From: a virus
DNA length: 64,000 nt
IMG/VR virus record: IMGVR_UViG_3300047550_003482
Location: 26,420 to 90,419 of that record
Strand: one strand, 5' to 3'
The notes beneath the pieces are model-generated. The model searched no databases. It was not told the DNA's origin and saw only the letters and a list, made by a program, of their open reading frames with translations. How positions within the stretch are numbered: position 1 is the stretch's first letter; every line of letters begins with the position of its first letter. The position numbers and the translations under genes are program-made. Shown in pieces: positions 1-64,000 of this stretch.

Positions 1-132
1 CTCGTTTTGTCGCATTTTACCTGAGATATAACCTAAAATGCTATTTCCAGTAGGTAGTTTTACCCTAAATGTAGCATTAGGTAGGACCTCTGTTACCTGT
101 CCTTCAATTCTAATAAAATCTTGTTTCCCCAT
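1..132 (-). CDS. infA: Translation initiation factor IF-1, 3' end beyond window
   Basis: The visible 44 residues start [13 protein letters not shown] and run through [15 protein letters not shown] to ISGKMRQNE. This matches the N-terminal part of the single OB fold of bacterial IF-1, where E. coli has EMQGTVLETLPNTMFRVEL and HISGKMRKN. IF-1 binds the 30S A site and helps IF-2 and IF-3 choose the initiator tRNA. The C-terminal strands lie past base 1. The start ATG (130-132) directly abuts the stop of the upstream gene. A phage copy suggests tuning of host initiation; bS21 and an L12-like protein are also encoded in this window. Identification is from motif recognition, not a search. Confidence 0.88.
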
Positions 133-513
133 TTACCTTCTCATTGTTGCGGCATCAATAGCCTGTTGTTGATTGAACACTGGTTGCAAACAACTTTTGT
201 GAACAATAGTAACACCCAATACATTAGACCCAGTGTATTGGGGTGTTTGCTTGGTGCTCACTGGTCCAGTGATCCAACTGTTAAGCCTATTGACTTTAAC
301 ATTTTCACGACCAACTGGTACATTAAATTCTTCGTTTTTCACAGGTTGGATCTTTTTCTGTTTTGTTACAGTAGACATGGACTTCCACTTTTGCTGGTTC
401 TTTTCCCAAGAATCAGCTAGCTCCCTAGCTTTTTTTGCTTCGTCAGCATTGCGAAATTTTTGCTTAGTTTTTTTCTTACCAATGGTAGAAAAACAAGGAT
501 GCATCATTGACAT
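133..513 (-). CDS. Conserved phage protein of unknown function
   Basis: 126 residues. The N-terminal third is lysine-rich and probably helical (KKARELADSWEKNQQKWKS). The C-terminal half carries WITGPVSTKQTPQYTG, VLGVTIVHKS and a terminal IDAATMRR. I recall this C-terminal pattern from environmental T4-like phages, always without a function. It is co-directional with and immediately upstream of the IF-1 gene, so the two are probably co-transcribed. No catalytic motif is seen. Confidence 0.75.
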   Translation of the reverse strand: MSMMHPCFSTIGKKKTKQKFRNADEAKKARELADSWEKNQQKWKSMSTVTKQKKIQPVKNEEFNVPVGRENVKVNRLNSWITGPVSTKQTPQYTGSNVLGVTIVHKSCLQPVFNQQQAIDAATMRR

Positions 514-573
514 GTTTGAACAGTGTTTGACTGACAGAATTGTATTCTAATATATTCCATAATTTTTGTCAAA

Positions 574-888
574 TTATTTTTCCAGTATTGCAATGACTTT
601 TTCAGTCGCAACTAATTCTTGTTCTAGCTTTTGATATTGTTCGCCTAACTGTTTTAGATTACTCCATCGAGTTTCTAACTCATAATTTCTATGAATAATA
701 TTCAAACGCTCTTCTATTTTTTGTAGGCGTCCTTCTAAATCTCTACCATTTAACGTTATCTTATCAGCAGCCAATCCAGCAGTAGATGTGTTTGATGAGG
801 TGATTGTTTGATTAGTCCAATCAGTCCAATCAATAGTTGTTCCTATGTTTGAAAGTATTTTGTAGTTGTCGTTCATCAAAAAGCTCAT
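574..888 (-). CDS. Coiled-coil hypothetical protein
   Basis: 104 residues. The N-terminal half is Ser/Thr-rich and polar. From about residue 50 on it is heptad-like (LEGRLQKIEERLNII, LGEQYQKLEQEL), predicting a coiled coil. The ATG at 886-888 overlaps the stop of the upstream AbrB-like gene (ATGA), supporting the first Met. A second Met at residue 5 is possible. Function unknown. Confidence 0.7.
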   Translation of the reverse strand: MSFLMNDNYKILSNIGTTIDWTDWTNQTITSSNTSTAGLAADKITLNGRDLEGRLQKIEERLNIIHRNYELETRWSNLKQLGEQYQKLEQELVATEKVIAILEK

Positions 889-1064
889 AACTTACGCAAA
901 TAAATTGTTCCTGTGTTATCTAAATCAAAATCTATGTTATCACCTTCTTTCCAACCCAATGCATCTAATAATGGCTGTGGAATAGGTAATAACAAGTCAC
1001 CTGTTTCAGGATCTTCTTGTGTGATTACTTCATATGTAGTATTGAGTTTTACATTATCTTTCAT
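885..1064 (-). CDS. AbrB/MazE-type swapped-hairpin DNA-binding protein
   Basis: 59 residues. Its core, LLLPIPQPLLDALGWKEGD followed by IDFDLDNTGTIYLRKL, has the pattern of SpoVT-AbrB/MazE domains (L-P-x-P-x-x-L-x-x-L-G-W-x-x-G-D). These bind DNA as dimers, either as antitoxins or as transition-state regulators. No toxin partner is visible next to it. It starts right after the stop of the GIY-YIG gene and overlaps the following gene by ATGA. Similar stand-alone proteins occur in T4-like phages, so a small regulatory or DNA-binding role is likelier than a toxin pair. Confidence 0.72.
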   Translation of the reverse strand: MKDNVKLNTTYEVITQEDPETGDLLLPIPQPLLDALGWKEGDNIDFDLDNTGTIYLRKL

Positions 1065-1736
1065 TTATACCTCATTGATTACCTTAGTTTTTTGTTTATG
1101 TTTTTCTATAGGCAACCAACCTTGATTCAATAGTATTTGATACTCATCTGATTCAATTCTTACTCTTTTACAGTCGCCTTTTTTATATTCTTTTTGATTT
1201 TTATTTGTAGCGATGGCTCCGGGTTTCCATAGTTCACTCATTCCTTTTATAGCTTTGCCTCCAGCTTTTGCAGCTTCTCCTGTATAAAAGGGATGAAATC
1301 CTGTTGATTTTTGTTTTTTAGCACTAGCTCTTCCTCCTGCAGCATGCCATGCTTTTAATTGTTCAGGCGTTTTAGATTTAAATACTGCCACTCCTCCAAT
1401 TTTTCCCGCATCTGATTGATGTTTGCGAAATTTATTTACATCATATTTTTTCAGTCCATCTAAATAACTCTTGCCACCGTAAGCCATATTATATGACAAA
1501 GGATCATTAACAATTTGGTCATTTACTATTTGTTTTTCTAACTCCCATAGCTCTTCTCTTGAAGACGCTTCAGCTAAAATTTCTTTAGTAAAAGATTCAA
1601 TACCATATTTTTTGATTGCATTTAAAATGGCTTTTCCGCTACCCATGTATGAATCATTGATATTTTTAGTAGCATGCCTGCCTATATAGTACCTTCCGTT
1701 TACTTTATTGACAATTTTATATATGATGTATCTCAT
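1065..1736 (-). CDS. GIY-YIG homing endonuclease
   Basis: 223 residues. The N-terminal GIY-YIG nuclease domain is clear: IIYKIVNKVNGRYYIGRH (residues 4-21), then GSGKAILNAIKKYG and FTKEILAEASSREELWELEKQIV with the catalytic Glu. The remainder is basic, with small NUMOD3-like stretches (DAGKIGG, AAKAGGKAIKGMSELWKPG) that usually bind DNA. A short direct duplication (QIVND QIVND) lies near residue 70. Such genes are free-standing mobile elements that spread by cutting alleles lacking them. It sits between the DUF5872-like gene and the AbrB-like gene without disrupting either. Confidence 0.9.
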   Translation of the reverse strand: MRYIIYKIVNKVNGRYYIGRHATKNINDSYMGSGKAILNAIKKYGIESFTKEILAEASSREELWELEKQIVNDQIVNDPLSYNMAYGGKSYLDGLKKYDVNKFRKHQSDAGKIGGVAVFKSKTPEQLKAWHAAGGRASAKKQKSTGFHPFYTGEAAKAGGKAIKGMSELWKPGAIATNKNQKEYKKGDCKRVRIESDEYQILLNQGWLPIEKHKQKTKVINEV

Positions 1737-1739
1737 ATC

Positions 1740-2279
1740 TCACCACATTCTGCAGGACCAGTATCTTGCCTTCCAACGTGGACCTGGATTAGCACAATTA
1801 TGTCTCGCACGGAAACTCTTACGTCTTTTTGGATTGCTTTTCTTGATACGCATATTCTTATCACCAAAATTTACTTTGACAACATTTCCCTTTGGACCAC
1901 GGACGTAAACCTTCGATTTTTTTACATCGCCCGCCATTGGTTTACCAAGCTGTACTTTTCTACCTTGGTATTCTGCTTCATCTAAATCATAAGATTCACC
2001 TTGGACTTTAGACCCTGCAGAACTAGCATCTGAACTCATACCTAATATCATTTTTTCATCAATTGCTTTTGATTCAACAATGATATCATGCACGTTAAGC
2101 AATTCAAGTGTGGTTTGATCAGCTTCTAAAATGATACCATCAGTAGTAAAACCAACCACACCTGTCTCAATAACAAAACTTTCAGATAATTCTATGTCAA
2201 AACTATCATTCAAATCAATGTATTGGTTGTCTTCATTGATTTCTTCTAATTTTGCAATAATCTCTTGAATGCTATTCAT
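1740..2279 (-). CDS. Conserved phage protein with DUF5872-like C terminus
   Basis: 179 residues from MNSIQE, chosen because GGAGAAAAAT precedes that ATG; an upstream ATG at 2294 lacks a site. The N-terminal 80 residues are acidic. The C-terminal part is basic and conserved: GKPMAGDVKKSKVYVRGPKG, VNFGDKNMRIKKSNPKRRK, SFRARHNCANPGP, ARYWSCRMW. I recall this ending in many T4-like environmental phages. The Cys/His/Trp-rich tail could bind zinc or nucleic acid. Role unknown. Confidence 0.8.
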   Translation of the reverse strand: MNSIQEIIAKLEEINEDNQYIDLNDSFDIELSESFVIETGVVGFTTDGIILEADQTTLELLNVHDIIVESKAIDEKMILGMSSDASSAGSKVQGESYDLDEAEYQGRKVQLGKPMAGDVKKSKVYVRGPKGNVVKVNFGDKNMRIKKSNPKRRKSFRARHNCANPGPRWKARYWSCRMW

Positions 2280-2300
2280 ATTTTTCTCCGTCATGTATAG

Positions 2301-2804
2301 TTATTTATTTAACATAAAGATTTTTTGCAATTGTTGAATAGTTTCTTTTGTTTTGCTATCTTTGTGTTTAATAGCTATTCCGCCTATTTTATTCCATGGA
2401 ACAATATTTTTATCTAGGTCATCTACTAATACATTTGTTTTTCCATGACGTTTAGCGTACAAATATTTTTCTGATGTGAAAACAGCAGTATTACTAGCAC
2501 CAGGTGCATAACGATCTAGCCATTGCTTTTTACCTAAAATGCTGTAATCATAAAAAGGTCCACGTAATGGAGCACTGCAAATAGTGAACTCGATATTATT
2601 GTTTTTGCAAAAGTTCAGTATCTCTATTCCACCGGGCAATGGTTCAAGGTTACTAAAAAAATCAAATACATCTTTTCCTGAACTGTTGGCTAACCCAGTA
2701 ACTTTGTCTTCGCGTGTGGTTCCGTTTTTGAGTTGTCGTAGTTTGCCATAGAAGTCACATAATACTCCATCCATGTCAAGATATAAATATGGTTTGTTTT
2801 TCAT
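2301..2804 (-). CDS. HAD-superfamily 5'-nucleotidase
   Basis: 167 residues. HAD motif I is YLDMDGVLCDF with Asp10 as nucleophile and Asp12 as acid/base. Motif II is ICSAPLRGP. A late VLVDDLDKNI gives the motif IV acidic residues. The pattern fits the 5'(3')-deoxyribonucleotidase group (NT5C-like), which removes phosphate from dNMPs. Placement two genes from dCMP deaminase supports a role in nucleotide pool adjustment. It overlaps the upstream gene by 4 bases. Exact substrate cannot be told from sequence. Confidence 0.82.
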   Translation of the reverse strand: MKNKPYLYLDMDGVLCDFYGKLRQLKNGTTREDKVTGLANSSGKDVFDFFSNLEPLPGGIEILNFCKNNNIEFTICSAPLRGPFYDYSILGKKQWLDRYAPGASNTAVFTSEKYLYAKRHGKTNVLVDDLDKNIVPWNKIGGIAIKHKDSKTKETIQQLQKIFMLNK

Positions 2805-3052
2805 TTTGTTACAGGTTTTTTGGGTCGATAGTCTACATTAGGAATAGGCGTATAATCTTTTTCGGTCATTTTAGTAAGTAACTCACCAAATTTCAATATG
2901 ATATAACTTTGTAATTTACTATCAACATCCTCATATAATGACAGAATTAGATGTTGATATAGTTTTATTTTTACCCTTATTTGTGGTTTAATTGATGGAT
3001 CTTCCAGTATCTCAGAAAAATCATTGTCTTCTTTTTTGAAATAAAATAGCAT
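2801..3052 (-). CDS. Hypothetical protein
   Basis: 83 residues, mostly helical by eye, with a Pro/Lys tail (YRPKKPVTK). It overlaps both neighbours by 1-4 bases, so it belongs to the operon running from about 5.6 kb to 2.3 kb. No recognised domain. Confidence 0.65.
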   Translation of the reverse strand: MLFYFKKEDNDFSEILEDPSIKPQIRVKIKLYQHLILSLYEDVDSKLQSYIILKFGELLTKMTEKDYTPIPNVDYRPKKPVTK

Positions 3053-3252
3053 TATTTTGCCTTCAATATAAATTTCACTAAATCGTTTTCTTCTTCAAAC
3101 TTAAACTTATAAAGTCCTGGCATGTATCCTGCATCATCTCTTACTGTATAACCCCACTTGCCCGTGCAATTTTCATTGCACCAATAAATTAAGTCTTTTA
3201 GTTGTCCAAATGGAATATAAACTTCAGTCTGGTAATTTGTATCTATGAACAT
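3052..3252 (-). CDS. Small conserved phage protein
   Basis: 66 residues from ATG at 3252; the alternative TTG is 3 bases upstream. Contains IPFGQLKDLIYWCNENCTG and a C-terminal FEEENDLVKFILKAK. The start lies inside the 3' end of the dCMP deaminase gene (overlap of about 29 bases), which implies coupled translation. Function unknown. Confidence 0.65.
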   Translation of the reverse strand: MFIDTNYQTEVYIPFGQLKDLIYWCNENCTGKWGYTVRDDAGYMPGLYKFKFEEENDLVKFILKAK

Positions 3253-3718
3253 CAACCTCGCCTCGACTTAGAAATTTTAAGCCTTCGTCACTTCTATATT
3301 CTTCTTTGTAGAACAGAGTTTTGATTCCCGATTGATAAATGGCTTTAGCACAATCAATACATGGAGCATGTGTGCAAAACATAGTTGCACCTTCACTTGA
3401 CTCGGTGCTTTTTGTTACCTTCATCAAACTATTCATCTCAGCATGTAATACTTCTGGTTTTGTTTTTAGCCTAGAATATTGTTTATTGTTTTCGTTGTAA
3501 GTCCATGCTGCCTTATCAGCAAAAGTTTCACGTTCATCATATGTATGATGAACATCCTCACAATTATTGTCCCAACCAGCTGGGGTACCATTATACCCTG
3601 TACCTATAATTTGATTATTTTTAACGATAACTGCACCAACTTTTAATCTAGTTGCATAGCTGAGATTTGCTGTGATATCAGCAATTTTCATGTAGTAGTC
3701 TATAAACTTTGGTTTCAT
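3224..3718 (-). CDS. dCMP deaminase
   Basis: 164 residues. Zinc site and catalytic Glu are HAE at 92-94 and PCIDC with Cys120 and Cys123. The N-terminal YATRLKVGAVIVKNNQIIGTGYNG is typical of the family (T4 gene cd). It converts dCMP to dUMP, feeding thymidylate synthesis. The inserted loop around residues 45-65 (NNCEDVHH) is the usual extra zinc or regulatory segment of phage enzymes. It shares the ATGA junction with the preceding gene and operon context with the HAD nucleotidase. Confidence 0.93.
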   Translation of the reverse strand: MKPKFIDYYMKIADITANLSYATRLKVGAVIVKNNQIIGTGYNGTPAGWDNNCEDVHHTYDERETFADKAAWTYNENNKQYSRLKTKPEVLHAEMNSLMKVTKSTESSEGATMFCTHAPCIDCAKAIYQSGIKTLFYKEEYRSDEGLKFLSRGEVDVHRYKLPD

Positions 3719-3963
3719 TGAACGTAATTTTGTAATATGTATTTCTTGATTTTATCAGTACAATTACGTTCATGATATATCAAAAGGTCATTAACCTTAA
3801 AATTATTGCAAAATTCTACACCAAACCTATATCCAGCAAGTTTAGAGAATATGTAACCTTTACAAAACATTTCAAAATTTTCTTTATTGATTTTTGTTTT
3901 ACGTTTTGGTTTTTGTTGTAGTAGATTGCTCTCTACAATGTATGAAATGCCGTTTAGTCCCAT
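3715..3963 (-). CDS. Hypothetical protein
   Basis: 82 residues, basic N-terminal stretch (QQKPKRKTKINKENFE), then an aromatic-rich half. Overlaps upstream and downstream genes by 4-10 bases. No known family recognised. Confidence 0.6.
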   Translation of the reverse strand: MGLNGISYIVESNLLQQKPKRKTKINKENFEMFCKGYIFSKLAGYRFGVEFCNNFKVNDLLIYHERNCTDKIKKYILQNYVQ

Positions 3964-4451
3964 AATGCAAAATAGTATTTAGCAAACAAGTCGATACCCT
4001 CTTGAATTCTTTCTTGATGCAATTTATGACCTTCAGCATCGTACCAATGTGAGGCAGGATTGTTATCTACAAGTTGAGAGTAAACACTTTTTTCTGAAGT
4101 CCAGTCAAATTCTGGCTCACCATGAAAATATAATTTTTCATAGCCATCATCTAGTATTTGACTAAATGACCAAATCATTTTGTCTAAAACCTCATCCCAA
4201 CGTTTTGCCCCTTCATCAAAGGACTGATCGTATGATTCTTTATAGAAATCAAAACTACTTTGAAAGTCGTGGGCTTCTCCTCCTACATTAGCAAAATCAC
4301 CTGGAATACCATGCTTGGTATTTTTAAGTTGAATCAACATTGGCAATATGATATGTGCCAATGTATGATCCATACCCCATGTGTCATACTTATCAATTTG
4401 AACGTCAATCTTCTGACCTTTTTTGTAGAACTTAGAAATTTTAGCTTTCAT
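3954..4451 (-). CDS. Conserved T4-like phage protein of unknown function
   Basis: 165 residues. Carries DTWGMDHTLAHIILPMLIQL near residues 23-42, a Gly/Asp-rich loop, and RWDEVLDKMIWSFSQI. I recall the D-T-W-x-M-D-x-T-L-A pattern from many T4-type phage genomes, annotated only as hypothetical. Acidic and soluble. Probably folds as a helical protein. No catalytic clue. Confidence 0.75.
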   Translation of the reverse strand: MKAKISKFYKKGQKIDVQIDKYDTWGMDHTLAHIILPMLIQLKNTKHGIPGDFANVGGEAHDFQSSFDFYKESYDQSFDEGAKRWDEVLDKMIWSFSQILDDGYEKLYFHGEPEFDWTSEKSVYSQLVDNNPASHWYDAEGHKLHQERIQEGIDLFAKYYFALWD

Positions 4452-4765
4452 TTTACTGTGATTTTTTCCTTGTTGTATAGAATGATTTCCCCGTTGTGCT
4501 TTGTCATCACAAGTTCAATGTTCTTGAATTTGTGTGCATTAGCGATTAATTCGTCTACAGTTTTTCCCTGACAAATGAAATCATGCTTTATGTTGTAAAG
4601 ATATAGGATATCGTCATGTTTTTCTATGTAATAGAGATTTTCTTTTGCAGCAGAGAGATTTTCTTGGTTTTTATTTTCATTTTGTAAAACTTCATTAGCA
4701 TGTTTTATACCAATGTAATATCCCCAAGCCAAACAAATAACTGCGGTACTGATCAATTCAATCAT
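4448..4765 (-). CDS. Single-pass membrane protein, unknown
   Basis: 105 residues. The first about 20 residues (ELISTAVICLAWGYYIGIKH) form a membrane segment, followed by a polar helical linker and a small C-terminal domain with YLYNIKHDFICQGKTVDEL. The topology suggests an inner-membrane anchor with a cytoplasmic domain. It follows the metallophosphoesterase gene with a 1-base gap. Confidence 0.65.
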   Translation of the reverse strand: MIELISTAVICLAWGYYIGIKHANEVLQNENKNQENLSAAKENLYYIEKHDDILYLYNIKHDFICQGKTVDELIANAHKFKNIELVMTKHNGEIILYNKEKITVK

Positions 4766-4766
4766 A

Positions 4767-5612
4767 TTACACCTCTACTAGTTTAGGAAAAAACTCGTTT
4801 GCACGTTGCTCATAGCCATAATAACCACGTGGATTGCAGACAATTCTTGTTTCACCTATCATATAGTCAAAACAATCGTGTGTGTGACCATGGATCCAAA
4901 GTTTAATTTGTGGATGATCCAAGATTAATTCACTTAAGTCACTTGCATAACCTCCATTCATGATTGTATCACCTTTGTACTTATAACCAATACTTAAAGG
5001 CGATGGTGAATGATGACCTACAACAACATAGTTTTTTGCTTGGTCAGTTTCAACTGTTTTTTTGATGAATTCAACCGTTTGTCTGTGTTTTGCAAACGTG
5101 GTTGCAGGACTAAGATAATGGTATCCAGTATCTTCGTTTACCACTTGTCTATAATCATTCATCATATTTTTGATCATAGACATCGTAATAGGATCACCTT
5201 TGTTTAGATCAGTCCACAATGTCCCGCCTATGAATGTAACATCGTTGATTACTTTTGTTTCGTTATCCAAAAAGTATACGTTGTTGAATACTTGGCATTC
5301 TTCACGTAAGACTTCAAGTGTCCTTTTCCATTTTCCATGGTAGAATTCATGATTACCTGCAATGTAGATAACATGTGGGAATTCATTGCTGCAATTAGAC
5401 AGAAATTCTCTATACATTTTAGCAGCAGATTGACGAGTACCAAGTCCTGAATTATGTAGGATATGTGATTCGATTCTTTCTTTTGGATGGCGATAGAGGT
5501 CCTCGGCGATCATGATATCGCCGGCGAGGACCAATACATCAACGTTGTCGTTGTTTTTGAGTTCTAGATTTCCAAATTCTAAATGTATATCACTGGCAAT
5601 ATATAATTTCAT
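4767..5612 (-). CDS. Calcineurin-like metallophosphoesterase
   Basis: 281 residues with all five metal and catalytic blocks: ASDIHLE (Asp8, His10), LAGDIM, GNHEFYHG, VVGHHSPSP and HGHTHD. It should hydrolyse phosphomonoesters or diesters using two metal ions. The substrate cannot be assigned. It stands between the L12-like gene and a membrane protein gene in one operon, and overlaps the L12-like gene by 4 bases. Compare the second intact enzyme at 23.7-24.2 kb and the degenerate one at 27.0-27.7 kb. Confidence 0.9.
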   Translation of the reverse strand: MKLYIASDIHLEFGNLELKNNDNVDVLVLAGDIMIAEDLYRHPKERIESHILHNSGLGTRQSAAKMYREFLSNCSNEFPHVIYIAGNHEFYHGKWKRTLEVLREECQVFNNVYFLDNETKVINDVTFIGGTLWTDLNKGDPITMSMIKNMMNDYRQVVNEDTGYHYLSPATTFAKHRQTVEFIKKTVETDQAKNYVVVGHHSPSPLSIGYKYKGDTIMNGGYASDLSELILDHPQIKLWIHGHTHDCFDYMIGETRIVCNPRGYYGYEQRANEFFPKLVEV

Positions 5613-5995
5613 TTTAATAGGTATCCTGCATCTGTTAGCTTGGTGATAGCTTTATGTCTTTTTAGACCTTTAGGAACAATAGTAAAACTACCTTTATCGT
5701 AGGTTACCTTGTCATCTAGATCCTTAGCTTCCTTCAATCCAAGGCCAGAGATTTCACGTAGAGTTTTAATCCGAAAAATACGGTCTGTTCCGTGACATCC
5801 CTTCACAGTAATTGAACCATTATATTCTCCTGTAAGGAGCCGCATGAGAATAAGCCCCTTGATATCAGGATCTAATACACTGTTGATTTGATCCCACAGG
5901 GATAGTGCTTCTTCGCTGCCGTAGGCCTCTTTAATGGTATTCAAGAATTCGATACCCCTTTCTACGATTTGTTCTTTATGTTCTTCAGGAATCAT
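5609..5995 (-). CDS. Ribosomal protein L7/L12 C-terminal-domain-like protein
   Basis: 128 residues. From about residue 70 it reads RIFRIKTLREISGLGLKEAKDL and later KAITKLTDAGYLLK. This parallels the bL12 C-terminal domain, where E. coli has AVRGATGLGLKEAKDLVE and KKALEEAGAEVEVK; ten residues, GLGLKEAKDL, are identical. The first about 65 residues are not the bL12 dimerisation domain. In bL12 this helical surface recruits IF-2, EF-Tu and EF-G. A phage protein with only the factor-binding half could compete for these factors or redirect them. Function is inference; the similarity is visible. Confidence 0.78.
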   Translation of the reverse strand: MIPEEHKEQIVERGIEFLNTIKEAYGSEEALSLWDQINSVLDPDIKGLILMRLLTGEYNGSITVKGCHGTDRIFRIKTLREISGLGLKEAKDLDDKVTYDKGSFTIVPKGLKRHKAITKLTDAGYLLK

Positions 5996-6375
5996 ACCTT
6001 ACTCTTTTCTGAAACGTGTTTGCATTGACGCCGAAAACCAAATCCACTGCAAGTGCAACTCCAGCCCTTGCTGCTACGGGTCACTGTATATTTATTACCC
6101 TTAGAACCCTGAACGGTCCAAGTCTTTACATCAGTATTTACCGTTTTGAAACCACCGCTGATAATTTCAATGTCAATGACATTGAGCATGTTGATAGTGC
6201 GAACGGGCCAATCTTTGTTGCCTGAGATATTGAATTGGCGATCAGTAAGCCAACGATCAGGATTAAGAACCTTGCCTTCGTATACCGTGAAATCAGGTTG
6301 GGGAGGAATCATACGCGGACCTTGATTGTACCGAGTACGAACACGAACAACACTACCAACTTGAGGAACACGCAT
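5992..6375 (-). CDS. SWIM zinc-finger protein
   Basis: 127 residues. The C-terminal WSCTCSGFGFRRQCKHV gives the CxCx(n)CxH pattern of SWIM zinc fingers. Upstream, VKTWTVQGSKGNKYTVT leads into it. The N-terminal part begins with a basic beta-rich stretch (VGSVVRVRTRYNQGPRM). SWIM domains bind DNA or protein partners. It overlaps the L12-like gene by ATGA. Similar proteins are frequent in environmental phages; the role is unknown. Confidence 0.8.
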   Translation of the reverse strand: MRVPQVGSVVRVRTRYNQGPRMIPPQPDFTVYEGKVLNPDRWLTDRQFNISGNKDWPVRTINMLNVIDIEIISGGFKTVNTDVKTWTVQGSKGNKYTVTRSSKGWSCTCSGFGFRRQCKHVSEKSKV

Positions 6376-6390
6376 TTGATTTTTCCCTAA

Positions 6391-6645
6391 TCAAGCACAG
6401 AAACGGTCATAGCTACGGATAGGACTACGCCCATCAGTATGCTTTTCAACATGTTCAACCCAGATGCCCTTAGCACTGAGTGCAGTGGTCAACGTGGGAA
6501 GATCACAATCTTCCTCAAGATACACGGTAGAACCCTTTTGATAACTGTAGGCGGTGATCTTGTCAGCAATGCCCAGATCGTACAGAACGTGCCGCTTGAC
6601 CGCACCCCAGCCATGGCCAGAATCAGAGTATAACTTGATCTTCAT
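6391..6645 (-). CDS. Small conserved phage protein
   Basis: 84 residues from MKIKLYSDSGHGWGAVKR; AAGGAG sits 6 bases before this ATG, so the longer frame start at 6666 is rejected. Contains SGHGWGAVKRHVLYDLG and YLEEDCDLPTL. It is the first gene after the promoter at 6676-6704. Common in phages, function unknown to me. Confidence 0.72.
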   Translation of the reverse strand: MKIKLYSDSGHGWGAVKRHVLYDLGIADKITAYSYQKGSTVYLEEDCDLPTLTTALSAKGIWVEHVEKHTDGRSPIRSYDRFCA

Positions 6646-6675
6646 TGATTGCTCCTTGCTGCTCACTAGAAATAC

Positions 6676-6704
6676 AGTATAACTGATTTGGGATTATTTG
6701 TCAA
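6676..6704 (-). promoter_or_regulatory. Sigma-70-type early promoter
   Basis: On the minus strand TTGACA (6699-6704), 17-bp spacer, TATACT (6676-6681). The leader continues with GTATTTCTAGTGAGC and AAGGAG before the gene at 6645. One of the near-copies of the repeated promoter-leader cassette. Confidence 0.85.
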
Positions 6705-6712
6705 ATTTCGGG

Positions 6713-6892
6713 TTATTTCGGCACTCGGATTTGAACGCATTGAGTGCGAATGTCGCTGGTGGGTCTGAGTCCTTCAGCCGCTTTTTGCAGGCGTTGGCAG
6801 GATTCCTGGTCTGCCATGGGCGGGCTATAGACAACTTGGTTGCCGTTAGCTCCACCCACCGTAATCAAAACCCAAACAAGAATAGTGTTCAT
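6713..6892 (-). CDS. Small exported or membrane-anchored protein
   Basis: 59 residues. N-terminal hydrophobic MNTILVWVLITVGG looks like a short signal or anchor. The rest is polar with two cysteines (DQESCQRLQ, RTQCVQIRV) that could pair in the periplasm. AAGGAG precedes the ATG. A distant paralogue lies at 40333-40515 with the same layout: hydrophobic start, then EKCERA and a late CVRI. Confidence 0.68.
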   Translation of the reverse strand: MNTILVWVLITVGGANGNQVVYSPPMADQESCQRLQKAAEGLRPTSDIRTQCVQIRVPK

Positions 6893-6922
6893 TGTGAACT
6901 CCTTGCTATCTACTATGAATAC

Positions 6923-6951
6923 AGTATATCAGGATGGCGATTTATTGTCAA
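6923..6951 (-). promoter_or_regulatory. Sigma-70-type early promoter
   Basis: TTGACA (6946-6951), 17-bp spacer, TATACT (6923-6928) on the minus strand, upstream of the small exported-protein gene at 6892. Confidence 0.82.
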
Positions 6952-6959
6952 ATTTGGAT

Positions 6960-7178
6960 TTATTCCAAATATTGAACAAAAAGGCCCTTAGATTCAATCT
7001 TACGATTCAGCCGAATGATTTTGCCCATGACGCTACGCATAACAGCACTGTCAGGCTGATTATGAGCCCTCAGAGTCCTTGCAGCAGCGACCAAACCTTC
7101 CTTACGCTTGAACAACTTGAGTTCTTCCTCATTACGAACGATAGCCCGCTTGCCGTACAGAACAGTTTCAATCGTCAT
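6960..7178 (-). CDS. Hypothetical protein
   Basis: 72 residues, basic, two likely helices (EELKLFKRKEGLVAAART and MRSVMGKIIRLNRKIE). It ends 9 bases upstream of the next -35 element. Has its own promoter at 7208-7236. No family recognised. Confidence 0.62.
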   Translation of the reverse strand: MTIETVLYGKRAIVRNEEELKLFKRKEGLVAAARTLRAHNQPDSAVMRSVMGKIIRLNRKIESKGLFVQYLE

Positions 7179-7207
7179 TTCGTACTCCGTTCAACTACTG
7201 AAGCTAA

Positions 7208-7236
7208 AGTATAACTGATTTGGGGTTATTTGTCAA
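7208..7236 (-). promoter_or_regulatory. Sigma-70-type early promoter
   Basis: TTGACA (7231-7236), 17-bp spacer, TATACT (7208-7213), minus strand. Drives the gene starting at 7178. The upstream gene ends one base before the -35. Confidence 0.82.
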
Positions 7237-7237
7237 A

Positions 7238-7438
7238 TCAGTCCTTACGATATACACTGGGCCTAAACAGGATACCAGTCAGCCACAACAGTCCCCAAGC
7301 CTGAAACCAGGTGATTTCCTTGAGTCCGAAAATCGTAGGCATCAGCCAATCCCACAGCAACATGACGGGCAAACTCATCAATGCTGCAATCAGGAAAAGT
7401 GCAACAAAAACTTCAACCAAAGTATTAAAAGCCTTCAT
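7238..7438 (-). CDS. Small two-helix membrane protein
   Basis: 66 residues. Hydrophobic segment VFVALFLIAALMSLPVMLLW (residues 10-29) and a second around WFQAWGLLWLTGILF (44-58), with a short basic tail. The LKEITWFQAWGLLWL stretch is familiar from phage genomes. Possibly an inner-membrane factor; could be holin-like, but nothing nearby supports lysis. Confidence 0.7.
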   Translation of the reverse strand: MKAFNTLVEVFVALFLIAALMSLPVMLLWDWLMPTIFGLKEITWFQAWGLLWLTGILFRPSVYRKD

Positions 7439-7449
7439 TTTAATCTCCT

Positions 7450-7653
7450 TTACTTGGACAAGATTTCAAGAGTCAGACTATGCAGATAGTCCATTTCTTC
7501 ATTAGTCACATAGAAGTCAGTCAGAGGATCCCAATATTGCCCACCCTTGGGATCGTAGTAAAGAACACGACCGTTAGCGTAGAAGAACGGGCCTTCCAAA
7601 CCCTTACGGGGCTGCCAACGAGCATCACGTTCACGCAAAATACGATAGCCCAT
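7450..7653 (-). CDS. Hypothetical protein
   Basis: 67 residues with an aromatic, glycine-rich centre (FFYANGRVLYYDPKGGQYWD). Own promoter at 7683-7711. No family recognised. Confidence 0.65.
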   Translation of the reverse strand: MGYRILRERDARWQPRKGLEGPFFYANGRVLYYDPKGGQYWDPLTDFYVTNEEMDYLHSLTLEILSK

Positions 7654-7682
7654 TTGTTTTCCTCTTTAACGACGACAATGAT

Positions 7683-7711
7683 AGTATAGTTTATTTGGAA
7701 TTATTTGTCAA
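7683..7711 (-). promoter_or_regulatory. Sigma-70-type early promoter
   Basis: TTGACA (7706-7711), 17-bp spacer, TATACT (7683-7688) on the minus strand. The -35 lies inside the 3' end of the preceding gene (7691-7987), so no terminator separates the units. Confidence 0.8.
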
Positions 7712-7987
7712 ATTTTTCCTCATAGATTCAATTATCTCTGCCGCCTCTTCCAATAAATCTGCAATACGATCTGGACGACCTTCCTGTACACTTTTTCTGT
7801 CTTTGATTGACCTGCGAATTTCTGCACGTTTTTTCAATCTATACACAATATCATTTGTGTCTTCCGTTTTGGTAGCGGGACATTCATCATCTTTTGTATT
7901 AATAAACAACACAGCATTACATGCAGAACAATACGTAAGATCAGGCATACCAAATGCTGATTCATCGTTTACCCACTGATGTTTCAT
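7691..7987 (-). CDS. Hypothetical protein with CxxC knuckle
   Basis: 98 residues. YCSACNAVLFI near residue 19 and a later CPATK could bind zinc. The second half is basic and helical (LKKRAEIRRSIKDRK), ending in an amphipathic helix. Start overlaps the stop of the AAWS protein gene (ATGA). Confidence 0.65.
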   Translation of the reverse strand: MKHQWVNDESAFGMPDLTYCSACNAVLFINTKDDECPATKTEDTNDIVYRLKKRAEIRRSIKDRKSVQEGRPDRIADLLEEAAEIIESMRKNLTNNSK

Positions 7988-8424
7988 AGTTCACACTCCA
8001 ATTCATTAATTCGTTCAAACGCAACCACTGCTGGTAGCAATAGAATTGCTGCTGGGTCTTCACTAAGTATAGACCAAACACGTAGATGATCACTGGGCAT
8101 TTCTAGGTATTTACTGGCGTCATCATATGCGATTAGGGCTGCTGCCGCACCCATAGCCGCACCCATAGCCGCATTCCAAGCCGTATCCCGAGCCGCATGC
8201 AAAGTCACACTCAAAGCCGCATCCCACGCCGCAAGCCAAGCCGCACTCCAAGCCGCATCCCGAGCCGCACTCCAAGCCGCACTCCAAGCCGCACTCCAAG
8301 CCGCATCCCGAGCCGCATGCCGAGCCACACCCCAAAACGCATCCCAAATTTCAGGATGTGACTTTACTGACTCAAGTACCCGATCAATATGATGGGCATT
8401 AGGTAAGTAGCTCCATGCGTTCAT
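7984..8424 (-). CDS. AAWS-repeat protein, copy 2
   Basis: 146 residues from ATG at 8424, which overlaps the stop of copy 1 and follows GGAGTG. Layout: conserved head (AWSYLPNAHHIDRVLE, SHPEIWDA), about 65 residues of four-residue repeats of the type AAWS/AARD, and a conserved tail (IAYDDASKYLEM, LPAVVAFERINELE). The repeat would form a long helix with Trp on one face. DNA repeats are 12 bp, so all three minus-strand frames are open here; the flanks shared with copy 1 and the overlaps fix this frame. Function unknown. Confidence 0.8.
   Translation of the reverse strand: MNAWSYLPNAHHIDRVLESVKSHPEIWDAFWGVARHAARDAAWSAAWSAAWSAARDAAWSAAWLAAWDAALSVTLHAARDTAWNAAMGAAMGAAAALIAYDDASKYLEMPSDHLRVWSILSEDPAAILLLPAVVAFERINELECEL
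8137..8340 (-). repeat. 12-bp tandem repeat array, copy 2
   Basis: Imperfect units such as GCGGCTTGGAGT and GCGGCTCGGGAT read on the minus strand, each encoding A-A-W-S or A-A-R-D. The array lies wholly inside the coding region 7984-8424 and differs in unit order and number from the array at 8577-8755. Confidence 0.85.
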
Positions 8425-8834
8425 ACACACTCCAATTCATTAATTCGTTCAAACGCAACCACTGCTGGTAGCAATAGAATTGCTGCTGGGTCTTCACTGA
8501 GAATTGCCCAGATACGTAGATGATCACTGGGCATTTCTAGGTATTTACTGGCGTCATCATATGCGATTAGGGCTGCTGCCGCACCCATAGCCGCACCCAT
8601 AGCCGCATGCCGAGCCGCACTCCAAGCCGCATCCCGAGCCGCATCCCGAGCCGCATGCCGAGCCGCACTCCAAGCCGCATCCCGAGCCGCACTCCAAGCC
8701 GCACTCCAAGCCGCATTCCAAGCCGCACTCCAAGCCGCATTCCAAGCCGCATCCCAAATTTCAGGATGTGATTTCAATGACTCAAGTACCCGATCAATGT
8801 GATGGGCATTAGGCAAATGACTCCATGCACTCAT
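8421..8834 (-). CDS. AAWS-repeat protein, copy 1
   Basis: 137 residues. Same head, repeat and tail as the downstream copy: AWSHLPNAHHIDRVLES, then AAWNAAWSAAW-type repeats (residues about 28-83), then MGAAAALIAYDDASKYLEM. The tails of the two copies are almost identical at DNA level, so this is a recent tandem duplication. Start overlaps the stop of the RNA ligase gene. The C-terminal codons of ELECV contain GGAGTG, which serves as the ribosome site of copy 2. Confidence 0.8.
   Translation of the reverse strand: MSAWSHLPNAHHIDRVLESLKSHPEIWDAAWNAAWSAAWNAAWSAAWSAARDAAWSAARHAARDAARDAAWSAARHAAMGAAMGAAAALIAYDDASKYLEMPSDHLRIWAILSEDPAAILLLPAVVAFERINELECV
8577..8755 (-). repeat. 12-bp tandem repeat array, copy 1
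   Basis: Units of GCGGCTTGGAGT type inside the coding region 8421-8834. The 12-bp period keeps frame when units are gained or lost, giving in-frame length variation. Confidence 0.85.
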
Positions 8835-9748
8835 ACAGCATTCTCCATGTAGTTCCTAACCCACTCCAACCGTTGTTGTTCGGTCATCGCGGTATATTCT
8901 ACAATGTTTTCACGAATATGGTCGATCAACCCATGATATTCTTCATCAATGTTACGCTTGACATCGTTCTTCAGGTCTACCAACTTATCGGTACGCGGAT
9001 TACGAGCCACCCACTTGTTTACCAAGTAATACGGGCTCTTGATCTTGGTAGATACTCCATCATCCGTGTAAATTACATAACCTTCGTGACGGCACTCCTT
9101 TACCATTTCCTGAACACGGCCCATGTTGGTTACCGTACATTCAGGCGTATAGCAACCCAATTCTTGCGCCAATTCACGCAAGATAAAGCTATCATGCTGT
9201 ACCCGTGAACCCCACACATTTTCACGATAACCCAACAAATACATGCCTTCTTTCTCAGGAACAATGTGCGGATCGTCAACATGACAACATTCAAACATGA
9301 AGGTCATGCCACGCAAATCACTACGGCTGAACACCAAACACCAGTCCTGATAGTTATACTTTTGACGGATCAATTGCTTGACCATTTCAACGTATTCGCT
9401 ATCCAATGAACCAGTAGTGCTGATCAACAGATCACCATTGTACCAAGTAACGGATGCCATAAAGCCATTGACTTTACGGAAAGCAGTTACCTTGGTATCA
9501 AAGCCAATTTTAGGAGCACGGCTTTCAATACCGAAGTTATAGATTTTTTGAAATGGATATGCTACGATATTAAATTCGTCAGTAATGACCGCACCACGAC
9601 AATGCTCTAAATATTCGTTCCATGTGTTGTTAAAAAATACAGTTTTTTTGTACTTTAATACGGAAAGTTCTGGATAGATAGTTGATTTCTTCATTGAAAC
9701 CAATTTAGGATTATTCAAAACATACTGTTTCAATTTTTCTTGGAACAT
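8831..9748 (-). CDS. rnlA: T4 RNA ligase 1-family ATP-dependent RNA ligase
   Basis: 305 residues. Nucleotidyltransferase motif I is FRKVNGFMASV with Lys92 as the adenylated lysine (K-x-N-G). The upstream CRGAVI (Arg51) matches the conserved R-G before the active site in T4 Rnl1. Later blocks MTFMFECCHVDDPHIV and HEGYVIYTDDGVSTKIKSPYY match motifs IIIa and IV-V (E-G-x-V, then K-x-K). It joins RNA ends; in T4 this repairs host tRNAs cut by anticodon nucleases. No Pnk partner is visible in this window. Length is shorter than T4 Rnl1 (374), mostly at the C terminus. Confidence 0.9.
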   Translation of the reverse strand: MFQEKLKQYVLNNPKLVSMKKSTIYPELSVLKYKKTVFFNNTWNEYLEHCRGAVITDEFNIVAYPFQKIYNFGIESRAPKIGFDTKVTAFRKVNGFMASVTWYNGDLLISTTGSLDSEYVEMVKQLIRQKYNYQDWCLVFSRSDLRGMTFMFECCHVDDPHIVPEKEGMYLLGYRENVWGSRVQHDSFILRELAQELGCYTPECTVTNMGRVQEMVKECRHEGYVIYTDDGVSTKIKSPYYLVNKWVARNPRTDKLVDLKNDVKRNIDEEYHGLIDHIRENIVEYTAMTEQQRLEWVRNYMENAV

Positions 9749-9779
9749 ATTGAACTTTCATTGTTTCGTGTATAAATAT

Positions 9780-9808
9780 ACTGTAACACAAAATATATTT
9801 TGTGTCAA
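9780..9808 (-). promoter_or_regulatory. Candidate promoter of the RNA ligase gene with embedded palindrome
   Basis: Minus strand TTGACA (9803-9808), 17 bp, TACAGT (9780-9785, four of six matches). The spacer is almost filled by the perfect 20-bp palindrome at 9786-9805. Confidence 0.6.
9786..9805. promoter_or_regulatory. 20-bp perfect palindrome, candidate operator
   Basis: ACACAAAATATATTTTGTGT is its own reverse complement. It lies between the -35 and -10 of the ligase promoter and upstream of the divergent GIY-YIG gene, the expected position for a dimeric repressor that could control both. As RNA it would also form a hairpin. Confidence 0.65.
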
Positions 9809-9873
9809 CAAAAATGTCCTTCGCGGTACTGGTAATACCCAAGGACTCTAACAGTTGAAAAGGAACTATCAGC

Positions 9874-10560
9874 ATGAATATTTATTACGTTTATGCCTGG
9901 CTTAGAAATGATGGCACACCATATTATATAGGCAAAGGCAAAGGGAACAGAGCATATTTAAAAGGTCGGTTGTTCAAACCTCTTGATTCAAGAAGAATCA
10001 TTATAGTTGAAGCCAATTTAACAGAAATAGGAGCACTTGCGTTAGAACGTCGAATGATTCGTTGGTACGGACGAGAAGATTTAGGTACGGGTATTCTTAA
10101 AAATAAAACTGATGGAGGTGATGGTGTAACCAACACTCGCCTGACCCCGAAACAAAAACTTGCAAAAGGTCGTAAAAAAGATCAGCATTCAAATTTTGGT
10201 AAATTTGGTTCAGAAAATAGAGCAGCAAAAGAATACATAGTTATTACGCCAAATAGCCAACTCATCAAAATCAAAGGATTACATCAGTTTTGTAAGGAAA
10301 ATAATTTGTTATTGTCTAACGTTTCTTGGCACATAAATGGTGAAAACAAAAACGGAAAAATATTAAGCAATGTCTGTGGATATAGATTTTTTAAATATTC
10401 TGAAGAATTGCTTAAGAAATTCCAAGAACATATACCTCCATTTATTAAACCAAAACGAGGATCAGGAAAAATTAAATTTATTTGTAGATTGTCTGATAAA
10501 AAAGAATTAAGTAAGGCATCTGCTTCATTATGCATGCCTTACTTAAGGGAATATTTTTAA
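9874..10560 (+). CDS. GIY-YIG homing endonuclease (plus strand)
   Basis: 228 residues. N-terminal [19 protein letters not shown] gives the GIY-YIG motif; [27 protein letters not shown] carries the catalytic region. A short GIY-YIG core is followed by a basic linker and C-terminal motifs such as [15 protein letters not shown] and GYRFFKYS, typical of modular homing nucleases with DNA-binding repeats. AAAGGAAC precedes the ATG. It lies antisense between the RNA ligase gene and the promoter at 10614-10642, suggesting insertion into an existing transcription unit. A terminator hairpin follows. Confidence 0.9.
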
Positions 10561-10581
10561 TTATCACGCTTTCAATTGATT

Positions 10582-10610
10582 AGATCGGACAATACCGATC
10601 TCACTATTTT
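10582..10610 (+). terminator. Candidate Rho-independent terminator of the GIY-YIG gene
   Basis: Arms AGATCGG (10582-10588) and CCGATCT (10595-10601) with a 6-nt loop, then CACTATTTTT. Only the plus strand has the T-run, matching the gene ending at 10560. Confidence 0.6.
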
Positions 10611-10613
10611 TGT

Positions 10614-10642
10614 AGTATAGCGTAAAGCAGATTTATCGTCAA
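10614..10642 (-). promoter_or_regulatory. Sigma-70-type promoter overlapping a stop codon
   Basis: TTGACG (10637-10642), 17-bp spacer, TATACT (10614-10619) on the minus strand. The TGA of the upstream 55-residue gene is part of the -35. Transcripts would run antisense through the GIY-YIG gene towards the RNA ligase gene. Confidence 0.78.
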
Positions 10643-10806
10643 GAGTTGTTATCACGCTCCAGACGATCCAGAATCCTGGTGATCTTACGCTTGTGAACCT
10701 TGGCCACGGTCCTGCGATGCTTGGGAGCCGGGCCGCAGCAGGTGCAGAACCAGCCGCCAGGGCCAACGCGGCAGTGATGACGAGCATTGAACAGATTGGT
10801 CTTCAT
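10639..10806 (-). CDS. Small Cys-rich conserved phage protein
   Basis: 55 residues, not the longer overlapping frame at 10572-10787. It starts MKTNLFNARHHCRVGPGG and continues WFCTCCGPAPKHRR, then a basic helix (KVHKRKITRILDRLERD). HHC plus CTCC could bind zinc. I recall the HHCRVGPGGWFC motif from other phages. GAGAGC precedes the ATG and a strong promoter stands at 10833-10861. Confidence 0.75.
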   Translation of the reverse strand: MKTNLFNARHHCRVGPGGWFCTCCGPAPKHRRTVAKVHKRKITRILDRLERDNNS

Positions 10807-10832
10807 AGTTTGCTCTCTACTTCAGAAGTCTT

Positions 10833-10861
10833 AGTATAGCAGTGTTCGTATTTTCTGTCAA
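10833..10861 (-). promoter_or_regulatory. Sigma-70-type early promoter
   Basis: TTGACA (10856-10861), 17-bp spacer, TATACT (10833-10838), minus strand, for the 55-residue gene starting at 10806. Confidence 0.82.
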
Positions 10862-10911
10862 GAAATAGTATATTTTCAATTAGTTTCATTTGCCAAGGTA
10901 TTAGTAATGGT

Positions 10912-10919
10912 GATAAATA
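10912..10919 (+). promoter_or_regulatory. GATAAATA motif (late-promoter-like)
   Basis: GATAAATA lies 5 bases before the ATG at 10925. It matches the AT-rich late-type element seen at other gene heads, but the spacing leaves little room for a leader, so it may only be fortuitous here. Confidence 0.35.
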
Positions 10920-10924
10920 TTTAT

Positions 10925-12352
10925 ATGAAATATAGCGAAATCAAACCCGTAGCCGAAGCTAGAAAACGTAGTGATGTAAATCTAACTATTCCAGTAAATG
11001 CCTGGATAAATAATTATTTTCGTGATGCCGAGCAACGTGGTGATAGTGTAGGTAATAGCGTCGTGTTAAATCTTTTCGTCAGCCTAACTGCTATACCTAA
11101 GTTGGGTATCAATCCGCGATCACATTACAATACACCAATGGGTATATATGCATATCCAGTAGAATATGTACTTGAAAAAGTTGGTCGTAAATTGCCACTA
11201 GATTTTTTACCATTCGCCGGTGACCAACCTTGGGTTAATATATTCCGTGTTAGTGAAAATAGCAACGTGATTGATTTGGATGAAGTTACTGAAGACATGT
11301 ACAATGACTATTGTCAACGTTTTTCTGAAATACTAAGCAAAAGCCACAAATCTCCGATAGAAAGAACTAATAAAATAGTTGCTGTTCTTAAAGACGAAGC
11401 CAATAGAGAGGCAAGAGTAAAAACTCCTGGTGGCAAACTATGGTATGTTTCTATGGAAGTTAGTAAAGAAATAGCAGACCTTTATGTGGAAAAATCAAGA
11501 TCATTAAGTTGGAACAAATTATTTAGAGATGTTGGTATAGATGGTTTCATTGATATGGGTAAGGGAATTATACATCCTAGTGAACCTACACAGGCTGTAT
11601 TTTTTAGTATGAAACCTATACAGGTATTAGATCGTGTTGAAAACAAATATAGTCCTGATCGTAGAGAAAAAAGCCAACTCAAAGGTCAGGCCAAAAAAGA
11701 AGAATTTGAACGATTGATTAAAGAATTTAGACAAGTATTAGCCACGGGTGATATTAAAGAAATAGAGTATTGGATGTCCGACGCAACAATGCGAAGTGAT
11801 ATAAAACCTAGTGTTTGGGTAAATAAAATACCTGTAAATTTAAGAGCAAAATACTTGATAAGAAATCCACATAGCTTGATGCAATTAACTAAGCCAACAA
11901 AATCTGACTATTTTAGTGCTATGGTTGGCAATCCATATAGGATAATATCCTATTTCAGAACACTTTATGATAAGGATGTATATGCATCTAATGGACTTTG
12001 GACTAAATTCTTAACACCACAAGAATTAGCACAAGCATTGTATCAATCAAAAAATTATGCTATTGGTAAAATAGGAGATGAAAGTGTACAAGATTTGTTT
12101 CGTTATATAAAGTTTGATGCCAAAAATATTGGTATTGATTTAACTAAACCCGCTAATTCTGTGGTGTTAACGGCATTAATAAATCTTAATCCTATGGTGT
12201 TTACAAATATGCTTGCAGTATATGCAAATGACGGCAAAATGTTAGGCAAAGATATTTACGAGTATGCTTTGTCTGTGGCAGATGGAAAAGAAAAAGCTGA
12301 AATTACCAAATACTGGAATTATTACAATCAATCTTTAGATTCCCAAGCTTGA
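10925..12352 (+). CDS. Large conserved phage protein of unknown function
   Basis: 475 residues from MKYSEIKPVAEARKRSD; an in-frame ATG at 10907 would add six. Conserved-looking blocks: LFVSLTAIPKLGINPRSHYN, TPMGIYAYPVEYVLE, LPFAGDQPWVNIFRV and GIIHPSEPTQAVFFSMKP. The arrangement of a GIYAYP strand and a late EPTQAVFF strand faintly recalls ADP-ribosyltransferase folds, but I cannot place a complete R-S-E triad. The C-terminal 200 residues are helical. It is one of only seven plus-strand genes. It overlaps the convergent gene at its 3' end by 25 bases. Confidence 0.8.
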   Translation: MKYSEIKPVAEARKRSDVNLTIPVNAWINNYFRDAEQRGDSVGNSVVLNLFVSLTAIPKLGINPRSHYNTPMGIYAYPVEYVLEKVGRKLPLDFLPFAGDQPWVNIFRVSENSNVIDLDEVTEDMYNDYCQRFSEILSKSHKSPIERTNKIVAVLKDEANREARVKTPGGKLWYVSMEVSKEIADLYVEKSRSLSWNKLFRDVGIDGFIDMGKGIIHPSEPTQAVFFSMKPIQVLDRVENKYSPDRREKSQLKGQAKKEEFERLIKEFRQVLATGDIKEIEYWMSDATMRSDIKPSVWVNKIPVNLRAKYLIRNPHSLMQLTKPTKSDYFSAMVGNPYRIISYFRTLYDKDVYASNGLWTKFLTPQELAQALYQSKNYAIGKIGDESVQDLFRYIKFDAKNIGIDLTKPANSVVLTALINLNPMVFTNMLAVYANDGKMLGKDIYEYALSVADGKEKAEITKYWNYYNQSLDSQA

Positions 12353-12549
12353 TGAACAACAATCCAATCTTCTAAGCAATCTTCAAAACTATAGTTTTCA
12401 TCAACATAGGATCGTTCATATTTTTCACACATATTGCTGTACCAATCGGGCCAATATGTTCGTCTAATATCATCTTCACTGACCGTATCTATGCAATTAT
12501 TATCAGCTGGTCTGCTAGGATCACGTATAACATATGAAAAATATCGCAT
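12328..12549 (-). CDS. Conserved small phage protein
   Basis: 73 residues. FSYVIRDPSRPADNNCIDTV and YSFEDCLEDWIVVHQAWE are patterns I recall from several phage genomes, always hypothetical. Its 3' end overlaps the 3' end of the convergent plus-strand gene. Confidence 0.72.
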   Translation of the reverse strand: MRYFSYVIRDPSRPADNNCIDTVSEDDIRRTYWPDWYSNMCEKYERSYVDENYSFEDCLEDWIVVHQAWESKD

Positions 12550-12594
12550 AACTATATTTATGTTAAAACTTCATTTGGATACTCATCACTTGGC

Positions 12595-12708
12595 CTAAAA
12601 ACATATTCTGGACGTCACCATTCCAGCCACTATATTAAGAAATGCAGAGTTCATGTGTCTTTGAAGGTCAACTTCGGTAAATTGCATTAGATCAATACTT
12701 TTAGTCAT
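12595..12708 (-). CDS. Possible very small ORF
   Basis: 37 residues (MTKSIDLMQFTEVDLQRHMN...). The gap 12550-12724 contains nothing else convincing. The ribosome site is weak. The neighbouring frame is also open at the 3' end (WNGDVQNMFLGQVMS), so a frameshifted or decayed gene is equally possible. Confidence 0.3.
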   Translation of the reverse strand: MTKSIDLMQFTEVDLQRHMNSAFLNIVAGMVTSRICF

Positions 12709-12724
12709 TTTTAAGTCTTTCTTG

Positions 12725-13066
12725 TTAACAGGTTACTCTTGTAGGGCAATCATTACGAGTACAAACATATCCATATGGTTTGCCGTCTGCACCTATACCA
12801 CACACTGGACAACCTTTATTGATGTCAATTGGTTTAAAGGTTCGCGGGTTCCAATATTTTTCTGTTATAGGCAAAGTAGATTTAAGCTCATCAACATCTT
12901 TAATTAATTGGTTATATCCTGAATTTGCTTCTTGCTTTCCTTGATTATACCCTACTTCATATACCAAGTCAAGCATAGGTTTAATACGAGCAATCAGTGC
13001 CGTACCAACGTCGCTTAACGCCGTTGTGACCTTGTTAATTGTTTCTTCTTTATGTTTTTTATTCAT
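12725..13066 (-). CDS. Hypothetical protein with C-terminal zinc ribbon
   Basis: 113 residues from MNKKHKEETI; GGGAG precedes this ATG. A helical N-terminal half (VGTALIARIKPMLDLVYEVGYNQG) is followed by CPVCGIGADGKPYGYVC and NDCPTRVTC, a four- to five-Cys zinc ribbon. The start overlaps the end of the ATP-grasp gene. Confidence 0.68.
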   Translation of the reverse strand: MNKKHKEETINKVTTALSDVGTALIARIKPMLDLVYEVGYNQGKQEANSGYNQLIKDVDELKSTLPITEKYWNPRTFKPIDINKGCPVCGIGADGKPYGYVCTRNDCPTRVTC

Positions 13067-13844
13067 GATACTCCCATAATGCTTTGAAAACGGCTGATAC
13101 GTCATTTTCATAGAATCCACTGCTATTGATACAGTTAAACTCTATTACTTTGACACGATTGTTTACCAGCGCAGTGTCCATGACTACACAATCATATGGT
13201 AGCCATTCATCAGCTATCGCTTGTGATTCCATTATAACATCAGGATCAACTTCACGCAACTTTCTCAGTTGACCATGTGCCCGATATAGCGAACCACTGA
13301 TAATTTTTCCACCAACAATAAACCAACGCCATTCTGCTTGAATAGTTTTTGGTGTTGCCAGTATAATTTTGGTTTCTGGATTTAATCCATATGATCCTTG
13401 CTCTCCGCGCTTATAGCTATCAATCATGCTTTTTAGATGCTCTAAAAGTTCAGAAGCATGATCTACGTATCCGCTAAAATGCTTTAAGTCTGCGTCTGGA
13501 CGCATGAAATAATATTCATCACTATTGGTCAAAAAAGAACAGGCATCTTCTGCCGTGAATACATTTTCTCCATTAAGCATATCACAACGATGTTTCATAG
13601 CATTGGTGTAGGTCATTACATCTGGATCAAAATGTAATCCCCGCCACCCTCGTTGAAATGCCAGTGTAGTGAATAGAGTAGAACCATAGGGAATATAATC
13701 AATACCTTCTATTAAAGTGTCTGATGTAATTTCTCTGGTAAATGGAATAACTCCAACAAATTCGTGTGGATAATTTTTTACAGCCTGTTTGACTAATGTC
13801 AACTGCTGTTCATTCATTAGATTATGTTGAATCAGGAATTTCAC
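13059..13844 (-). CDS. ATP-grasp domain protein (DUF4343-like)
   Basis: 261 residues from a GTG at 13844 preceded by GGAG; no ATG fits the family start (VKFLIQHNLMNEQQL). Features: GVIPFTREITS, DYIPYGSTLF, FMRPDADLKHFSG, KIILATPKTIQAEWRWFIVGGKI with the ATP-binding Glu/Arg, SGSLYRAHGQL, VVMDTALV and KVIEFNCINSSGFY, the Mg-binding E-x-N. ATP-grasp enzymes ligate an acid to an amine; here the substrate is unknown. It overlaps the upstream gene by 23 bases. Confidence 0.82.
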   Translation of the reverse strand: MKFLIQHNLMNEQQLTLVKQAVKNYPHEFVGVIPFTREITSDTLIEGIDYIPYGSTLFTTLAFQRGWRGLHFDPDVMTYTNAMKHRCDMLNGENVFTAEDACSFLTNSDEYYFMRPDADLKHFSGYVDHASELLEHLKSMIDSYKRGEQGSYGLNPETKIILATPKTIQAEWRWFIVGGKIISGSLYRAHGQLRKLREVDPDVIMESQAIADEWLPYDCVVMDTALVNNRVKVIEFNCINSSGFYENDVSAVFKALWEYHE

Positions 13845-14112
13845 TTGTATCTCCATCATCCTTTGTACGTTGACCATCTGGTCCTGTAATATTGTATCTG
13901 CCACCACATTTGGCACAATAGAACCAAGACCAACCAAAACCATTATTGTGGAAATTACCGCCACGATGTCCTTCTTGAAAGCATTCTTGTCTAATTTGCC
14001 TCAATGCAGGATAGTAGACAGTTCTATCGTATTCACGCATGAGTTCTTCATTCTTTTTGCGACGGTCACGTTCCAATTCACGGTATCGTTCCCAGATCCA
14101 ATCTTTGCTCAT
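13822..14112 (-). CDS. Conserved phage protein with zinc knuckle
   Basis: 96 residues. Charged helical start (WERYRELERDRRKKNEEL), then HNNGFGWSWFYCAKCGGRYN with a CxxC pair, and an acidic tail. The start overlaps the end of the frameshifted small gene by ATGA. Function unknown. Confidence 0.7.
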   Translation of the reverse strand: MSKDWIWERYRELERDRRKKNEELMREYDRTVYYPALRQIRQECFQEGHRGGNFHNNGFGWSWFYCAKCGGRYNITGPDGQRTKDDGDTSEIPDST

Positions 14113-14229
14113 CCACCACTCCTAACTATGAAATTTGGATCAAATTCTACTTCAACTTGGAATGTATGTTTGGTTTCTTCGTTTGTTGTCTTCTAGTTGT
14201 TTGAATTGTGTGTTGAATTCTGCTGTCAT
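14109..14229 (-). pseudogene. Small gene split by a +1 frameshift
   Basis: The frame opening at 14229 (MTAEFNTQFKQLEDN) ends after 25 residues. The +1 frame continues EETKHTFQVEVEFDPN and ends with a TGA that overlaps the ATG of the next gene (ATGA), while the start overlaps the stop of the DUF3307 gene in the same way. Dropping one A in the AACAAACG stretch restores one 39-residue protein. Either a true mutation, an assembly error, or programmed shifting. Confidence 0.6.
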
Positions 14230-14591
14230 GATGTAACCAATGCTACTAATCCAATATATGTAAGAGCATGTAAGAATTGATCCACCCCTAACAGCCACCA
14301 AAACTGTTCGTGTGTTGTTGGTCCCCATCCTAATCTCTTATTAAGATTCATTTTAGTCCAATCAATATGATAGTGAATAATCATATCAGCTAAAAAGAAA
14401 TAGATTGCTGCCAATGGAGCATACCAAACAAAACAAAGATATGTTCCTAGCCCATGAAGTCCTGCATGAAGAATACCGCCAGGATGACCGTAGGTGCCTT
14501 TGTTACTCCATTGATACCGAACCTGTAAGGGAAAATCTACGATGAAGTGTTTAGTAAACAACAAAGTAATAAGGATTAATGTATCGTTCAT
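14226..14591 (-). CDS. DUF3307-family integral membrane protein
   Basis: 121 residues with four hydrophobic segments. Family signature: LLFTKHFIVDFPLQ near the start, GILHAGLHGLGTYLC, FFLADMIIHYHIDWTKM and the GWGPTTHEQFWWLLGVDQFLHALTYI end. His and Asp residues inside the helices suggest a membrane metal site. Function of the family is not known. Shared ATGA junction with the following small gene. Confidence 0.85.
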   Translation of the reverse strand: MNDTLILITLLFTKHFIVDFPLQVRYQWSNKGTYGHPGGILHAGLHGLGTYLCFVWYAPLAAIYFFLADMIIHYHIDWTKMNLNKRLGWGPTTHEQFWWLLGVDQFLHALTYIGLVALVTS

Positions 14592-14592
14592 A

Positions 14593-14823
14593 TCATACTA
14601 CCTTTCCAAGTACTCCTCGGATAAGACCGTCAAGTTCATGTTGATAGTCTTTTCCGATTCTACGTTTTTGCCAGATTGTTTCTAGCAGCACACGCATTTC
14701 CTCACCATCAACATATTTGGTATTATAATCCATCCCCCTATTTTCAAGTTCTTCAATTAGATCGTCAGTATCAAATTCTGACAAATCAACTTCAACTTCT
14801 GCGGTAACGTATTTCATTGGCAT
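14593..14823 (-). CDS. Small acidic conserved phage protein
   Basis: 76 residues. YVTAEVEVDLSEFDTDDLIEELENRG is a pattern I recall in many phages. GGAG lies 8 bases before the ATG. It overlaps the stop of the upstream NERI gene by one base. Confidence 0.7.
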   Translation of the reverse strand: MPMKYVTAEVEVDLSEFDTDDLIEELENRGMDYNTKYVDGEEMRVLLETIWQKRRIGKDYQHELDGLIRGVLGKVV

Positions 14824-15041
14824 TATTCTACTCCAAAATATTCTTTGATCATTTTACCGGGATATTCTCCACCATCATACGCATAGTTGCCAATCATAGC
14901 ACACTTTTGAATAATCAACTCGGCGAACGTTTGCATTTGCTTATAATTCCCGCCAATACCCCATCTACCCACTTTTATATCCTCACCAAAATCGGTGAGC
15001 ACTCCAGCCTGTTCAGCAAGTTCTTTAATTCGTTCGTTCAT
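14823..15041 (-). CDS. NERI-family small phage protein
   Basis: 72 residues. Opens NERIKELAEQAGVL, has FAELIIQKCAMIG in the middle and ends MIKEYFGVE. The C-terminal GGAGTAGAATAATG region encodes GVE and at the same time supplies the ribosome site of the next gene. First member of the tandem array on this side. Function unknown. Confidence 0.85.
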   Translation of the reverse strand: MNERIKELAEQAGVLTDFGEDIKVGRWGIGGNYKQMQTFAELIIQKCAMIGNYAYDGGEYPGKMIKEYFGVE

Positions 15042-15220
15042 TTACCTTGTCCTTGTTCAACAATCCGCATGATATGTTCGACCCATTCCGGATTACGATC
15101 AATAATTTCATCAATTACTGTATCCTGTTCAGCAAGACTGCGCTTATCTAGTGTGGGATTACGCAAACAGTCGATTATTTCATCCAAGGTTAGATTTTTA
15201 TCATTGCCGATCTTAATCAT
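15038..15220 (-). CDS. Small hypothetical protein
   Basis: 60 residues, acidic and helical (TLDEIIDCLRNPTLDKRS, EHIMRIVEQGQGK). Overlaps NERI genes on both sides by 4 bases. Confidence 0.6.
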   Translation of the reverse strand: MIKIGNDKNLTLDEIIDCLRNPTLDKRSLAEQDTVIDEIIDRNPEWVEHIMRIVEQGQGK

Positions 15221-15450
15221 TCTTCAACTCCTAAATGTTCAGCAATATATTTGCTTGCCAAGACACAACCGTTAGCTTCTTTAATATCACCATGCTCTTC
15301 ATATCCAACAGCAGCAACATCGCACATACGCATACACTCCCTAATAATTAGCTCGGCGAACTTCTCAAACTTGTGTTCAATACCAAGTCTTTCCATTTCG
15401 GGCTTGTGAAACCCAGCCTCGTTAAAAAGTTTTTCAATTCGTTTATTCAT
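15217..15450 (-). CDS. NERI-family small phage protein
   Basis: 77 residues from MNKRIEKLFNEAGFHK; the longer in-frame start overlaps the zinc-protein gene and is rejected. Core KFEKFAELIIRECMRMC and C-terminal IAEHLGVEE. Between core and tail it has a longer insert (AAVGYEEHGDIKEANG). Confidence 0.85.
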   Translation of the reverse strand: MNKRIEKLFNEAGFHKPEMERLGIEHKFEKFAELIIRECMRMCDVAAVGYEEHGDIKEANGCVLASKYIAEHLGVEE

Positions 15451-15451
15451 T

Positions 15452-15694
15452 TTACACCCTTCTATTCCACTTGTCAATACATTCTTGACGACTATCACCG
15501 CTGATTTCAACACCACAACCACCTGATGTTGTTACACAATGAATACTGTAACACCACTGTTCTTTTGGTACTTCTCGGTAGTTGTGATAAGAACGATGAC
15601 CGTTAGCTCTAGGTTCCCAGCCAATACCGTTTGGATATAAGGTATCTGGATCATCTAGATCAACAGCATGACCGCAGAATGGGCAGGGTTTCAT
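15452..15694 (-). CDS. Lar-like zinc-finger protein
   Basis: 80 residues. MKPCPFCGHAVDLDDPD with a later SIHCVTTSGGCGVEISG and CIDKWNRRV follows the restriction-alleviation (Lar-like) pattern: CPFCG, a central Cys/Gly pair, and an N-x-W-N-R end. Lar modulates type I restriction in enterobacteria. The short zinc-binding fold alone is the safe statement; an anti-restriction role is inference. Confidence 0.72.
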   Translation of the reverse strand: MKPCPFCGHAVDLDDPDTLYPNGIGWEPRANGHRSYHNYREVPKEQWCYSIHCVTTSGGCGVEISGDSRQECIDKWNRRV

Positions 15695-15695
15695 T

Positions 15696-15920
15696 TCATT
15701 TTACTCCGAAATGTTTTTCTATTGCTTGAATAGGGTCAACACAATTATATTCGAAACCGTCGATAAACTTAAGAGACATTCTATATGTAGAAAGAATATC
15801 AGTGACCTCAAGTAGTATTAGTTTAGCATATCGTTCAGTATCAAAATACCAAATTGGTTCACCATCAACAATTTTTTCTTCCCAACATTGATCTTCTAGT
15901 CTACGCAAATGCTTGTTCAT
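15696..15920 (-). CDS. Divergent NERI-family protein
   Basis: 74 residues. Opens MNKHLRRLEDQC, has RYAKLILLEVTDI where others have KFAELIVREC, and ends AIEKHFGVK. Weakened conservation in the head marks an older member. ATGA junction with the 50-residue gene upstream. Confidence 0.75.
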   Translation of the reverse strand: MNKHLRRLEDQCWEEKIVDGEPIWYFDTERYAKLILLEVTDILSTYRMSLKFIDGFEYNCVDPIQAIEKHFGVK

Positions 15921-16069
15921 TTTTTATTCCCGTTATTCTGCATCTGTCGCTTATAGTATTCATCCATGGTCTTTTTCCACTGTTCTGGTGTTGAATCACG
16001 TAAGTAGCCCTGTGGCTTACTAGTGCGACCACCACTATTAAAACTATGATATGCTGTTCTAAAACTCAT
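15917..16069 (-). CDS. Small hypothetical protein
   Basis: 50 residues: SFRTAYHSFNSGGRTSKPQG, then a charged helix (STPEQWKKTMDEYYKRQ). Both ends use ATGA overlaps. A broken copy of its 5' part lies at 39650-39715. Confidence 0.7.
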   Translation of the reverse strand: MSFRTAYHSFNSGGRTSKPQGYLRDSTPEQWKKTMDEYYKRQMQNNGNKK

Positions 16070-16263
16070 TCCTCAACTCCGAAATGTTTTCTAATCAAGT
16101 CTGATGATTGATATGGTTCCGCTTTGTTAGCAATACCCGCACATTCCTGAACAATTAAATCACCAAACAATCGCCAATCAAAATCACCAATATATTCACG
16201 GTCACTGCCATGATCTTTTTTCAAGCCTGCCTGTTTGGCGATTTCCAACATTCGTTCTTTCAT
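16066..16263 (-). CDS. NERI-family small phage protein
   Basis: 65 residues: KERMLEIAKQAGLKKD, then LFGDLIVQECAGIAN, ending LIRKHFGVEE. Tail codons carry GGAGTTGAGG upstream of the next ATG. Confidence 0.83.
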   Translation of the reverse strand: MKERMLEIAKQAGLKKDHGSDREYIGDFDWRLFGDLIVQECAGIANKAEPYQSSDLIRKHFGVEE

Positions 16264-16526
16264 TCTTCAACTCCGAAATGTTCTTTTACTCGTCTTGCTG
16301 CATTTTGAACAGCATTGGCGCTTTCAAATTCATCTTTATCCCAGTACCACTTTGATTCTTTAAGAATAGTAGTTATACATTCCTGAACAATCAACTCGGC
16401 GAACTTTTCTAAGCCATCTAGTGATGGGATTACTGTCATTCCATCATTGGCATTGTCAAGTGCTTTTGTTTTACTGTAGTAGATCATTCCGGACTGTGCA
16501 GCAAGTTCACAAATTCGTTCATTCAT
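16260..16526 (-). CDS. NERI-family small phage protein
   Basis: 88 residues: NERICELAAQSGMIYY, core GLEKFAELIVQECITTIL, tail RVKEHFGVEE. Longer variable loops than most members. Confidence 0.85.
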   Translation of the reverse strand: MNERICELAAQSGMIYYSKTKALDNANDGMTVIPSLDGLEKFAELIVQECITTILKESKWYWDKDEFESANAVQNAARRVKEHFGVEE

Positions 16527-16779
16527 GTGCAGACCTCACAAGGTTACTGGCAAAATCTTTGGCACGGGCACGGGCAAACTTAACATATGCTGGGTTTTGG
16601 TCATTGATCAAATTCATACCTAGCCAGATTGGAACCCACCGATCAATACGTTCTATCCAACTATCCCAATTAAACTTTGGCCCACGATATCGTGGATTCA
16701 TCATACAAGCAAATTCGCTAGCGATATTTGCGTAGATGATGTTACAAATTTGTAGTTGTTTTCGTTCACTTAGTTTCAT
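16519..16779 (-). CDS. Hypothetical protein
   Basis: 86 residues. Helical start (RKQLQICNIIYANIASEFACM), then MNPRYRGPKFNWDSWIERID and a basic C terminus. Overlaps the NERI gene downstream by 8 bases. Confidence 0.62.
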   Translation of the reverse strand: MKLSERKQLQICNIIYANIASEFACMMNPRYRGPKFNWDSWIERIDRWVPIWLGMNLINDQNPAYVKFARARAKDFASNLVRSAHE

Positions 16780-16788
16780 TTTAATTCC

Positions 16789-16926
16789 CTACAGTAAAAA
16801 TACTATGCCTTCATCATCAACTACTTCGTCAATTGAAGTTTCCTCGTCATCATATGGGCTCTTAAAGAAGACTCTAGCATTTAGGTCTTGTTTTTGGAGT
16901 AACTCAATCAGTTGTGCTACAGTCAT
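16789..16926 (-). CDS. Small acidic protein of the MTVxxLIxLLQ type
   Basis: 45 residues: MTVAQLIELLQKQDLNARV, then an acidic strand region. It resembles the 53-residue protein at 40160-40321 (MTVQELIRILQTLDPDEEV), so the window holds at least two members. Common small phage proteins of unknown use. Confidence 0.7.
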   Translation of the reverse strand: MTVAQLIELLQKQDLNARVFFKSPYDDEETSIDEVVDDEGIVFLL

Positions 16927-16928
16927 TA

Positions 16929-17123
16929 TTATGAATCCTGACAATTACAATCACCAGTACCGAAACAAGGTTCTCCACAATGTGGGCAACCTATAGTAGG
17001 ATGTGGATCTAACTTATTGAGAACTTTATAGTATTCTGCTGTACCAACCGGACCTCCACAGTCCATAGCGATTGCACAATGTGAATATCCTTTATCCAAC
17101 AGTTTCTTGATTTGCTCATTCAT
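16929..17123 (-). CDS. Small zinc-ribbon protein
   Basis: 64 residues from MNEQIKKLLDKG, whose ATG overlaps the stop of the upstream gene. The first part resembles a helix-turn-helix (YSHCAIAMDCGGPVGTAEY). The C-terminal IGCPHCGEPCFGTGDCNC has five cysteines for zinc. Confidence 0.68.
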   Translation of the reverse strand: MNEQIKKLLDKGYSHCAIAMDCGGPVGTAEYYKVLNKLDPHPTIGCPHCGEPCFGTGDCNCQDS

Positions 17124-17311
17124 TTTACAGGTGTCCAATGAATGCCCAAGACTTTTTTAATCATCCAACGTTGAAAGCGATTGGGTGGTTTTTCAACGTA
17201 GATACAAATATATGTGGCATAAGCATCTGGAATTTCACGAAAACTTATCTTCCAATTTGGTTTAGGAGGCTCATGGAATTTCCATCCATCATTATGGTTT
17301 TTTTGGTTCAT
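17120..17311 (-). CDS. Small conserved phage protein
   Basis: 63 residues. EPPKPNWKISFREI and EKPPNRFQRWMIKKVLGIHW; the P-P-N-R-F-Q-R-W-M motif is familiar from phages. The C-terminal amphipathic helix could touch membranes. Overlaps the upstream gene by 20 bases. Confidence 0.68.
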   Translation of the reverse strand: MNQKNHNDGWKFHEPPKPNWKISFREIPDAYATYICIYVEKPPNRFQRWMIKKVLGIHWTPVK

Positions 17312-17630
17312 CTTCTGCCTTCAACTTCTTCTTCAATTGTCTAATTTCAGCCTTAAGATTACGATTCTCATAGTCTGCCCAACCAGCACGTTCCTGCATC
17401 TCATGCATTTGCTTGGCAAAGTCACGATCACTGGGTGTAACATCTTCTTCTGGAATAACGAAGAACTTACCTTGATCCCAATCGAATCCTGGATAAACGT
17501 TTTTTACTTTGACGAATGGTGTGCCGCCAACTGTAGAGTATGGTAGTTTGATCTGAATGACAACTTCGTCATCATCACGACTGTCACGGTGGTATAGATC
17601 AACTAGCCGTTTAAGTTCACTGAATTTCAT
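17292..17630 (-). CDS. Conserved phage protein with C-terminal coiled coil
   Basis: 112 residues. The N-terminal half is a small alpha/beta domain (DDDEVVIQIKLPYSTVGGTP, NVYPGFDWDQGKFFVIPEED). The second half is a charged helix ending NLKAEIRQLKKKLKAED. The FDWDxGKFFI pattern is common in environmental phages. Confidence 0.72.
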   Translation of the reverse strand: MKFSELKRLVDLYHRDSRDDDEVVIQIKLPYSTVGGTPFVKVKNVYPGFDWDQGKFFVIPEEDVTPSDRDFAKQMHEMQERAGWADYENRNLKAEIRQLKKKLKAEDEPKKP

Positions 17631-17797
17631 TTTTTCTCATCCCATTCTATTCCACGGTCCTTAAACCATTTACGACGAACAGCCTTTTCTTGTTCTGTCT
17701 TAGCATGGAAAAACCAACTTTTGTAACCATTAACAAACAAGACCGCATCTGCGATAACAAAGCCTGCAATGACAATACCTAGTGAAAGTAGTCCCAT
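17627..17797 (-). CDS. Small single-pass membrane protein
   Basis: 56 residues. MGLLSLGIVIAGFVIADAVLF is a membrane helix; the remainder is basic (KTEQEKAVRRKWFKDRGIEW). ATGA overlap with the next gene. Confidence 0.68.
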   Translation of the reverse strand: MGLLSLGIVIAGFVIADAVLFVNGYKSWFFHAKTEQEKAVRRKWFKDRGIEWDEKK

Positions 17798-17798
17798 A

Positions 17799-17969
17799 TT
17801 ATTCTACCTCAAATAGTTCATAGTCAGCATAAGATACACTGGCCCGTTTATTCAAATCATTAATCTCAGCACGGGCTTTTTCAACAGAGTCAACAACACA
17901 ATAAATTCTACGCTGTTCTCCATTTCCCGGATAATATTCATCGTAATAGACAACAAAAACTTCGTTCAT
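17799..17969 (-). CDS. Small hypothetical protein
   Basis: 56 residues from MNEVFVVYYDEYYPGN, chosen because GGAGTG from the upstream NERI tail sits at the right distance. It continues RIYCVVDSVEKARAEI, a small alpha/beta fold. Confidence 0.65.
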   Translation of the reverse strand: MNEVFVVYYDEYYPGNGEQRRIYCVVDSVEKARAEINDLNKRASVSYADYELFEVE

Positions 17970-17971
17970 TA

Positions 17972-18184
17972 TTACACTCCAAATTTGCTCTTGATACTGT
18001 CGATTATAGCACGACATGCCCAGGAAATGTCTTCATTTTCAAAATTTGTTATGCCCATCAGGGCAACTTCTGACACACAATCCTGTACGACCATCTCAGT
18101 GTATCTCTCTAGATACTTGTTATCTGCGGCGACATACTGAGTCATACCAGAATCTTCCGCAAGTTTATGAATTCGTTCGTTCAT
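17972..18184 (-). CDS. NERI-family small phage protein
   Basis: 70 residues: NERIHKLAEDSGMTQY, core RYTEMVVQDCVSEVA, tail SIKSKFGV, here without the final Glu but with GGAGTG still present as the ribosome site for the following gene. Confidence 0.83.
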   Translation of the reverse strand: MNERIHKLAEDSGMTQYVAADNKYLERYTEMVVQDCVSEVALMGITNFENEDISWACRAIIDSIKSKFGV

Positions 18185-18384
18185 TTTTTAACTCCAAAGT
18201 ACATTTTCATTTGTTTTGCGGTTCGCTTACACAAGTCTAGTTCTTGTTTGGAATAAACCGGCATAACATTATTCACGTATGTAGCACATTCCCGCACAAT
18301 GGCTTCGGCGAATTTTATTTCTTGCTCTGTTGCTGCTGATCCATATACTTGTTCAGCAATCTGGCGAATTTTTTCGTTCATCAT
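18181..18384 (-). CDS. NERI-family small phage protein
   Basis: 67 residues: NEKIRQIAEQVYGSAA, core KFAEAIVRECATYV, tail QMKMYFGVKK. Two adjacent start codons; either Met fits. Confidence 0.83.
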   Translation of the reverse strand: MMNEKIRQIAEQVYGSAATEQEIKFAEAIVRECATYVNNVMPVYSKQELDLCKRTAKQMKMYFGVKK

Positions 18385-18587
18385 TCAACTCCAAAATGTC
18401 GATACAAAACACCCTTAGCCCACATACCGTCCTCAGCACCATCATCTAGCTGTGCGGCAGATTCGCGAATCAGTTCAGCGGCAAACTTATCAAAAACGTC
18501 TTCACTGACAACATACAAACCGTCACTCCGACGGTTCATCTTTGACATACCAGCACTTACAGCAAGTTCTCGGATACGTTCGTTCAT
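18381..18587 (-). CDS. NERI-family small phage protein
   Basis: 68 residues: NERIRELAVSAGMSKM, core KFAAELIRESAAQL, tail LYRHFGVE. The conserved Cys of the core is Ser here. Confidence 0.84.
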   Translation of the reverse strand: MNERIRELAVSAGMSKMNRRSDGLYVVSEDVFDKFAAELIRESAAQLDDGAEDGMWAKGVLYRHFGVE

Positions 18588-18760
18588 ACTGTTAAACTCC
18601 CCTTCTGCTTACGACTCTCTTGATGCTCTTCAGGTGAACGGTTTACACACAACCCACCATCATACAACATGGGTTGACCGCACCACGCTAGCCATTCTAG
18701 AGTAGGTAGTGTAAATTTTCTACCAGTTGTGTTCCATGCCATTTTAAATTCTTCGTTCAT
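18584..18760 (-). CDS. Small hypothetical protein
   Basis: 58 residues (MNEEFKMAWNTTGRKFTLPT, LEWLAWCGQPMLYDGG). ATGA overlaps at both ends. No family recognised. Confidence 0.65.
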   Translation of the reverse strand: MNEEFKMAWNTTGRKFTLPTLEWLAWCGQPMLYDGGLCVNRSPEEHQESRKQKGSLTV

Positions 18761-19059
18761 TTCATCGTCCTCCCAATCTCTGCTGCCGCCCTGACGATGG
18801 CGCGGCGGGTGGCGGCGTAGGGGTCGGCATCCGTTTCAGAAATAAGTGTTGGGTCATACGGAGCCACGGCATAAGAAGCATCGTATTCATCGCTACGCCG
18901 CACAGTAATGTTCAACTTCACCGACAGCCTGAAAGCATCGCCGTCGTCGGTGAGGGGGTTCCACCGACTGAGTATGTGTTCAAATGGTTCTGGGCTGGGC
19001 CACTCACCCGCCGCCTTCGCAGCAAACTGTAGCAACTCACGATCAGTTTCAGTCATCAT
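18757..19059 (-). CDS. Conserved phage/prophage small protein
   Basis: 100 residues. AAKAAGEWP, SRWNPLTDDGDAFRLSVKL, and a C-terminal YAATRRAIVRAAAEIGR. The W-N-P-L-x-D-D-G-D-A-x-R-L pattern recurs in many phages and prophages. Of the possible starts (GTG 19065, ATG 19059, ATG 19056) the first ATG is used here. GC content looks higher than in its neighbours, consistent with recent transfer. Confidence 0.75.
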   Translation of the reverse strand: MMTETDRELLQFAAKAAGEWPSPEPFEHILSRWNPLTDDGDAFRLSVKLNITVRRSDEYDASYAVAPYDPTLISETDADPYAATRRAIVRAAAEIGRTMK

Positions 19060-19061
19060 GA

Positions 19062-19289
19062 TCACTTCTTCTTCAAGAAAGTCTTTTCGTAATTGTCGAT
19101 CATAGCAGTCTGACGCTCATTCTGAGCCCGCAACCGCTTGAGTTCGATTTCACGAAAGCCCACTTGAGCGCCCAGGAAGTCGATCTGCTCGAGGCACTCT
19201 TCGAAAATCTTCCACATCTTCTCAGTATCGTGAGACACCAACAGCGCCTTCTGGATGATCTTGATACGAAAGCTCATGTCGTCACTCAT
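19062..19289 (-). CDS. Coiled-coil small protein
   Basis: 75 residues from MSDDMSFRIKIIQKAL, placed by AAGGAG six bases before. Long charged helices (EECLEQIDFLGAQVGFREIE, LKRLRAQNERQTAMIDNYE) predict a coiled coil. First gene behind the promoter at 19320-19348. Confidence 0.68.
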   Translation of the reverse strand: MSDDMSFRIKIIQKALLVSHDTEKMWKIFEECLEQIDFLGAQVGFREIELKRLRAQNERQTAMIDNYEKTFLKKK

Positions 19290-19319
19290 GCTGCACTCCT
19301 TACTGCTCACTAGAAATAC

Positions 19320-19348
19320 AGTATAGCACTAGACCGATTTATTGTCAA
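19320..19348 (-). promoter_or_regulatory. Sigma-70-type early promoter
   Basis: TTGACA (19343-19348), 17 bp, TATACT (19320-19325), minus strand. Spacer and leader are nearly identical to those at 22.1, 37.6, 38.3, 40.8 and 42.7 kb. It could read the whole NERI operon from 19.3 down to 14.8 kb. Confidence 0.86.
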
Positions 19349-20031
19349 GATTTCTGAAACTCCCTGCGCCAATCGTTCAGAGAATAACCCCAAACTACTT
19401 GGCCATTACGAATCACTTTACCCATTTTTTCATATTCCAACAACCCGCTAACTGCTGACAAATACTTTACTATCTCCTGTGGTAGAGCTTTCTCCCATTT
19501 GTTAGAACGAATCATTTTTGCTAATTCAATGATTCTTTGATCTTTAAGACAGGCTTCAAGTGGCATTTCATAAATGATAAACAGTGCGATAGCATGACTG
19601 ATTTTGTCTACTAGTGAAACTTTTGAATCATCATCAAACTGTGTATTCACCCTAATAAAAGTTTCTAGTGGCCACTCGTTTTGGTCAATACGCCAGTTGC
19701 GAAGACCATAGATTACATCATCAGTTATCATCTGTTTCTGTAGTTGTTCAGCATAACTGATAAGTTGATGATCATAAGAATCATCATCTACGTCTTCAAT
19801 ATCCACAAGTTTACGAATTAGTTGATAAACAACAGCATCATTTTTGATTACTAGGGCAGGATGTTCACCACTGCCTCCACCGATACTAAGATAGTATTGA
19901 TTGATTACTTCAGTAGTATCGTCATCAATATCGATAAGATAAGACAGTGGCTTTTCCTCTAGAACCCAATAGATGGGTAATCCAAAAAATTTGGCCACAT
20001 GGGCGTGTTCTAATGAATCAATTGATGACAT
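19345..20031 (-). CDS. Hypothetical protein
   Basis: 228 residues, acidic. An N-terminal alpha/beta part (IYWVLEEKPLSYLIDIDDDT) with a Ser/Gly turn (YYLSIGGGSGEHPAL) is followed by mainly helical sequence. The last residues overlap the -35 of the promoter at 19320-19348. No family recognised. Confidence 0.68.
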   Translation of the reverse strand: MSSIDSLEHAHVAKFFGLPIYWVLEEKPLSYLIDIDDDTTEVINQYYLSIGGGSGEHPALVIKNDAVVYQLIRKLVDIEDVDDDSYDHQLISYAEQLQKQMITDDVIYGLRNWRIDQNEWPLETFIRVNTQFDDDSKVSLVDKISHAIALFIIYEMPLEACLKDQRIIELAKMIRSNKWEKALPQEIVKYLSAVSGLLEYEKMGKVIRNGQVVWGYSLNDWRREFQKS

Positions 20032-20034
20032 GAT

Positions 20035-20238
20035 TTATCCAAGACTTCTACCTTGTTCTTCCCAATATGGATCGTCAAGTCTACTTTCTATATACTTTTC
20101 ATGGACGCGATAAAATTCTAACCAAACCATTTGATCTTCAAAAATTAGAGTTGGCACCCAAGCAAACACCCGCCTAGTTCTATAGTCACCGTGTTCGGGT
20201 GATTTTTTTTGAATTTTAGGCTCTACTCTCCAACGCAT
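20035..20238 (-). CDS. Small basic hypothetical protein
   Basis: 67 residues from MRWRVEPKIQKK. GGAG from the end of the upstream gene lies 8 bases before. Aromatic, basic middle (RTRRVFAWVPTLIFEDQMVW). Unknown. Confidence 0.62.
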   Translation of the reverse strand: MRWRVEPKIQKKSPEHGDYRTRRVFAWVPTLIFEDQMVWLEFYRVHEKYIESRLDDPYWEEQGRSLG

Positions 20239-20240
20239 TT

Positions 20241-20768
20241 TCAAAACTCCTTAACATCATGCTTTTTGATTTGATCTTCCTTATTGATTTGATTCCAAAG
20301 AATTTCTTCTATCAATTTGTTCAGAGTAATGTCACGTTCATGAGCCAACATCATCAACTTAAACATTTCACTATCCTCTAGATCAATTGGAACTGATATA
20401 CGGGTATCGTATGACTTGCCCGATTTGATAGCAAGAGCCTTTTGAATCCAATCGTCATCAACGTCAAGGTCAATGTACTTTACATCGTCCCACGCCTGAT
20501 CTCTTCCATCTGAAGAATATTGTTCAAACGATTTTACCCAATCAGGGTTGATTAGACGATAGGCACGTTGATGCTTGTAATCGCAAGCTTCAACCATAAA
20601 CACTACCTGTGTAACGGTATCAAATGTAATACTGAAACTCCAACCATTGTGATCACCGTTCCATGCGCTAAGTATATACGCATTATCGGTAAAACAAACC
20701 CAAGTAAATTTATCACCTTCAGTGATACGGTAATCAACAATTTCCATCCATTCTTTTAGTGTAATCAT
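20241..20768 (-). CDS. Conserved phage protein with ribbon-helix-helix-like C terminus
   Basis: 175 residues. The N-terminal part has WNGDHNGWSFSITFDT and ACDYKHQRAYRLINP. The C-terminal SVPIDLEDSEMFKLMMLAHERD and ITLNKLIEEILWNQI match the strand-helix-helix pattern of ribbon-helix-helix proteins, as in antitoxin-like DNA binders. I recall this C-terminal block from many phages. A DNA-binding role is inference. Confidence 0.75.
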   Translation of the reverse strand: MITLKEWMEIVDYRITEGDKFTWVCFTDNAYILSAWNGDHNGWSFSITFDTVTQVVFMVEACDYKHQRAYRLINPDWVKSFEQYSSDGRDQAWDDVKYIDLDVDDDWIQKALAIKSGKSYDTRISVPIDLEDSEMFKLMMLAHERDITLNKLIEEILWNQINKEDQIKKHDVKEF

Positions 20769-20770
20769 TT

Positions 20771-21226
20771 TTAATCCTTTGTTAGTTTATGCAATAACAG
20801 TAAATGTTCATATGCTGCATGAACACTGGGGTTCTTAGAGTATAACTCCTTCGCAGTTTTTTGTAAAGCATCTATTCCCGCTAATGCAACATTATGGGCA
20901 CTTTCAACGTGTAGAGTATACATATCGTCGCCAAATGCCACTTTCAAATTATCCCAGGCTTGTTTTTGCTCAGGTGTCAGCGGTTTTTTCTTATGACGCA
21001 TCTCACTGGCTTTTACTAGTGCCTGTTCCATTACATCCAATGCTACACGACTAGCGGCAATCAATGCAGCATAATCTGGGTCAATATTATGCCGTGTACT
21101 ACGGCCGCCTGGATAGCACATGATTAAGTGATTACCTTTTGGTAGGGCGCTGACTAGATCATCATCGTATTCTTTTACTGGCACATAGCGCCGCCCAACT
21201 TTTTCATAGAATATTTTCTTTGTCAT
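20771..21226 (-). CDS. Conserved phage protein
   Basis: 151 residues from MTKKIFYEKVGRRYVPVKEY, rejecting the longer frame start. Includes LPKGNHLIMCYPGGRSTRHN and a helical second half. The K-V-G-R-R-Y-V-P-V opening is widely shared by phages; function unknown. Confidence 0.74.
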   Translation of the reverse strand: MTKKIFYEKVGRRYVPVKEYDDDLVSALPKGNHLIMCYPGGRSTRHNIDPDYAALIAASRVALDVMEQALVKASEMRHKKKPLTPEQKQAWDNLKVAFGDDMYTLHVESAHNVALAGIDALQKTAKELYSKNPSVHAAYEHLLLLHKLTKD

Positions 21227-21500
21227 CAGGTTTTTCCCAATCGTTAGTAGTGTAATCCCAATGTCGTTGATCGTAGAAAGCAAACATTAGATCATGCCCA
21301 AACAGCCCTAGTAAGATTTCAAACCCTGCGTGGCTACACCGATGACTTACGACAAGATTGGCAGAAACAATAGTCCTAGATCGTGTTATATCAAGTTCCC
21401 AAAACTTGTACTGCCAAGGTGTAGGACCGGTCCAACTCTTAATACTGTTGAGTTTTTGTTGCGACCAAGGATTGGTGATGTTGAGTGCTAGATGAATCAT
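21204..21500 (-). CDS. Conserved phage protein, paralogue of 51635-51943
   Basis: 98 residues. Ends with HAGFEILLGLFGHDLMFAFY and DQRHWDYTTNDWEKP. The protein at 51635-51943 ends HAGPEFEITLFGVTICLSLP and DNRHWNYDKNTWYK, so the two are diverged paralogues with a common H-A-G, then D-x-R-H-W core. Unknown function. Confidence 0.72.
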   Translation of the reverse strand: MIHLALNITNPWSQQKLNSIKSWTGPTPWQYKFWELDITRSRTIVSANLVVSHRCSHAGFEILLGLFGHDLMFAFYDQRHWDYTTNDWEKPDDKENIL

Positions 21501-21513
21501 TGTAGTATTTTAG

Positions 21514-21846
21514 TTATTTGTTCAACTCCCGATCATGCAGCACAATACCGCGGGCACGATACAACAGCCTCTGATACCTACGTACATTTGAGCCCGGTGG
21601 CCAAAAGTTCATCAAATCTGGATTCCAGATCAATAGCATACAGTGTGCTGGCCAATAGTTTTTGATGTTCTTGGGCACCTCTTGCTTAGTCTCTTTTTCT
21701 ACATACTTGAAGGTTGCCTTGATTAGAGAATCGGCAAATCCTTTCAATTCATTTCTTGCAAAACAAAACACACCTGAAGCTCGACCGCCTTGTTCATCAG
21801 TTGCACCTGCACAACGTGCCAGGTGTTCAATTGTTTGATCGTTCAT
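21514..21846 (-). CDS. Long NERI-related protein
   Basis: 110 residues from MNDQTIEHLARCAGATDE, with a core ELKGFADSLIKATFKYV that parallels KFAELIVREC. The usual tail is replaced by an extra 50 residues rich in Trp, Pro and Arg (NYWPAHCMLLIWNPDLMNFW, RRYQRLLYRARGIVL). It looks like a NERI head joined to another domain. Confidence 0.68.
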   Translation of the reverse strand: MNDQTIEHLARCAGATDEQGGRASGVFCFARNELKGFADSLIKATFKYVEKETKQEVPKNIKNYWPAHCMLLIWNPDLMNFWPPGSNVRRYQRLLYRARGIVLHDRELNK

Positions 21847-21847
21847 T

Positions 21848-22102
21848 TTAGACTCCAAACTCTTTCTTGACACGATTTTCAACGATTTCAGCGTTCGCCC
21901 AACCACACTGAAATTGTACTTCATCCTTGACTTCTGACATCACTGCTGAAATAAGCAACTCGGCGAACTTTTCCAAATCCAGGTTAGTTTTATCTAGGTC
22001 TATATTGTCAGACAGCATAAATTGTCCATCGGACAATTCAATGTATCCTTTTTCTAAGGTAGCACCGGCCCGCACTGCAAGTTGTTCAATTCGTTTGTTC
22101 AT
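21848..22102 (-). CDS. NERI-family small phage protein
   Basis: 84 residues: NKRIEQLAVRAGATLEKG, core DLEKFAELLISAVMSEV, tail RVKKEFGV. First gene behind the promoter at 22135-22163. Confidence 0.83.
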   Translation of the reverse strand: MNKRIEQLAVRAGATLEKGYIELSDGQFMLSDNIDLDKTNLDLEKFAELLISAVMSEVKDEVQFQCGWANAEIVENRVKKEFGV

Positions 22103-22134
22103 TTCAGACTCCAGTTATTACTCACTAGAAATAC

Positions 22135-22163
22135 AGTATAACACTAGCCCGATTTATTGTCAA
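22135..22163 (-). promoter_or_regulatory. Sigma-70-type early promoter
   Basis: TTGACA (22158-22163), 17 bp, TATACT (22135-22140), minus strand. The stop of the upstream gene is 2 bases before the -35. Confidence 0.86.
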
Positions 22164-22164
22164 A

Positions 22165-22419
22165 TTATGACCCAAAAACTTCAGCGGTTAGTAAGGTACG
22201 ATCTTCAATCACCCAAAAGTTTTCAATTGCTCTTTTGCTATGCATTTCTGAAATATAGTGACCTAACAATTTTTCTTGGTTATCAACATTGATTACTTTT
22301 CCTAACCAAATTTTGGTATGCACAATCTGATTAGTCTGTCCAACAATCCTGCCATCAGATTCTCTGTAATAATATGAACAATTTGATTGTTCATGGTCAC
22401 GCCATTGATATGTATTCAT
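22165..22419 (-). CDS. Small conserved phage protein
   Basis: 84 residues: SNCSYYYRESDGRIVGQTN, KIWLGKVINVDNQEKLLGHY, and NFWVIEDRTLL. The same order of C-x-Y-Y, G-x-I-V-G, W, L-G-x-Y-I occurs in other phage small proteins. Unknown. Confidence 0.7.
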   Translation of the reverse strand: MNTYQWRDHEQSNCSYYYRESDGRIVGQTNQIVHTKIWLGKVINVDNQEKLLGHYISEMHSKRAIENFWVIEDRTLLTAEVFGS

Positions 22420-22862
22420 ATGTTTTTCATTCGTTCTTGGCGTTCTGCCTCATGTTCATCACATAATGTTTTAATCCACCCACCGGTTTGGCTTTTACCA
22501 GGCTTACCGCATTCTTCGCATGTATGTGCAGCCCATGCCTCAGCCATAGTGACCATTCCATCAATCCTAGAATTTCCACCTGTGTGGTAAAAACGCAGAC
22601 CACCGAACTTCTCTTTGATTTGTTCAACTACTACAGGCGGAACTTCATCTGGGATTGGAGTATTGTATGGGTTAGATTCTAGTAGTAACTTACGTCTTTC
22701 GTTGGATTGTACAACGTGGCTTTGAATATGGGCACACAATGATTCAACAATGGGCCACCATCCAGGACCAATAGCAAAACCACCATATGATCCTTCAAAC
22801 ATAGATGGATACTTTTCCTCCATCTTAGCAGCAAATTTTTCATAATCACTTTCTTGATACAT
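22416..22862 (-). CDS. Conserved phage zinc-binding protein
   Basis: 148 residues. GGFAIGPGWWPIVESLCAHI, then KEKFGGLRFYHTGGN, then HTCEECGKPGKSQTGGWIKT with LCDEHEAERQ, giving a CxxC plus CxxH zinc knuckle. This composition is very common in phages. The G-G-L-R-F-Y block probably forms the domain core. Function unknown. Confidence 0.78.
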   Translation of the reverse strand: MYQESDYEKFAAKMEEKYPSMFEGSYGGFAIGPGWWPIVESLCAHIQSHVVQSNERRKLLLESNPYNTPIPDEVPPVVVEQIKEKFGGLRFYHTGGNSRIDGMVTMAEAWAAHTCEECGKPGKSQTGGWIKTLCDEHEAERQERMKNI

Positions 22863-22863
22863 C

Positions 22864-23007
22864 TTAATCCTTTAGCAATTGTTCCATACGTTCTTTCCAA
22901 AGCAAAGCATCTTCTTCATAATCAAAATGTGGGCTCAGTTCCACGTTTTCATCATCGTCCTCAACCCATACATAGATCCTATAAATATCATCACAGATAA
23001 GTTGCAT
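22864..23007 (-). CDS. Small acidic protein
   Basis: 47 residues (MQLICDDIYRIYVWVEDDDE, YEEDALLWKERMEQLLKD). AAGGAAATACC precedes the ATG. No family recognised. Confidence 0.62.
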   Translation of the reverse strand: MQLICDDIYRIYVWVEDDDENVELSPHFDYEEDALLWKERMEQLLKD

Positions 23008-23028
23008 GGTATTTCCTTTATGTTAGTT

Positions 23029-23361
23029 TTAACTATATGCAATTTCTGTCCACACTGTGTTTTCATCCATGATTTCTACACTAGCTAGAGATTTAGTTTT
23101 CTCAATCATGTTAGCTAATACTCCGGCACCGTAACCAGTGTTGCCATAACTGTTTTTATGACAAAGATATTTTGATCCGCTATGTCCTGTAAAAACATAG
23201 GTATCATTCTCTAATACCACTGACTTAATACCTGAGTTCAATCGCCAACTTGAAGAACCTAGATAAGATCCATACCAAGATGCAAAAATTTTATATTCAA
23301 CAGGTGAGTTATCGTTTGGTGTGATTTTAATCACCAACCAACGATCTGGTTGTTCTGACAT
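23029..23361 (-). CDS. Conserved phage protein
   Basis: 110 residues: MSEQPDRWLVIKITPND, WYGSYLGSSSWRLNSGIKSV, GHSGSKYLCHKNSYG and YGAGVLANMI. I recall near-identical patterns in many phages, always unannotated. Probably a small beta-rich fold. Confidence 0.78.
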   Translation of the reverse strand: MSEQPDRWLVIKITPNDNSPVEYKIFASWYGSYLGSSSWRLNSGIKSVVLENDTYVFTGHSGSKYLCHKNSYGNTGYGAGVLANMIEKTKSLASVEIMDENTVWTEIAYS

Positions 23362-23372
23362 AGACTGTTTCC

Positions 23373-23681
23373 TTAAGATTTAAGAATTGATAGTACTGCT
23401 GTCTTTTCTAGGTCTTCGCGGAATTCAGGATAAACTTCATGCAGTTTTTCTACAGAAATTTTCGTATATCCTTTACCTAACTTTTTTTCAAAGTCTTGCT
23501 CAACACAGTACTGAGAAGTAGTTTCAATTTTTGTTCGCAAAGCTTGTCCTCTACGGCCCCAAAAAGTAACGAACTTGGATTCGTCCCACCGTCTAAGTGT
23601 TGAACGATCAGTTAGAGAAATGACACCCCAGACTTTATCGTGAGTGCCATCCCTACACCACCCTACACACACAATATTCAT
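23373..23681 (-). CDS. Conserved phage protein
   Basis: 102 residues: VCVGWCRDGTHDKVWGVISL, RWDESKFVTFWGRRGQAL and the GYTKISVEKLHEVYPEF end. The F-W-G-R-R-G strand is reminiscent of WGR-type segments but is too short to assign. ATGA overlap with the upstream phosphoesterase gene. Confidence 0.72.
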   Translation of the reverse strand: MNIVCVGWCRDGTHDKVWGVISLTDRSTLRRWDESKFVTFWGRRGQALRTKIETTSQYCVEQDFEKKLGKGYTKISVEKLHEVYPEFREDLEKTAVLSILKS

Positions 23682-24235
23682 GTATTCATCCTTCCATTAT
23701 GACCTTTGATTTCACCCTTGAGCGCATCAGCAATCATTTCTTCCATAGTAGAAAGAAAACGTCCAGTGTAATCCCAGCCTACATTACGTACACGATACTG
23801 TTCAAGACCGCTAGGATTCTGATGCAGATGCCCATGAAAATGCACAGCACCATGATGCTGACGGTTGAACTCAGCAATAGGATAATGAAACATTACCACA
23901 TGATGCCCATCATATCGGATTTCCAGATAATCATGAATTTCTTCAAAACATGCAGCAAAACTCTTATCCTTAACGGTTTTGCTATCATGATTGCCTTTGA
24001 CAAGAATTTTGCGACCGTTAAGACTACGAAGAATATTAGCCGCATGCGATGCTGCCATAAAAGCAATATCACCCAGCATATACACCGTATCTTCGGGCAT
24101 GACGGTCTCGTTCCACATGCGAATCATTTCATCATGCATGTGGTTGATATCACGGAAGTGACCGCGAGTTTCCGGACAAAACTTCATGATGTTGTTGTGT
24201 CCGAAATGAAAGTCTGATCCGATGTATGTCTTCAT
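23678..24235 (-). CDS. Metallophosphoesterase (phage type)
   Basis: 185 residues. SDFHFGHNN, MLGDIAF, VKGNHDSK, VVMFHYPIAE and FHGHLHQ give the complete two-metal site of calcineurin-like phosphoesterases. This short form is common in phages and bacteria; substrate unknown. Own promoter at 24244-24272. Confidence 0.9.
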   Translation of the reverse strand: MKTYIGSDFHFGHNNIMKFCPETRGHFRDINHMHDEMIRMWNETVMPEDTVYMLGDIAFMAASHAANILRSLNGRKILVKGNHDSKTVKDKSFAACFEEIHDYLEIRYDGHHVVMFHYPIAEFNRQHHGAVHFHGHLHQNPSGLEQYRVRNVGWDYTGRFLSTMEEMIADALKGEIKGHNGRMNT

Positions 24236-24243
24236 AATGCCTT

Positions 24244-24272
24244 ATTCTATAGGTATTTGGATTTATTGTCAA
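24244..24272 (-). promoter_or_regulatory. Sigma-70-type promoter
   Basis: TTGACA (24267-24272), 17 bp, TAGAAT (24244-24249), minus strand. The -35 includes the stop region of clpP. Confidence 0.72.
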
Positions 24273-24859
24273 CTTCTCTTGTCTAGGATTTTATCAATTA
24301 GTCCATATTCAAGGCTTTGGTCAGCGTTCATGAAATAATCTCTTTCCATATCCTTGCTCAATTCTTTGAAAGTTTTGCCTTTGCTATTGTGTTTGACATA
24401 GATATTAGTGAGATTCTTTTTCAATTCAAGAATTTCCTTAACCTGAATTTCCATATCAGTGGCTTGACCTCTTGCACCACCACTTGGTTGATGAATCATC
24501 TGCCTAGCATTTGGTAACATAAAACGTTTACCTGGTGCACCTGCTTGTGCCAACAAACTTCCCATACTACAGGCTTGACCGACAATAATAGTCTGTACAT
24601 CACAACGTATAAATTGCATGGTATCATAGATACCTAATCCTGCTGTTACACTGCCACCTGGACTATTGATGTAAAGAAAAATATCTTTGTTAGGTTCTTC
24701 ACTTTCTAGATAAAGCATTTGTGCCACAATCAAATTAGCCATTTGGTCATGCACCTCACCTTCTAAAAAGATTAGTCTGTCTTTCAATAAGCGGCTATAA
24801 AGATCAAAACTTCTTTCACCACGACTGGTTTGCTCTAAAACAATAGGTACTAAACTCAT
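24269..24859 (-). CDS. clpP: ClpP serine protease
   Basis: 196 residues, the normal length of the mature E. coli enzyme. Catalytic triad: Ser98 in GQACSMGS, His123 in MIHQPSGG, Asp174 in MERDYF. SPGGS (66-70) gives the oxyanion loop region. It lacks a long propeptide. ClpP forms a 14-subunit chamber fed by an AAA+ unfoldase; clpX and clpS are 3-6 kb upstream. Other phages use ClpP-like enzymes as capsid proteases, but this one is of the cellular type in full. An inverted repeat surrounds its ribosome site. Confidence 0.95.
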
Positions 24860-24884
24860 ATAATATCCTCAAAATTGATATTAT
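24860..24884 (-). promoter_or_regulatory. Inverted repeat around the clpP ribosome site
   Basis: Arms ATAATATC and GATATTAT (8 bp, perfect) with a 9-base loop that includes most of GAGG. The transcript could fold over the ribosome site just before the clpP ATG. A TATAAT at the distal arm is also a possible -10. Confidence 0.45.
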
Positions 24885-24917
24885 ACTGTCCAGTAACTAC
24901 TGTGTATAGTAAATAGG

Positions 24918-26432
24918 TTACTTACGTTTTTCTCTACCGACATTACCGACTTCTTTTTCTTGTCGGCGAACTGATTTCTTTTTGTCAGTGATATCTGTAG
25001 CAACTGAAGCAACACTCTTCATTGGTTTGCTTGGTGTTGGTTCTTCTTCTTTTTCTGGTCCTTGACCCTTGTCAATCTTGAATGTATAGTTGCCTTTAAT
25101 ACCTGTACTGTAATAAGTTTTACCTGCACTTAGATAAACACCTTTAATGCTTGATCCTGGATATACAGTTTCAAATTCACTTAAAGTCCAAGTATCTTTA
25201 CCTTCTTTTGCCTTGGTATAAACTTGAACTAATCCACCGTGGTTCAATATATCAGCGGCTGCTTTACTGAAATTAGTATGTTCATTTACCTCACTGGCCG
25301 CTTTATGTGCTACAGCAGCAATTAAATGATAATACAAATTTACAGTGTTTGATTCCATTGATCTAGAAAGAGCCAACTTTTTCAGTTTAGGACTAAGAAC
25401 TTGATCAATACTATCAACATTTACTGGGCCATAATTTTTGAGACCTAATATTTGATTTGCTTCTTTTTCATTGATGATGTTGTATTTTATACCCAAATAC
25501 AATGGTGCACCTGCTTGACCCTTGCTTTTGATTTCTTTGATAATCTCTATTTCTTCTTTGTACTTGCGTAAAAACTTTTTGCCATCCGGTGTTTCTTCAA
25601 GTTGTAAAATTTTATCAAATAAATTACCAACACTTGCGGTTGCACCTTTCCCGCCTTTACTACTAACTAATATACTTGCACCTTCTTTGTTAGTAATGAT
25701 ACTATCGCTTAATCCTGCAGTTTTACTATCATCAAAACTAATTACTGTTTTACTGAAGCCATTGTATCCTAAAAACTTTTCTGCTGCTTCGCCTGCATTT
25801 CCTGTGTATTGACCTTTTTGTAAAGCCATTGGTTGTAGTATTTCACAGAAATAATCTCTGAATGCAGTAAAACTAATGTCATTTGGCTTATTGAAAGTCA
25901 TAGGCAAGGGTTCACCTATAGCAATTTTATGTGCCACTGCATACAAAGGATTATCAGTTCCCAAACTTGCAGCTAACTGATTCATTATTTTTGGAATAGT
26001 AAGATCAGTTTTATCTGTCAGTAGATCCTGTGGACCTAATTGTGCTTGAGATTTTTCCGCCGACTTTCCTGCAAGTTTGTAATCACCTACATTATTTGGT
26101 ACATAATTATCTGTTGGATCTGGTTTGATAGATTCTAAATATCTTCCAAAATAAATTGCACCTTGTTCATTATTAAATTTAGCAATGGCAAATCCACCTG
26201 TTCGTGGACTTCTGGCATTCTGCCAAATAATATTTTTGATTTTTCGTTGAACTTGTGTAAGAGCAGAATCCAACTCTTCGGGAGAATATTTGCCTCCTCC
26301 TTCAGGGAAGAATTTTATCTCATCAAAATAAATTTCTTCTTTTTCTGGGTTTTTGAATACGTCACCGGATTTTCTACCAGCTAACCCAGTACTTTCTTTT
26401 AAAACATCAAATAGATTTAATAGTTCACGCAT
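24918..26432 (-). CDS. Large conserved phage protein, possible PD-(D/E)xK nuclease fold
   Basis: 504 residues. Starts MRELLNLFDVLKESTGLAGR. The middle (residues about 210-260) reads GNAGEAAEKFLGYNGF, then LSDSIITNKEGASILVSSKG and GKGATASVGNLFDKI. An early Glu in a helix, a D-S on a strand, and a later V-S-S-K-G-G-K-G is the usual order of PD-(D/E)xK nucleases. The C-terminal tail is Pro/Lys-rich and disordered. I recall relatives in T4-like phages without assigned function. The nuclease reading is tentative. Confidence 0.75.
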   Translation of the reverse strand: MRELLNLFDVLKESTGLAGRKSGDVFKNPEKEEIYFDEIKFFPEGGGKYSPEELDSALTQVQRKIKNIIWQNARSPRTGGFAIAKFNNEQGAIYFGRYLESIKPDPTDNYVPNNVGDYKLAGKSAEKSQAQLGPQDLLTDKTDLTIPKIMNQLAASLGTDNPLYAVAHKIAIGEPLPMTFNKPNDISFTAFRDYFCEILQPMALQKGQYTGNAGEAAEKFLGYNGFSKTVISFDDSKTAGLSDSIITNKEGASILVSSKGGKGATASVGNLFDKILQLEETPDGKKFLRKYKEEIEIIKEIKSKGQAGAPLYLGIKYNIINEKEANQILGLKNYGPVNVDSIDQVLSPKLKKLALSRSMESNTVNLYYHLIAAVAHKAASEVNEHTNFSKAAADILNHGGLVQVYTKAKEGKDTWTLSEFETVYPGSSIKGVYLSAGKTYYSTGIKGNYTFKIDKGQGPEKEEEPTPSKPMKSVASVATDITDKKKSVRRQEKEVGNVGREKRK

Positions 26433-26437
26433 AATAT

Positions 26438-26445
26438 GTATTTAG
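26438..26445 (-). promoter_or_regulatory. CTAAATAC late-promoter-like motif
   Basis: CTAAATAC on the minus strand, 5 bases before the start of the 504-residue gene. Same octamer as at 50318, 56304 and 63024. Confidence 0.4.
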
Positions 26446-26450
26446 TCAAC

Positions 26451-26939
26451 TCAGTATTTAAACAGATTTTGAGTTTTCAGCCAACCATGAAAATTATAGA
26501 TTTTCTTAAGTGGTATGTCGTATTTCAATAATTTTTTCTTATGCATGAAAAAAGTAGGACCATGACTGAATACTGGCTTAAGACCTTTACTGATTCTTTC
26601 TTTACTCAAGATATCCCATTGGTATTGATGACACATTTCATGTGCAAGTATCATTATTAACCATTGTTTACATGCCCAACTTTTAGTTAGGCTAATAGTG
26701 CAATGTGCTTTTTTATTAGCTTTGTGCGGGATAGGAGTACAATAACCAAAATACAATTTAGGTTTAAGTACCAAATAAAACTTTGGTTTATATAATTTGT
26801 TATTAAAAACTTCTCTATTCAATAACTCATACAAGTATGATATTTCTTTTATGCTTGTTTTGTAAGCTTTACGTCTTTGATATGTTATTGGGGGAAGTTC
26901 TTCATGCATTAATTTTTGTAATTCGTTTTTATAGCGCAT
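26451..26939 (-). CDS. SprT-like zinc metalloprotease
   Basis: 162 residues. Zinc site HEMCH (100-104) with a third ligand likely His126 in FSHGPTFF. Ahead of it, SYLYELLNREVFNNKLYKPK is the typical SprT/Spartan opening. SprT-family enzymes cut proteins cross-linked to DNA. The bacterial zinc-ribbon tail is missing, as in other phage forms. No late or early promoter is evident directly upstream. Confidence 0.85.
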   Translation of the reverse strand: MRYKNELQKLMHEELPPITYQRRKAYKTSIKEISYLYELLNREVFNNKLYKPKFYLVLKPKLYFGYCTPIPHKANKKAHCTISLTKSWACKQWLIMILAHEMCHQYQWDILSKERISKGLKPVFSHGPTFFMHKKKLLKYDIPLKKIYNFHGWLKTQNLFKY

Positions 26940-27005
26940 ACAACTTCAATTGTACATATGCGAATAATTTTTACTAGCATATAGGTCAAACTATTAAATA
27001 ATCAA

Positions 27006-27698
27006 ATGAATGTAGCGTTTGATTTTATTAGTGATTTAAACATAAAAGACCAAGATCAATTTGATTGGACAGATAAACCCACAAGTTTGTATTGTATAGT
27101 CGCTGGCAATGTTAGTGATACCTTGCCAGTTATATCTATGTGCTTAGGACATCTATCTAAATTGTATCAAGGGGTATTTTACATACCAGGTTATCTTGAA
27201 TATAGTAAATCTACTAACTACACCAAAACAACAAATGATTTAGCAAGGGTATTAAAGAAATTTAAAAATGTTGCATTGTTAGATCATCATGTGGTTATTA
27301 TCAATGGTGTAGCTATATTAGGTTGTAATGGTTGGCATAACCAAAATAAAGAAGATGAACTGACAGAAATAAAAATCACTGAGTATAGATATGATGATGT
27401 TATCTACCTAAAAAACTCAGTAGAAAAACTTCAAAAGCATTTAGACATAAAGAAAATAATTATTGTATCCAATGCAGTCCCGCTCAATTATCTATATTAT
27501 GGTGAATCACCTAAACATTTAGCAGATACAGCAGAACTATCATTGGCATTAGTTAGTGATAGTGAAACAAAAGTTTGTACTTGGATATTTGGTACATATG
27601 GTAAAATGGTTGAGACAACTATTGACAACGTAAAATATGTAAACAATACGTTTGTACAACAACCATACTGGCCTAAACGGGTAGATATAGAAATTTAA
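27006..27698 (+). CDS. Degenerate metallophosphoesterase-fold protein
   Basis: 230 residues on the plus strand. The order of fold elements matches calcineurin-like phosphoesterases, but each metal block is altered: FISDLN (His to Asn12), VAGN (Asp to Asn35), IPGYLEY in place of GNHEY, VSNAVPL in place of a His-containing block, and FGTYGK in place of GHTH. Only Asp10 remains. It is therefore probably not an enzyme and may bind a ligand or protein. It converges on clpS with a 4-base overlap. Confidence 0.78.
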   Translation: MNVAFDFISDLNIKDQDQFDWTDKPTSLYCIVAGNVSDTLPVISMCLGHLSKLYQGVFYIPGYLEYSKSTNYTKTTNDLARVLKKFKNVALLDHHVVIINGVAILGCNGWHNQNKEDELTEIKITEYRYDDVIYLKNSVEKLQKHLDIKKIIIVSNAVPLNYLYYGESPKHLADTAELSLALVSDSETKVCTWIFGTYGKMVETTIDNVKYVNNTFVQQPYWPKRVDIEI

Positions 27699-28000
27699 GC
27701 TTCGGCTTCTACTTTAATTAGCAATGGATAACCTTTAGCCCTAGCTGCCATTGTAACTTCAATACCTCTGGTTTCAGCGATTTCATAAGGAAGAATCGCA
27801 ACAACTGCACTGCCTTCATGATGAATTTTAGTTGTAAGATTACTTGCAGTTTCATTGTTGTAATCAAAAAAGTTAATCAAGGACTCGATAACAAATTCCA
27901 TTGATGTAACGTCATCATTCATATAAATGATTTTCCACAATGGTGGTTCTTGTAAATTTAGCAATGGCTTGATTTTTGTTTTTGTTTCTGACTTTGGCAT
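27695..28000 (-). CDS. clpS: ClpS N-end-rule adaptor
   Basis: 101 residues. IIYMNDDVTSMEFVIESLIN (25-44) matches the ClpS core, including N28, D29, D30 and M34 of the amino-acid pocket; KIHHEGSAVVAILPYEIAE (58-76) carries the second His and the A-E-T end. ClpS delivers N-degron substrates to ClpA/ClpC. No clpA is visible, yet clpX and clpP are close by, so it may act on host ClpA or on this ClpX. ATAAATAC lies 35 bases upstream. Confidence 0.9.
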   Translation of the reverse strand: MPKSETKTKIKPLLNLQEPPLWKIIYMNDDVTSMEFVIESLINFFDYNNETASNLTTKIHHEGSAVVAILPYEIAETRGIEVTMAARAKGYPLLIKVEAEA

Positions 28001-28035
28001 ATGATAATCCTTGTTATATTGAAATAGATTATATT

Positions 28036-28043
28036 GTATTTAT
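28036..28043 (-). promoter_or_regulatory. ATAAATAC late-promoter-like motif before clpS
   Basis: ATAAATAC on the minus strand, followed by AATATAATC and AAGG upstream of the clpS start. Position relative to the ATG would suit a short leader. Confidence 0.5.
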
Positions 28044-28067
28044 TTGAATGATGAAAACGTTAAGGTG

Positions 28068-28101
28068 AAAAAAGTGACTTGAACTTATATCAAGTCACTT
28101 T
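28068..28101 (-). terminator. Rho-independent terminator after hsp20
   Basis: Perfect 12-bp stem: AAAGTGACTTGA (28071-28082) and TCAAGTCACTTT (28090-28101) with a 7-base loop. On the minus strand it is followed by six T residues, so it ends the hsp20 transcript just before the clpS promoter motif. Confidence 0.85.
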
Positions 28102-28120
28102 AGCTAGTAAATGCTATGAT

Positions 28121-28552
28121 TTACTTGTTATAGGTGATTTGGATGCGCTTTGGTTTTTGTTCTTCAGGAACGATACGTTCAAGACTGATTGCCAATATCC
28201 CATCTGCTAACACCGCACTCGTAACCTCAACATGGTCAGCTAGTGCCCATGATCTTAGGAAACTACGAGAACTAATTCCTCTATGCAAATATTCTACTTC
28301 AACATCTGAGGACTTTTCACCCTTTGCAATTAAATGTCCGTTTTCTACGGTTACAACAACCTCATCATCCTTAAACCCAGCTACCGCTAACTCAACGGTA
28401 AACTTGTCAGTACCATGTTTCACAACATTGTATGGAGGATAATTTGTAGCATTGTTGCTTGTACGCATTAGCTCAGTAATCATGTTGTCAAAGCCTAATG
28501 CAAACTTGTGAATGTCTGGAACATTCAATGAACGGAATTGTAAATTTGTCAT
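28121..28552 (-). CDS. Small heat-shock protein (IbpA/Hsp20 family)
   Basis: 143 residues. The alpha-crystallin domain spans about residues 38-130: YPPYNVVKHGTDKFTVELAV, VENGHLIAKGEK, YLHRGISSRSFLRSWALAD and ADGILAISLER. The C-terminal PEEQKPKRIQI is the IbpA-type tail. It holds unfolding proteins for refolding or degradation. Preceded by AAAGGAGA, a leader palindrome and ATAAATAT; followed by its own terminator, so it is a monocistronic unit inside the Clp block. Confidence 0.93.
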   Translation of the reverse strand: MTNLQFRSLNVPDIHKFALGFDNMITELMRTSNNATNYPPYNVVKHGTDKFTVELAVAGFKDDEVVVTVENGHLIAKGEKSSDVEVEYLHRGISSRSFLRSWALADHVEVTSAVLADGILAISLERIVPEEQKPKRIQITYNK

Positions 28553-28582
28553 TTTATTTCTCCTTTAAGCAAATATGACAGT

Positions 28583-28605
28583 ATGAGCCCGATATCGGCA
28601 CTCAT
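28583..28605 (-). promoter_or_regulatory. Palindrome in the hsp20 leader
   Basis: ATGAG and CTCAT flank CCGATATCGG, giving an almost perfect inverted repeat of 23 bases, starting 2 bases after ATAAATAT and ending about 20 bases before the ribosome site. It may be an operator or a 5' RNA hairpin. Confidence 0.6.
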
Positions 28606-28607
28606 TA

Positions 28608-28615
28608 ATATTTAT
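28608..28615 (-). promoter_or_regulatory. ATAAATAT late-promoter-like motif before hsp20
   Basis: ATAAATAT on the minus strand, immediately upstream of the leader palindrome of hsp20. Confidence 0.5.
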
Positions 28616-28650
28616 TGTACTAATTTACGCAAAAAAATAAACTATTTAGG

Positions 28651-28872
28651 TTAAAACAGTTTTGGTGGAAGTTCTTGAGACTTTATATATCGTTGCCATC
28701 TTTTAACCGCTTGTGCCTTTGCAATCTTTTTTGCTACTGTTGGCTTAGTATAGAATTGACGATTCTGTAATTCTAATAGCAAGCCATCTTCGGCAATTTT
28801 CTTTTTGAACTTTTGCAAAGCTCGGTCAAGGTTGTTATCATGTACTATTACTTTTTTACCATTTCTACTCAT
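28651..28872 (-). CDS. rpsU: Ribosomal protein bS21
   Basis: 73 residues. VIVHDNNLDRALQKFKKKIA, then QNRQFYTKPTVAKKIAKAQA and VKRWQRYIKSQ, match bS21 along its whole length (E. coli has ALRRFKRSCEKAGVL and [20 protein letters not shown]). bS21 sits at the 30S platform near the Shine-Dalgarno duplex. A phage copy may exchange into host ribosomes and favour phage messages. The start overlaps the clpX stop by 4 bases. Confidence 0.93.
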   Translation of the reverse strand: MSRNGKKVIVHDNNLDRALQKFKKKIAEDGLLLELQNRQFYTKPTVAKKIAKAQAVKRWQRYIKSQELPPKLF

Positions 28873-30077
28873 AATACCTCTTTTGGGTTTAAAACTAATT
28901 CACGATCAATATTTATCTTATTAATGTTTTTGGATAAATATTTTTGCATGTTATACATATGCGGCATCAATACTTTTTCAATTTCAGTATGTAGCCCTCT
29001 TGCACCAGTACGATTACTTACACAGTTTTCAACGATTTGCTCTAATGCCTCATCATCAAATTCTAATGTTAGCCCATCTAAACTGAAAAGATATTGATAT
29101 TGTTGGATATAACTATTTTTTACATCGGTCAATATTTTCAACAATTCTTGTTTAGTTAATTCTCTTAGTGAAACATTGGTAGTAAATCTTCCGACAAATT
29201 CGGGAATCATACCAAATTTAACCAAATCATCTGGTGATAATTGTTCAAGAATATTATCTGAAACAATTTCTTTGTTTTTAACTTCAGCGGCAAAACCTAT
29301 TGTTGTGCCTCTAGTTCTAGTTTGTATGACTTCTTTTAATCCTACAAATGCTCCACCTGCTATAAACAAAATGTTTTTGGTATTGATTTCAGATACTTCA
29401 CCTTGTGGATGTTTTCTTCCCCCGTTAGATGGAATTCTGCATATTGTTCCTTCAACCAACTTTAGTAAAGCCTGTTGAACACCTTCACCTGAAACATCTC
29501 TAGTTATACTAGTGCTTTCACTTTTTCTAGCAATTTTATCTATCTCGTCTATAAAAATGATACCTCTTTCTGCTAGCTTTTTATCACCGCCTGCTGCATT
29601 TACTAACATGGCAATTGTGCTTTCTACATCATCACCTACATATCCTGCTTCAGTCAATGATGTAGCATCAGCTACAACAAACGGAACATTCAAATATTTC
29701 GCAATAGTTTTTGCAAGTAGTGTTTTGCCAGATCCAGTTGGACCAATTAATAACACATTACCTTTTTGAATCTCAATGTCTGGTGATTCATTATGGATAC
29801 GTTTGTAGTGATTTACGATAGCAACACTTAAAACCTTTTTTGCGTTGTCTTGACCAATAATATATTTGTCTAGATTTTCTTTAATGCTGATGGGATCAAG
29901 TTCTGTGCCTTTGTTTTGTTCAGGTGATATAGGAGAATCATCTTCAATTAGTTTGTTGCATAAATCAATGCAATCACTGCAAATAGCTACATTGTCGCTT
30001 AGTATAAGTTTACTTACTACATCTTTATGATTTCCGCAAAAACTACAATGATTTATTTTATTTTCCTGTATTGTCAT
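28869..30077 (-). CDS. clpX: ClpX AAA+ unfoldase
   Basis: 402 residues, close to the bacterial length of about 424. The N-terminal zinc domain has Cys11, Cys14, Cys33, Cys36. Walker A GPTGSGKT (112-119), pore loop GYVG (145-148), Walker B IIFIDEID (173-180), RKH loop GGRKHPQGE (219-227), and IGF (260-262), the loop that docks ClpP. It should therefore be able to work with ClpP from phage or host. It is in one operon with the membrane protein upstream and bS21 downstream. Confidence 0.95.
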   Translation of the reverse strand: MTIQENKINHCSFCGNHKDVVSKLILSDNVAICSDCIDLCNKLIEDDSPISPEQNKGTELDPISIKENLDKYIIGQDNAKKVLSVAIVNHYKRIHNESPDIEIQKGNVLLIGPTGSGKTLLAKTIAKYLNVPFVVADATSLTEAGYVGDDVESTIAMLVNAAGGDKKLAERGIIFIDEIDKIARKSESTSITRDVSGEGVQQALLKLVEGTICRIPSNGGRKHPQGEVSEINTKNILFIAGGAFVGLKEVIQTRTRGTTIGFAAEVKNKEIVSDNILEQLSPDDLVKFGMIPEFVGRFTTNVSLRELTKQELLKILTDVKNSYIQQYQYLFSLDGLTLEFDDEALEQIVENCVSNRTGARGLHTEIEKVLMPHMYNMQKYLSKNINKINIDRELVLNPKEVL

Positions 30078-31515
30078 GTTCTAAATATTGGGTAATGAGA
30101 TTTTTTTCTGCTTCAGTAAGAAGACTTACGTCATAATTTCCGGTATCAATCTTGCCTATCAATGCTCTTATATATTCTTCATTCATATGTGTAGATTGTT
30201 TTTCTATCTCAATCCATTTGCCACTTGAAAATTTATATGCTCTTGTAGGCAATAAATCAATACGAATAAAAATATCATTGTTGGTTGCATATTTAGGAAA
30301 TTTGTTACCAAAGTTATTTATAGCTAGGTTAGAGGGCAAGAATAATTCTGGTTCTATTTCTTTTAGTGCTTCCTTCTTTATGTTTTTGCCGTTAAAGAGA
30401 ACATAGCCATCACCAAGATCAATTAATGGATTTTCTCTTGTAATATTATCTGTCTCAACTTTTGTTGTAGTAGGTTTTATAGGCTCTGGTATTTTTTCAG
30501 GCTCTATTACTACTTCTGGTTCTTGTACAACCTCAGTTGAAACGATTTCTTTAACTATAGATTCTTCTTTATAGACCAATGGTTTTTCTCGTATAAAACC
30601 AAATGGAATTTTGAACGGATTCTTCAACAAATAGGGATGTTTTTTTAATATGTCACTATCATCATCTTTTGGTTTTTCTTCCTTAGTAGGTTCTATCACA
30701 GTTTCTTTTGGTTGTTCTATTTGTTTCTCTTCTTCAACCTTGTTTTCTTTATCATATATTCTACTATTATTTGCTGCTAATACTAGAGCCAATGCTAATG
30801 GATCAAATACTATGATGATTAGTATTATGACATACCTCACAGCTTTTTCAAGCATATTATGCTCAACAGTATCACCATATATCAAAGCAGCAATGTATTT
30901 TATTGGTCCTACCTCTACTTCAATTTTTCTTAATTGAGTTGCGAGTGGCGCCTTTTCTTCATTTAGTTTAGCAATTTCTTGTTGTGCTTTACTTATTTCC
31001 TGTTGAAGTTGTGTTCTTTCTTTGGCTTGTTGTCTTCTTATCTGTACTGCACGTTCTGCATTTTGTGTATCATTGCCTCTAGCTAATAATTGAGTTATTT
31101 GATCATCCATTTGGACCAAAGCTTTTTTAGCAATATCTATATTGTCTCTTTCAGTTTTAATCTTTTCTTCAATTAAACTTACTTTAGCTGCGACATCACC
31201 AGTCGGCACACCCTGTTCAATATGTGCCCTAGATAAAAATCCAAATATGCCCATACTGGTTAGTAGGGCAATAACTACTACAGAAAATACCAAATAACTC
31301 TTTAACAGTAATCCGCATTTATCCCAATATTTTCTTAACCAAACTGTGGTTGTTATTTTTCCTATTTCAAGGATAGAACCCATAATGATAATGGGAATAA
31401 CCGCACCAGCAAATATAGCAGTTAAACCAACAATGCTATAATATGCCGCTACGGTACTAAGTGATAGTGCTACTAAAAGTGTAAGATTTGTTATGTTGAA
31501 AATTTTTTGGTACAT
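30058..31515 (-). CDS. Multi-pass membrane protein with coiled coil
   Basis: 485 residues. Three membrane segments near residues 10-30, 33-52 and 72-94, then MGIFGFLSRAHIEQG, a long coiled coil (residues about 108-200; ERTQLQQEISKAQQEIAKLN), a fourth membrane segment (YVIILIIIVFDPLALALVL), an acidic Pro/Glu linker and a C-terminal domain. I recall related proteins from T4-like marine phages. It overlaps clpX by 20 bases. A membrane-bound sensor or scaffold is possible; not assigned. Confidence 0.78.
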   Translation of the reverse strand: MYQKIFNITNLTLLVALSLSTVAAYYSIVGLTAIFAGAVIPIIIMGSILEIGKITTTVWLRKYWDKCGLLLKSYLVFSVVVIALLTSMGIFGFLSRAHIEQGVPTGDVAAKVSLIEEKIKTERDNIDIAKKALVQMDDQITQLLARGNDTQNAERAVQIRRQQAKERTQLQQEISKAQQEIAKLNEEKAPLATQLRKIEVEVGPIKYIAALIYGDTVEHNMLEKAVRYVIILIIIVFDPLALALVLAANNSRIYDKENKVEEEKQIEQPKETVIEPTKEEKPKDDDSDILKKHPYLLKNPFKIPFGFIREKPLVYKEESIVKEIVSTEVVQEPEVVIEPEKIPEPIKPTTTKVETDNITRENPLIDLGDGYVLFNGKNIKKEALKEIEPELFLPSNLAINNFGNKFPKYATNNDIFIRIDLLPTRAYKFSSGKWIEIEKQSTHMNEEYIRALIGKIDTGNYDVSLLTEAEKNLITQYLEHDNTGK

Positions 31516-31531
31516 CAACTATTTAGTTGAT
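31514..31531. promoter_or_regulatory. Inverted repeat at the start of the membrane-protein gene
   Basis: ATCAACTA and TAGTTGAT flank two bases, with CTAAATAG inside, directly before and overlapping the ATG at 31513-31515. Could be an operator. No ribosome site is seen, so translation start efficiency is unclear. Confidence 0.45.
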
Positions 31532-31545
31532 TAATACCAATGACT

Positions 31546-31746
31546 CTATTCCTTGCCGAATAAATGCCCGTAATAGTTATTGAATTCTTCCAAAGATAAA
31601 ACTAGTTTACGTGGAATGCCAGGTCCAGTTTTAATATGGTAGGTAACATACAATTCATTACCATCTCTTTCTTTAATTTGCATGACGGTAATACTGTTAC
31701 CATCAGCAAATGTATAAGATTTACCAACTAAATCGTAGTCATTCAT
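31546..31746 (-). CDS. Small conserved phage protein
   Basis: 66 residues: VGKSYTFADGNSITVMQIKE, TGPGIPRKLVLSLEEFNNYY, GHLFGKE. I recall this Y-T-F-A-D-G-N and G-P-G-I-P-R-K-L pair in T4-like phages. Small beta domain. ATGA overlap with the upstream gene. Confidence 0.75.
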   Translation of the reverse strand: MNDYDLVGKSYTFADGNSITVMQIKERDGNELYVTYHIKTGPGIPRKLVLSLEEFNNYYGHLFGKE

Positions 31747-31982
31747 TTTCTGATTTTAAGGGTTTTGGGCCCAACTGTTATCATAGTGTACACCACATTT
31801 TCATGTTTTAGTGGCAAATCCAAATTTATATGTACTCTTGAAACATTGTCATCACTGATGATATGTTCCAAAAGCACAGTACCTACAAAAGGAATATTAT
31901 TGTATTTACCTTCAACACGATCACCCATATGAAATTTCACATGTTTTCGGTTCTTTTCAAAATATTCTTTTTCTTTAGTCAT
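31743..31982 (-). CDS. Small beta-rich hypothetical protein
   Basis: 79 residues. KFHMGDRVEGKYNNIPFVGT looks like an SH3/KOW-type barrel strand pair. Sits between the DNA ligase gene and a similar small gene. Confidence 0.65.
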   Translation of the reverse strand: MTKEKEYFEKNRKHVKFHMGDRVEGKYNNIPFVGTVLLEHIISDDNVSRVHINLDLPLKHENVVYTMITVGPKTLKIRK

Positions 31983-31990
31983 GATAATGC

Positions 31991-33328
31991 TTATTTATCT
32001 GTGCGAAAAGTTTTGAACCTAGGAAACCGTAGTGAGTAAGTTCCATCCATATTTTGCGTAACCGCATCTGCTAGAACCACAGCAGTTTGACCAATAACGC
32101 TACTACTGTCACTCCAAAAATTATCTCGATCATCGTCAGTAAAACCACTGCCCACATTGACGGTAATATGCTTTCCGTCTTCAAATCCTTCGCAAACCAG
32201 TGCTCCAAGTCGTCCAGCATTTTTTCCCGTACCCTCTTCTAGTCCAATGACCGTTAGGTCATAATCATGAACAGGCTTGTACTTCATCCAAAACGTATTA
32301 CGCTTTGCTTCATAAGGTGAATCAATGTCTTTGATCATCACACCTTCATAGCCTGCATTTACCATATCCTTACAATAGCGATTGAATTGATCTTTGCCTG
32401 CAGCAGTATCCATGTCAACCATGATATGTGACAGTAGCCTTACATTGGGCATTTGATCAATCACACTACGCATAGATTCTAGAATTTCAATACGATAGCT
32501 GAGAGACCTACGATATAGCCCATTACGGAAGTCTTCAAGCGGAACAATATCAAAAATATTGAACACACTATCATTAGCCTGCACATTTTCTTTACGTCGG
32601 GCTTGACGCATTAGTTCTTGGAACGTGTTGCCAGTGACTTCACCATCAAACACGAAGCCAGCTGCAAGTTGTTTAGCGATACTGGTCTTGTTAATCAGTG
32701 CTGTGAAATGTTTAACGATTTGGTTCTCAATGTCGGTAAAGTTTTCAAACACCTTGCCATTGCGACTATAGCTAACCACGGACACTTGATCGTCACCTGG
32801 AATAACTGTCATCAATACACGAACACCGTCAAGCTTGGGCTCAAGACGTTTGATACTTTTCATTTCAGGACGATTCTCACAATTGGTAGCAAGTTGGCAA
32901 CCAAAGATGGGAATCTCATAAACTGTATTCTTGCAAACCTTGTTGATAGTCTTATCACTGATGCCTGCTCGCATATCACGGCGTAGAACAGGTGCAAGAA
33001 AATGATTCCATTCGTTGCTATCAAAACGATATGAAATTTCTTCAATAGCGTCACGGGCAGCATTACCCGTTAGCTTTCGTTGTGAAAGATTGGTAAGTAG
33101 AGTGTTGAACTCTTGCCAAGGATTCTCAGCGTCAGTGATACCTACAGTATCATCAACCTTCTTAACACCAAATACCACGTATGGATTGTAGCAAGCCTTG
33201 AGTAGGCCCAAAAAGATTTGTGCCTTTGTATCTCCCAACTTACTGACAGTAAGTGCCTGCTTGAGAACATCTTCCTTATGCAGGCGGCTATCCGATTGAT
33301 TGAGTTTTTGAATCCAAGAATATGTCAT
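31991..33328 (-). CDS. ATP-dependent DNA ligase
   Basis: 445 residues from MTYSWIQKLNQ, placed by AAAGGAAAAATC ahead of the ATG; the in-frame upstream extension is rejected. Motif I is RLEPKLDGVRV with Lys165. Other motifs: FVFDGEVTG (III), YEGVMIKD (IV) and TFWMKYKP (V). The N-terminal 150 residues are a helical DNA-binding region; the C-terminal part is an OB domain. It seals nicks in DNA replication and repair, as T4 gp30 does. Confidence 0.93.
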   Translation of the reverse strand: MTYSWIQKLNQSDSRLHKEDVLKQALTVSKLGDTKAQIFLGLLKACYNPYVVFGVKKVDDTVGITDAENPWQEFNTLLTNLSQRKLTGNAARDAIEEISYRFDSNEWNHFLAPVLRRDMRAGISDKTINKVCKNTVYEIPIFGCQLATNCENRPEMKSIKRLEPKLDGVRVLMTVIPGDDQVSVVSYSRNGKVFENFTDIENQIVKHFTALINKTSIAKQLAAGFVFDGEVTGNTFQELMRQARRKENVQANDSVFNIFDIVPLEDFRNGLYRRSLSYRIEILESMRSVIDQMPNVRLLSHIMVDMDTAAGKDQFNRYCKDMVNAGYEGVMIKDIDSPYEAKRNTFWMKYKPVHDYDLTVIGLEEGTGKNAGRLGALVCEGFEDGKHITVNVGSGFTDDDRDNFWSDSSSVIGQTAVVLADAVTQNMDGTYSLRFPRFKTFRTDK

Positions 33329-33338
33329 GATTTTTCCT

Positions 33339-33545
33339 TTACTTACGCATAATGTTTTGTAGTGCTTCTTGTGCAAGATCGGTATCAGTTTCCTTATCGT
33401 ATACTTCAGCCACCATCATATTATATACAATTTCTGCGTCTTTGCCGAAAACTTTAAGGATATAATTTACCTTTTCCATGTCTGTGGCTGTCCAAAGAAG
33501 ATCAGCAATCTTGAATTGAACTTCGTTTTGTAGTTTCAGATCCAT
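33339..33545 (-). CDS. Small conserved phage protein
   Basis: 68 residues, helical and acidic (ATDMEKVNYILKVFGKDAEI, DLAQEALQNIMRK). In one operon with the DNA ligase. Unknown function. Confidence 0.68.
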   Translation of the reverse strand: MDLKLQNEVQFKIADLLWTATDMEKVNYILKVFGKDAEIVYNMMVAEVYDKETDTDLAQEALQNIMRK

Positions 33546-33546
33546 T

Positions 33547-34155
33547 TTAAATTACCTTTGCCCTAGAAAGTTGTGTGCAATTTTCTCTGTGTGCCTTGAT
33601 GGTACCGGACACTTGAATGATTGTACCTAGATTGATAGGTTCTTTACGTGAGAAGAAAAAAACTTGATCTTTGTTGTTGATGCAAGTAATGAAGTAAACC
33701 TTAAAATTCACAGAAAACATGCATTTTAGCACTTCACTAGATTCAACAATTACCTTGGATCCAACATCACCCAGATAACCACCGTTTGCAAACGAAATGC
33801 GATTTTGTACTTCATTTTTCGCGGATTCACGTTGATATGTAGAAGGTAGAGGTGCTATGATACTGAGGTCGTAAATATAATTAGAACTTTCCTTGTACAC
33901 TAAATTGCTTACGACCTTTTCAAAACTATTGAGTTTTGAACCAGACAACACCTTATAGGTTAGTGATTGGAAATGATTCAGGACTTTTTGTGCAAGTTCT
34001 TGATCTTCTGTAGTAATGCTGTCCTTAGCATTTAGTAAATCAATCATTAGAGAACGATTGGGCTTTCGTTCATCAACCTGATATTTTACGTATTCCCCGT
34101 TAATACGTTGTGCAGCACAGGCTGCTGCAAAAATGTCAATGATTTTGTTTTCCAT
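33547..34155 (-). CDS. Conserved phage protein, possible OB-like C terminus
   Basis: 202 residues from MENKIIDIFAAACAAQ. Helical first half; strands later (FANGGYLGDVGSKVIVES, VFFFSRKEPINLGTIIQVSG and IKAHRENCTQLSRAKVI). The ending resembles OB-type strands seen in small nucleic-acid binding proteins. I have no confident family. One base separates it from the upstream gene. Confidence 0.7.
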   Translation of the reverse strand: MENKIIDIFAAACAAQRINGEYVKYQVDERKPNRSLMIDLLNAKDSITTEDQELAQKVLNHFQSLTYKVLSGSKLNSFEKVVSNLVYKESSNYIYDLSIIAPLPSTYQRESAKNEVQNRISFANGGYLGDVGSKVIVESSEVLKCMFSVNFKVYFITCINNKDQVFFFSRKEPINLGTIIQVSGTIKAHRENCTQLSRAKVI

Positions 34156-34156
34156 T

Positions 34157-34570
34157 TTATTCAACAATGTAGGGCTTGTTCCACTTGCCGATGTTGATAT
34201 CAACATAGTAGGCAATATCAAAGTAATCCGTCATTGCGTCGCTACGATCATACCAACCAGCAGACTTCAGAGCCTTGAGAGCCTCGGTGATAAAATCCTT
34301 AGCCTTGCCATCGTAATGGTCTTGATACCAATACGTGTTGACGCTAGCATTGCCGCTAGTGTTGGGGGTGAAACCCCTGGACACTTGATAATGACTGGCA
34401 CTGCAAACACGATTGCTATTGCCAATGAAATCAATCTTACCCGACTTCAGAGTCAGGCAGATAGTCATATGATTGCGAACACTCAGCGAACCCTTGACGC
34501 CATACTTGGCAAGCACAGGCTTCAGAGCAGCAGAAATCTTGGACTTCATTTCTTGATTGACGTAAGCCAT
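34157..34570 (-). CDS. Conserved phage protein
   Basis: 137 residues from MAYVNQEMKSKISAALKPVL; GGAG sits at 9 bases. Blocks VLAKYGVKGSLSVRNHMTIC, LKSGKIDFIGN, YWYQDHYDGKAKDFITEALK and DYFDIAYYVDINIGKWNKPY are common in phages. It lies behind the promoter at 34605-34633. Confidence 0.78.
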   Translation of the reverse strand: MAYVNQEMKSKISAALKPVLAKYGVKGSLSVRNHMTICLTLKSGKIDFIGNSNRVCSASHYQVSRGFTPNTSGNASVNTYWYQDHYDGKAKDFITEALKALKSAGWYDRSDAMTDYFDIAYYVDINIGKWNKPYIVE

Positions 34571-34604
34571 TTGTTTCTCCGTTTCGTTCACTGTCTAGAA
34601 AGAC

Positions 34605-34633
34605 ATTATATGTGTTTCGGGATTATTTGTCAA
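34605..34633 (-). promoter_or_regulatory. Sigma-70-type promoter with consensus -10
   Basis: TTGACA (34628-34633), 17 bp, TATAAT (34605-34610), both perfect, minus strand. The leader GTCTTTCTAGACAG is shared with the promoter at 34987. Confidence 0.88.
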
Positions 34634-34956
34634 GCCACACGATAGATGATACCTTGCTTGGTCATCATCTTCACGATACCTTGTGTAGCCCAATCCTGTT
34701 CCAGAAGTGCAAGATTCTTGCGATCACGAACCCGACCTTCGTGAACCTTGACGCGGATCCACTTCTTGCAGTTGGTGATAGAAACCTCAGTGCATTGATA
34801 GACCATTTCCAGAGCCAACTTCATGCGTTCTGCCTTGACCTTTTGTTGGTCAGTAAACAGACTGGCATTTGCAATGCTACGCATACGTGCATCACGCGCG
34901 GCGAACCAAGCAAAATTACCAGCAGCCTTGTATTCGGTTTCTTGAATTTGCATCAT
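34630..34956 (-). CDS. Conserved phage protein
   Basis: 108 residues, basic and helical: KAAGNFAWFAARDARMRSIA, TDQQKVKAERMKLALEM, KKWIRVKVHEGRVRDRKNL. The last codons run into the -35 of the downstream promoter. Function unknown. Confidence 0.72.
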   Translation of the reverse strand: MMQIQETEYKAAGNFAWFAARDARMRSIANASLFTDQQKVKAERMKLALEMVYQCTEVSITNCKKWIRVKVHEGRVRDRKNLALLEQDWATQGIVKMMTKQGIIYRVA

Positions 34957-34986
34957 TTGCTCCGTGTATCAACTGTCTAGAAAGAC

Positions 34987-35015
34987 ATTATATGACCAAA
35001 CGGATTTATTGTCAA
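34987..35015 (-). promoter_or_regulatory. Sigma-70-type promoter with consensus -10
   Basis: TTGACA (35010-35015), 17 bp, TATAAT (34987-34992), minus strand, for the gene starting at 34956. Confidence 0.88.
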
Positions 35016-35016
35016 A

Positions 35017-35634
35017 TCACAGGTAAGCCATTTGCTTAGGAGACAGAGGACGAGCGAACTTGGGAGCCGGATCATTGATCCAGGACATGACTTGTTGACG
35101 CAGGCTCATACGGAATCCGCTGCGCAGGTTAGAAGTAATCAGACGCTTAACGCCTTCCCAGTAATCAGTACCGACCACCGCCTTCAGGCGCTCGACTTGG
35201 ACACGGGTCAGTCCAGCACGATGAGCAACCTCAGCGTCACGCTGACGAGCAGCACGACGGCCCAGAACCTCGCTACGCCGTTGCTTGTAAGCCATATAGG
35301 CATTGTATTCAGCACGAACTTCGGGATTAGCGTCCACCGAAGAATTGTAGCAAGGATAGGACCAACCACGAGTAGTGGCGAACATGATGTTGCGAGGAGA
35401 CTTGCTCACAGGATCCCACACGGTCATGTAGAAATCACTGTCATCATACATGTTCCGCTCCCAGTCCACCAGGCACAGACCTTGATGGGTCAAGTACAGA
35501 GTATCGCCTTGACGGTTGTCGTTCATGCCGTTGACGCCGGGCAGCGGGCAGTATTCACCCGCATGAAACTCGGTGCGCAGAGTGCGCTGACCGTTAGCGT
35601 AGTCATACGAAGAACCCATGTTGATAATAGCCAT
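35017..35634 (-). CDS. Hypothetical protein
   Basis: 205 residues. The N-terminal half is beta-rich with Tyr and Asn (GSSYDYANGQRTLRTEFHAG, GDTLYLTHQGLCLVDWERN). The second half is a basic helix bundle (YKQRRSEVLGRRAARQRDAE, RAGLTRVQVERLKAVVG). GC content is clearly higher than average in this window, suggesting a separate origin. Unknown. Confidence 0.7.
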   Translation of the reverse strand: MAIINMGSSYDYANGQRTLRTEFHAGEYCPLPGVNGMNDNRQGDTLYLTHQGLCLVDWERNMYDDSDFYMTVWDPVSKSPRNIMFATTRGWSYPCYNSSVDANPEVRAEYNAYMAYKQRRSEVLGRRAARQRDAEVAHRAGLTRVQVERLKAVVGTDYWEGVKRLITSNLRSGFRMSLRQQVMSWINDPAPKFARPLSPKQMAYL

Positions 35635-35670
35635 TTGCGTTTCCTTTGCGTTACTGCTTACTAGAAATAC

Positions 35671-35699
35671 AGTATATCAAAGATGGGAATTATTGTCAA
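35671..35699 (-). promoter_or_regulatory. Sigma-70-type early promoter
   Basis: TTGACA (35694-35699), 17 bp, TATACT (35671-35676), minus strand. Leader is the GTATTTCTAGTAAGC type. Confidence 0.85.
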
Positions 35700-35890
35700 G
35701 CGTATTCAAACGCACCAGGCCGAAGCACATATCCAGCAGTACCATACTCCTCATCGATTGAATAGTACTTCAACACCACATGACTGCCGGAAGGCAGAAT
35801 GGTAGGGGCACTAAGGTCGCCGTAATACATGTAGTCCCTGAATTCAGGACGCAGGGCGATAGTATCAGTCATATAAGTTGCGGTCAGCAT
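35696..35890 (-). CDS. Small conserved phage protein
   Basis: 64 residues from MLTATYMTDTIALRPEFRD. Later PTILPSGSHVVLKYYSIDEE and GYVLRPGAFEYA. Stop lies within the downstream -35. Unknown. Confidence 0.65.
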   Translation of the reverse strand: MLTATYMTDTIALRPEFRDYMYYGDLSAPTILPSGSHVVLKYYSIDEEYGTAGYVLRPGAFEYA

Positions 35891-35894
35891 GATT

Positions 35895-36062
35895 TTAACC
35901 CACCAAACGAAGGATAGAACGGGCTTCAGCAATCAGGTCTTCGCGGCTGCTATTGCTGAGACTAAGTTGGCTGTAACGATACCAGTTTTGGTCAATGACC
36001 TTGACTTGAGCACCGGTGAAAATATCACCAAAAAACTCAAGCATGAAACGCGGCAGATTCAT
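35895..36062 (-). CDS. Small hypothetical protein
   Basis: 55 residues from MNLPRFMLEFFGDIFTGAQV; AAGGTG lies upstream at 9 bases. Ends with a helical SREDLIAEARSILRLVG. Behind the promoter at 36094-36122. Confidence 0.62.
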   Translation of the reverse strand: MNLPRFMLEFFGDIFTGAQVKVIDQNWYRYSQLSLSNSSREDLIAEARSILRLVG

Positions 36063-36093
36063 TTCCGACACCTTTCTTAACGTCAACAAAGAC

Positions 36094-36122
36094 AGTATAA
36101 CAAGGGTTGGATTTTTTGTCAA
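36094..36122 (-). promoter_or_regulatory. Sigma-70-type early promoter
   Basis: TTGACA (36117-36122), 17 bp, TATACT (36094-36099), minus strand. Confidence 0.83.
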
Positions 36123-36134
36123 CCAACCCTACAA

Positions 36135-36332
36135 TTATTTTTGCTCTCGTTCATACTTCCATACAAAGGAATCATATACTATCTTGATAATATATACGGT
36201 AACCCCGGCAATCACACCAAATCCAAAATATTTAGGATTAGCCCAAATAGTGTAAACTACCGCGGTTGCAAACAAAATACATCCTACTACTACGCCAAGT
36301 GTAGACAATGCTGCTTTAACTTTCACGTTCAT
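36135..36332 (-). CDS. Small two-helix membrane protein
   Basis: 65 residues from MNVKVKAALSTLGVVVG. Hydrophobic segments at about 7-27 and 31-48 (YFGFGVIAGVTVYIIKIV), with a charged end (WKYEREQK). GGAG lies 8 bases before the ATG. Membrane function unknown. Confidence 0.68.
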   Translation of the reverse strand: MNVKVKAALSTLGVVVGCILFATAVVYTIWANPKYFGFGVIAGVTVYIIKIVYDSFVWKYEREQK

Positions 36333-36334
36333 TT

Positions 36335-36697
36335 TCAATACTCCTCTTCCAAATTACGTTCCCAGGCAATCAGTTCTTCTTCACCGCCATCCATTTGATA
36401 GGCTTCAGAACCATATGCAGGATGATATTCTTCCCAACGATCAAATGCAACAGGAAGCTTACCTGCTTTCAAACGTGCATTCAATGCCTTAGACATACGG
36501 ACTGCCGGCTCAAGACTTTCCTGCTCGGTAGATTCGGTGCGAACAAAAAGACGACGGCGAGAACCACGAGCATCCTTTGCGTAGATATAGCTGGCATGTC
36601 CATACTGATATCCACGCGGATTGTCGTAATCCGCCATTTCAGGATTTTGTCCGATAATGACGATCTCAGTGCTTGCGTAAAATTCAATAGGCTTCAT
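36335..36697 (-). CDS. Conserved phage protein
   Basis: 120 residues from MKPIEFYASTEIVIIGQNPE. YGHASYIYAKDARGSRRRLF is a likely strand pair; the C terminus (AYQMDGGEEELIAWERNLEE) is acidic. Common in phages. Behind the promoter at 36727-36755. Confidence 0.7.
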   Translation of the reverse strand: MKPIEFYASTEIVIIGQNPEMADYDNPRGYQYGHASYIYAKDARGSRRRLFVRTESTEQESLEPAVRMSKALNARLKAGKLPVAFDRWEEYHPAYGSEAYQMDGGEEELIAWERNLEEEY

Positions 36698-36726
36698 GTT
36701 TGACACCTTTTTACTACAGTAAATGC

Positions 36727-36755
36727 AGTATACTACAAAAGGTATTTATTGTCAA
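36727..36755 (-). promoter_or_regulatory. Sigma-70-type early promoter
   Basis: TTGACA (36750-36755), 17 bp, TATACT (36727-36732), minus strand. Confidence 0.84.
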
Positions 36756-36892
36756 ATGTTCTGTTTCATGGACTCTTGAATTTCCAAAACCCATTGATGT
36801 GGGACGCCAAACCGATCACTGATCATTTGTGGACTGAAACCCTGTTCCAATAGGTCTTGAATGTCAAGGATTAGATCACGCAGCTTGCTCAT
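36752..36892 (-). CDS. Small helix-turn-helix-like protein
   Basis: 46 residues from MSKLRDLILDIQDLLEQGFS. GFSPQMISDRFGVPHQWVLE has the helix-turn-helix rhythm of resolvase or ParB-type readers (Q-M-I-S-x-x-F-G-V-P). It overlaps the alarmone-hydrolase-like gene by 17 bases. Compare the 40-residue protein at 39718-39840 (GYTTREVALILDIPFQIVLK). Confidence 0.65.
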   Translation of the reverse strand: MSKLRDLILDIQDLLEQGFSPQMISDRFGVPHQWVLEIQESMKQNI

Positions 36893-37343
36893 TTGCAACT
36901 CCACTAAGACGACTTTGAATTTCAAGATAGAAAGTATGATACTTGGCCATACGTGCAATGTCCTTTTCAGTCACACCCTTAAGGCGCCTGATATCGGTGT
37001 TGTGCCTGAGGTCGGCACACTTGACCAACATAGCATCACGGCTGGCAAACACACCTTGCTTGTATTCTTCGTAGGTCTGACCCGGTTGCTTGGTCAATGC
37101 ACGGATGCCATTGATCACACGATCGGTCATGCCCGCATCACGAAGATCCTGATAGGTAACATCAGTATCTTCAACCACATCGTGACCCAGTGCAATGCAC
37201 ATAAGTTCTTCGTCAGTGGTCTTCAGGTAATGCATGACCTTCAAGGGATGCAAAATGTAGGGATTGCCACCGCGGTCAAACTGACCAGCATGTGCATTGG
37301 TCACCAGTACCAACATCTTGTCAAGCATTTGACCGCGCTTCAT
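36876..37343 (-). CDS. HD-domain hydrolase of the RelA/SpoT (small alarmone hydrolase) type
   Basis: 155 residues from MKRGQMLDKMLVLV. The order AHAGQFDRGGNPYILHPLKV (17-36), ALGHDVVEDTDVT (51-63) and KCADLRHNTD (108-117) matches the (p)ppGpp hydrolase domain of SpoT/MESH1: metal ligands His18 or His32, His54-Asp55 and Asp111, with catalytic E58-D59. There is no synthetase domain. It likely removes ppGpp, or NADPH as reported for MESH1, countering host starvation responses. Substrate not proven. Some RBS for the gene is AAAGGAATACT. Confidence 0.85.
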   Translation of the reverse strand: MKRGQMLDKMLVLVTNAHAGQFDRGGNPYILHPLKVMHYLKTTDEELMCIALGHDVVEDTDVTYQDLRDAGMTDRVINGIRALTKQPGQTYEEYKQGVFASRDAMLVKCADLRHNTDIRRLKGVTEKDIARMAKYHTFYLEIQSRLSGVANEQAA

Positions 37344-37353
37344 AGTATTCCTT

Positions 37354-37536
37354 TCAGGCAAATTCTTCATGGATTTCACGATCCATTTCTTGAGCGTCCA
37401 GCCAACGTTCATATTCAGCAGCATCCTCACGCTCACGCCGGCTGACAATGTTGAAGGCTTGAACAAGGCTGAAACCCTCGTTCAGCAGTTCGCCCATTTG
37501 AGTTTCAAATTCTTCTTGCGTGTAAAAGTTCATCAT
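37354..37536 (-). CDS. Small acidic hypothetical protein
   Basis: 60 residues from MMNFYTQEEFETQMGELLNE; GGAGTTTGAA precedes. Helical with FSLVQAFNIVSRREREDAAE and an Asp/Glu-rich tail. Directly upstream of the alarmone-hydrolase-like gene. Confidence 0.62.
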   Translation of the reverse strand: MMNFYTQEEFETQMGELLNEGFSLVQAFNIVSRREREDAAEYERWLDAQEMDREIHEEFA

Positions 37537-37569
37537 TTCAAACTCCTCGTTGCTGTTCACTAGAAATAC

Positions 37570-37598
37570 AGTATAGCACTAGACCGATTTAGTGTCAA
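37570..37598 (-). promoter_or_regulatory. Sigma-70-type early promoter containing a stop codon
   Basis: TTGACA (37593-37598), 17 bp, TATACT (37570-37575), minus strand. TGA of the upstream gene is inside the -35. Spacer matches the copies at 19.3, 22.1 and 38.3 kb. Likely drives the alarmone-hydrolase-like gene. Confidence 0.86.
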
Positions 37599-37756
37599 CC
37601 CTTTTGTTCTTGGTTCAACGCGGTGCGAAGAGCATTCATCGCATCCGACACGATTTGGCTATTGTAGCCACGGGTTGCGCTAGTATTGTGACACATGTGT
37701 ACAAACGCCTCCAGTGCCTTCTCCAACGCACTCTTATCTACTAGAATCTTGCCCAT
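37595..37756 (-). CDS. Small hypothetical protein
   Basis: 53 residues (MGKILVDKSALEKALEAFVH, MCHNTSATRGYN, SDAMNALRTALNQEQKG), helical. AGAGATTG precedes the ATG. Unknown. Confidence 0.62.
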   Translation of the reverse strand: MGKILVDKSALEKALEAFVHMCHNTSATRGYNSQIVSDAMNALRTALNQEQKG

Positions 37757-37767
37757 TTTCAATCTCT

Positions 37768-37980
37768 TTATTGTTCACGTTCACCGTGAAGATGCTCGAT
37801 TCGAGCAGGCGTCAACCACTTGCCGCACTTCTTACACCGCAGCAGATTGGCCACTCCAAGAGTATCGATCCATGCTACCTTATCCTTGTTTTCAGGAATC
37901 AGGACACTAGGATGCCAACGAACAATGGCAACTGTATCATGACGACAAAAACGTTGGTTGAACCACTTGCGAATATTCAT
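37768..37980 (-). CDS. Small conserved zinc-knuckle protein
   Basis: 70 residues. FNQRFCRHDTVAIVRWHPSV and LLRCKKCGKWLTPARIEHLH: CRH plus CKKC give a likely four-ligand zinc site. Familiar from other phages. Confidence 0.7.
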   Translation of the reverse strand: MNIRKWFNQRFCRHDTVAIVRWHPSVLIPENKDKVAWIDTLGVANLLRCKKCGKWLTPARIEHLHGEREQ

Positions 37981-37983
37981 GAT

Positions 37984-38295
37984 TTACTCCACCGCCCGTA
38001 GTTGATACTTTACACCTTCGATTTCAATAATTTTACCATTACAATTATTTTTCTTCATGCGATTGTTGAATTCCTCCTCTGTCAACTCTTTGCCATTGAG
38101 GAACCAACGTTTGTTCCCATAGGCATATTCAACAGCAGGCCCATCTTCACGATGACGTTCCCCATTGAGATACCAATATTTGTCCCCATTAGCATAATCA
38201 AGGGCAGGACCATCCTCTCGATGAGGTTCGCCTTTGAGGAACCAATGTTTGCTCCCGTTCTCATAGACCCTGACCTTATATTCTTTAAAATTCAT
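37984..38295 (-). CDS. MORN-like repeat protein
   Basis: 103 residues with three repeats of the type ENGSKHWFLKGEPHREDGPA: residues about 10-30, 31-51 and 52-72, each with W-x-L-N/K-G-E and H-R-E-D-G-P-A. The DNA of the repeats is also similar. These beta-hairpin repeats resemble MORN-type toxin/antitoxin or binding modules found in diverse phages. The C-terminal 30 residues are charged and unrelated. Function unknown; likely a binding surface. Confidence 0.8.
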   Translation of the reverse strand: MNFKEYKVRVYENGSKHWFLKGEPHREDGPALDYANGDKYWYLNGERHREDGPAVEYAYGNKRWFLNGKELTEEEFNNRMKKNNCNGKIIEIEGVKYQLRAVE

Positions 38296-38328
38296 GATTT
38301 ACTCCTTGTTGCTGTTCACTAGAAATAC

Positions 38329-38357
38329 AGTATAGAACTAGACCGATTATTTGTCAA
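38329..38357 (-). promoter_or_regulatory. Sigma-70-type early promoter inside a gene end
   Basis: TTGACA (38352-38357), 17 bp, TATACT (38329-38334), minus strand. The -35 is coding sequence for the last residues of the upstream gene (I-D-K-stop). Confidence 0.86.
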
Positions 38358-38523
38358 TCCAAGAATAAAATTTATTTCCCCATGTACTAGGACGATACCA
38401 AACTTGCGGACACCAGCCAAAATATCGAGCAAGTTCAAATGCTTCTTCTTTGGTTTTGTCATGAAGCGTTAGTTCGGATTCGTTATTATTCCAAACGAAA
38501 CGCCAATCTTGCTTGATATTCAT
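38347..38523 (-). CDS. Small conserved phage protein
   Basis: 58 residues: NIKQDWRFVWNNNESELTLH, KEEAFELARYFGWCPQVWYR, STWGNKFYSWIDK. Its start overlaps the stop of the upstream gene (38520). The 3' end is shared with a promoter. Confidence 0.68.
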   Translation of the reverse strand: MNIKQDWRFVWNNNESELTLHDKTKEEAFELARYFGWCPQVWYRPSTWGNKFYSWIDK

Positions 38524-38990
38524 TCTTCTTCCTCTTGGACTTCAATAGCAATTGCCTCAGTCAACGGGCGGAACTCAGAGTTATCGTGGTACGCAACATA
38601 CCATTGACCATCACGGCGCAGAATGTAATTATATTCCTCGAATTGGGCACTTTGACGATAGTCTTCGTAATTCTTAAACCGGCGAGCTTCAACACCGGTT
38701 TCACCACGATCACGACCGTAGAAGGTAGTGAAATCTCGCAGGCGGACCTGTTCAGCAAAATACTCATCAGTACCGAACTTGTGAGGATTATCAAAACTGT
38801 GTTGCACACCAATCTCCGGACCCAGCGAACTCATATCGCCCAGGTCAATCAACTCACGGAGCTTAAACGGATCCGAATAGTGTTTTTGCAGAATCTTACC
38901 GTTGAAACTGAGGTAACCGTCACTATGACAGTATACCTGCTGGACAGTACCGTCTGCGAATTCAAGGGCGATTGTTGAGCGAGTAGCCAT
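38520..38990 (-). CDS. Conserved phage protein
   Basis: 156 residues. ATRSTIALEFADGTVQQVYC, HSDGYLSFNGKILQKHYSDP, TTFYGRDRGETGVEARRFKN, YNYILRRDGQWYVAYHDNSE. This arrangement recurs in many phages and some bacteria with no function known. Acidic C-terminal tail. Confidence 0.8.
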   Translation of the reverse strand: MATRSTIALEFADGTVQQVYCHSDGYLSFNGKILQKHYSDPFKLRELIDLGDMSSLGPEIGVQHSFDNPHKFGTDEYFAEQVRLRDFTTFYGRDRGETGVEARRFKNYEDYRQSAQFEEYNYILRRDGQWYVAYHDNSEFRPLTEAIAIEVQEEEE

Positions 38991-39028
38991 TTATTTGTTC
39001 CTTTTCGTTCAGTAGAAATACAATACAA

Positions 39029-39328
39029 TTAGGCAGGAAACACTGCCGTAAAACTAGAACTTGACGTTCCGCCATAGTCCTCGCTATACCGGCTAAAATC
39101 GCCGGATGCACGAACATACAACCTGCGAACAGGCACATTGGGAATTTCATGCCGATAAGCAGGGGCAACACAATCCCGGCTCATCCAAGGACCAAAGATT
39201 TCAAGGTCTTGCTTATTGCGAAGAACCTCCTGAATATCACTGATATACCAGTCGCCACGAGTCCGATCGACCCAAGCCTGACAGGCCGAACGTGCTTCAG
39301 ATTCAGTGCTGAAAAACTTTGCGTACAT
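39029..39328 (-). CDS. Hypothetical protein
   Basis: 99 residues: AKFFSTESEARSACQAWVDR, GDWYISDIQEVLRNK, then a Ser/Thr-rich end. A degenerate promoter-like sequence follows at about 39008-39040 (TATTGT without a proper -35). Confidence 0.62.
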   Translation of the reverse strand: MYAKFFSTESEARSACQAWVDRTRGDWYISDIQEVLRNKQDLEIFGPWMSRDCVAPAYRHEIPNVPVRRLYVRASGDFSRYSEDYGGTSSSSFTAVFPA

Positions 39329-39358
39329 GTTTTGCTCCAGTTCGTTCAGTAGAAATAC

Positions 39359-39387
39359 AGTATAACAGAGTTGGGATTTATTGTCAA
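39359..39387 (-). promoter_or_regulatory. Sigma-70-type early promoter
   Basis: TTGACA (39382-39387), 17 bp, TATACT (39359-39364), minus strand. The spacer AATAAATCCCAACTCTG is identical to that at 39877-39905. Confidence 0.86.
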
Positions 39388-39642
39388 TTATTGTTGTGCA
39401 TCACCTGTCTTGGGCACGATGTAGGCACTATCCAGGAGCAGTTGATATGCCAGCTTTTCGAGGTTCGTTGGGGGCTGTCCCAACTCTACTCGCATTGGCA
39501 TCCGCTCCAATTCGTCAACGCACTTCTGGACGAAATCAACATGCATTTCAATGCCCACACTATGGATAGGGCGAAGCAGTACAACAGGGGCAGTGCCCAT
39601 GGGTTGCAAGCGATTTCGCAGGATTTGGATGATATCTTCCAT
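39388..39642 (-). CDS. Hypothetical protein ending GDAQQ
   Basis: 84 residues, helical (DIIQILRNRLQPMGTAPVVL, VQKCVDELERMPM). The last residues YIVPKTGDAQQ correspond to YSVPKAGDSQQ of the gene at 39906-40154, and the shared DNA continues into the promoter. Only the ends are homologous. Confidence 0.65.
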   Translation of the reverse strand: MEDIIQILRNRLQPMGTAPVVLLRPIHSVGIEMHVDFVQKCVDELERMPMRVELGQPPTNLEKLAYQLLLDSAYIVPKTGDAQQ

Positions 39643-39649
39643 ATACGCT

Positions 39650-39715
39650 CCTTACTGTTGGCTTTCTGGTGCTACGACCGCCCTTAAAACTATGGTACGA
39701 TGTTCAGAAACTCAT
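39650..39715 (-). pseudogene. Broken copy of the 50-residue gene at 15917-16069
   Basis: Starts ATGAGTTTC followed by TGA, then continues in frame T-S-Y-H-S-F-K-G-G-R-S-T-R-K-P, matching M-S-F-R-T-A-Y-H-S-F-N-S-G-G-R-T-S-K-P of the intact gene. The fourth codon is a stop and the 3' half is missing. Confidence 0.75.
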
Positions 39716-39717
39716 TA

Positions 39718-39840
39718 TTATATCCTATATTCGGTTTCAACTTTCAATACAATTTGAAATGGAATGTCGAGTATCAGTGCTACCTCTCTAGTAGTGTATC
39801 CACTGGACAACAGTTCCTTAATCTTTTCAGTCACAGTCAT
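39718..39840 (-). CDS. Small helix-turn-helix-like protein
   Basis: 40 residues: MTVTEKIKELLSSGYTTREV, then ALILDIPFQIVLKVETE. Two helices around a turn, like the 46-residue protein at 36752-36892. GGAGTG lies 7 bases before the ATG. Confidence 0.62.
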   Translation of the reverse strand: MTVTEKIKELLSSGYTTREVALILDIPFQIVLKVETEYRI

Positions 39841-39876
39841 CAGTAGCACTCCTCAATTAATTTCTAACTTGAATAC

Positions 39877-39905
39877 AGTATAACAGAGTTGGGATTTATT
39901 GTCAA
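39877..39905 (-). promoter_or_regulatory. Sigma-70-type early promoter
   Basis: TTGACA (39900-39905), 17 bp, TATACT (39877-39882), minus strand. Duplicate of the promoter at 39359 including flanking coding sequence. Confidence 0.86.
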
Positions 39906-40154
39906 TTATTGTTGTGAATCACCAGCCTTAGGCACACTGTAGTCAACTACACAACCTGCCGGGATAGCACGGGTATGTGATATACCATGAGAATTCTTGA
40001 ATTGGATCAGGAGCATGCCGTTCTTGGCTTCGCCCTTGACCATACCAACACGACCCACATACTTGCGAACATAACGGTGCATTTTGCCGCTACGGCTCAT
40101 GAGGCTGACAACCCAAACGTATCGTCCTTGCCAAAGTGTTTCCTGATAGGTCAT
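39906..40154 (-). CDS. Small basic protein ending GDSQQ
   Basis: 82 residues: LWQGRYVWVVSLMSRSGKMH, YVRKYVGRVGMVKGEAKNGM, LLIQFKNSHGISHTRAIPAG. A beta-barrel (KOW/SH3-like) reading fits. The end shares DNA with the gene at 39388-39642. Confidence 0.65.
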   Translation of the reverse strand: MTYQETLWQGRYVWVVSLMSRSGKMHRYVRKYVGRVGMVKGEAKNGMLLIQFKNSHGISHTRAIPAGCVVDYSVPKAGDSQQ

Positions 40155-40159
40155 TTTGT

Positions 40160-40321
40160 TTACTCAATGCCCATAATAAGCATGGGAATATTACCAGACG
40201 GACCACGAAGTTCTACATCATTCAGAGGATGAGTAATATTTGGCAGAAAAGGATCATCAATCCGAACTTCTTCATCGGGGTCCAAAGTCTGAAGAATACG
40301 GATCAGTTCTTGAACTGTCAT
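40160..40321 (-). CDS. Small acidic protein of the MTVxxLIxLLQ type
   Basis: 53 residues: MTVQELIRILQTLDPDEEVR, then PFLPNITHPLNDVELRGPSG. Paralogue-like to the 45-residue protein at 16789-16926 in its first 19 residues. AAGGAGC precedes the start. Confidence 0.7.
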   Translation of the reverse strand: MTVQELIRILQTLDPDEEVRIDDPFLPNITHPLNDVELRGPSGNIPMLIMGIE

Positions 40322-40332
40322 TTCTTTGCTCC

Positions 40333-40515
40333 TTACTTCTCAATACGAACACAAACAGCCGGTATAGTGACGCCAATCAAGCGTTTATCATGGGCTGCTT
40401 TGTATATTAACTGTGAGGCACGTTCACACTTTTCCTGTGTAGAAAATTCCGGACCAGTCGTAAAAGTAGAACCATTTGCCAACATGACCATGATCCAAAC
40501 TACAGTATTCATCAT
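40333..40515 (-). CDS. Small exported or anchored protein
   Basis: 60 residues. Hydrophobic start (NTVVWIMVMLANG), then STQEKCERASQLIYKAAHDK and PAVCVRIEK. Two cysteines in the mature part, as in the paralogue at 6713-6892. Confidence 0.68.
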   Translation of the reverse strand: MMNTVVWIMVMLANGSTFTTGPEFSTQEKCERASQLIYKAAHDKRLIGVTIPAVCVRIEK

Positions 40516-40540
40516 TTACTCCTTATTGCCTATATGTGTA

Positions 40541-40789
40541 TTAGACGTTCAAATCAGCTTGGTGAGTGTACCGCACTTGAAAATTCCAAGCGTCCTTCTC
40601 GTGTTGAACCATTTGACCATGCTCTTCCCACTCATAGGTAACACCATAATCGGAAGTATGATCACTGGTTGCGCCGGGATACTTTCGGACGCTGACAATG
40701 GTGACCTTGATTTTACCTGAGCCAACCCAAACTTCGCCAACGTTGAAAGCAGGGCCAGTTGCCTTGTGAAACTTGATCTTGCCGTTCAT
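40541..40789 (-). CDS. Small hypothetical protein
   Basis: 82 residues: GPAFNVGEVWVGSGKIKVTI, VTYEWEEHGQMVQHEKDAWN. Beta-rich by eye. First gene behind the promoter at 40821-40849. Confidence 0.66.
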   Translation of the reverse strand: MNGKIKFHKATGPAFNVGEVWVGSGKIKVTIVSVRKYPGATSDHTSDYGVTYEWEEHGQMVQHEKDAWNFQVRYTHQADLNV

Positions 40790-40820
40790 TTCGTTTGCTC
40801 CTGTTTTCTAACTTGAATAC

Positions 40821-40849
40821 AGTATAGCACTAGCCCGATTTATTGTCAA
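40821..40849 (-). promoter_or_regulatory. Sigma-70-type early promoter
   Basis: TTGACA (40844-40849), 17 bp, TATACT (40821-40826), minus strand. Confidence 0.86.
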
Positions 40850-40851
40850 AT

Positions 40852-41082
40852 TTAGTAATCCGCTACCAATTTGCCATCACTGTTAACCCAAACATAAAGG
40901 CGTCCGTCGTGCATTTCATTATCAACTGGATATCGAAAATTGTAGGCAAATTGACCACCATTGGTGATACCTACAAATTCTGCCAGTAGAACACGATCCT
41001 TGGGATGATTTTTACGAATCAATGATTCAAGGGTGGTAGAGTCCAACCACGAACATTTACGAAGTGTTTCAACAGTAATCAT
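40852..41082 (-). CDS. Small hypothetical protein
   Basis: 76 residues from MITVETLRKCSWLDSTTLES. Later EFVGITNGGQFAYNFRYPVD and GRLYVWVNSDGKLVADY. The start is preceded by GGAGTTGAATGAA from the upstream gene end. Confidence 0.66.
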   Translation of the reverse strand: MITVETLRKCSWLDSTTLESLIRKNHPKDRVLLAEFVGITNGGQFAYNFRYPVDNEMHDGRLYVWVNSDGKLVADY

Positions 41083-41083
41083 T

Positions 41084-41290
41084 TCATTCAACTCCAATTA
41101 ATTCATCCTTGCAACCTAGTAGACTACGAACCGTATCGTTGGACAGCCACTTGGGATCTCCACCGCCCGTAGGTAATACCAATATCCTGTAATGTACATT
41201 CTTCATCGTAGACAGTACTACATGAGCGCGGCCGTCTATGCGAAAGACCTTGGGAATTTCTTCATCACTGATCAACGTGTTATTCATCAT
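41084..41290 (-). CDS. Small hypothetical protein with GVE end
   Basis: 68 residues: SDEEIPKVFRIDGRAHVVLS, MKNVHYRILVLPTGGGDPKW, ending ELIGVE. Not a NERI protein, yet its last codons also spell GGAGTTGAATGA, reused as ribosome site for the next gene. Confidence 0.66.
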   Translation of the reverse strand: MMNNTLISDEEIPKVFRIDGRAHVVLSTMKNVHYRILVLPTGGGDPKWLSNDTVRSLLGCKDELIGVE

Positions 41291-41493
41291 TCAACTCCGA
41301 AATGTTGTTTAAGCAAATTGGCTTGATCTATTGCCTTATATCCATGCGTAAAACGCCATGGACTGTTCTCTACGATGAGGGCGCACTCTTCTACAATCAA
41401 CTGGGCGAACTTTTTGAAAGTGGGATGAGGTTCAAAATCATCGCATTCGTAAATGCCGGCTTCGATCATAAGTTCCTTGATTCGTTCGTTCAT
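41287..41493 (-). CDS. NERI-family small phage protein
   Basis: 68 residues: NERIKELMIEAGIYE, core FKKFAQLIVEECALIV, tail LLKQHFGVE. Second NERI array, 41.3-42.6 kb. Confidence 0.85.
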   Translation of the reverse strand: MNERIKELMIEAGIYECDDFEPHPTFKKFAQLIVEECALIVENSPWRFTHGYKAIDQANLLKQHFGVE

Positions 41494-41735
41494 TCTCCAA
41501 CTCCGAAATCTCTTTTGATAGTTCGCTTACACTGTGCGGCACCTGAAGCGAATTCAGGCATATTGTGAAAATCACCTGCTCCCTGTACTGCACCACAGAT
41601 TAGCATACATTCCTTCACAACAGCCATGGCAAAGTTTTGCAGTGCTTGCTGGTCCATAATTGCACTTTTATCTCCATCGTTAAAATAGTCCCAAGCACCA
41701 GAAGTTTTTGCCAATTCGAAAATTCGTTGGTTCAT
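41490..41735 (-). CDS. NERI-family small phage protein
   Basis: 81 residues: NQRIFELAKTSGAWDY, core LQNFAMAVVKECMLIC, tail TIKRDFGVGE. Divergent in the core (AMAVVKEC). Confidence 0.82.
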   Translation of the reverse strand: MNQRIFELAKTSGAWDYFNDGDKSAIMDQQALQNFAMAVVKECMLICGAVQGAGDFHNMPEFASGAAQCKRTIKRDFGVGE

Positions 41736-41959
41736 CGCTCAACCCCGAAATGCTGCTTAATAACTCGACTGACTTCATAATCATCGTCGGAAGACAAACC
41801 AATTTTGTGTCTAAAATCAATACCGATACACTCCCGAACAATCAGTTCGGCGAACTTTTGATACCATTCCGCAGGAATATTCATACCTTCACTAAATGCT
41901 TCCTGATCCATTTCTTCAGTAGTCTGTTCAGCCAGTTCTTTAATAAATCGTTCGTTCAT
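41732..41959 (-). CDS. NERI-family small phage protein
   Basis: 75 residues from MNERFIKELAEQTTEE; a one-residue insertion breaks the NERI head. Core QKFAELIVRECIGID, tail VIKQHFGVER. Confidence 0.83.
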   Translation of the reverse strand: MNERFIKELAEQTTEEMDQEAFSEGMNIPAEWYQKFAELIVRECIGIDFRHKIGLSSDDDYEVSRVIKQHFGVER

Positions 41960-42180
41960 CACCGAATCTCCACGGGGTTGAGTTCAAACGTCATACCGTA
42001 GTCTTGATCTTTCCAAGTAACGAGAACATATGCTTCACGCACTGGTTCATACCGATATTCCAGACTCATGCCAGCGTAGTAGGGATCACTATTTTTCGCA
42101 CGGTTTTTCTTTTTCTCGGCCTCTTCTTTAGTCCAAAAAAGACCCTTACTTGTTTTGTAAACCTTTTTGATTTCCATCAT
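41959..42180 (-). CDS. Small hypothetical protein
   Basis: 73 residues. KVYKTSKGLFWTKEEAEKKK looks like a small strand-helix unit; SLEYRYEPVREAYVLVTWKD follows. Inserted between NERI genes with short overlaps. Confidence 0.66.
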   Translation of the reverse strand: MMEIKKVYKTSKGLFWTKEEAEKKKNRAKNSDPYYAGMSLEYRYEPVREAYVLVTWKDQDYGMTFELNPVEIR

Positions 42181-42380
42181 TCAACTCCAAAATGTTCTTT
42201 CAATCTATCACCTAACAAAGTTTCAATCGTTGCGGTTTCACTAACAAAGTTAGCACATTCCCGCACGATCAACTCGGCTAATTTTTCTGGGTTAAACTCC
42301 CTGATATCAAAAGAGTTTCCGCTGGAACCATAAAATTTCATCCCAGCTTGTTTGTAAAGTTCACGAATTCGTTCGTTCAC
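42177..42380 (-). CDS. NERI-family small phage protein
   Basis: 67 residues: NERIRELYKQAGMKFYG, core EKLAELIVRECANFV, tail RLKEHFGVE. Confidence 0.85.
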   Translation of the reverse strand: MNERIRELYKQAGMKFYGSSGNSFDIREFNPEKLAELIVRECANFVSETATIETLLGDRLKEHFGVE

Positions 42381-42628
42381 GATTCAACTCCGAAATGTTC
42401 TCTGATGGCCAGGTTGTTGCTCATAATTCCGTCAGAATATGCCGGGTTAGTTGATTTCAACATATCTGCGGAATTATAACTTACTCTCAGGCATTCCTGT
42501 ACAATCAACTCGGCGAACTTTTCCAAATCTGCCGGAGTAATTACCGCAGTGTCAATTCCCAAATGTTGCAGGTGTGCTTCAAATTTAATTTGAGCCTGCT
42601 TAGCCAGTTGAAAGATTCGTTCGTTCAT
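42377..42628 (-). CDS. NERI-family small phage protein
   Basis: 83 residues: NERIFQLAKQAQIKFE, core LEKFAELIVQECLRVS, tail AIREHFGVES. First gene behind the promoter at 42661-42689, which should drive the array to 40.85 kb. Confidence 0.85.
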   Translation of the reverse strand: MNERIFQLAKQAQIKFEAHLQHLGIDTAVITPADLEKFAELIVQECLRVSYNSADMLKSTNPAYSDGIMSNNLAIREHFGVES

Positions 42629-42660
42629 TTCAGACTCCCGTTATTGCTCACTAGAAATAC

Positions 42661-42689
42661 AGTATAGCACTAGCCCGATTTGTTGTCAA
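42661..42689 (-). promoter_or_regulatory. Sigma-70-type early promoter
   Basis: TTGACA (42684-42689), 17 bp, TATACT (42661-42666), minus strand. It directly abuts the nadV terminator, giving a sharply insulated unit boundary. Confidence 0.87.
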
Positions 42690-42690
42690 G

Positions 42691-42723
42691 TTAAAAAAAA
42701 TACGGGACCTAAGCCCCGTATTT
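42691..42723 (-). terminator. Rho-independent terminator of nadV
   Basis: Stem AAATACGGG (42698-42706) with CCCGTATTT (42715-42723), 8-base loop, followed on the minus strand by a run of eight T. It ends nadV transcription about 15 bases after the stop codon. Confidence 0.92.
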
Positions 42724-42738
42724 CAATCTTACATAAAG

Positions 42739-44109
42739 TTATGCCCTACTGTTTGCTCGGACTTGATCAAAGGTGTACTCAGTGATCAACTGTCCATTCT
42801 TGAACACAGTTTCTAGACAGTCCTCTGGCCAATCTTCAACGGCACTATGGTATTGACCATTGAAATTCTTGTACAGAGTAACTCTACCGGCCTTACTTAC
42901 TTTGCCCTTGTCAGTAATAGGATCCTTGTAAATAGGACGCCATTCTCCATTAATTTTTACAGCACTTGCCTTCATAGCAAACTTCTGAGTGTCACGATCA
43001 ACTTGTTGACAAAGTGCACCTCCCATTCCAAAGGTGATATTATCAGCACTATAACCCAATTCGGTCAGAGCGGCTAGTATATCATCAATAGATTGATAAT
43101 TTACGCCATCGCCTTGAATAATACGAACATGATTCAGAATCTTGTAGCCTTTGCTGTTAACTACGCTACCAAACTTACTATCTAAAATTTGGATCAATCT
43201 CTTGTTCACTTCAACTGGATCTCCGCTGTCAGGACGAATAACAACTGTAGCACCACTGTCAATGACCTGTTGGCGAAGTTCTTCACCCCAGAGTTTTTCT
43301 GCTGCGTTAAAGATGTCATAACTATCACTAACAACAGCGAGAATAGAGCCTGGACGAGCGAATTGAGCGAGCATATTCGCATATGCCTTTACCTCCCCGT
43401 CACGACCCCAACTCGTAATCGTAGAATGTTCGGCTGCGGGTATGGAAAAGCCAGCGACGCCTGCATTGTAAAACTCACGGGCATACAAAACACCAGTAAT
43501 AGTGTCAGTGCCCATGAAGTTAACCAAATGTGCTGCTGATCCAATACCAGATGTTTCTAAACTAGAAACTCCGCGGGCCGAAAAGTCATGAAGTTTAAAA
43601 TCAATAAGGCTAGGATCACCAGTACGCTCCAAATAGTTCAGAATAAGTTGACGAATAGTCCAACTCTGTGTTGCCACAGTAGTTGGATACCAAATAGCAC
43701 GTAGCAGAGCAGTTTCTAGCCAAGTTGTGAGCCAGAAACATTCTGGATCAGTGTTTTCAATTGTGGCAAGTACATTCTTAACCGGTACAACTGTTCCTTC
43801 TGGGACGGCTCGGATAACAACTGGGAGAAATCCACCGTGCTTATCCAGAATGTATTGCCATCCTTGGCGGTTAAAGGGCTCACCGTGTGCGGTAAGAATT
43901 TCTTCAGCAATTTCGATGTCTGCTTGAGTGATAGGCTCAAGCAGGTATTCCTTGATAAAAGCCTGTAGTCCGAAGAATACAGTTCTATCGTATCGACCCC
44001 CTCGACTTTCAATATACGAATAAACACCTGTAGTACCTAGTGGGTATTGCCATGCCATTGAACACTTGTAACTGTCCACATTCAAAATAATATTTTTTGC
44101 GAGTTTCAT
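42739..44109 (-). CDS. nadV: Nicotinamide phosphoribosyltransferase
   Basis: 456 residues. Family landmarks: FKLHDFSARGVSSLETSGIG (171-190), AHLVNFMGTDT, PAAEHSTITSWGRDGE with His228 (the residue phosphorylated in human NAMPT) and VVIRPDSGDPVE (289-300), which holds the PRPP-binding Arg and Asp. It converts nicotinamide and PRPP to NMN. With the NadM-Nudix protein 4 kb upstream this makes a complete two-step route to NAD, as described for phages that rebuild NAD after host NADase defences. It has its own terminator. Confidence 0.95.
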   Translation of the reverse strand: MKLAKNIILNVDSYKCSMAWQYPLGTTGVYSYIESRGGRYDRTVFFGLQAFIKEYLLEPITQADIEIAEEILTAHGEPFNRQGWQYILDKHGGFLPVVIRAVPEGTVVPVKNVLATIENTDPECFWLTTWLETALLRAIWYPTTVATQSWTIRQLILNYLERTGDPSLIDFKLHDFSARGVSSLETSGIGSAAHLVNFMGTDTITGVLYAREFYNAGVAGFSIPAAEHSTITSWGRDGEVKAYANMLAQFARPGSILAVVSDSYDIFNAAEKLWGEELRQQVIDSGATVVIRPDSGDPVEVNKRLIQILDSKFGSVVNSKGYKILNHVRIIQGDGVNYQSIDDILAALTELGYSADNITFGMGGALCQQVDRDTQKFAMKASAVKINGEWRPIYKDPITDKGKVSKAGRVTLYKNFNGQYHSAVEDWPEDCLETVFKNGQLITEYTFDQVRANSRA

Positions 44110-44181
44110 TTTAAGTTCCTTAAAAAGTTAAATTGCCCTAAGTCTATCTCAGGGACTTTTTTGTAGTTCTTGAGTTTATTT

Positions 44182-44189
44182 GATAAATA
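44182..44189 (+). promoter_or_regulatory. GATAAATA late-promoter-like motif
   Basis: GATAAATA followed by C, 26 bases before the plus-strand nuclease gene. It lies inside an imperfect inverted repeat (GTAGTTC at 44163-44169 and GAACTAC at 44193-44199). Confidence 0.45.
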
Positions 44190-44215
44190 CTTGAACTACA
44201 TAGAGAGATTATACA

Positions 44216-45148
44216 ATGACTCAGAGTAAAAATCAAGTATTTTTGGATAAAGCCAAGAAAATTCACGGCGACAAATTTGATTATTCCAAAGTTGAATGCC
44301 GCACCGCTAAGACCAAAGTTACCATTATCTGTAAGGAACATGGCGATTTTTTGGTCACTCCTAATAACCATCTGTATGGAAACGGGTGCCCAAAATGTCG
44401 TGGTAGAGGATTTACCGCTACTGAGCAACTTGAGAACTTTATCAAAGATGGTCATAGAATTCATAATAACAAATATGATTATTCACTTGTTAACATAACT
44501 GATGCAAAATTAACAATCATATGTCCTATTCATGGCAATTTTCAGCAACTTCGTCGGGCACATATCATCAATAAATCGGGGTGTCCTGAATGCGGTAGAC
44601 TTACTGCTAATTTCAAAACTACCTTGTCCAAAGATGAATTTGTCACTAAAGCCAACGAAACTCATAATAACAGATACACTTACGATAATGTAGTTTACCA
44701 AGGTGCTCATAAGAAGGTTAATGTCACTTGTCTCACTCACGGTGATTTTAATATCACACCGGCTAATCATTGGAGCAATGGAGTTGGCTGTCCATCCTGT
44801 TTCAACAGTAATCCCAGTAAAGGGGAAGTTAAGATTTACGATTGGCTTACTAAACATAACATTCATTTTGAGTTTCAGAAATCATTCCCTGACCTATATT
44901 ATAAATCCAAAAAAGGTCGCTTAAAATTCGATTTCTATATTCCCGAGAAAAACCTTTTAATAGAATTTGACGGTGAATATCATTATAACCCAATCTCCTT
45001 TTCTAAACTAATATCCAAAGAGGAACAATTATTACTGACACAAACAAGAGACCGACTCAAAACCGAATACGCTGAAAAGAATGGATACAAACTTTTACGC
45101 ATCAGATATGATGACGATATTTTGTCCATGTTAGAAACTGTCATTTGA
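44216..45148 (+). CDS. Zinc-ribbon repeats plus Vsr/DUF559-like endonuclease
   Basis: 310 residues on the plus strand. Three repeats of about 55-65 residues share F-D-Y-S-x-V (or Y), I-C-x-x-H-G-x-F and G-C-P-K-C patterns (ICKEHGDF, NGCPKCRGRG; ICPIHGNF, SGCPECGRL; CLTHGDFN, VGCPSCFN). A C-terminal nuclease domain follows: GEVKIYDWLTKHNIHFEFQK, LKFDFYIPEKNLLIEFDGEY and KNGYKLLRIRYDD, with Asp/Glu-x-Asp-Gly-Glu typical of very-short-patch and DUF559 nucleases. These are free-standing homing-type nucleases in phages. It sits divergently between nadV and the macro-domain operon. Confidence 0.85.
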   Translation: MTQSKNQVFLDKAKKIHGDKFDYSKVECRTAKTKVTIICKEHGDFLVTPNNHLYGNGCPKCRGRGFTATEQLENFIKDGHRIHNNKYDYSLVNITDAKLTIICPIHGNFQQLRRAHIINKSGCPECGRLTANFKTTLSKDEFVTKANETHNNRYTYDNVVYQGAHKKVNVTCLTHGDFNITPANHWSNGVGCPSCFNSNPSKGEVKIYDWLTKHNIHFEFQKSFPDLYYKSKKGRLKFDFYIPEKNLLIEFDGEYHYNPISFSKLISKEEQLLLTQTRDRLKTEYAEKNGYKLLRIRYDDDILSMLETVI

Positions 45149-45349
45149 CTCCTGAACTATCTTGGCAAATTCTTCAACGCTTTGACTCCACGTTGTCCAC
45201 CCGTCGTCAGTGAATCCTTCAAACTTACACATTTCAATGCCGTTTGATGTGAGCCACACTTCTGTGCCAGTATCTGAATAACCTTGAAAGATTCCCACAA
45301 CTTCACCGGACTGCGGATGTTTCAAGTTAAAACCTTCCTTATACATCAT
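45131..45349 (-). CDS. Small hypothetical protein
   Basis: 72 residues from an ATG preceded by GGAGG. FNLKHPQSGEVVGIFQGYSD, TGTEVWLTSNGIEMCKFEGF, DDGWTTWSQSVEEFAKI. It overlaps the 3' end of the convergent nuclease gene by 18 bases. Unknown. Confidence 0.65.
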   Translation of the reverse strand: MMYKEGFNLKHPQSGEVVGIFQGYSDTGTEVWLTSNGIEMCKFEGFTDDGWTTWSQSVEEFAKIVQESNDSF

Positions 45350-45350
45350 A

Positions 45351-45872
45351 TTAACCTCCAAATTCTACTAATGTTACTGTGCCGCTTTCTCGGGCAACTC
45401 TTTTGGCAAATACTTCGATCATGTCAACGATAGTTTCCTGCTCACCGCCGGCAAGTCCGCATCCAATGTAGGGTAGGCCGAACCGTTTGCCAGGATAGAC
45501 AAAAGCCAACTTTTCCAAAATCAATTGAAAGGCAATGTACTCAAACACATCAGTACCTTGACTCATATTGTACTGAGTGTAGGCATTGACGATCATGAAT
45601 TTGCCATTAGTGAATTCAGGATATACCACGGTATAGTTACCGAGTTTATTGTAATCACCCTTTTCAGTTTCATTATCAAAGAGAGCCGCTGCCGGATAAC
45701 GTTCACGAATTTCTCGGGCGATACCTCCACCCATGGTATTGAAACAATTACAACCATGAATGATAACATCAAACTCGCCTGCTTCCGCTAGGTCAAGTAG
45801 ATTACCTTTAGCATGTTTCAATGCTGGCTTTGGAAAATCGATGGGATTTTTCGTATTGGTATAGTGATTCAT
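45351..45872 (-). CDS. Macro-domain protein (ADP-ribose-1''-phosphatase type)
   Basis: 173 residues. HAKGNLLDLAEAGEFDVIIH and HGCNCFNTMGGGIAREIRER (39-58) form the ADP-ribose loop; FGLPYIGCGLAGGEQETIVD is the second loop. Macro domains of this type remove phosphate from ADP-ribose 1''-phosphate or remove ADP-ribose from targets. Next to NAD genes this suggests handling of NAD-derived products such as tRNA-splicing by-products or ADP-ribosylation. Confidence 0.88.
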   Translation of the reverse strand: MNHYTNTKNPIDFPKPALKHAKGNLLDLAEAGEFDVIIHGCNCFNTMGGGIAREIRERYPAAALFDNETEKGDYNKLGNYTVVYPEFTNGKFMIVNAYTQYNMSQGTDVFEYIAFQLILEKLAFVYPGKRFGLPYIGCGLAGGEQETIVDMIEVFAKRVARESGTVTLVEFGG

Positions 45873-46159
45873 TCTTCAACTCCGAAATGTTTCTTAATCT
45901 GCTTGGCATTTTTCTTTAGTAGGAACCCACCATATTGTTTGACTGCTTCTTCATAGCCTTCCATCCAATCAGTGGTCTTGTCGTGGCCTGTTGATTCTGT
46001 CATCCTGATTGTGCGTTGATTGTCACCGTTTGTTTCTAATACTTGAGCACATTCCCGAACAATCAATTCGGCGAACTTTTCCAAATCGCCTTCACCGTAG
46101 CCTAGTCGGTCAATTTTACAATCAGCCTGTTCAGCAAGTTCCTCAATTCGTTTGTTCAT
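45869..46159 (-). CDS. NERI-family small phage protein
   Basis: 96 residues, the longest simple member: NKRIEELAEQADCKIDRLG, core LEKFAELIVRECAQVL, a long charged insert, tail QIKKHFGVEE. Confidence 0.84.
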   Translation of the reverse strand: MNKRIEELAEQADCKIDRLGYGEGDLEKFAELIVRECAQVLETNGDNQRTIRMTESTGHDKTTDWMEGYEEAVKQYGGFLLKKNAKQIKKHFGVEE

Positions 46160-46374
46160 TGCTCAATAACCTCCACTCGATCTAACATATAATGTCGTTG
46201 CCAGCTGATATTACCATTATCCCACTCAATGTGAACAAAATAACCATCAATATCATCTTCTATATAGCGGGTGTCTCTATATGCTTCAGTCACTATGCCT
46301 TTGGCACCTGTACTACAGCTAATTACCTGCAAGCCTATTACCTTATCGTGCGGAACATCTGAAAGTTTGGTCAT
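46156..46374 (-). CDS. Small KOW-like hypothetical protein
   Basis: 72 residues: VIGLQVISCSTGAKGIVTEA, GYFVHIEWDNGNISWQRHYM. The strand pattern G-x-x-G-x-V...V-x-I-x-W-D-N-G resembles small barrel domains. Lies between two NERI genes. Confidence 0.64.
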   Translation of the reverse strand: MTKLSDVPHDKVIGLQVISCSTGAKGIVTEAYRDTRYIEDDIDGYFVHIEWDNGNISWQRHYMLDRVEVIEQ

Positions 46375-46553
46375 TCTTCAACTCCAAAATGTTTCAAAAC
46401 CATGTTGTACAGATTATCCTGCGGCATCAGTTCAGCACATTTCCGAACAATCAACTCGGCGAACTTTGCTGATTGTCTAGTAGGCATATCACAGCCGCAA
46501 CTACACATTTCTAAACCAGCCTGTAGGGCAAGTTCTTTAATTCGTTCGTTCAT
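46371..46553 (-). CDS. NERI-family small phage protein
   Basis: 60 residues: NERIKELALQAGLEMCS, with CSCGCD in the variable loop, core AKFAELIVRKCAELM, tail MVLKHFGVEE. The shortest intact member. Confidence 0.84.
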   Translation of the reverse strand: MNERIKELALQAGLEMCSCGCDMPTRQSAKFAELIVRKCAELMPQDNLYNMVLKHFGVEE

Positions 46554-46828
46554 TTTACATTCCTTATTTCTTCAACACATTCTTTGACTATTTCTTTAAT
46601 TTCATTTCGCCTATCTTGCTCTTTTTTGATATATTCCGAAATCCCTAGTGATATTCTTTGTTTAAGAAAATATTCTGCGGAATCTTTCCAATTATATTCT
46701 AAAGAAGTTAAAAAATAAATATGCAACATCTCTGATTCAGAAGAACCTTCGCAAATATAAAATCTGCTAGCGTTTGCTTTTACAATAGATACCTTTTCTT
46801 CAAGTGTTTTTTTCCTAAACCATACCAT
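46550..46828 (-). CDS. Helical hypothetical protein
   Basis: 92 residues with a basic start (VWFRKKTLEEKVSIVKANAS) and a C-terminal amphipathic helix (KKEQDRRNEIKEIVKECVEE). AAAGGAAATATAT precedes the ATG. No family recognised. Confidence 0.6.
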   Translation of the reverse strand: MVWFRKKTLEEKVSIVKANASRFYICEGSSESEMLHIYFLTSLEYNWKDSAEYFLKQRISLGISEYIKKEQDRRNEIKEIVKECVEEIRNVK

Positions 46829-46870
46829 ATATATTTCCTTTATTAAAATATTTTTAGCTATTGATATTAA

Positions 46871-47086
46871 TTACTTGATCGTACCTTGTTTGATCATGGT
46901 TTCAAACTGATCAAACAGTTGCTCAAACTTGACCTGATAGATGGTTTCCAATCCTAACAGATAGTTTGATACCTGATCTGTGGTCATGTTACCCTTATCT
47001 ACATATTGCTTATTGAGTGCCCTGATATCATCAATCACACTCCAGCAGTTCATGATCTGTTGTTCAAAATCAAAACGATCACTCAT
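46871..47086 (-). CDS. Small helical hypothetical protein
   Basis: 71 residues: SDRFDFEQQIMNCWSVIDDI, TDQVSNYLLGLETIYQVKFE. I recall a similar phage protein next to NAD genes in T4-like genomes, without function. Overlaps upstream gene by ATGA. Confidence 0.7.
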   Translation of the reverse strand: MSDRFDFEQQIMNCWSVIDDIRALNKQYVDKGNMTTDQVSNYLLGLETIYQVKFEQLFDQFETMIKQGTIK

Positions 47087-47436
47087 AGTTTCACACCTAG
47101 TACCTTTCGTTCTTCATCACTGAGTTTTGCCAGAGCAGCTTCTCGTACCTGCTTAAGACGTTCTTGTTCTCTATGCATAGCATCAAGTTTACGATGATTT
47201 TTATGCCACTTGATTAACTCAGATTTGGTAATACCTGCTTCCTTGTAGTTGATCCAATCATAGAAGTCTCCCTTCTTAGGACTTACAGTTTCTACTAGAC
47301 TGTCAACATGCTCCAATGCTACCAATGCTTGACATAGGGCACTTTCAGCAAAAGCAATTTGCTTCTTGAGGGCAGGTTCAGTTACATCCTTAAAATATTG
47401 ATGAGGATGATCGTCATAAAAATCTCTACATGGCAT
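47083..47436 (-). CDS. Conserved phage protein, zinc-like start
   Basis: 117 residues. MPCRDFYDDHPHQYF opens it, then a long helical stretch (FAESALCQALVALEHVDSLV), WINYKEAGITKSELIKWHKN, and LSDEERKVLGVKL. Familiar in phages and some bacteria; function unknown. One-base gap to the NadM-Nudix gene. Confidence 0.74.
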   Translation of the reverse strand: MPCRDFYDDHPHQYFKDVTEPALKKQIAFAESALCQALVALEHVDSLVETVSPKKGDFYDWINYKEAGITKSELIKWHKNHRKLDAMHREQERLKQVREAALAKLSDEERKVLGVKL

Positions 47437-47437
47437 T

Positions 47438-48466
47438 TTAAGCTCCTACAAAATGTTGAATAATTTCCCAATGATCTTCAAAACATTCGTCTGACTTAAC
47501 ATCTACTAGTGGCACCCAACGGGCACGATCAGCATCATCTTGTCCCTTAACCTTAGGCAGTTCACCATCAGGCAATACGATCTTGAAGGCATGCGTGATT
47601 GTCCTGCCCCTAGCACTACGTTCAACCGCATCAAATACTTTAACATCTTTGATACTTCCTGTCAAGACTGGAGCAGGAACTTTGATACCAGTTTCTTCAC
47701 GCAATTCACGAATGGCAGCATCACGGACACTACGGTCACTAGCAGCATTCAAGAATCCACCAGGCAATGCCCACAATCCCTTACCAGGTTCACTACGACG
47801 GCGAATCATCAATACGTGACCACTCTGAATCACTACTGAATCCACAGTAACGAATACTGGAGGATAGGGCAGACTTTCATATTGCTTACGATAATTCGCA
47901 ATGAATTCACGTTCACGGACAACCTGCTCATATGCCTGTGTTTCCTTGAAACTATTGAGAAACTGCATTGTGGATTGCGGAACTACTCCACGTAGGAAGT
48001 TTAGATTAGCATCACGACGGAAATAAATGTCGCGGATATCAGTAGCGTTCAGTGGCTCAATCAGTTCTACATCCACACGCTCCCATTGTGGGAACATCTT
48101 GAGATAGAAAGTGGTTTCGTCCTTATCGTGTCCAATGATACCATCCCTGGCACCAATAATACGATACTTGCTGTGGATAGCTTGTACACGGGTAGCCCAA
48201 GCCTGATCGTTGTAAATGGTGTCGATGTTGTGGTCAATATGAATTGAACATGTAGGATCACCTACACCACGCAAAGCACCAATCAACATGGACTCACGTT
48301 CTTTGCTGGTAAACGGATTCTTGTAGGTACGTGGTTGATCCGCACTACCTACGATAATTACAACTTGACGAGCCAATTCAGTGGCACGACGAATAGTTTC
48401 AATATGTGCAGTATGCACTGGTTGAAACCTGCCAATATATACTAGTGTACCGTACTTCTTAGACAT
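47438..48466 (-). CDS. nadM: Bifunctional NMN adenylyltransferase / Nudix hydrolase
   Basis: 342 residues. Domain 1 (about 1-185) has GRFQPVHTAHIETIRRA (12-28), the HxGH-like nucleotidyltransferase motif in its NadM form (H-T-A-H), and ATDIRDIYFR near its end. Domain 2 has LWALPGGFLN (231-240) and IRELREETGI (252-261), the core of the Nudix box; the upstream Glu of the usual box is not visible. NadM makes NAD from NMN and ATP; the Nudix half may hydrolyse ADP-ribose or its derivatives. Partner of nadV. Confidence 0.95.
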   Translation of the reverse strand: MSKKYGTLVYIGRFQPVHTAHIETIRRATELARQVVIIVGSADQPRTYKNPFTSKERESMLIGALRGVGDPTCSIHIDHNIDTIYNDQAWATRVQAIHSKYRIIGARDGIIGHDKDETTFYLKMFPQWERVDVELIEPLNATDIRDIYFRRDANLNFLRGVVPQSTMQFLNSFKETQAYEQVVREREFIANYRKQYESLPYPPVFVTVDSVVIQSGHVLMIRRRSEPGKGLWALPGGFLNAASDRSVRDAAIRELREETGIKVPAPVLTGSIKDVKVFDAVERSARGRTITHAFKIVLPDGELPKVKGQDDADRARWVPLVDVKSDECFEDHWEIIQHFVGA

Positions 48467-48489
48467 ACAAAACTCCTTTGTATTGTTTG

Positions 48490-48516
48490 ATTATGTGAAG
48501 TCTATCTTCACGTAAT
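48490..48516 (-). promoter_or_regulatory. Leader hairpin of nadM
   Basis: ATTATGTGAAG (48490-48500) and CTTCACGTAAT (48506-48516): 11-bp stem with one mismatch (a G-U pair in RNA on the minus strand) and a 5-base loop. It begins just downstream of ATAAATAC and ends 23 bases before the ATG, with AAAGGAG between. Confidence 0.6.
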
Positions 48517-48525
48517 GTATTTATC
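48517..48525 (-). promoter_or_regulatory. GATAAATAC late-promoter-like motif before nadM
   Basis: GATAAATAC on the minus strand directly followed by the leader hairpin. Same order as at hsp20 (28583-28615). Confidence 0.5.
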
Positions 48526-48530
48526 ACCTA

Positions 48531-48791
48531 TTACAGTGAATTCAAAAATTCTTTCAATTCATTATAACTCTTACATACCTGACGACCATAACGGCTGGTA
48601 CGCAGGATCATAAAATTTCTGTTGTAGATTTCCACTGTTGCGTCCAGTGTGCGGGCACGGCCAAATGTCACCGACAGATATTTGGTACCGCGGTTATTGA
48701 CATGTGAGCCAGTAAGAACACCGTAGGGCGCAGTAAAATTCTGCGACTTGGCCCACTGTTCAATATCCATCTGAATTTGCTGACTATTCAT
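48531..48791 (-). CDS. Small conserved phage protein
   Basis: 86 residues: QMDIEQWAKSQNFTAPYGVL, TKYLSVTFGRARTLDATVEI, YNRNFMILRTSRYGRQVCKS. The T-F-G-R-A-R-T-L-D-A pattern is familiar from phages. Behind the promoter at 48817-48845. Confidence 0.72.
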   Translation of the reverse strand: MNSQQIQMDIEQWAKSQNFTAPYGVLTGSHVNNRGTKYLSVTFGRARTLDATVEIYNRNFMILRTSRYGRQVCKSYNELKEFLNSL

Positions 48792-48816
48792 ACTAGACCT
48801 CTACTACAATGTCAGT

Positions 48817-48845
48817 AGTATACTGGTTTTATTATTTATTGTCAA
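48817..48845 (-). promoter_or_regulatory. Sigma-70-type early promoter
   Basis: TTGACA (48840-48845), 17 bp, TATACT (48817-48822), minus strand. Confidence 0.82.
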
Positions 48846-48846
48846 C

Positions 48847-49110
48847 TTATCGTTCCAAAAGTGTCATTAGATTTTTATGGCTCATAACCTCATGTACAGG
48901 TTTTGCTGACACTTCAGCTACTTCATATTCAACAATTTCCCAATCACCTAAATTTTCGTTATAATAATTACTATTAATTACATTAGTAATCATTGCACGA
49001 AGTTTACCTAACGTATCCCAAATTTTGCCTGTCTTATTCCAACTAGGACGAGACCCTGCCAAACGATAAAGACTTGGATTACTACGTTTTCTGATTTTGT
49101 AGAATTTCAT
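48847..49110 (-). CDS. Small basic hypothetical protein
   Basis: 87 residues from MKFYKIRKRSNPSLYRLAGS. GKIWDTLGKLRAMITNVINS, then GDWEIVEYEVAEV. The opening resembles a small strand-rich fold found in T4-like phages. Upstream extension in frame is rejected because it overlaps the deaminase gene. Confidence 0.66.
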   Translation of the reverse strand: MKFYKIRKRSNPSLYRLAGSRPSWNKTGKIWDTLGKLRAMITNVINSNYYNENLGDWEIVEYEVAEVSAKPVHEVMSHKNLMTLLER

Positions 49111-49114
49111 AGTT

Positions 49115-49429
49115 TTAAGTATGTTCAATAACTTTGATTCCAGTAGCACGAATAGCACTCATACAGATAGGGCAAGGGGCCGCCAGTGTAGGATTGCCAT
49201 CACGATCAAACCTGCTAACAAAAATACGATGTGCCCGTTTGATATCGGAACAACGAACGATAGCATGGATTTCTGCATGAAGAAATTGTTTGTAGGGCTC
49301 ACCCATTTTTTCAGCATGTTTAGCTTGAATCGGGTGAGTTTTGATATACGAGTTTTGACCAATGCTCAAAACACGACCGCGACGATCATAAATCACCGCG
49401 GTTATATTTTGCCTCTGACTTTTAGACAT
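49115..49429 (-). CDS. Cytidine/deoxycytidylate deaminase-family protein
   Basis: 104 residues. Zinc site: LHAEIHA with His51 and Glu53, and APCPICM with Cys86 and Cys89. It begins ITAVIYDRRGRVLSIGQNSY. Shorter than the dCMP deaminase at 3.2-3.7 kb and without its insert. Substrate may be a nucleoside, nucleotide or nucleic acid base; not decided by sequence. Confidence 0.85.
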   Translation of the reverse strand: MSKSQRQNITAVIYDRRGRVLSIGQNSYIKTHPIQAKHAEKMGEPYKQFLHAEIHAIVRCSDIKRAHRIFVSRFDRDGNPTLAAPCPICMSAIRATGIKVIEHT

Positions 49430-49456
49430 ATCTAAAAACTTGTTTAAGATATGCTT

Positions 49457-49484
49457 ATTTTATAGTGTTTCTAGTTTTTGTCAA
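49457..49484 (-). promoter_or_regulatory. Candidate sigma-70-type promoter
   Basis: TTGACA (49479-49484), 16 bp, TAAAAT (49457-49462), minus strand, upstream of the deaminase-like gene. Confidence 0.62.
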
Positions 49485-49485
49485 A

Positions 49486-49767
49486 TTACTTTTTTGTCTT
49501 AGCGACATTACCGAAATTGACGAAATCATACATTTTTTGTGCAGTATCAAGGACTTGTTCTAGGCCTGGAAATGATGGCATATCTACCTTAGTAACGATT
49601 TGTCCTGTTTTGGAATCACGCTCGGCAGTGACTTCCCAGCCTTGCCACTTTGCATGAAATTCATTAGTTACCATATCCTTGGCCATACCAAGAATTTCCG
49701 TGCGAATTTCATATCCAGATTTAGATGATTTAAATTCTGGCATTTTTGGTATAAAATTTTCATTCAT
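49486..49767 (-). CDS. Conserved T4-like phage protein
   Basis: 93 residues: GYEIRTEILGMAKDMVTNEF, then KVDMPSFPGLEQVLDTAQKM. Ribosome site AAAGGAGAAAATT. The leader (CACACAAAGGAGAAAATTAT) is shared with the gene at 50085. Probably helical; phasin-like in look, unassigned. Confidence 0.7.
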   Translation of the reverse strand: MNENFIPKMPEFKSSKSGYEIRTEILGMAKDMVTNEFHAKWQGWEVTAERDSKTGQIVTKVDMPSFPGLEQVLDTAQKMYDFVNFGNVAKTKK

Positions 49768-49797
49768 AATTTTCTCCTTTGTGTGTGTATGTCTATA

Positions 49798-50085
49798 TTA
49801 GGATTTTTTGATAGCACTTTGCTGCATCCAGGCATCCCAACCTGCTCTTACCCAATCAATACTGAATGGGTTAAAGATTTTTTCTACTTTAGTTTCCATA
49901 ACTTCACGGCCCATAGTAGTCATCACTGTGGTGCTGGTTTTAATAGAAACATGTAAAAATTCTGTTTGACTGTCTACATACTGTGTCCACGCTCTAGCAA
50001 GATCGGGATTAGTAATGTATTTGTTGATGAATTGCTTTTTGCCGTTCTGTACGGAATCAACCATTAATTCTGGAATATTAAGCAT
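49798..50085 (-). CDS. Conserved T4-like phage protein
   Basis: 95 residues from MLNIPELMVDSVQNGKKQFI. ITNPDLARAWTQYVDSQTEF, TKVEKIFNPFSIDWVRAGWD. Helical with Phe/Trp. Same leader as the gene downstream. Function unknown. Confidence 0.7.
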   Translation of the reverse strand: MLNIPELMVDSVQNGKKQFINKYITNPDLARAWTQYVDSQTEFLHVSIKTSTTVMTTMGREVMETKVEKIFNPFSIDWVRAGWDAWMQQSAIKKS

Positions 50086-50136
50086 AATTTTCTCCTTTGT
50101 GTGTATGTCTAGCAAACTATTTTATAAGTTTGATTA

Positions 50137-50271
50137 TTATTTATCTAGATTTTTGGTGTTTATAACATCTCTAGCTTGATCATATTTACCTTCTCTAGCT
50201 AATGCCGATGCTGCCTTTGTTCTACCAAAATCTTCTAGAAATTGGAAAAATCTATTTAGTAAACTTTTCAT
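50137..50271 (-). CDS. Small DUF1127-like protein
   Basis: 44 residues: SLLNRFFQFLEDFGRTKAAS, ALAREGKYDQARDVINTK. The R-x-x-x-x-L-A-R-x-G-x-Y-x-x-A-R pattern resembles short DUF1127-type proteins that bind RNA or small proteins in bacteria. GGGAG lies 6 bases before the ATG. Confidence 0.68.
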   Translation of the reverse strand: MKSLLNRFFQFLEDFGRTKAASALAREGKYDQARDVINTKNLDK

Positions 50272-50317
50272 GATAACTCCCTTTCTGTGTGTGTTAAATG
50301 CTTTTATCAAAGCAATA

Positions 50318-50325
50318 GTATTTAG
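50318..50325 (-). promoter_or_regulatory. CTAAATAC late-promoter-like motif
   Basis: CTAAATAC on the minus strand, overlapping the stop of the gene at 50322-50708 and about 46 bases before the gene at 50271. Confidence 0.5.
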
Positions 50326-50708
50326 TCTTGAGAACTAACATAGTCAAAAATGCCACCATGTAATTTAACCATGATAGCAATTGAATTATCATACACTCTT
50401 ATTTTTTTATATGCACTTATATAGTAAGGACATTTTATTTTTTTACACAAATATAAAAGTGTTTTTGGCAATGCTACCTTCATTTCAGCAGGCCAATCAA
50501 ACTCATAATATTCAATATCAGCTAGCCTAAATCCATTTTCTCCGATGTCTGTTAGTCTTAAACAAGGATTGCTAGGAGTAAACCACCAATCAAAGATTAA
50601 TTTATCAAAATTTGAATCAGTATAATGGTAAGGATTTATTTCTTTGGGTATACTATCTAGTACAGCTTTAGTTATTTCTTTTTTTGATAAAAGATCATAT
50701 CTAATCAT
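50322..50708 (-). CDS. Conserved T4-like phage protein
   Basis: 128 residues: IFDWWFTPSNPCLRLTDIGE, EYYEFDWPAEMKVALPKTLL, KIKCPYYISAYKKIRVYDNS. I recall this composition from marine T4-like phages, without function. Confidence 0.74.
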   Translation of the reverse strand: MIRYDLLSKKEITKAVLDSIPKEINPYHYTDSNFDKLIFDWWFTPSNPCLRLTDIGENGFRLADIEYYEFDWPAEMKVALPKTLLYLCKKIKCPYYISAYKKIRVYDNSIAIMVKLHGGIFDYVSSQD

Positions 50709-50996
50709 TTAAGGATAAACAGTAGTACCATTTGTCATGAACACTACTGTGAACTTGTTAGTTTTGAACTTAGTATTCAATTTCCTACACAAGTTTCTAG
50801 CATGACCAGGATTTCCAAAACTTGTTTTCTTGTATTTAGGTACAGATTCACTATCAAGGTAATGCTGTGTTTTTAGATTTATTGGTGCACCTTCATAGAA
50901 AATTGCCCATACCCCAGAAGTTTCAATGATTTGATCACACTTGTAGGTATGTTTGTCTACTATTTCTAATAAAACTTTTGGTTGTGACTTACTCAT
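50709..50996 (-). CDS. Small conserved phage protein
   Basis: 95 residues: SGVWAIFYEGAPINLKTQHY, KYKKTSFGNPGHARNLCRKL, NKFTVVFMTNGTTVY. Appears in T4-like genomes I recall. Basic surface. Function unknown. Confidence 0.7.
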   Translation of the reverse strand: MSKSQPKVLLEIVDKHTYKCDQIIETSGVWAIFYEGAPINLKTQHYLDSESVPKYKKTSFGNPGHARNLCRKLNTKFKTNKFTVVFMTNGTTVYP

Positions 50997-51187
50997 TTGA
51001 AACTTCTGCCTTTTACCTGCACTTCAACAACACTCTCTAAAGAACTTTTCTGTTGCGTTATATCTAATAGTATTTTGGTTACTTCATCTCTGAGCATTTT
51101 TGCATCAGACAATGGCATTGTAAAATCCTTAACCTGCCTTGATTCTAAATATGCTATTCGATCTATAAACTTTTTTATGTAGAGCAT
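50993..51187 (-). CDS. Small helical hypothetical protein
   Basis: 64 residues (FIDRIAYLESRQVKDFTMPL, AKMLRDEVTKILLDITQQKS). Coiled-coil-like. Overlaps neighbours by 4 and 13 bases. Confidence 0.66.
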   Translation of the reverse strand: MLYIKKFIDRIAYLESRQVKDFTMPLSDAKMLRDEVTKILLDITQQKSSLESVVEVQVKGRSFK

Positions 51188-51642
51188 AATTTATTTAGTT
51201 GCTCTTCTGCTTCATGTTTTGTTTTATATGGACCAAAATAATTATACCGTTGAACAAAAATATATTTGGGACAAAACATTACTTTTTTGACATCATTTTG
51301 TTCCATTACAAACCAACCTGCAACATAGTAGCATTTACTCTTTTTTGTCTTAGTGTATAGATGTACCTTCTTTTTGATATCCATAATAGAGTTGAATACT
51401 CTAGCTGTAGTTGGATATTCATCGTATGGTATCTTATGTTTTAGGTTTAAGACAAGTTTTTGAAAGGTGATTTTTGTTTGCTTTTGTAATTCTTGTTTGT
51501 TGGTATAGGTCTTATTGTAACCATTTATTGTCACTGTATAGCCTAAATTATTAACAGAAACATTTCCAACTTTTTGATTTCCATCAGTAATCAACCAATA
51601 CTGATCTTTAACGATAGGTTTAGCAATTAAACTGTTACTCAT
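51175..51642 (-). CDS. Conserved phage protein
   Basis: 155 residues: DQYWLITDGNQKVGNVSVNN, GYNKTYTNKQELQKQTKITF, SKCYYVAGWFVMEQNDVKKV, YNYFGPYKTKHEAEEQL. Repeated beta strands with a final strand-helix unit. Function unknown. Confidence 0.7.
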   Translation of the reverse strand: MSNSLIAKPIVKDQYWLITDGNQKVGNVSVNNLGYTVTINGYNKTYTNKQELQKQTKITFQKLVLNLKHKIPYDEYPTTARVFNSIMDIKKKVHLYTKTKKSKCYYVAGWFVMEQNDVKKVMFCPKYIFVQRYNYFGPYKTKHEAEEQLNKLCST

Positions 51643-51943
51643 CTAGTTCCTCTTCCCCATATTTATACCATGTATTTTTGTCATAGTTCCAATGTCTATT
51701 GTCAGGTAAACTTAAACAAATAGTAACCCCAAACAAAGTGATTTCAAACTCAGGCCCAGCATGATCTCTTCCGCGCCAAGCTGTTTGAAACCTTAATCCA
51801 ATCAATGTTTTAAGATAGAAACTTATTTGAAATTCTAATGTACGGTTTTCAGATATACGAAAAGCTTTGTCATACAAACTACGAAAACCAAATTTGTTTT
51901 CATTGTGATATGGATTATGTAGGTCAACGTCAATCTTAATCAT
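51635..51943 (-). CDS. Conserved phage protein, paralogue of 21204-21500
   Basis: 102 residues. Ends HAGPEFEITLFGVTICLSLP and DNRHWNYDKNTWYKYGEE. Middle strands LEFQISFYLKTLIGLRFQTA. The related copy at 21 kb belongs to the accessory region, this one to a T4-like core stretch, so the accessory copy may derive from this. Confidence 0.73.
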   Translation of the reverse strand: MIKIDVDLHNPYHNENKFGFRSLYDKAFRISENRTLEFQISFYLKTLIGLRFQTAWRGRDHAGPEFEITLFGVTICLSLPDNRHWNYDKNTWYKYGEEELDE

Positions 51944-52173
51944 GTTTGCCTCAAAATATACATTACTGCATCTTTTTCTGGAATTAAAACAGTATCTGCA
52001 CTATACTTATAGTGTTCTGCTTTGTATTTTCCACCAATACGTTTAACTGAAATCATCTTTGGGTTTAATTTAGTTACCTTTGCAATAGCTAAACTGTTGT
52101 GGTGTGAAAAGGCAACAATATCTCCCAAATTAATCTTATTACCTAATATGTCAAAATGTTCATGTTCCTTCAT
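51940..52173 (-). CDS. Small KOW/SH3-like hypothetical protein
   Basis: 77 residues from MKEHEHFDILGNKINLGDIV. AFSHHNSLAIAKVTKLNPKM and ISVKRIGGKYKAEHYKYSAD fit a small barrel. The start lies 14 bases inside the exonuclease gene. Confidence 0.68.
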   Translation of the reverse strand: MKEHEHFDILGNKINLGDIVAFSHHNSLAIAKVTKLNPKMISVKRIGGKYKAEHYKYSADTVLIPEKDAVMYILRQT

Positions 52174-53167
52174 TGACAATTTCCCCGATGTATGGACTGT
52201 TGATCCATTTTGCATATGTTTCAGCTTGATCACCAATCTTAGTCAATTCATATTGCTTGCAAAATCGCATGAAATGAATTCCAACTTGAGGGATCGTGCT
52301 GGTTCGTACTGATGACTTGATACGTTCATCAACTTCACGTTTGATGTCATCAGGTTGTGCAGTGAGGTCAATTAGCATACGATTACGTTCATAGCATTCA
52401 CGTACACGTTGTTCTGTACCATTGTGGTCAGTCCAACGTTGTAGCATAAAATTATTCCACTTGAATCCTTGCTTTGTACGATCTTCAAATGCTTCACGAA
52501 TACCTACACGATTTTTGCTACCCTTTTCAGGGGCGCGTGGATATGCCGTGAACACATTATCACCAGCATCACCTCGGATGATCTTCTTGAACAATTGATA
52601 TTGCGGATCTTCAAGAAGTTTTGGTGTTTTGTCCTTTTCAAGAACAGGCTTGCCGTTGTCCTTAAAAAAGCCATTCAGTGTGATCAATTCATTAGTGATA
52701 CCATTATATTGGTGTACATTCTCACTGATCAACTGCACAAAGTCAGTATCAGAAGAAATAATGTAATGTGTATCGTTTGGATGTAGATTGATGAATCGTG
52801 CAATGATATCGTCAGCCTCAGCACGTTCATGGCGAATTACTGAAGTGTTGGTCTTTTCACGGATGAACGTACAGAATTTTTCGTAGGTTTCCCAAAACAA
52901 CTTGTTTTCTTCGATTTCTTCTTCAGTTTGGGACAATGTATCAACGATACGATTCTTCTTGTAAGGTTCGTATACATCTTTACGCCATGACCGACCTTCA
53001 AGACAAAACACAACGTGATCAATCTTATGTTGTCTAACAACCTGATTAACCGAAGCTAGTGTTAGATGAAGAGCCATGCCTACTTTTTCTTGTGGATCGC
53101 TATTGCGACTTGCTACGTGACGGGCACGGAAGAAAAGATTAGCTGTGTCAATTAGTGCGTATCGCAT
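52160..53167 (-). CDS. 5'-3' exonuclease / flap nuclease (T4 RNase H family)
   Basis: 335 residues. PIN-fold acidic residues: ALIDTANLFFRARH (Asp7), AEADDIIARF (117-120) and ISSDTDFVQLI (137-147), followed by IIRGDAGDN. T4 RNase H removes RNA primers and flaps on the lagging strand, working with DNA ligase. C-terminal half is helical and divergent. Confidence 0.9.
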   Translation of the reverse strand: MRYALIDTANLFFRARHVASRNSDPQEKVGMALHLTLASVNQVVRQHKIDHVVFCLEGRSWRKDVYEPYKKNRIVDTLSQTEEEIEENKLFWETYEKFCTFIREKTNTSVIRHERAEADDIIARFINLHPNDTHYIISSDTDFVQLISENVHQYNGITNELITLNGFFKDNGKPVLEKDKTPKLLEDPQYQLFKKIIRGDAGDNVFTAYPRAPEKGSKNRVGIREAFEDRTKQGFKWNNFMLQRWTDHNGTEQRVRECYERNRMLIDLTAQPDDIKREVDERIKSSVRTSTIPQVGIHFMRFCKQYELTKIGDQAETYAKWINSPYIGEIVNEGT

Positions 53168-53185
53168 TTTTATGCCTGAATATGG

Positions 53186-53650
53186 TTAAACATGAATTGA
53201 ATTATAACTCTTATTATTTTTCTTGTCAAACAAATTTTTATTTTGTGCGAACAGACGTTTTATGTAGTCTAAACTGGTAAGGTGACCAAATAGTTTTCCT
53301 TTTACTCTATGACAATTTGCACAAAGAGTTTGTAGGTTACATTCACGATTGTCATCATGATTATTGTTGATATGGTCAGTATCTAACAAATTTTTATAAT
53401 GTTCCTTCAAAATAGTAGCTGTACATTTGAATCCAAGTCTACCATCAATATTTTCACAATATTCTTTGCGATAAGATTTATATGCCCAATCACCTAAACG
53501 ATATTTTTGACAATGGTGTGCATGGCATTCTTTTCTGTAATAAATACTTCCATCTTTTCTCTTATTACCGGTATTTTGACCAAAACTATTACACCCTTCA
53601 ACAATACATTTAGGTCTGTTTTTATTTTTGAGCAGATTTGTAAACATCAT
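53186..53650 (-). CDS. HNH endonuclease
   Basis: 154 residues. The nuclease core is LLDTDHINNNHDDNRECNLQ and TLCANCHRVKGKLFGH, an H-N-N-H type with C-x-x-C-H zinc. An N-terminal Cys-rich zinc segment (PKCIVEGCNSFGQN, RKECHAHHCQKYRLGDW) precedes it. Free-standing homing endonuclease next to the exonuclease gene. Confidence 0.88.
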   Translation of the reverse strand: MMFTNLLKNKNRPKCIVEGCNSFGQNTGNKRKDGSIYYRKECHAHHCQKYRLGDWAYKSYRKEYCENIDGRLGFKCTATILKEHYKNLLDTDHINNNHDDNRECNLQTLCANCHRVKGKLFGHLTSLDYIKRLFAQNKNLFDKKNNKSYNSIHV

Positions 53651-53672
53651 TAACCTCTATAATTTCGTGATG

Positions 53673-54263
53673 TTAGGAAAAAGCAAAAACTTCATTAAAG
53701 TTTTCTTTTGAAAGAAATGGTTTATTATACACTTTTGTTTTAGTTGGATCTACTTTATTAAGTAGAGGCAATTTATTACCATGTGTTTGTTTGTATTGTT
53801 TTGCTAGTTCCCCTTCTGCCCATGTTGCAAGTGTAAAATCATCGTCATTAGTTTCTATTATATTGTAGTGTGCTCTTTGAGTAATATCCCAAACTCCAAT
53901 ATGCAACATATCTTTATTAAAGTTTTCAACAACTAATTTTTTGGGTATCAAAAAATTTCGTACTGCATAATAAAAATCCGATCCATGACTGCTATACGGA
54001 GGACCTGAATCCCATCCCGGGACATGTGACACTTGTCGTACAATTCTTTCACCTACTTGACGTTCACGTTTTTCGCTCAAGCTAGGGGAACTCATTCCTA
54101 CCTTTAAAATATCAGCATAAAGTGTTTTTGGTTGGTATACCATTGCATATACATATGCTCTGGTAATAGTTTTACTCCTCATTATCTCATAAATTTCTTT
54201 GCTAGAATTAAGAAATTTACAACTAATGACAAAGTCAGGTTCGTAAACATCTATGTCAATCAT
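53673..54263 (-). CDS. Conserved T4-like phage protein with GIY-YIG-like core
   Basis: 196 residues. TRAYVYAMVYQPKTLYADIL, LKVGMSSPSLSEKRERQVGE, RIVRQVSHVPGWDSGPPYSS and DFYYAVRNFLIP. The Y-V-Y...L-K-V-G-x-S order with a following R and a later Glu-rich helix (WAEGELAKQYKQTHGNKLPL) resembles a GIY-YIG nuclease, but Y-I-G is L-K-V-G. I recall the family from T4-like cyanophages with unknown role. Confidence 0.72.
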   Translation of the reverse strand: MIDIDVYEPDFVISCKFLNSSKEIYEIMRSKTITRAYVYAMVYQPKTLYADILKVGMSSPSLSEKRERQVGERIVRQVSHVPGWDSGPPYSSHGSDFYYAVRNFLIPKKLVVENFNKDMLHIGVWDITQRAHYNIIETNDDDFTLATWAEGELAKQYKQTHGNKLPLLNKVDPTKTKVYNKPFLSKENFNEVFAFS

Positions 54264-54277
54264 GTGTATCTCTATAG

Positions 54278-54772
54278 TTAACTTACTTCACTTCTACCAT
54301 TACCAATATCCTTAGACCTAATGATACGAATATCATCACGTTTTTCAGGATCTGCTACTTGTTGCTCATATAACTCAAGAGCAATATTGCGACAAACAGA
54401 TTGAAACCATCTATCAACGATAGTTTGATCAGATTCATCATCACGTAGTTTATACCCTGCACGAATTAAATTCAATACAAATTTGTCATTCCAATCTAGT
54501 TCAAAACTCCCATTGTTGATATTGTTATGATCTAACTCTACTTTAATGATGTTAATGTAGGGTTCATTGTTTTGTGTTGCTAACTCTTTAGCAGAAAGAG
54601 TTTTTGGAGTTTCTACTTGTTTTGGCTTTCTTGGCTTTCTTGGCTTCTTAGGTTGAACTGGTTTGATATCTGGTTCAACTTCTTTTTCTACTTGTACTTC
54701 ATGTACCTTTTCAATTACTATCGGCTGTGGTTGTTCTGGTTTTTTGAATAAGCTTTTTAATTTGTTTAGCAT
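54278..54772 (-). CDS. Conserved phage protein with Pro/Lys linker
   Basis: 164 residues from MLNKLKSLFKKPEQPQ; GAGGTG precedes. The N-terminal 60 residues are disordered, Pro/Lys/Glu-rich (KPRKPRKPKQVE). The domain that follows has ELDWNDKFVLNLIRAGYKLR and IVDRWFQSVCRNIALELYEQ, a helical unit familiar from T4-like phages. Perfect TATAAATA lies upstream. Confidence 0.75.
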   Translation of the reverse strand: MLNKLKSLFKKPEQPQPIVIEKVHEVQVEKEVEPDIKPVQPKKPRKPRKPKQVETPKTLSAKELATQNNEPYINIIKVELDHNNINNGSFELDWNDKFVLNLIRAGYKLRDDESDQTIVDRWFQSVCRNIALELYEQQVADPEKRDDIRIIRSKDIGNGRSEVS

Positions 54773-54787
54773 GTTACACCTCAAAAT

Positions 54788-54795
54788 TATTTATA
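54788..54795 (-). promoter_or_regulatory. TATAAATA late promoter
   Basis: Perfect TATAAATA on the minus strand, 15 bases before the ATG at 54772, the same sequence as the T4 late promoter. Confidence 0.6.
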
Positions 54796-54808
54796 AGATT
54801 GTTTTTTT

Positions 54809-54816
54809 GATAAATA
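54809..54816 (+). promoter_or_regulatory. GATAAATA late-promoter-like motif
   Basis: GATAAATA on the plus strand, 17 bases before the ATG at 54834, with AAAGGAG between. Divergent to the TATAAATA at 54788. Confidence 0.5.
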
Positions 54817-54833
54817 TTAAAAAGGAGAAAATT

Positions 54834-55274
54834 ATGGAAATCATAAGTATTATATTCATTGCAATTGTTGCAGTCTTCATTATTTTAAGAATAAAACGTG
54901 AAAATGAACTTGAAGAAGCAAGGTTGAAGGAATATGAAAAAATTGAACCTACTCTTGAGCCAATTCAACCTGTTGTCGCTCCCGTAGTAGAGCCTGTAAA
55001 AACAGAGCCTGTTGTAGCAACAGAGGTTAAGCCCGAAGTTGTTGAAACAAAACCAGAACCAGCCCCTGTCGTTGAAACCAAAGTTGAAGAAGTCAAGCCT
55101 GCAGTTGATAATGTTATTGACATGAAAAATGCTCCCAAAAAAGCAAAAGCAAGAACCAAAAAAGTTCTTGACCAAAACAATGATGGCAAAGTCAATGTCA
55201 AAGACATAAAAGAAGCAGTGAAAAAGACAACTCCATCAAGAAAAAGAACTAAAAAGTCTTCAGATAAAGTTTAA
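54834..55274 (+). CDS. Membrane-anchored Pro/Val-rich protein with an EF-hand-like loop
   Basis: 146 residues from MEIISIIFIAIVAVFIILRI, placed by AAAGGAGAAAATT; the longer frame upstream is rejected. One N-terminal membrane helix, then a Pro/Val/Glu linker of about 75 residues (VVAPVVEPVKTEPVVATEVK), then LDQNNDGKVNVKDIKEA, a D-x-N-x-D-G-x-V-x-x-x-D loop as in dockerin/EF-hand calcium sites, and a basic end (TPSRKRTKKSS). Could bridge membrane and a partner. Unknown function. Confidence 0.78.
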   Translation: MEIISIIFIAIVAVFIILRIKRENELEEARLKEYEKIEPTLEPIQPVVAPVVEPVKTEPVVATEVKPEVVETKPEPAPVVETKVEEVKPAVDNVIDMKNAPKKAKARTKKVLDQNNDGKVNVKDIKEAVKKTTPSRKRTKKSSDKV

Positions 55275-56294
55275 TTTTTTAGCCTCTTCATACAAGGCAA
55301 AACTCGCTAGGTTTTTTGCTTTGCTCTCGCACATTAGGTCTGCATATTCCAAATGAGTCAACGCCCAATCGTTGACTTTTTTATTGTGGTAGTAATCGCT
55401 GTGTGCCCTAAGTTTTTGTTTGTTGTATCCAGATTCAATCAACGTGCTAAGATTGGGAAGTTCAGTGCTGGGGATGCCAGCAAGATACTCTTCCCTACTA
55501 ACACTATAATGAATAACAGGACGCACACCGCGCCAACTGTCAATAATCCGTTTAATACGTTCATCAGTAGTTTCAATGTATTCTCCTTCACGAACCCAAT
55601 TGTGATGTATATCGAGAACTATGGGCAGCAAATCACTTAGTGATAGGCAATCATCTAGTCCCCATGCGTTTTCTTCATTCTCAATGGTAATTGAATTTCT
55701 TGCTTCAGGTGATAGTCGTTGATAGGCTTTTCGGATACCCTCTGGACCTTGTCTACCCGAGATGTGGACATTGATTTTAATGTCCTGAAATTGTTTACCG
55801 TACCCCATGAAACGGGCCATGTCTGCATGATATTCAAACTCCTCAATACTCTTATTTACCACCTCAGGACGATCACTTGCCAATACCACAAATTGATCAG
55901 GATGAAATGACACCCTAACATCATTCTTTCTCGCAGTTTCACCAATCGGTGCCATCCAACGTGCTAGACAATCTTGCACATACTGTGACTTCCAAAAGTC
56001 TTTGTAATCGTCATGCGTATAAAACGAAAACATGTCACTAGTCAAACGCAACATGCGAAGTGGTTTGGGCAATGATGCAACTTTCTTAACAAGGTTGTGA
56101 GTATTCATGATGTTTTGTTTAGCAACATCAATGATTTTTTGTTCAACAATATCCCGCTTGTTACGATTTGCCCAAGCTAAGGTAGTTCCCCCAGTGTTTA
56201 GCCCTTCAACACTAGAGATTTCACCTTTTTTGTTGATTTCTGCCCACTTACAAGCAAATCCTAGGCGTTTGATAGAGATGTCAAAAGTATGCAT
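55260..56294 (-). CDS. uvdE: UV damage endonuclease UvdE
   Basis: 344 residues. Family traits: FACKWAEINKKG at the start, LRMLRLTSDMFSFYTH, VRVSFHPDQFVVLASDRPEV, INVHISGRQGPEGIRKAYQR, ITIENEENAWGLDDCL and IVLDIHHNWV, giving the metal-binding His and Glu of a TIM barrel. It nicks DNA 5' of UV lesions. CTAAATAC at 56304 and a sigma-70-like pair at 56325-56354 lie upstream. It converges with the EF-hand-like gene. Confidence 0.92.
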   Translation of the reverse strand: MHTFDISIKRLGFACKWAEINKKGEISSVEGLNTGGTTLAWANRNKRDIVEQKIIDVAKQNIMNTHNLVKKVASLPKPLRMLRLTSDMFSFYTHDDYKDFWKSQYVQDCLARWMAPIGETARKNDVRVSFHPDQFVVLASDRPEVVNKSIEEFEYHADMARFMGYGKQFQDIKINVHISGRQGPEGIRKAYQRLSPEARNSITIENEENAWGLDDCLSLSDLLPIVLDIHHNWVREGEYIETTDERIKRIIDSWRGVRPVIHYSVSREEYLAGIPSTELPNLSTLIESGYNKQKLRAHSDYYHNKKVNDWALTHLEYADLMCESKAKNLASFALYEEAKKLNFI

Positions 56295-56303
56295 GATAAT
56301 CCT

Positions 56304-56311
56304 GTATTTAG
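56304..56311 (-). promoter_or_regulatory. CTAAATAC late-promoter-like motif before uvdE
   Basis: CTAAATAC on the minus strand, 9 bases before the ATG. The plus strand has GATAAATA at 56311-56318 pointing towards the kinase-fold gene. Confidence 0.45.
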
Positions 56312-56324
56312 ATAAATAATATAA

Positions 56325-56354
56325 AGTTTACACTATAAACGTATTAATTGTCAA
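56325..56354 (-). promoter_or_regulatory. Candidate sigma-70-type promoter of uvdE
   Basis: TTGACA (56349-56354), 18 bp, TAAACT (56325-56330), minus strand, four of six in the -10. Confidence 0.55.
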
Positions 56355-56384
56355 AACAATAGGAACTATAATTAAAGGTATACA

Positions 56385-57050
56385 ATGCTTACCAAAGAAA
56401 TCATATGTGAAGCCACGATTGACCCAGATATTAAAGATATCCTTTTCGGAAAAGGTTACAAACTTTTAGGCGATGGAGCTGACCAACAAGCATGGCTTGC
56501 ACCTGATGGTACTGTTCTAAAAATATTCGGTTATGGAACAACTTATAGAGGGCGGTTAAGCAAAGGTCAACAAAGCTTTATTGATTACGCTAACTATTGC
56601 AAGCAAAATCCAAACAATCCATTTCTACTACAAATACTTGGATATGAAACATTTACATTCAAAAATAGAACCTACCTACAAATTAGAACAGAAAGATTGT
56701 TTCCATTTGATGGAATAAAAGGAGTTGCATACTTATTGGAAAGTCTAACAGAATATATAAAGGATTATGGTTTAACAAGAGGTTATAGAATGTTTTTCAA
56801 AGATAACCTATATCATCGAAATTTAGAAATAGAGTGGGAAAAAGAAAACGCAGCAGAGTTTGGTATGTTGGTTTCTCTTCTCGGTGGGGAAAAAGAATTA
56901 GAGTTGTTAGCAAAAACCATATCAGAACTAAATCAAATAGCGGATTCAAAGGGTTACATATTAGATTTACATGCTTATAACTTTTTATTAGGCAGCGATG
57001 GCGAAATCGTGATCAACGATCCATTTCACATTTCTGGCAGCGGTTCATAA
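56385..57050 (+). CDS. Protein-kinase-fold protein (phage type)
   Basis: 221 residues on the plus strand. LLGDGADQQAWLAPDGTVLK (27-46) resembles a glycine-rich loop with the ATP-binding Lys46. YILDLHAYNFLLGSDGEIVI and NDPFH (191-215) correspond to the catalytic loop (Asp194, Asn199) and the metal-binding Asp212 of kinase-like enzymes. Aminoglycoside-type or small protein kinases have this order. It may phosphorylate a host protein or a small molecule. I recall relatives in T4-like phages as hypothetical proteins. Confidence 0.75.
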   Translation: MLTKEIICEATIDPDIKDILFGKGYKLLGDGADQQAWLAPDGTVLKIFGYGTTYRGRLSKGQQSFIDYANYCKQNPNNPFLLQILGYETFTFKNRTYLQIRTERLFPFDGIKGVAYLLESLTEYIKDYGLTRGYRMFFKDNLYHRNLEIEWEKENAAEFGMLVSLLGGEKELELLAKTISELNQIADSKGYILDLHAYNFLLGSDGEIVINDPFHISGSGS

Positions 57051-57260
57051 ATATTTCAAAGAAAAATAAGTAGCAGCCTCTTCGTTGTAAAAAGTAAACT
57101 CTGTTTTTCTTGGAATTTGTTTTATGGCTTCCCAATCCCAACTTCCTGGAGTATATTGAAAATCAAAATCTACTCCAACTACTAACCCAATGGTTTTCAA
57201 TTCATGTACCACATCAAGCATTTGAGTTGCATTCAAATCTTTTAGTGTTAGAGTTTTCAT
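57045..57260 (-). CDS. Small conserved phage protein
   Basis: 71 residues: TQMLDVVHELKTIGLVVGVD, FDFQYTPGSWDWEAIKQIPR, TEFTFYNEEAATYFSLKYL. The last six bases overlap the convergent kinase-fold gene. Familiar in T4-like phages. Confidence 0.7.
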   Translation of the reverse strand: MKTLTLKDLNATQMLDVVHELKTIGLVVGVDFDFQYTPGSWDWEAIKQIPRKTEFTFYNEEAATYFSLKYL

Positions 57261-58084
57261 TTTTTTACTTTAAGTAGGTCTTCAATATTGTACAAGTGTT
57301 TCATATATGGACTCACATCTTCTAGAACATAATGTTCAATGTCTCCATCACGACGAACACCTTTATTAACAACAAAGTCACAATCATTTACCTTCTTAAA
57401 AATATTTACCATTTCATTTACAGTGTATCCAACACCATGACCCAAACATTCAATCTTATTTGCAGGTGTCTCGATTGCCATTTCTATTGCATGGCAAATT
57501 TCTTCAACATGTACATAATCACGTACACATGTTCCATCAATAGTGTTAGGGTAATCAGTTCCATGTATAGTGAACTGTCCTGATTCTAACGCCTTTATTA
57601 AATTAAACATCAATCCGTCAATATTAGTAGGTCCAACTATAGTAGATCCAATTACATTGTAAAACCTAAATGTTGTATATTGACGATTGACTCTATTTGA
57701 GTTTGCACGTACAACATCTTCGGCTGCACGTTTACTAACACCATATGCACTTAAACAATCTTTTGCTGCACCGGTACTTGCAAAAATAAAGTTTTCTGTG
57801 TTAGTTTGATTCAAAAGATTGATTGTACCATTTAAATTAGTTTTGTAGTAACTTATAGGGTTTTTTTGGCCTTCACCTACATTAACCAATGCAGCTAAAT
57901 GTACAATAGCATCATATTTAGTATGAATACTAAAGTGTTTAGTGATATCATATTGATAAAACTTGTCTACTGACACTCTTGGTTCAACAATATCAAGACC
58001 ATGGATCTCATATTTGCCCGTGAGCATTTTACATAGATGAGATCCTATGTAGCCAGAACTACCGGTAATAAGTACTTTTTTCAT
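57257..58084 (-). CDS. NAD-dependent epimerase/dehydratase (GalE-like)
   Basis: 275 residues. Rossmann motif ITGSSGYIGSHLCKML (5-20), IVHLAALVNVGEG, FASTGAAKD and catalytic YGVSKRAAEDV. Extended SDR family of UDP-sugar 4-epimerases; shorter than E. coli GalE (338). With the adjacent glycosyltransferase it suggests activated-sugar synthesis for DNA or virion glycosylation. Substrate unknown. Confidence 0.9.
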   Translation of the reverse strand: MKKVLITGSSGYIGSHLCKMLTGKYEIHGLDIVEPRVSVDKFYQYDITKHFSIHTKYDAIVHLAALVNVGEGQKNPISYYKTNLNGTINLLNQTNTENFIFASTGAAKDCLSAYGVSKRAAEDVVRANSNRVNRQYTTFRFYNVIGSTIVGPTNIDGLMFNLIKALESGQFTIHGTDYPNTIDGTCVRDYVHVEEICHAIEMAIETPANKIECLGHGVGYTVNEMVNIFKKVNDCDFVVNKGVRRDGDIEHYVLEDVSPYMKHLYNIEDLLKVKK

Positions 58085-59418
58085 TCAAAACTAAATAAAC
58101 TTTCGTTTGTTTCCTCAATCGGATTAAAAAAAGGATCCTTTGTTAAATAGGTATCTTTGTCTGTATAGATTATACGAAATTTATGCTTATTAGTCAACAC
58201 GCTACGAATGTCATCAATACAGATGACTTTACGTTTTAGTGAATCAATATAATCGGATAGCTTAACCGTCTTTTCATTGCAAATTTTTGCAGTATTGCTG
58301 TTTGATTGTTTTGCAACAAATTCACTAAAACAATCATTCCACTTACGAAACACCTGTTCTTCTTTTTGGTTTATTTCCTTTAATGGACGACCATTATCAT
58401 ACCAATCTTTAGCAGTAGCAAATCTTTTGTATGCATCTAATACATCTTCTGCCATTTCTTTTTTGTTAGTTTCAAAAAATAAATGTCCATCAAAGTTCTT
58501 AGTCCAACGTTGATTTCCTAAACAAAAAGTAGGCAACTGTATAATCTGTTCATAGAAAGCCATACCATAACTCTCTACTGTACTTGGGTTGAACGCAACT
58601 CTAGAACTACTAATAAAGTCTACTTTTTCTTGTCCTACAATACTAGCACGAACATCATAGGTTACACCAATCTTTTTCAATCGTTCTTCAAACTTCTTGA
58701 CACCATTAGGGCTAGTCATTACTTTAGCTGGTAGCTTAGTCTTTTCAATCAATTCTATGAAAAGTTCAGGATTCTTGCCCTCTTCCCAACGACCCACAAA
58801 CAACACACCCTCACGTTCGCCTTTATATTCTTCTAGTAATCCTCTTTCAGTAATAGGAATAGGAAGATACCATGCACCATTACTCATAGAAATTTGATTA
58901 AATTTACTTTGTGTTCCAATCCACAATCCATTACATTCAAGTTGCTTACGCATCATGTCATTAGTAGAATGAAGGAATGGATTCTTAGTGTCTTTGAAGA
59001 TTTGGCTTTCTAAATGTGTATATGCGATCACTTGGATGCAATCTTCAAGACCCATAGTCAATGCAACCTGAATAGATTCATATGTGTTACACACAATTAC
59101 ATCATATAAATTTTTCTCTAATGCTTGTACAATAGCATTGCGAAAGTTAGCCATACGTTCATAGCAAAATGTATCACCATACATAAAAATATTGCTATGT
59201 TCAGTGTAGCGTAATGGATCACGTGGCGTGATAATATTTGCCTTCAATGAAGAAACAAATTCACTGTCAGGTATGTCTTTGTCGGTGACGATATCAACTC
59301 TGATATTGTGTTCATCCATTAATTCACAGAAACTTTTAGCGAATTGCCCAATCCCACCATGTGGAATAAGTGTCTGTGAGCTAACCAAAAACATGATTCT
59401 TTTGTTATATGTTCTCAT
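58081..59418 (-). CDS. GT-B glycosyltransferase
   Basis: 445 residues from MRTYNKRIMFLVSSQTL; its ATG overlaps the upstream stop. N-terminal TLIPHGGIGQFAKSFCELMD is the usual acceptor-side Gly-rich loop; VLFVGRWEEGKNPELFIELI starts the donor-binding half; SRVAFNPSTVESYGMAFYEQ carries the E-x7-E-like pair. Family GT4-like. Donor and acceptor unknown. Confidence 0.88.
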   Translation of the reverse strand: MRTYNKRIMFLVSSQTLIPHGGIGQFAKSFCELMDEHNIRVDIVTDKDIPDSEFVSSLKANIITPRDPLRYTEHSNIFMYGDTFCYERMANFRNAIVQALEKNLYDVIVCNTYESIQVALTMGLEDCIQVIAYTHLESQIFKDTKNPFLHSTNDMMRKQLECNGLWIGTQSKFNQISMSNGAWYLPIPITERGLLEEYKGEREGVLFVGRWEEGKNPELFIELIEKTKLPAKVMTSPNGVKKFEERLKKIGVTYDVRASIVGQEKVDFISSSRVAFNPSTVESYGMAFYEQIIQLPTFCLGNQRWTKNFDGHLFFETNKKEMAEDVLDAYKRFATAKDWYDNGRPLKEINQKEEQVFRKWNDCFSEFVAKQSNSNTAKICNEKTVKLSDYIDSLKRKVICIDDIRSVLTNKHKFRIIYTDKDTYLTKDPFFNPIEETNESLFSFE

Positions 59419-59660
59419 TGCTTGAGCTTCCAAATTAAAAATTCTTCTTCGCCAATATAGTAAATATCTGAGTTTCCTATTTGTTTGATATATCTTGATC
59501 CTTTATAGCAATGTTTAAACCACAATATTTTACCTGTCAAGTCACACCTTCTTGGAATAATACAATAATGTAGTTTCCAATGTTCAACCAGTTTTAGATA
59601 CGGTTGAAGGTAATCAATATAGTCTAATGCTATAGGATCAAGCACTTTTATGTACCCCAT
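59415..59660 (-). CDS. Small conserved phage protein
   Basis: 81 residues: LDPIALDYIDYLQPYLKLVE, HYCIIPRRCDLTGKILWFKH, and DIYYIGEEEFLIWKLKQ. Its start lies 13 bases inside queE. I recall it from T4-like phages; function unknown. Confidence 0.7.
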   Translation of the reverse strand: MGYIKVLDPIALDYIDYLQPYLKLVEHWKLHYCIIPRRCDLTGKILWFKHCYKGSRYIKQIGNSDIYYIGEEEFLIWKLKQ

Positions 59661-60499
59661 GCGTTCCGGAATAGAGGAATTTGAAGTCTATCACTATAAC
59701 GCAATCCGCATTTCATTGCAAATTCTGCTACACGTTTGTTGTTTAGATGATACACACTTTCAACACCGCCCACTGGCATCAAATAGACATTACCCTTGAA
59801 ACCATGCTTTTTGTAAACATCAACTGTATCTAGACATTCTTCTAAATCATCTTCGGTTGCGATTACAAACTTCAAGTAAGTATGACCAATTGATTCGTAT
59901 TGACAAACAACACTTGGTTTAATGGCATCAGACCTTAGTTCACCACTATTACTGAGTTTTGGGCTCACACTGAATGTTAGGCAATTATATCCACGTTGCT
60001 CAATACCCCAATGATAAAGATAATCTTTAAACTCATTAGTTAAAGGTTGTGTACCATTTGTTTCAAAGGTTAGTTCTTTTAATGATTTCATTTTTGAATC
60101 ATCTAATAGCTCAGGAAACGCTCGTTGCCAACCAAGTAATGGTTCACCACCAGTGATAACTAAGTGTTCTTCTCTCCATTCTTTGTAGGGTAAGAGGTCG
60201 GTGATTTTTTCAATGATAGTTTCTGTTGTAAAAACTGGTGAAAGGTCCTTGAACCTAGGATCCCAACTAGCATAAGAATCGCAGCCGGTATTAACAAGTG
60301 GTAAATCTCTATATTGCTTAAACTCTGTAATACGACTTGCAACCATGTCTCTTTCATTAGATTTTTCTCCTTTATTCATTCCAAAACCACTACAGGTAAA
60401 GTTACAACCAAATGTTCGTAGGAAGATACTAGGAACTCCCATATATCGGCCCTCACCTTGAATACTGTAAAATATTTCACTTACTTTTATTTGACGCAT
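59648..60499 (-). CDS. queE: 7-carboxy-7-deazaguanine synthase QueE
   Basis: 283 residues. VSEIFYSIQGEGRYMGVPSI is the QueE opening, LVITGGEPLLGWQ the radical-SAM GGE motif, LTFETNGTQPL follows. The cluster motif reads CNFTCSGF: Cys32 and Cys36 are present but the third position is Phe39; Cys73 in TGCDSYASWD may supply the ligand. It converts 6-carboxytetrahydropterin to carboxydeazaguanine, and works with FolE and QueD nearby. QueC is not in this window. Confidence 0.92.
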   Translation of the reverse strand: MRQIKVSEIFYSIQGEGRYMGVPSIFLRTFGCNFTCSGFGMNKGEKSNERDMVASRITEFKQYRDLPLVNTGCDSYASWDPRFKDLSPVFTTETIIEKITDLLPYKEWREEHLVITGGEPLLGWQRAFPELLDDSKMKSLKELTFETNGTQPLTNEFKDYLYHWGIEQRGYNCLTFSVSPKLSNSGELRSDAIKPSVVCQYESIGHTYLKFVIATEDDLEECLDTVDVYKKHGFKGNVYLMPVGGVESVYHLNNKRVAEFAMKCGLRYSDRLQIPLFRNAWGT

Positions 60500-60507
60500 T
60501 TTTAATC

Positions 60508-61143
60508 CTATTCATACATTACTGTTGTGCTATCACCCAAAGACCATTTTGGATTAGTCTCAACTACATATTTCTTTGTGCAAACCTTGAAATCTGGAAA
60601 TTTCATTACTTTTGGATTGCTAGCAGCATCTAAAAATATACAACGATTATTAGGTTGTGCCGCATATTGCCCATTCTCTAATTCAATAAAATTGAAACTT
60701 TTATGATCTTCTGGATACTCTGCATAACTAGTATCAATTATATTAGTATCAGGGGCACAATTGTCAATTGTAAACAAATAATTGCCCTGATGAAACTTTT
60801 TGTCCTTCGCATAGAATCTACAACTTAGATTTCTTAGAAAGACTTTTTGTATCACAGTAAAATCATAACTAAAACAATCCCAAATTTGCAATGTATCCAA
60901 ACTCAAGAAAGAATCTTTGTCTAGGTCTGTATCTCTACTGACAAAAGCATTCAATGGTAACTTGTCATATAATGCTCCATAATTGGGTAAGTATGCTTCA
61001 ATACGAAAAGCCTGACTTCTTATGCTTTTGACACTTACCCAAATACAAGGTTCATATTCATTGTGACCTTGAGTAAAATCATATAAAAATTCTTTGCGTA
61101 TAAAGCAATGAATTGGTGGTAAATTAGCTACTAAATGTGCCAT
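60508..61143 (-). CDS. Conserved phage protein in the 7-deazaguanine cluster
   Basis: 211 residues, beta-rich: CFIRKEFLYDFTQGHNEYEP, CIWVSVKSIRSQAFRIEAYL and NYLFTIDNCAPDTNIIDTSY. No enzyme motif seen. Overlaps queD by one base, so co-transcribed with FolE, QueD, QueE. I recall similar proteins in T4-like phages. Confidence 0.72.
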   Translation of the reverse strand: MAHLVANLPPIHCFIRKEFLYDFTQGHNEYEPCIWVSVKSIRSQAFRIEAYLPNYGALYDKLPLNAFVSRDTDLDKDSFLSLDTLQIWDCFSYDFTVIQKVFLRNLSCRFYAKDKKFHQGNYLFTIDNCAPDTNIIDTSYAEYPEDHKSFNFIELENGQYAAQPNNRCIFLDAASNPKVMKFPDFKVCTKKYVVETNPKWSLGDSTTVMYE

Positions 61144-61643
61144 TAAAATAAATCCTCATTCCAATGACGATGACCTTCACGCCATGCCATGTTGTATTTT
61201 GTTTCACGAACCTCTACGCGAAAACACCAAATTCGTTCAGCCTCACCTTTACCTAAATAATCAGGGATATATACCCCATTCATAAATCTGTAAAGTTGGT
61301 CAGCAATTAGTTCACATCCCATTGCTGGCAGAATCGTCAAATCCAATACATTACGTTTTGCCAAATCTTTATAGATTTCTAAGTCTGGATCATCTTCGGC
61401 AATCAACGTTTTGTGATCAAATTGATCTTTTAGTATTTGCTTAAGTTCTTTGAACCCACCATAATCACAAACCCAGCCACGCTTGTCAAGTTCATTTGCA
61501 CCGAAATAAAACTTGAAACTAAAGCTGTAGCCATGATTTTTATTACAATGGGTATCTGCCTTCCATTGCTTGTATGCTACTGGAAATTCATCTATATATT
61601 CTTTTGTGCTTACGTATTTGTAGACACATGGAGTATAAATCAT
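61143..61643 (-). CDS. queD: 6-carboxytetrahydropterin synthase QueD-like
   Basis: 166 residues. THCNKNHGYSFSFKFYF gives Cys33 and His37 of the active and zinc site; the usual second His of HGH is Tyr39. VCDYGGFKELKQILKDQFDH (58-77) holds the conserved D-Y/F-G-x-L-K block and Asp-His pair. HGY variants are known to me from phage and some bacterial QueD proteins. It makes 6-carboxytetrahydropterin from dihydroneopterin triphosphate made by FolE. Confidence 0.85.
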   Translation of the reverse strand: MIYTPCVYKYVSTKEYIDEFPVAYKQWKADTHCNKNHGYSFSFKFYFGANELDKRGWVCDYGGFKELKQILKDQFDHKTLIAEDDPDLEIYKDLAKRNVLDLTILPAMGCELIADQLYRFMNGVYIPDYLGKGEAERIWCFRVEVRETKYNMAWREGHRHWNEDLF

Positions 61644-62110
61644 ACTTTTTCCTTATGTAATTCTGATTCAGCTACCCTTTTTCTTAGACTGCTTGAACTA
61701 AAACTATGGTCTCTAGCATTAAAGATAATTTTGATATTGCGTTTTTCACAGATTTCTTTTCCTGTGAAATTTTTACTTTGATATTCAACGCCTAGTATAC
61801 GAACATCTATAGGAAGAGTCAACAAGATATCTTCCAAATCTTTTTCTGTTTCGTATACTACGATTTCATCAACATATCTACATGCTGCTAAGGTTATTTG
61901 TCGTTCAACAATTGATTGTACTGGTTTGTTTTTTGTTGTTGGACGATCAATAGTTGGGTTAGTTTGAAGCCCGGCAATCAAATAATCACAATGATTTTTT
62001 GCTTCAGCTAACATTGCAATATGTCCTGCATGAAGCAAATCCCAAGTGCTGAATGTTATGCCAATAGTTTTGTTTTCTTTTTTAAGTTCTTTAATTTTAT
62101 TGAAAATCAT
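61640..62110 (-). CDS. Cytidylyltransferase-like nucleotidyltransferase
   Basis: 156 residues. TFSTWDLLHAGHIAMLAEAK carries HxGH; LQTNPTIDRPTTKNKPVQSI and VERQITLAACRYVDEIVVYE match the glycerol-3-phosphate cytidylyltransferase/RfaE fold; SSSSLRKRV is the closing motif. It would activate a phosphorylated alcohol or sugar with CTP or ATP. It may supply the glycosyltransferase set nearby, or serve the virion surface. Substrate unknown. Confidence 0.87.
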   Translation of the reverse strand: MIFNKIKELKKENKTIGITFSTWDLLHAGHIAMLAEAKNHCDYLIAGLQTNPTIDRPTTKNKPVQSIVERQITLAACRYVDEIVVYETEKDLEDILLTLPIDVRILGVEYQSKNFTGKEICEKRNIKIIFNARDHSFSSSSLRKRVAESELHKEKV

Positions 62111-62291
62111 CGTCCCGAGGCCTAGATGGAGGTGTGTTATATTCTTCTGCGATTACAATAACATTTACTAAAAATGTTGCTATTGCTATTACTGCAAATG
62201 TTCCCAATAAAAACCAGGCTACTCCTGTTTCTATTAGAACCAAGAAAAATAAGATGGCGAACCATCCTACAATATATTTTACGATAAACAT
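62097..62291 (-). CDS. Small two-helix membrane protein
   Basis: 64 residues. Hydrophobic stretch FIVKYIVGWFAILFFLVLIE and a second (FLLGTFAVIAIATFLVNVIV), then an acidic tail (PPSRPRDDDFQ). Overlaps the cytidylyltransferase gene by 14 bases. Function unknown. Confidence 0.68.
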   Translation of the reverse strand: MFIVKYIVGWFAILFFLVLIETGVAWFLLGTFAVIAIATFLVNVIVIAEEYNTPPSRPRDDDFQ

Positions 62292-62292
62292 T

Positions 62293-62964
62293 TTACTTTC
62301 TTGCCAATTGGTAAAATTCGTTTCTTACTTCTGGATCAGACTTGAATCCTCCACCTAACCTACTTGTAACAGTAGAGCTACCAGTATCCTCAACACCTCT
62401 AGCTGCTACACAATAATGCTTTGCATCAATCATTACAGCAACATCTTCAGTATCAAGAATGTATTGTAGAGTATGAAAGATTTGTTCAGTTAATCGTTCT
62501 TGAATTTGTGGGCGTTTGCTGAAATATTCAACAATACGATTGATTTTACTAAGACCAAGAACCTTATCTTTGGGAACATATGCAACTGTTGCCAAACCTG
62601 AAATTATAACTAGATGATGTTCACAATTGCTTTGAACACTAACATTACGTTCAACTACCATTTCGTTGTACTTCATTTTATTATCGACGGTAGTACATTT
62701 GGGAAATGCTTCGTAGTCTAGGCCCCAAAAAATTTCATTGACAGCCATTTTTGCCCATCGTGTTGGGGTTTCACGTAAACTATCATCAGATAAATCTAAA
62801 CCTAAAGTTTTCATAATTTCTGCCATATGATGTTCAATGACAGAGATTTTATCTTTACGTTCTAGTTTAGATTCTATTGTGGGAGTTTCTACACCCATCT
62901 TAACTAAATGTTCGTGTACTTTTATACCCAGTTGTGGGTCTACTTTGGTTTTATTGTATGACAT
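62293..62964 (-). CDS. folE: GTP cyclohydrolase I
   Basis: 223 residues from MSYNKTKVDPQLG; GGAAGGA precedes. Zinc ligands Cys114 and His117 in NCEHHLVII, and Cys185 in KHYCVAARG. ETPTRWAKMAVNEIFWGLDY and GLSKINRIVEYFSKRPQIQE are classic. It opens GTP to dihydroneopterin triphosphate, the first step towards 7-deazaguanine (here) or folate. CTAAATAC lies about 60 bases upstream. Confidence 0.95.
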   Translation of the reverse strand: MSYNKTKVDPQLGIKVHEHLVKMGVETPTIESKLERKDKISVIEHHMAEIMKTLGLDLSDDSLRETPTRWAKMAVNEIFWGLDYEAFPKCTTVDNKMKYNEMVVERNVSVQSNCEHHLVIISGLATVAYVPKDKVLGLSKINRIVEYFSKRPQIQERLTEQIFHTLQYILDTEDVAVMIDAKHYCVAARGVEDTGSSTVTSRLGGGFKSDPEVRNEFYQLARK

Positions 62965-63019
62965 ATTGAATCCTTCCTTACATGGATTAAAGTTTTGAAA
63001 AGTTGTCACCGTTGTGTGA

Positions 63020-63667
63020 CTATGTATTTAGTATTTGTTTTTTGCTAATAAAGTTTTTATATACAGTTTCACATAAATTAATAAAATACTCCTCTGTAAA
63101 ATTTCTTTTCATCATATTAACGTCTTTATGAACCCAATGGACATTTCCTTCTACATAACCCTTTTTGCTGTCTATTCGGTCTAAACTTGCTAAATTTCCC
63201 ATTTTGGTTCCACTAAAACTCAATTCTACACCACTGTACTTACATTTCTGTTGTTGTTTTTCAAACAGTGTCCAGGCATATTCTATACTAATACTAAATT
63301 CAAGTTTTCTTTCAGCGGCCTGTTTTTGAATTCTTTTCCAATATGATCCGCTTATTTTTCTGTACCCAGTCCAATTAGAAGGTAATTTTTTTTCACTGCA
63401 TTTTATTTTATATCCAGCAGAAAAATCATGTGCTGAAATTTCTTTAAGCTCTCCACAATTGTTACACCTGCATAAAAAATTAGTATACCGCTTTCCATTG
63501 GATAACTTGTATCCAATCGGAGTTAATCTTTTTGTTATACTAAAATCACCTTGAACATATCCTTCATAATACTTAGCATTAGATGGAGATTTTCCTGATT
63601 GCTTTTTTCCATTGTCTCTGCATTTTTGCTTGAGTTCTTCTGTTTTTTCATATCTTCCTTTAGGCAT
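63020..63667 (-). CDS. HNH-like homing endonuclease
   Basis: 215 residues from MPKGRYEKTEELKQKCRDNG; AAAGGAG precedes. A zinc-like pair FLCRCNNCGELKEISAHDFS is followed by GNLASLDRIDSKKGYVEGNV and HWVHKDVNMMKRNF, the phage-type HNH variant in which L-x-R-I-D-x-x-x-G-Y...G-N-V-x-W-V takes the place of the classical motif. It sits between the GMP reductase/IMPDH-like gene and folE, probably as an inserted mobile gene. Confidence 0.82.
   Translation of the reverse strand: MPKGRYEKTEELKQKCRDNGKKQSGKSPSNAKYYEGYVQGDFSITKRLTPIGYKLSNGKRYTNFLCRCNNCGELKEISAHDFSAGYKIKCSEKKLPSNWTGYRKISGSYWKRIQKQAAERKLEFSISIEYAWTLFEKQQQKCKYSGVELSFSGTKMGNLASLDRIDSKKGYVEGNVHWVHKDVNMMKRNFTEEYFINLCETVYKNFISKKQILNT
63024..63031 (-). 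promoter_or_regulatory. CTAAATAC late-promoter-like motif before folE
   Basis: CTAAATAC on the minus strand, inside the 3' end of the HNH gene and about 60 bases before the folE start. Confidence 0.45.
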
Positions 63668-63713
63668 TCGTTTCTCCTTTAACACTACTATTTATGCTAA
63701 TACCTCCCAAAAG

Positions 63714-64000
63714 TTATGTTTTAACCGTATTATTTTCGTAGATAGTATTATATTGATGATTTACCTTTATAAAAGTAACACACTTGGAGAAATCTTTTAA
63801 CCTAGCCGCCCCGCAATAAGTCATTGCACTACGCAATCCTCCCAACAAATCTAATACAGTATCGTTTATTTTTCCTCGATATGGGATCTTAACTGTACGT
63901 CCTTCACTACTGCGATAACTTGCTACGCCACCATGATGTTTATCCATAGCAGTATCACTGCTCATGCCGTAAAATTGAACAACTTTCTTTTCTTCAACTT
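63714..64000 (-). CDS. GMP reductase/IMP dehydrogenase-like enzyme, C-terminal part
   Basis: Partial; the frame is open to the window end with no start codon required before it. VVQFYGMSSDTAMDKHHGGV, SSEGRTVKIPYRGKINDTVL and GLRSAMTYCGA match the C-terminal FYGMSS...EG...G-L-R-S segment of GuaC/GuaB; the exact S-S-D-T-A-M and K-H-H-G-G-V favour GMP reductase (GuaC). It would shift GMP to IMP, altering the guanine pool that feeds FolE. The catalytic Cys lies outside. Confidence 0.82.
   Translation of the reverse strand, partial: VEEKKVVQFYGMSSDTAMDKHHGGVASYRSSEGRTVKIPYRGKINDTVLDLLGGLRSAMTYCGAARLKDFSKCVTFIKVNHQYNTIYENNTVKT

What the first reader, a model, noticed from the sequence alone, without database searches (positions are those of the whole stretch)
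7984..8834. Twin AAWS-repeat proteins with in-frame minisatellites
Two adjacent paralogues share nearly identical ends but differ in number and order of 12-bp units encoding AAWS/AARD. The repeat leaves three frames open. Such a helix with regular Trp could insert in membranes or form filaments, and length can change by slippage.
Basis: seen in the sequence. Interest (0 to 1): 0.66.

Follow-up and report, generated by a model that had tools for sequence, protein, structure and literature searches.

The report
Expanding phage family of variable helix proteins
Two neighbouring phage genes, each with a 12-base coding repeat between fixed ends, belong to an unnamed protein family present in up to about 26 copies per phage contig, whose middles change by gaining, losing and swapping repeat units while the ends are kept, which looks like rapid diversification of a host-facing protein.

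Summary
In detail: two minus-strand genes (8421-8834, 7984-8424) share conserved ends and differ in number and order of 12-bp units (GCG GCT NNG NNT; AAWS, AARD and others). They sit in an ATGA-coupled operon between a T4-type RNA ligase and a 98-aa gene. They belong to a family with no Pfam or NCBIfam match above cut-off and no PDB relative. It was found only in IMG/VR virus contigs: 122 distinct full copies in the loci held, 1-5 tandem genes at the RNA-ligase site in relatives, and about 26 copies in one 78-kb contig. The ends are under purifying selection (dN/dS about 0.14). In the repeats, silent sites are nearly frozen while residues 3 and 4 of each unit vary (replacement above silent diversity in 39 of 40 phages), with different Ala codon pairs in different lineages. 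Near-identical contigs differ by one exact 12-bp unit and by an exact two-gene deletion (assembly error not excluded). AlphaFold2 gives one 68-residue helix. Membrane and filament ideas are not supported: the repeat has no net amphipathicity and carries Arg. Best reading: a fast-diversifying, accordion-like family of helical interaction proteins, perhaps counter-defence. Function is inferred, not shown.

The parts
8421..8834 (-). Twin B gene, 137 aa
   Evidence: ORF with ATG start overlapping the RNA ligase stop (ATGA); family profile E 9e-58
7984..8424 (-). Twin A gene, 146 aa (ATG at 8424, ATGA overlap with twin B stop)
8578..8757 (-). Twin B repeat array, about 15 units of 12 bp (AAWS/AAWN/AARD/AARH/AAMG)
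   Evidence: TRF; codons
8144..8347 (-). Twin A repeat array, about 17 units of 12 bp, partly degenerate
   Evidence: TRF; codons
8748..8834 (-). Twin B N-module (MSAWSHLPNAHHIDRVLESLKSHPEIWDA)
   Evidence: conserved across the family
8338..8424 (-). Twin A N-module
8421..8576 (-). Twin B C-module (AALIAYDDASKYLEMPSDHLRIWAILSEDPAAILLLPAVVAFERINELECV)
7984..8142 (-). Twin A C-module
8831..9748 (-). T4-type RNA ligase 1, upstream operon partner; same neighbour in the window's clade
   Evidence: PF09511 E 7e-14, phrog_562 E 5e-50; relatives
7691..7987 (-). 98-aa gene with KRAEIRR...DRIADLLEEAA motif, downstream partner; in L096/L097 this motif lies in the same reading frame behind a family member

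Best explanation
Shown: the twins are members of a phage-borne multigene family with a conserved N-module and C-module joined by a variable, predicted helical middle. Genes are commonly chained by ATGA stop/start overlaps. Shown at contig level: tandem copies differ in number between near-identical contigs, middles are chimeric between alleles, and a 12-bp unit is gained or lost in frame. Inferred from codon patterns: arrays arose or were re-founded independently in several lineages, are homogenised by unequal recombination or slippage, and residues 3 and 4 of each unit are kept diverse by selection. Inferred function: the long helix presents a changeable series of side chains that binds a changing partner, most likely a host or rival-phage factor (counter-defence or inhibitor type), and tandem copies provide dosage and a reservoir of variants, as in gene-accordion adaptation.
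For: Family and arrays: 1-5 copies at the same RNA-ligase site; 31 profile matches, about 26 genes, in a 77.7-kb contig; 26 matches, about 25 genes, in a 103-kb contig. Of 57 adjacent gene pairs 37 overlap as ATGA; SD-like motif before 72 of 117 starts. Purifying selection at the ends: twins dN 0.033, dS 0.243; 17 family pairs median dN/dS 0.19. Frozen silent sites and variable replacement sites: window units depart from consensus 0, 1, 0 times at nt 3, 6, 12 and 12, 14, 11 times at nt 7, 10, 11 in 25 units; replacement exceeds silent diversity in 39 of 40 phages; nine different Ala codon pairs. Array silent sites are almost identical between twins although their ends have dS 0.24, so arrays were homogenised after duplication. 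Turnover: L035 and L041 are identical over 5707 bp, differ by an exact 847-bp (two-gene) deletion, then match with 2 mismatches in 5575 bp; L035 and L036 differ by one 12-bp unit; L039 has 2 genes and L050 one; L039 gene 1 is a chimera of L032-type and L049-type middles. Precedent for amplification of counter-defence genes in phage: tifA in T4 (PMC9391042) and SegB-driven amplification (PMC13096335). Some arrays sit near RNA ligase or NAMPT genes.
Against: No functional data. Twenty near-identical contig pairs have identical arrays, so turnover is not constant. Some members have non-repetitive, Ala-poor middles (L034, L042, L052, L053), so the repeat is not needed by the family. RNA ligase and NAMPT neighbours are common phage genes and are weak evidence for counter-defence. 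PADLOC gives no hit (that library holds defence proteins, not counter-defence). Copy-number differences between metagenome contigs could in part be assembly collapse.
Confidence: 0.42

Rival explanations
1. The N- and C-modules carry the function and the middle is a neutral Ala-rich helical spacer that simply tolerates slippage.
For: Middles vary from 23 to 90 residues and some are not repetitive; only the ends are strongly conserved.
Against: Relaxed constraint predicts replacement changes at most as common as silent ones; inside units replacement changes clearly exceed silent ones in 39 of 40 phages.
Confidence: 0.3
2. The repeat is mainly a DNA element (recombination or binding site) that happens to lie in a coding frame.
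For: Silent sites are almost invariant within an array while coding residues vary.
Against: The silent bases differ between lineages (GCGGCT, GCGGCA, GCGGCG, GCTGCT, GCCGCT and others), so no common DNA motif is kept; the reading frame and the AAxx register are kept.
Confidence: 0.08
3. Residues 3 and 4 are diversified by a retroelement (DGR) that mutates adenines against a template.
For: Variable bases fall at NGG and NNT, as AGG and AAT template codons would give.
Against: No reverse transcriptase in 16 phage records, window genome included; no second template copy; A at nt 6 of GCGGCA arrays is mostly unchanged. Several of these records may be fragments.
Confidence: 0.03
4. A virion or assembly protein: a helix of adjustable length acting as ruler, scaffold or filament.
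For: A single long helix is predicted; length changes by fixed steps.
Against: Genes lie near RNA ligase, NAMPT and DNA ligase rather than recognised structural genes; many length variants coexist in one genome; no convincing structural-protein match (weak phrog_342 hit only).
Confidence: 0.08
5. A membrane-inserting Trp helix.
For: Regular Trp.
Against: No net amphipathicity over the repeat (moment 0.04), mean hydrophobicity 0.14, Arg in many units.
Confidence: 0.03

Closest known systems
Segmental amplification of phage counter-defence genes (tifA in T4, PMC9391042; SegB-driven amplification in T6, PMC13096335)
   Same: Tandem copies of a phage gene gained and lost by recombination.
   Different: There, amplification was selected in the laboratory against a known defence; here copies are diverged in sequence, persist across many phages, and no defence target is known.
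Coding minisatellites with frozen silent sites and variable key residues (TAL effector repeats, PRDM9 zinc fingers; from own knowledge)
   Same: Near-identical DNA units whose few replacement positions vary; arrays change by unequal exchange.
   Different: The unit is 4 residues in one predicted continuous helix, no shared sequence or fold, and no code is known.
E. coli tolA intragenic repeat (PMC3477136, abstract only)
   Same: In-frame variable repeat in a protein, with variation between strains.
   Different: Single cell gene; here a phage multigene family with conserved end modules.
phrog_8332, phrog_18326, phrog_3416 (unknown function)
   Same: Profile matches mainly through the Ala-rich repeat (E down to 1e-12).
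   Different: The C-module is not matched by phrog_8332 beyond its first residues; no cultured phage carried the C-module credibly by tblastn.

Membership tests
Diversity-generating retroelement target | Reverse transcriptase in the same genome | tested here: not met
   PF00078 absent from 16 records, control genomes ring; some records may be fragments
Diversity-generating retroelement target | Invariant template repeat elsewhere in the genome | tested here: not met
   All 29 matches to the unit pattern lie in the two genes
phrog_8332 | Profile match over most of the family length | tested here: inconclusive
   Only positions 130-223 of 248 matched, compositionally biased Ala-rich part
Any Pfam or NCBIfam family | Score above curated cut-off | tested here: not met
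   No family shown above its cut-off for the twins
Accordion-like amplified phage gene | Tandem copy number differs between otherwise near-identical genomes | tested here: met
   L035/L041 (4 against 2 genes, flanks 99.96-100% identical) and L039/L050 (2 against 1); contig-level, assembly error not excluded
Accordion-like amplified phage gene | Amplification gives a growth advantage against a host barrier | not testable with these tools
   needs infection experiments
Known anti-phage defence protein | PADLOC profile match | tested here: not met
Membrane-active Trp helix | Amphipathic or hydrophobic helix | tested here: not met

The most novel reading that the evidence does not exclude
A phage protein family that diversifies itself without a dedicated mutator: slippage and recombination shuffle 4-residue units, and selection on the two variable residues per unit produces a modular, re-writable binding helix, with up to tens of alleles stored side by side in one genome.
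Probability: 0.3. Interest if true: 0.8.

Novelty: new variant of a known kind. Interest (0 to 1): 0.52.

Why it matters
Phage genomes are compact, and a family taking roughly a tenth or more of one contig, with conserved ends and a middle that changes faster in meaning than in silent sites, points to strong and changing selection. If the partner is a bacterial defence, these arrays would be a natural record of the arms race and a source of many ready-made inhibitors. If not, they are still a clean system for studying coding minisatellites outside eukaryotes. The test is simple because the ends give a reliable handle for finding every copy.

Tried and rejected
Overlapping-frame coding: rejected, other forward frames are closed in most relatives. 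DGR mutagenesis: rejected as far as tested. Homing endonuclease next to the operon (9874-10560, GIY-YIG-like) as general driver, by analogy with SegB: no relative of it found near the other arrays held. Empty site in Limnohabitans phage DC31: the shared DNA is only the small downstream gene's motif and its neighbour is not an RNA ligase. Bacterial homologues: none in GTDB genome contigs; plasmids none with one divergent member as query. Cultured phages: no credible match by tblastn, though BLAST's low-complexity filter masks the repeat. Solved structures and fold searches: nothing. Paper search for the peptide strings: nothing. First AlphaFold2 run with 14 sequences was poor (pTM 0.30) and was replaced.

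Full report
Observation. Both genes lie on the minus strand. Twin B is 8421-8834 and twin A 7984-8424; each has an N-module of about 29 residues, a middle of 4-residue units coded by 12-bp repeats, and a C-module of about 51 residues. The arrays stand far above chance (TRF scores 162-239, whole-gene duplication 1258) and their pattern occurs nowhere else in the 90-kb virus record. RNA ligase, twin B, twin A and the 98-aa gene are joined by ATGA stop/start overlaps (8831-8834, 8421-8424, 7984-7987), as in a translationally coupled operon.

Family. Searching IMG/VR with the twin and then with growing alignments gave 8, 41 and 79 loci, and 122 distinct full members in the sequence held. They share a start like AWSHLPNAxHIDRVL and an end like ALIAYDDxxxYL...PAAxLLLPAV. 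Nothing was found in GTDB genome contigs, in plasmids with one member, or credibly in cultured phages. Pfam, NCBIfam, PDB and PADLOC give nothing above cut-off; PHROGs match mainly through the Ala-rich part.

Copy number. At the RNA-ligase site relatives carry 1 to 5 copies. One 77.7-kb contig has 31 profile matches, which are about 26 genes once split matches are merged by eye, and a 103-kb contig about 25. Of 57 adjacent pairs 37 overlap as ATGA.

Turnover. L035 and L041 are identical for 5707 bp, then L041 lacks exactly two genes (847 bp), then they match for 5575 bp with 2 differences; L035 and L036 differ by one 12-bp unit in otherwise near-identical sequence, apart from the very end of the L036 contig. 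L039 and L050 differ by one gene. L039 gene 1 joins a 49-nt stretch identical to the L032 type with stretches identical to the L049 type. Against this, 20 near-identical contig pairs carry identical arrays. These are metagenome assemblies, and repeats can be collapsed.

Selection. The ends are under purifying selection (twins dN 0.033, dS 0.243; family median dN/dS 0.19 over 17 pairs). Inside units the reverse holds: in the window 25 units depart from consensus once in all at silent positions 3, 6 and 12, but 37 times at positions 7, 10 and 11. Over 40 phages mean diversity is 0.27 at silent and 0.60 at replacement positions, replacement higher in 39; the phages are not all independent, but nine different Ala codon pairs occur, so the arrays were founded more than once. 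Units were chosen by the residues AA, which leaves positions 3, 6 and 12 free, so the choice does not cause the pattern. Ala codons in the window arrays (52 of 52 GCG or GCT) differ sharply from those in the ends (7 of 28; p 1e-13). The twins' arrays share silent bases although their ends have diverged at dS 0.24, which points to homogenisation. My reading is unequal exchange or slippage plus diversifying selection on residues 3 and 4; a formal codon-model test was not made.

Structure. With 104 family members AlphaFold2 gives a short helix 10-22, one helix 24-91, and helices 103-113 and 116-136 (mean pLDDT 88.6, pTM 0.50). No fold match. The 4-residue period makes the side-chain line wind round the helix, so there is no lasting hydrophobic face (moment 0.04).

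Mechanism and function. Shown: coding-type conservation at the ends, modular architecture, and contig-level variation in gene and unit number. Inferred: host-facing binding function. Neighbours in several lineages include RNA ligase and NAMPT, genes that can repair host-inflicted damage in other phages (own knowledge), but these are common phage genes and the link is weak. In L096/L097 the motif of the downstream 98-aa gene lies in one open frame behind a family member, suggesting that the two gene products are linked. Laboratory precedents for tandem amplification of phage counter-defence genes exist (PMC9391042, PMC13096335; abstracts read).

Verdict.

Noticed in passing
window 14823-15041, 15217-15450, 18381-18587, 42377-42628, 45869-46159 (and similar): A second dispersed family of small paralogues (MNERI/MNKRI...KFAELIVxEC...HFGVE); the same family surrounds the arrays in L037, L087, L100 and L123.
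   Followed up: partly
window 42739-44109 and 47438-48466: NAMPT (PF18127, PF04095) and a cytidylyltransferase-NUDIX protein (PF01467, PF00293): a likely phage NAD salvage pair; NAMPT also lies near arrays in L023 and L123.
   Followed up: partly
window 9874-10560: GIY-YIG-like homing endonuclease candidate on the opposite strand next to the RNA ligase (weak Pfam, PHROG matches).
   Followed up: partly
L023 2339-5492; L100 5219-5712: Another run of tandem small proteins ending in a FxLRWS/LKFS-like tail, next to this family.
   Followed up: no
L096/L097 4655-5389: Family member in one open frame with the KRAEIRR...DRIADLLEEAA motif, which is a separate gene (7691-7987) in the window; Limnohabitans phage DC31 also has that motif.
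   Followed up: partly
window 38093-38256: A 69-bp tandem repeat, 2.4 copies.
   Followed up: no

What the first reader, a model, noticed from the sequence alone, without database searches (positions are those of the whole stretch)
42739..48466. Two-step NAD salvage with a macro-domain protein
NadV turns nicotinamide into NMN, NadM-Nudix makes NAD, and a macro-domain enzyme lies between them. This equals the nicotinamide-to-NAD route reported for phages that restore NAD after NADase-type defence. The macro protein and Nudix domain could clear ADP-ribose products from the same defences.
Basis: partly seen in the sequence, partly recalled or inferred. Interest (0 to 1): 0.75.

Follow-up and report, generated by a model that had tools for sequence, protein, structure and literature searches.

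The report
Phage NAD-rebuilding operon with macro-domain partner
A virus of bacteria carries a known two-enzyme kit for rebuilding the cell's NAD, and a third, ADP-ribose-handling gene turns out to travel with that kit in many uncultivated phages, which suggests it works alongside the kit, although what it does has not been tested.

Summary
NadV (nicotinamide phosphoribosyltransferase), a macro-domain protein and NadM-Nudix are encoded in one direction, with small genes and an opposite-strand homing-endonuclease-like gene between them. NadV plus NadM is the two-enzyme route now called NARP2, so that part is known; NadV has the Nampt motif, not the Namat (NARP1) motif. What is added here: the macro gene is not an accidental neighbour. 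In 32 of 51 non-redundant NadM loci from uncultivated phages a relative lies within 6 kb on the same strand, usually as nadM-macro-nadV. It occurs in several gene orders, and its presence changes at least 11 times on the NadV tree. Related macro genes also adjoin NARP1 operons in Pseudomonas phages. In the closest named phage the same slot holds a NADAR gene. A phage promoter and a terminator bracket the window's cassette. Best reading: NARP2 plus an accessory enzyme that handles an ADP-ribose derivative. Substrate, anti-NADase effect and product flow are untested. A 2025 paper already proposed the idea for one NARP1 phage, and a 2026 preprint showed it for a different enzyme (RyDEP).

The parts
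48817..48845 (-). promoter-like site TTGACA-N17-TATACT in front of the cassette
   Evidence: 23 such sites (up to 1 mismatch) in the window against 0.67 expected, all on the minus strand; activity not tested
48531..48791 (-). small ORF (86 aa) between the promoter-like site and nadM
   Evidence: ORF list only
47438..48466 (-). nadM: NMN adenylyltransferase fused to a Nudix domain (342 aa)
   Evidence: Pfam, phrog_395 6e-79, 2qjo 8e-82, conserved HxxH, Arg145 and Nudix residues
45869..47436 (-). about six small ORFs between nadM and macro, two of them of the repeated FAELIVRECA small-protein family
   Evidence: ORF list; one has phrog_5370 1.7e-6
45351..45872 (-). macro-domain protein (173 aa), Poa1p/Tk.4-like
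   Evidence: phrog_335 2e-39, Poa1p 2e-7, AF2 and Foldseek, 56-sequence alignment
44216..45148 (+). homing-endonuclease-like gene, probably an inserted selfish element
   Evidence: phrog_559 9e-67; relatives sit just upstream of nadV, antisense, in nine loci, absent in L018
42739..44109 (-). nadV: nicotinamide phosphoribosyltransferase (Nampt, 456 aa)
   Evidence: Pfam, phrog_448, 7yqo, Nampt-type motif GGALCQQVDRD
42697..42724 (-). terminator-like hairpin just after nadV
   Evidence: 12-pair stem with T tail; four found in the region against 3.9 expected, so weak alone, but well placed
42661..42689 (-). next copy of the promoter-like site, starting the following unit

Best explanation
The locus is a phage NARP2 operon with an accessory enzyme that handles an ADP-ribose derivative. 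NadV joins nicotinamide to PRPP to give NMN, and the NadM domain adenylates NMN to NAD+ (inferred from family and conserved residues). The Nudix domain likely splits ADP-ribose into AMP and ribose-5-phosphate, as reported for its solved relatives (recalled knowledge). The macro protein likely hydrolyses or sequesters an ADP-ribose derivative made by a host defence (inferred). Together they would restore NAD+ after a NAD-consuming defence and dispose of its products. Shown here: gene content, family membership, recurrence of the macro partner, promoter/terminator bracket. Inferred: substrates, product flow and any effect on defence.
For: Families and structures. Nampt rather than Namat motif. 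Macro within 6 kb in 32 of 51 non-redundant NadM loci, 26 as nadM-macro-nadV, cassette genes co-directional; macro in 34 of 46 loci against 19 for the commonest other flanking family; at least 11 changes of macro presence on the NadV tree; single copy, close to nadM in 11 of 13 whole records. Same kind of macro next to NARP1 genes in Pseudomonas phages PA10 and M5.1. NADAR in the slot in phage B23. One transcription unit by promoter and terminator placement. Precedents: RyDEP in a NARP1 operon, macro proposed as NARP1 partner in phage Adele.
Against: No activity was measured. Many NARP2 loci lack macro (16 of 51 NadM loci; 11 whole records), so it is not required for the pathway. The same macro family (Tk.4) is common in phages with no NAD genes beside it. 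The Poa1p His23 position is Gln in most cassette relatives.
Confidence: 0.6

Rival explanations
1. Plain NARP2 with an unrelated neighbour: the macro gene serves something else and only shares an early-gene region with nadM and nadV.
For: Macro genes of this family are widespread in phages away from NAD genes; named NARP2 phages such as ACP17, LucasX and BUCT-ZZ01 lack it beside the pair; fetched loci are related to one another.
Against: Flanking genes vary far more than macro, several gene orders exist, at least 11 changes on the tree, and the same pairing occurs with NARP1 in other phages.
Confidence: 0.17
2. RNA repair: macro removes ADP-ribose-1''-phosphate left by 2'-phosphate clean-up (KptA route), and NadV/NadM replace the NAD+ that this consumes.
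For: Poa1p is the closest fold; the window has an RNA ligase gene (8831-9748); related macro genes lie near RNA ligase or kinase genes in other phages.
Against: No KptA above its cut-off in 22 virus records including this one; the window's record is a fragment and a host KptA is possible.
Confidence: 0.12
3. Auxiliary metabolism only: the phage raises NAD+ to feed its own replication, with no role in counter-defence.
For: Phage NAD salvage genes have been read as auxiliary metabolic genes (PMC11097641); nothing here tests defence.
Against: NARP1 and NARP2 are reported to counter NAD-depleting defences (Osterman 2024, not held here; known through citing papers); macro and NADAR partners are hard to explain by bulk NAD supply.
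Confidence: 0.11

Closest known systems
NARP2 (phage Nampt + Nmnat; Osterman et al. 2024, known here through citing papers)
   Same: Nampt and NMN adenylyltransferase genes of one phage operon
   Different: A macro gene lies between them, and nadM carries a Nudix domain (the fusion itself is known in phages)
NARP1 with a downstream Poa1p-like macro gene (phage Adele, PMC12846349; PA10 and M5.1 here)
   Same: NAD-rebuilding operon adjoined by a macro protein of the same kind
   Different: NARP1 uses Adps and Namat; the window has Nampt and NadM
RyDEP in the NARP1 operon of phage DyoEdafos (PMC13232231)
   Same: A signal-degrading enzyme gene set inside an NAD-rebuilding operon
   Different: RyDEP is a RyR-domain glycosidase, not a macro domain, and its activity was measured
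NADAR beside NadM/NadV in phages (PMC9503650; B23 here)
   Same: NAD salvage genes beside an ADP-ribose-processing gene
   Different: NADAR is an unrelated fold. In the passages read, NADAR rather than macro is named in this setting; the gene-neighbourhood figure could not be seen
Poa1p (yeast) and phage Tk.4 macro proteins
   Same: Closest fold and sequence matches
   Different: Poa1p His23 is matched in the window but is Gln in most cassette relatives; Ser30 is Thr

Membership tests
NARP2 | Nampt gene (not Namat) with its catalytic residues | tested here: met
   Families; motif GGALCQQVDRD against GSYTYQCNTRD and GSFTYQCNTRD of NARP1 phages; His228 and RPDSG invariant
NARP2 | NMN adenylyltransferase gene in the same operon | tested here: met
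   nadM-Nudix 3.3 kb upstream on the same strand; co-directional in relatives
NARP2 | Restores NAD+ and counters NAD-depleting defence | not testable with these tools
   Needs enzyme assays and phage challenge
NARP1 | Namat motif GSxxxxxxTRD | tested here: not met
NARP1 | Adps (PRPP-synthetase-like) gene beside it | tested here: not met
   No such family among the ten genes of the cassette that were scanned; not searched genome-wide
Poa1p/Tk.4 macro proteins | Fold and sequence similarity | tested here: met
   phrog_335, Poa1p by sequence and fold
Poa1p/Tk.4 macro proteins | Poa1p active-site residues His23, Asn26, Ser30 | tested here: inconclusive
   Window has His39, Asn42, Thr46; the His position is Gln in 28 of 37 cassette relatives
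DarG antitoxin | NCBIfam DarG equivalog cut-off | tested here: not met
   27.4 bits against a cut-off of 250
KptA-linked RNA repair | KptA gene in the phage | tested here: not met
   No match above cut-off in 22 records; the window's record is a fragment

The most novel reading that the evidence does not exclude
NARP2 operons of uncultivated phages have an exchangeable slot for ADP-ribose-derivative enzymes (macro, NADAR, nucleoside-deoxyribosyltransferase-like). The slot enzyme turns a host immune signal or ADP-ribose adduct into ADP-ribose, the Nudix domain cuts this to ribose-5-phosphate and AMP, and ribose-5-phosphate returns through PRPP to NadV, so that products of the defence are recycled into NAD+.
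Probability: 0.25. Interest if true: 0.72.

Novelty: new variant of a known kind. Interest (0 to 1): 0.45.

Why it matters
If the macro protein removes a defence-made ADP-ribose signal or adduct, these phages pair repair of NAD+ with disposal of the trigger in one operon, and the macro's substrate could point to a host defence molecule. The set of related cassettes with and without macro makes this directly testable.

Tried and rejected
NARP1 membership: rejected on the Namat motif. DarG antitoxin: rejected by score. Phage-encoded KptA route: no KptA above cut-off. Naming the macro a Poa1p-type phosphatase: not supported, since the His23 position varies. From memory, the TARG1/DarG catalytic Lys and TARG1 Asp seem replaced by Gln100 and Ala141; no superposition was made, so this was not relied on. 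Rfam scan of 40000-50000: nothing. A blastn of the macro-nadV gap against L018 aligned only the nadV side, so no exact insertion point was mapped. A scan of cellular genomes for the macro gave one distant hit.

Full report
What is there. On the minus strand the window encodes nadM-Nudix (47438-48466), a macro-domain protein (45351-45872) and nadV (42739-44109). Family, PHROG and PDB sequence matches are strong for nadM and nadV. The macro has no Pfam hit but matches phrog_335 and Poa1p; its AF2 model (mean pLDDT 82.6) is closest to Poa1p, then TARG1 and DarG. The window is part of a 90.4 kb virus record. Small ORFs lie between nadM and macro, and an opposite-strand homing-endonuclease-like gene lies between macro and nadV.

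Which pathway. The diagnostic Namat motif (PMC12774641) is absent: the window reads GGALCQQVDRD, while two NARP1 phages read GSYTYQCNTRD and GSFTYQCNTRD. In relatives His228, RPDSG and the RD pair of NadV are invariant, as are the two His of HxxH, Arg145 and the Nudix REL-EE residues of NadM; the usual HxGH glycine is alanine in most of this lineage. So NadV is a Nampt and the pair is NARP2 by gene content.

Is macro a real partner? Loci were fetched by NadM, which does not select for macro. After 90% deduplication, 32 of 51 have a macro gene within 6 kb, 26 of them as nadM-macro-nadV, and the cassette genes found are co-directional. The macro-nadV gap is most often about 70 bp. If every genome had one macro placed at random, 5 to 14.5% would be expected and the binomial tail is below 1e-14, but the loci are related, so this is only indicative. 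Two checks bear on relatedness. The commonest flanking family outside the cassette is in 19 of 46 loci, against 34 for macro (that set was chosen to show arrangements). On a quick NadV tree macro presence changes 22 times, at least 11 on well-supported branches (the set includes loci fetched by macro). In whole records macro is single-copy and within about 3 kb of nadM in 11 of 13; 11 other records with nadM have none (records were chosen partly for arrangement).

Variants of the slot. The closest named phage, Synechococcus phage B23, has a NADAR gene between nadM and nadV (PF08719, 2.6e-48), and its macro lies about 22 kb beyond nadV. G023 (locus L055) has macro, NADAR, nadM and nadV together. 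Thirty-one fetched loci, not deduplicated, carry a PF15891 gene next to nadV. Pseudomonas phages PA10 and M5.1 have a PRPP-synthetase-like gene, a Namat, a macro and a DprA-like gene in order. A joined macro plus NadV query found 177 named-phage records that cover at least 80% of it in one place; among the 60 rows listed, those covering both were Pseudomonas phages with identity near 34%, and none of the rows with a closer NadV covered macro. Unlisted rows were not inspected.

Expression. TTGACA-N17-TATACT occurs 23 times (up to one mismatch) against 0.67 expected, all on the minus strand. One copy precedes the cassette (48845-48817), the next follows nadV (42689-42661), and a terminator-like hairpin lies between nadV and that copy (42724-42697). 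None lies inside the cassette. This suggests one transcription unit; that it is early is inferred from the sigma-70-like sequence.

The endonuclease. Related genes sit just upstream of nadV, antisense to it, in nine fetched loci, some of them near-identical; L018 lacks it. It is best read as an inserted selfish element; the insertion point was not mapped.

What it does. The best-supported account is NARP2 with an accessory that handles an ADP-ribose derivative. Precedents are RyDEP, shown to degrade cADPR signals and feed NARP1 (PMC13232231), and the proposal that a Poa1p-like macro next to NARP1 in phage Adele frees ADP-ribose (PMC12846349). The macro's chemistry is open: window His39, Asn42 and Thr46 match Poa1p His23, Asn26 and Ser30, but the His position is Gln in 28 of 37 cassette relatives. 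The invariance of residues 40-47 is partly ascertainment, since GCNCFNTM was a search seed. A KptA-based RNA-repair role is less likely for lack of a phage KptA, but the window's record is a fragment and a host enzyme is possible.

Novelty. The pair is known. An ADP-ribose enzyme in an NAD-rebuilding operon is published for NARP1, and NADAR beside NadM/NadV was noted in 2022 (PMC9503650). What appears new, within the papers that could be read, is the recurrent macro partner of NARP2 in uncultivated phages and the exchangeable slot. The gene-neighbourhood figure of PMC9503650 could not be seen and the NARP2 paper itself was not held, so prior mention cannot be excluded.

Noticed in passing
41084-42628 and 45869-46553 (-): Array of paralogous small proteins (MNERIKEL...FAELIVRECA...HFGVE); 44 copies in 18 of 46 sources around the cassette. 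Function unknown.
   Followed up: partly
window, minus strand, 6676-61822: Phage-wide promoter-like consensus TTGACA-N17-TATACT, 23 sites against 0.67 expected, all on one strand.
   Followed up: partly
27695-30077 (-): ClpS, Hsp20 and ClpX-like genes side by side in a phage.
   Followed up: partly
59648-63009 (-): Radical-SAM (QueE-like by eye), PTPS/QueD-like and GTP cyclohydrolase I genes, possibly a 7-deazaguanine pathway.
   Followed up: no
36876-37466 (-): HD-type phosphohydrolase (phrog_990), possibly alarmone hydrolase; a similar gene (by eye) lies upstream of the cassette in other loci.
   Followed up: no
8831-9748 (-): T4 RNA ligase 1-type gene.
   Followed up: no
7984-8834 (-): Two neighbouring ORFs rich in AWSAAWSAARDAA repeats.
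   Followed up: no
L182:11484-12593 and similar loci: A gene of the AAA ATPase type (Pfam hit on the family member L041:13224-14276) lies downstream of nadV in most fetched loci (84 of 87 in the cluster), but not in the window.
   Followed up: no
L064:8798-9754: A gene with a radical-SAM-like CxxxCxxC stretch lies inside the cassette in 17 fetched loci (9 distinct sequences); its PHROG matches are weak.
   Followed up: no
L092:13260-13766: PF15891 nucleoside 2-deoxyribosyltransferase-like gene next to nadV in 31 fetched loci.
   Followed up: partly
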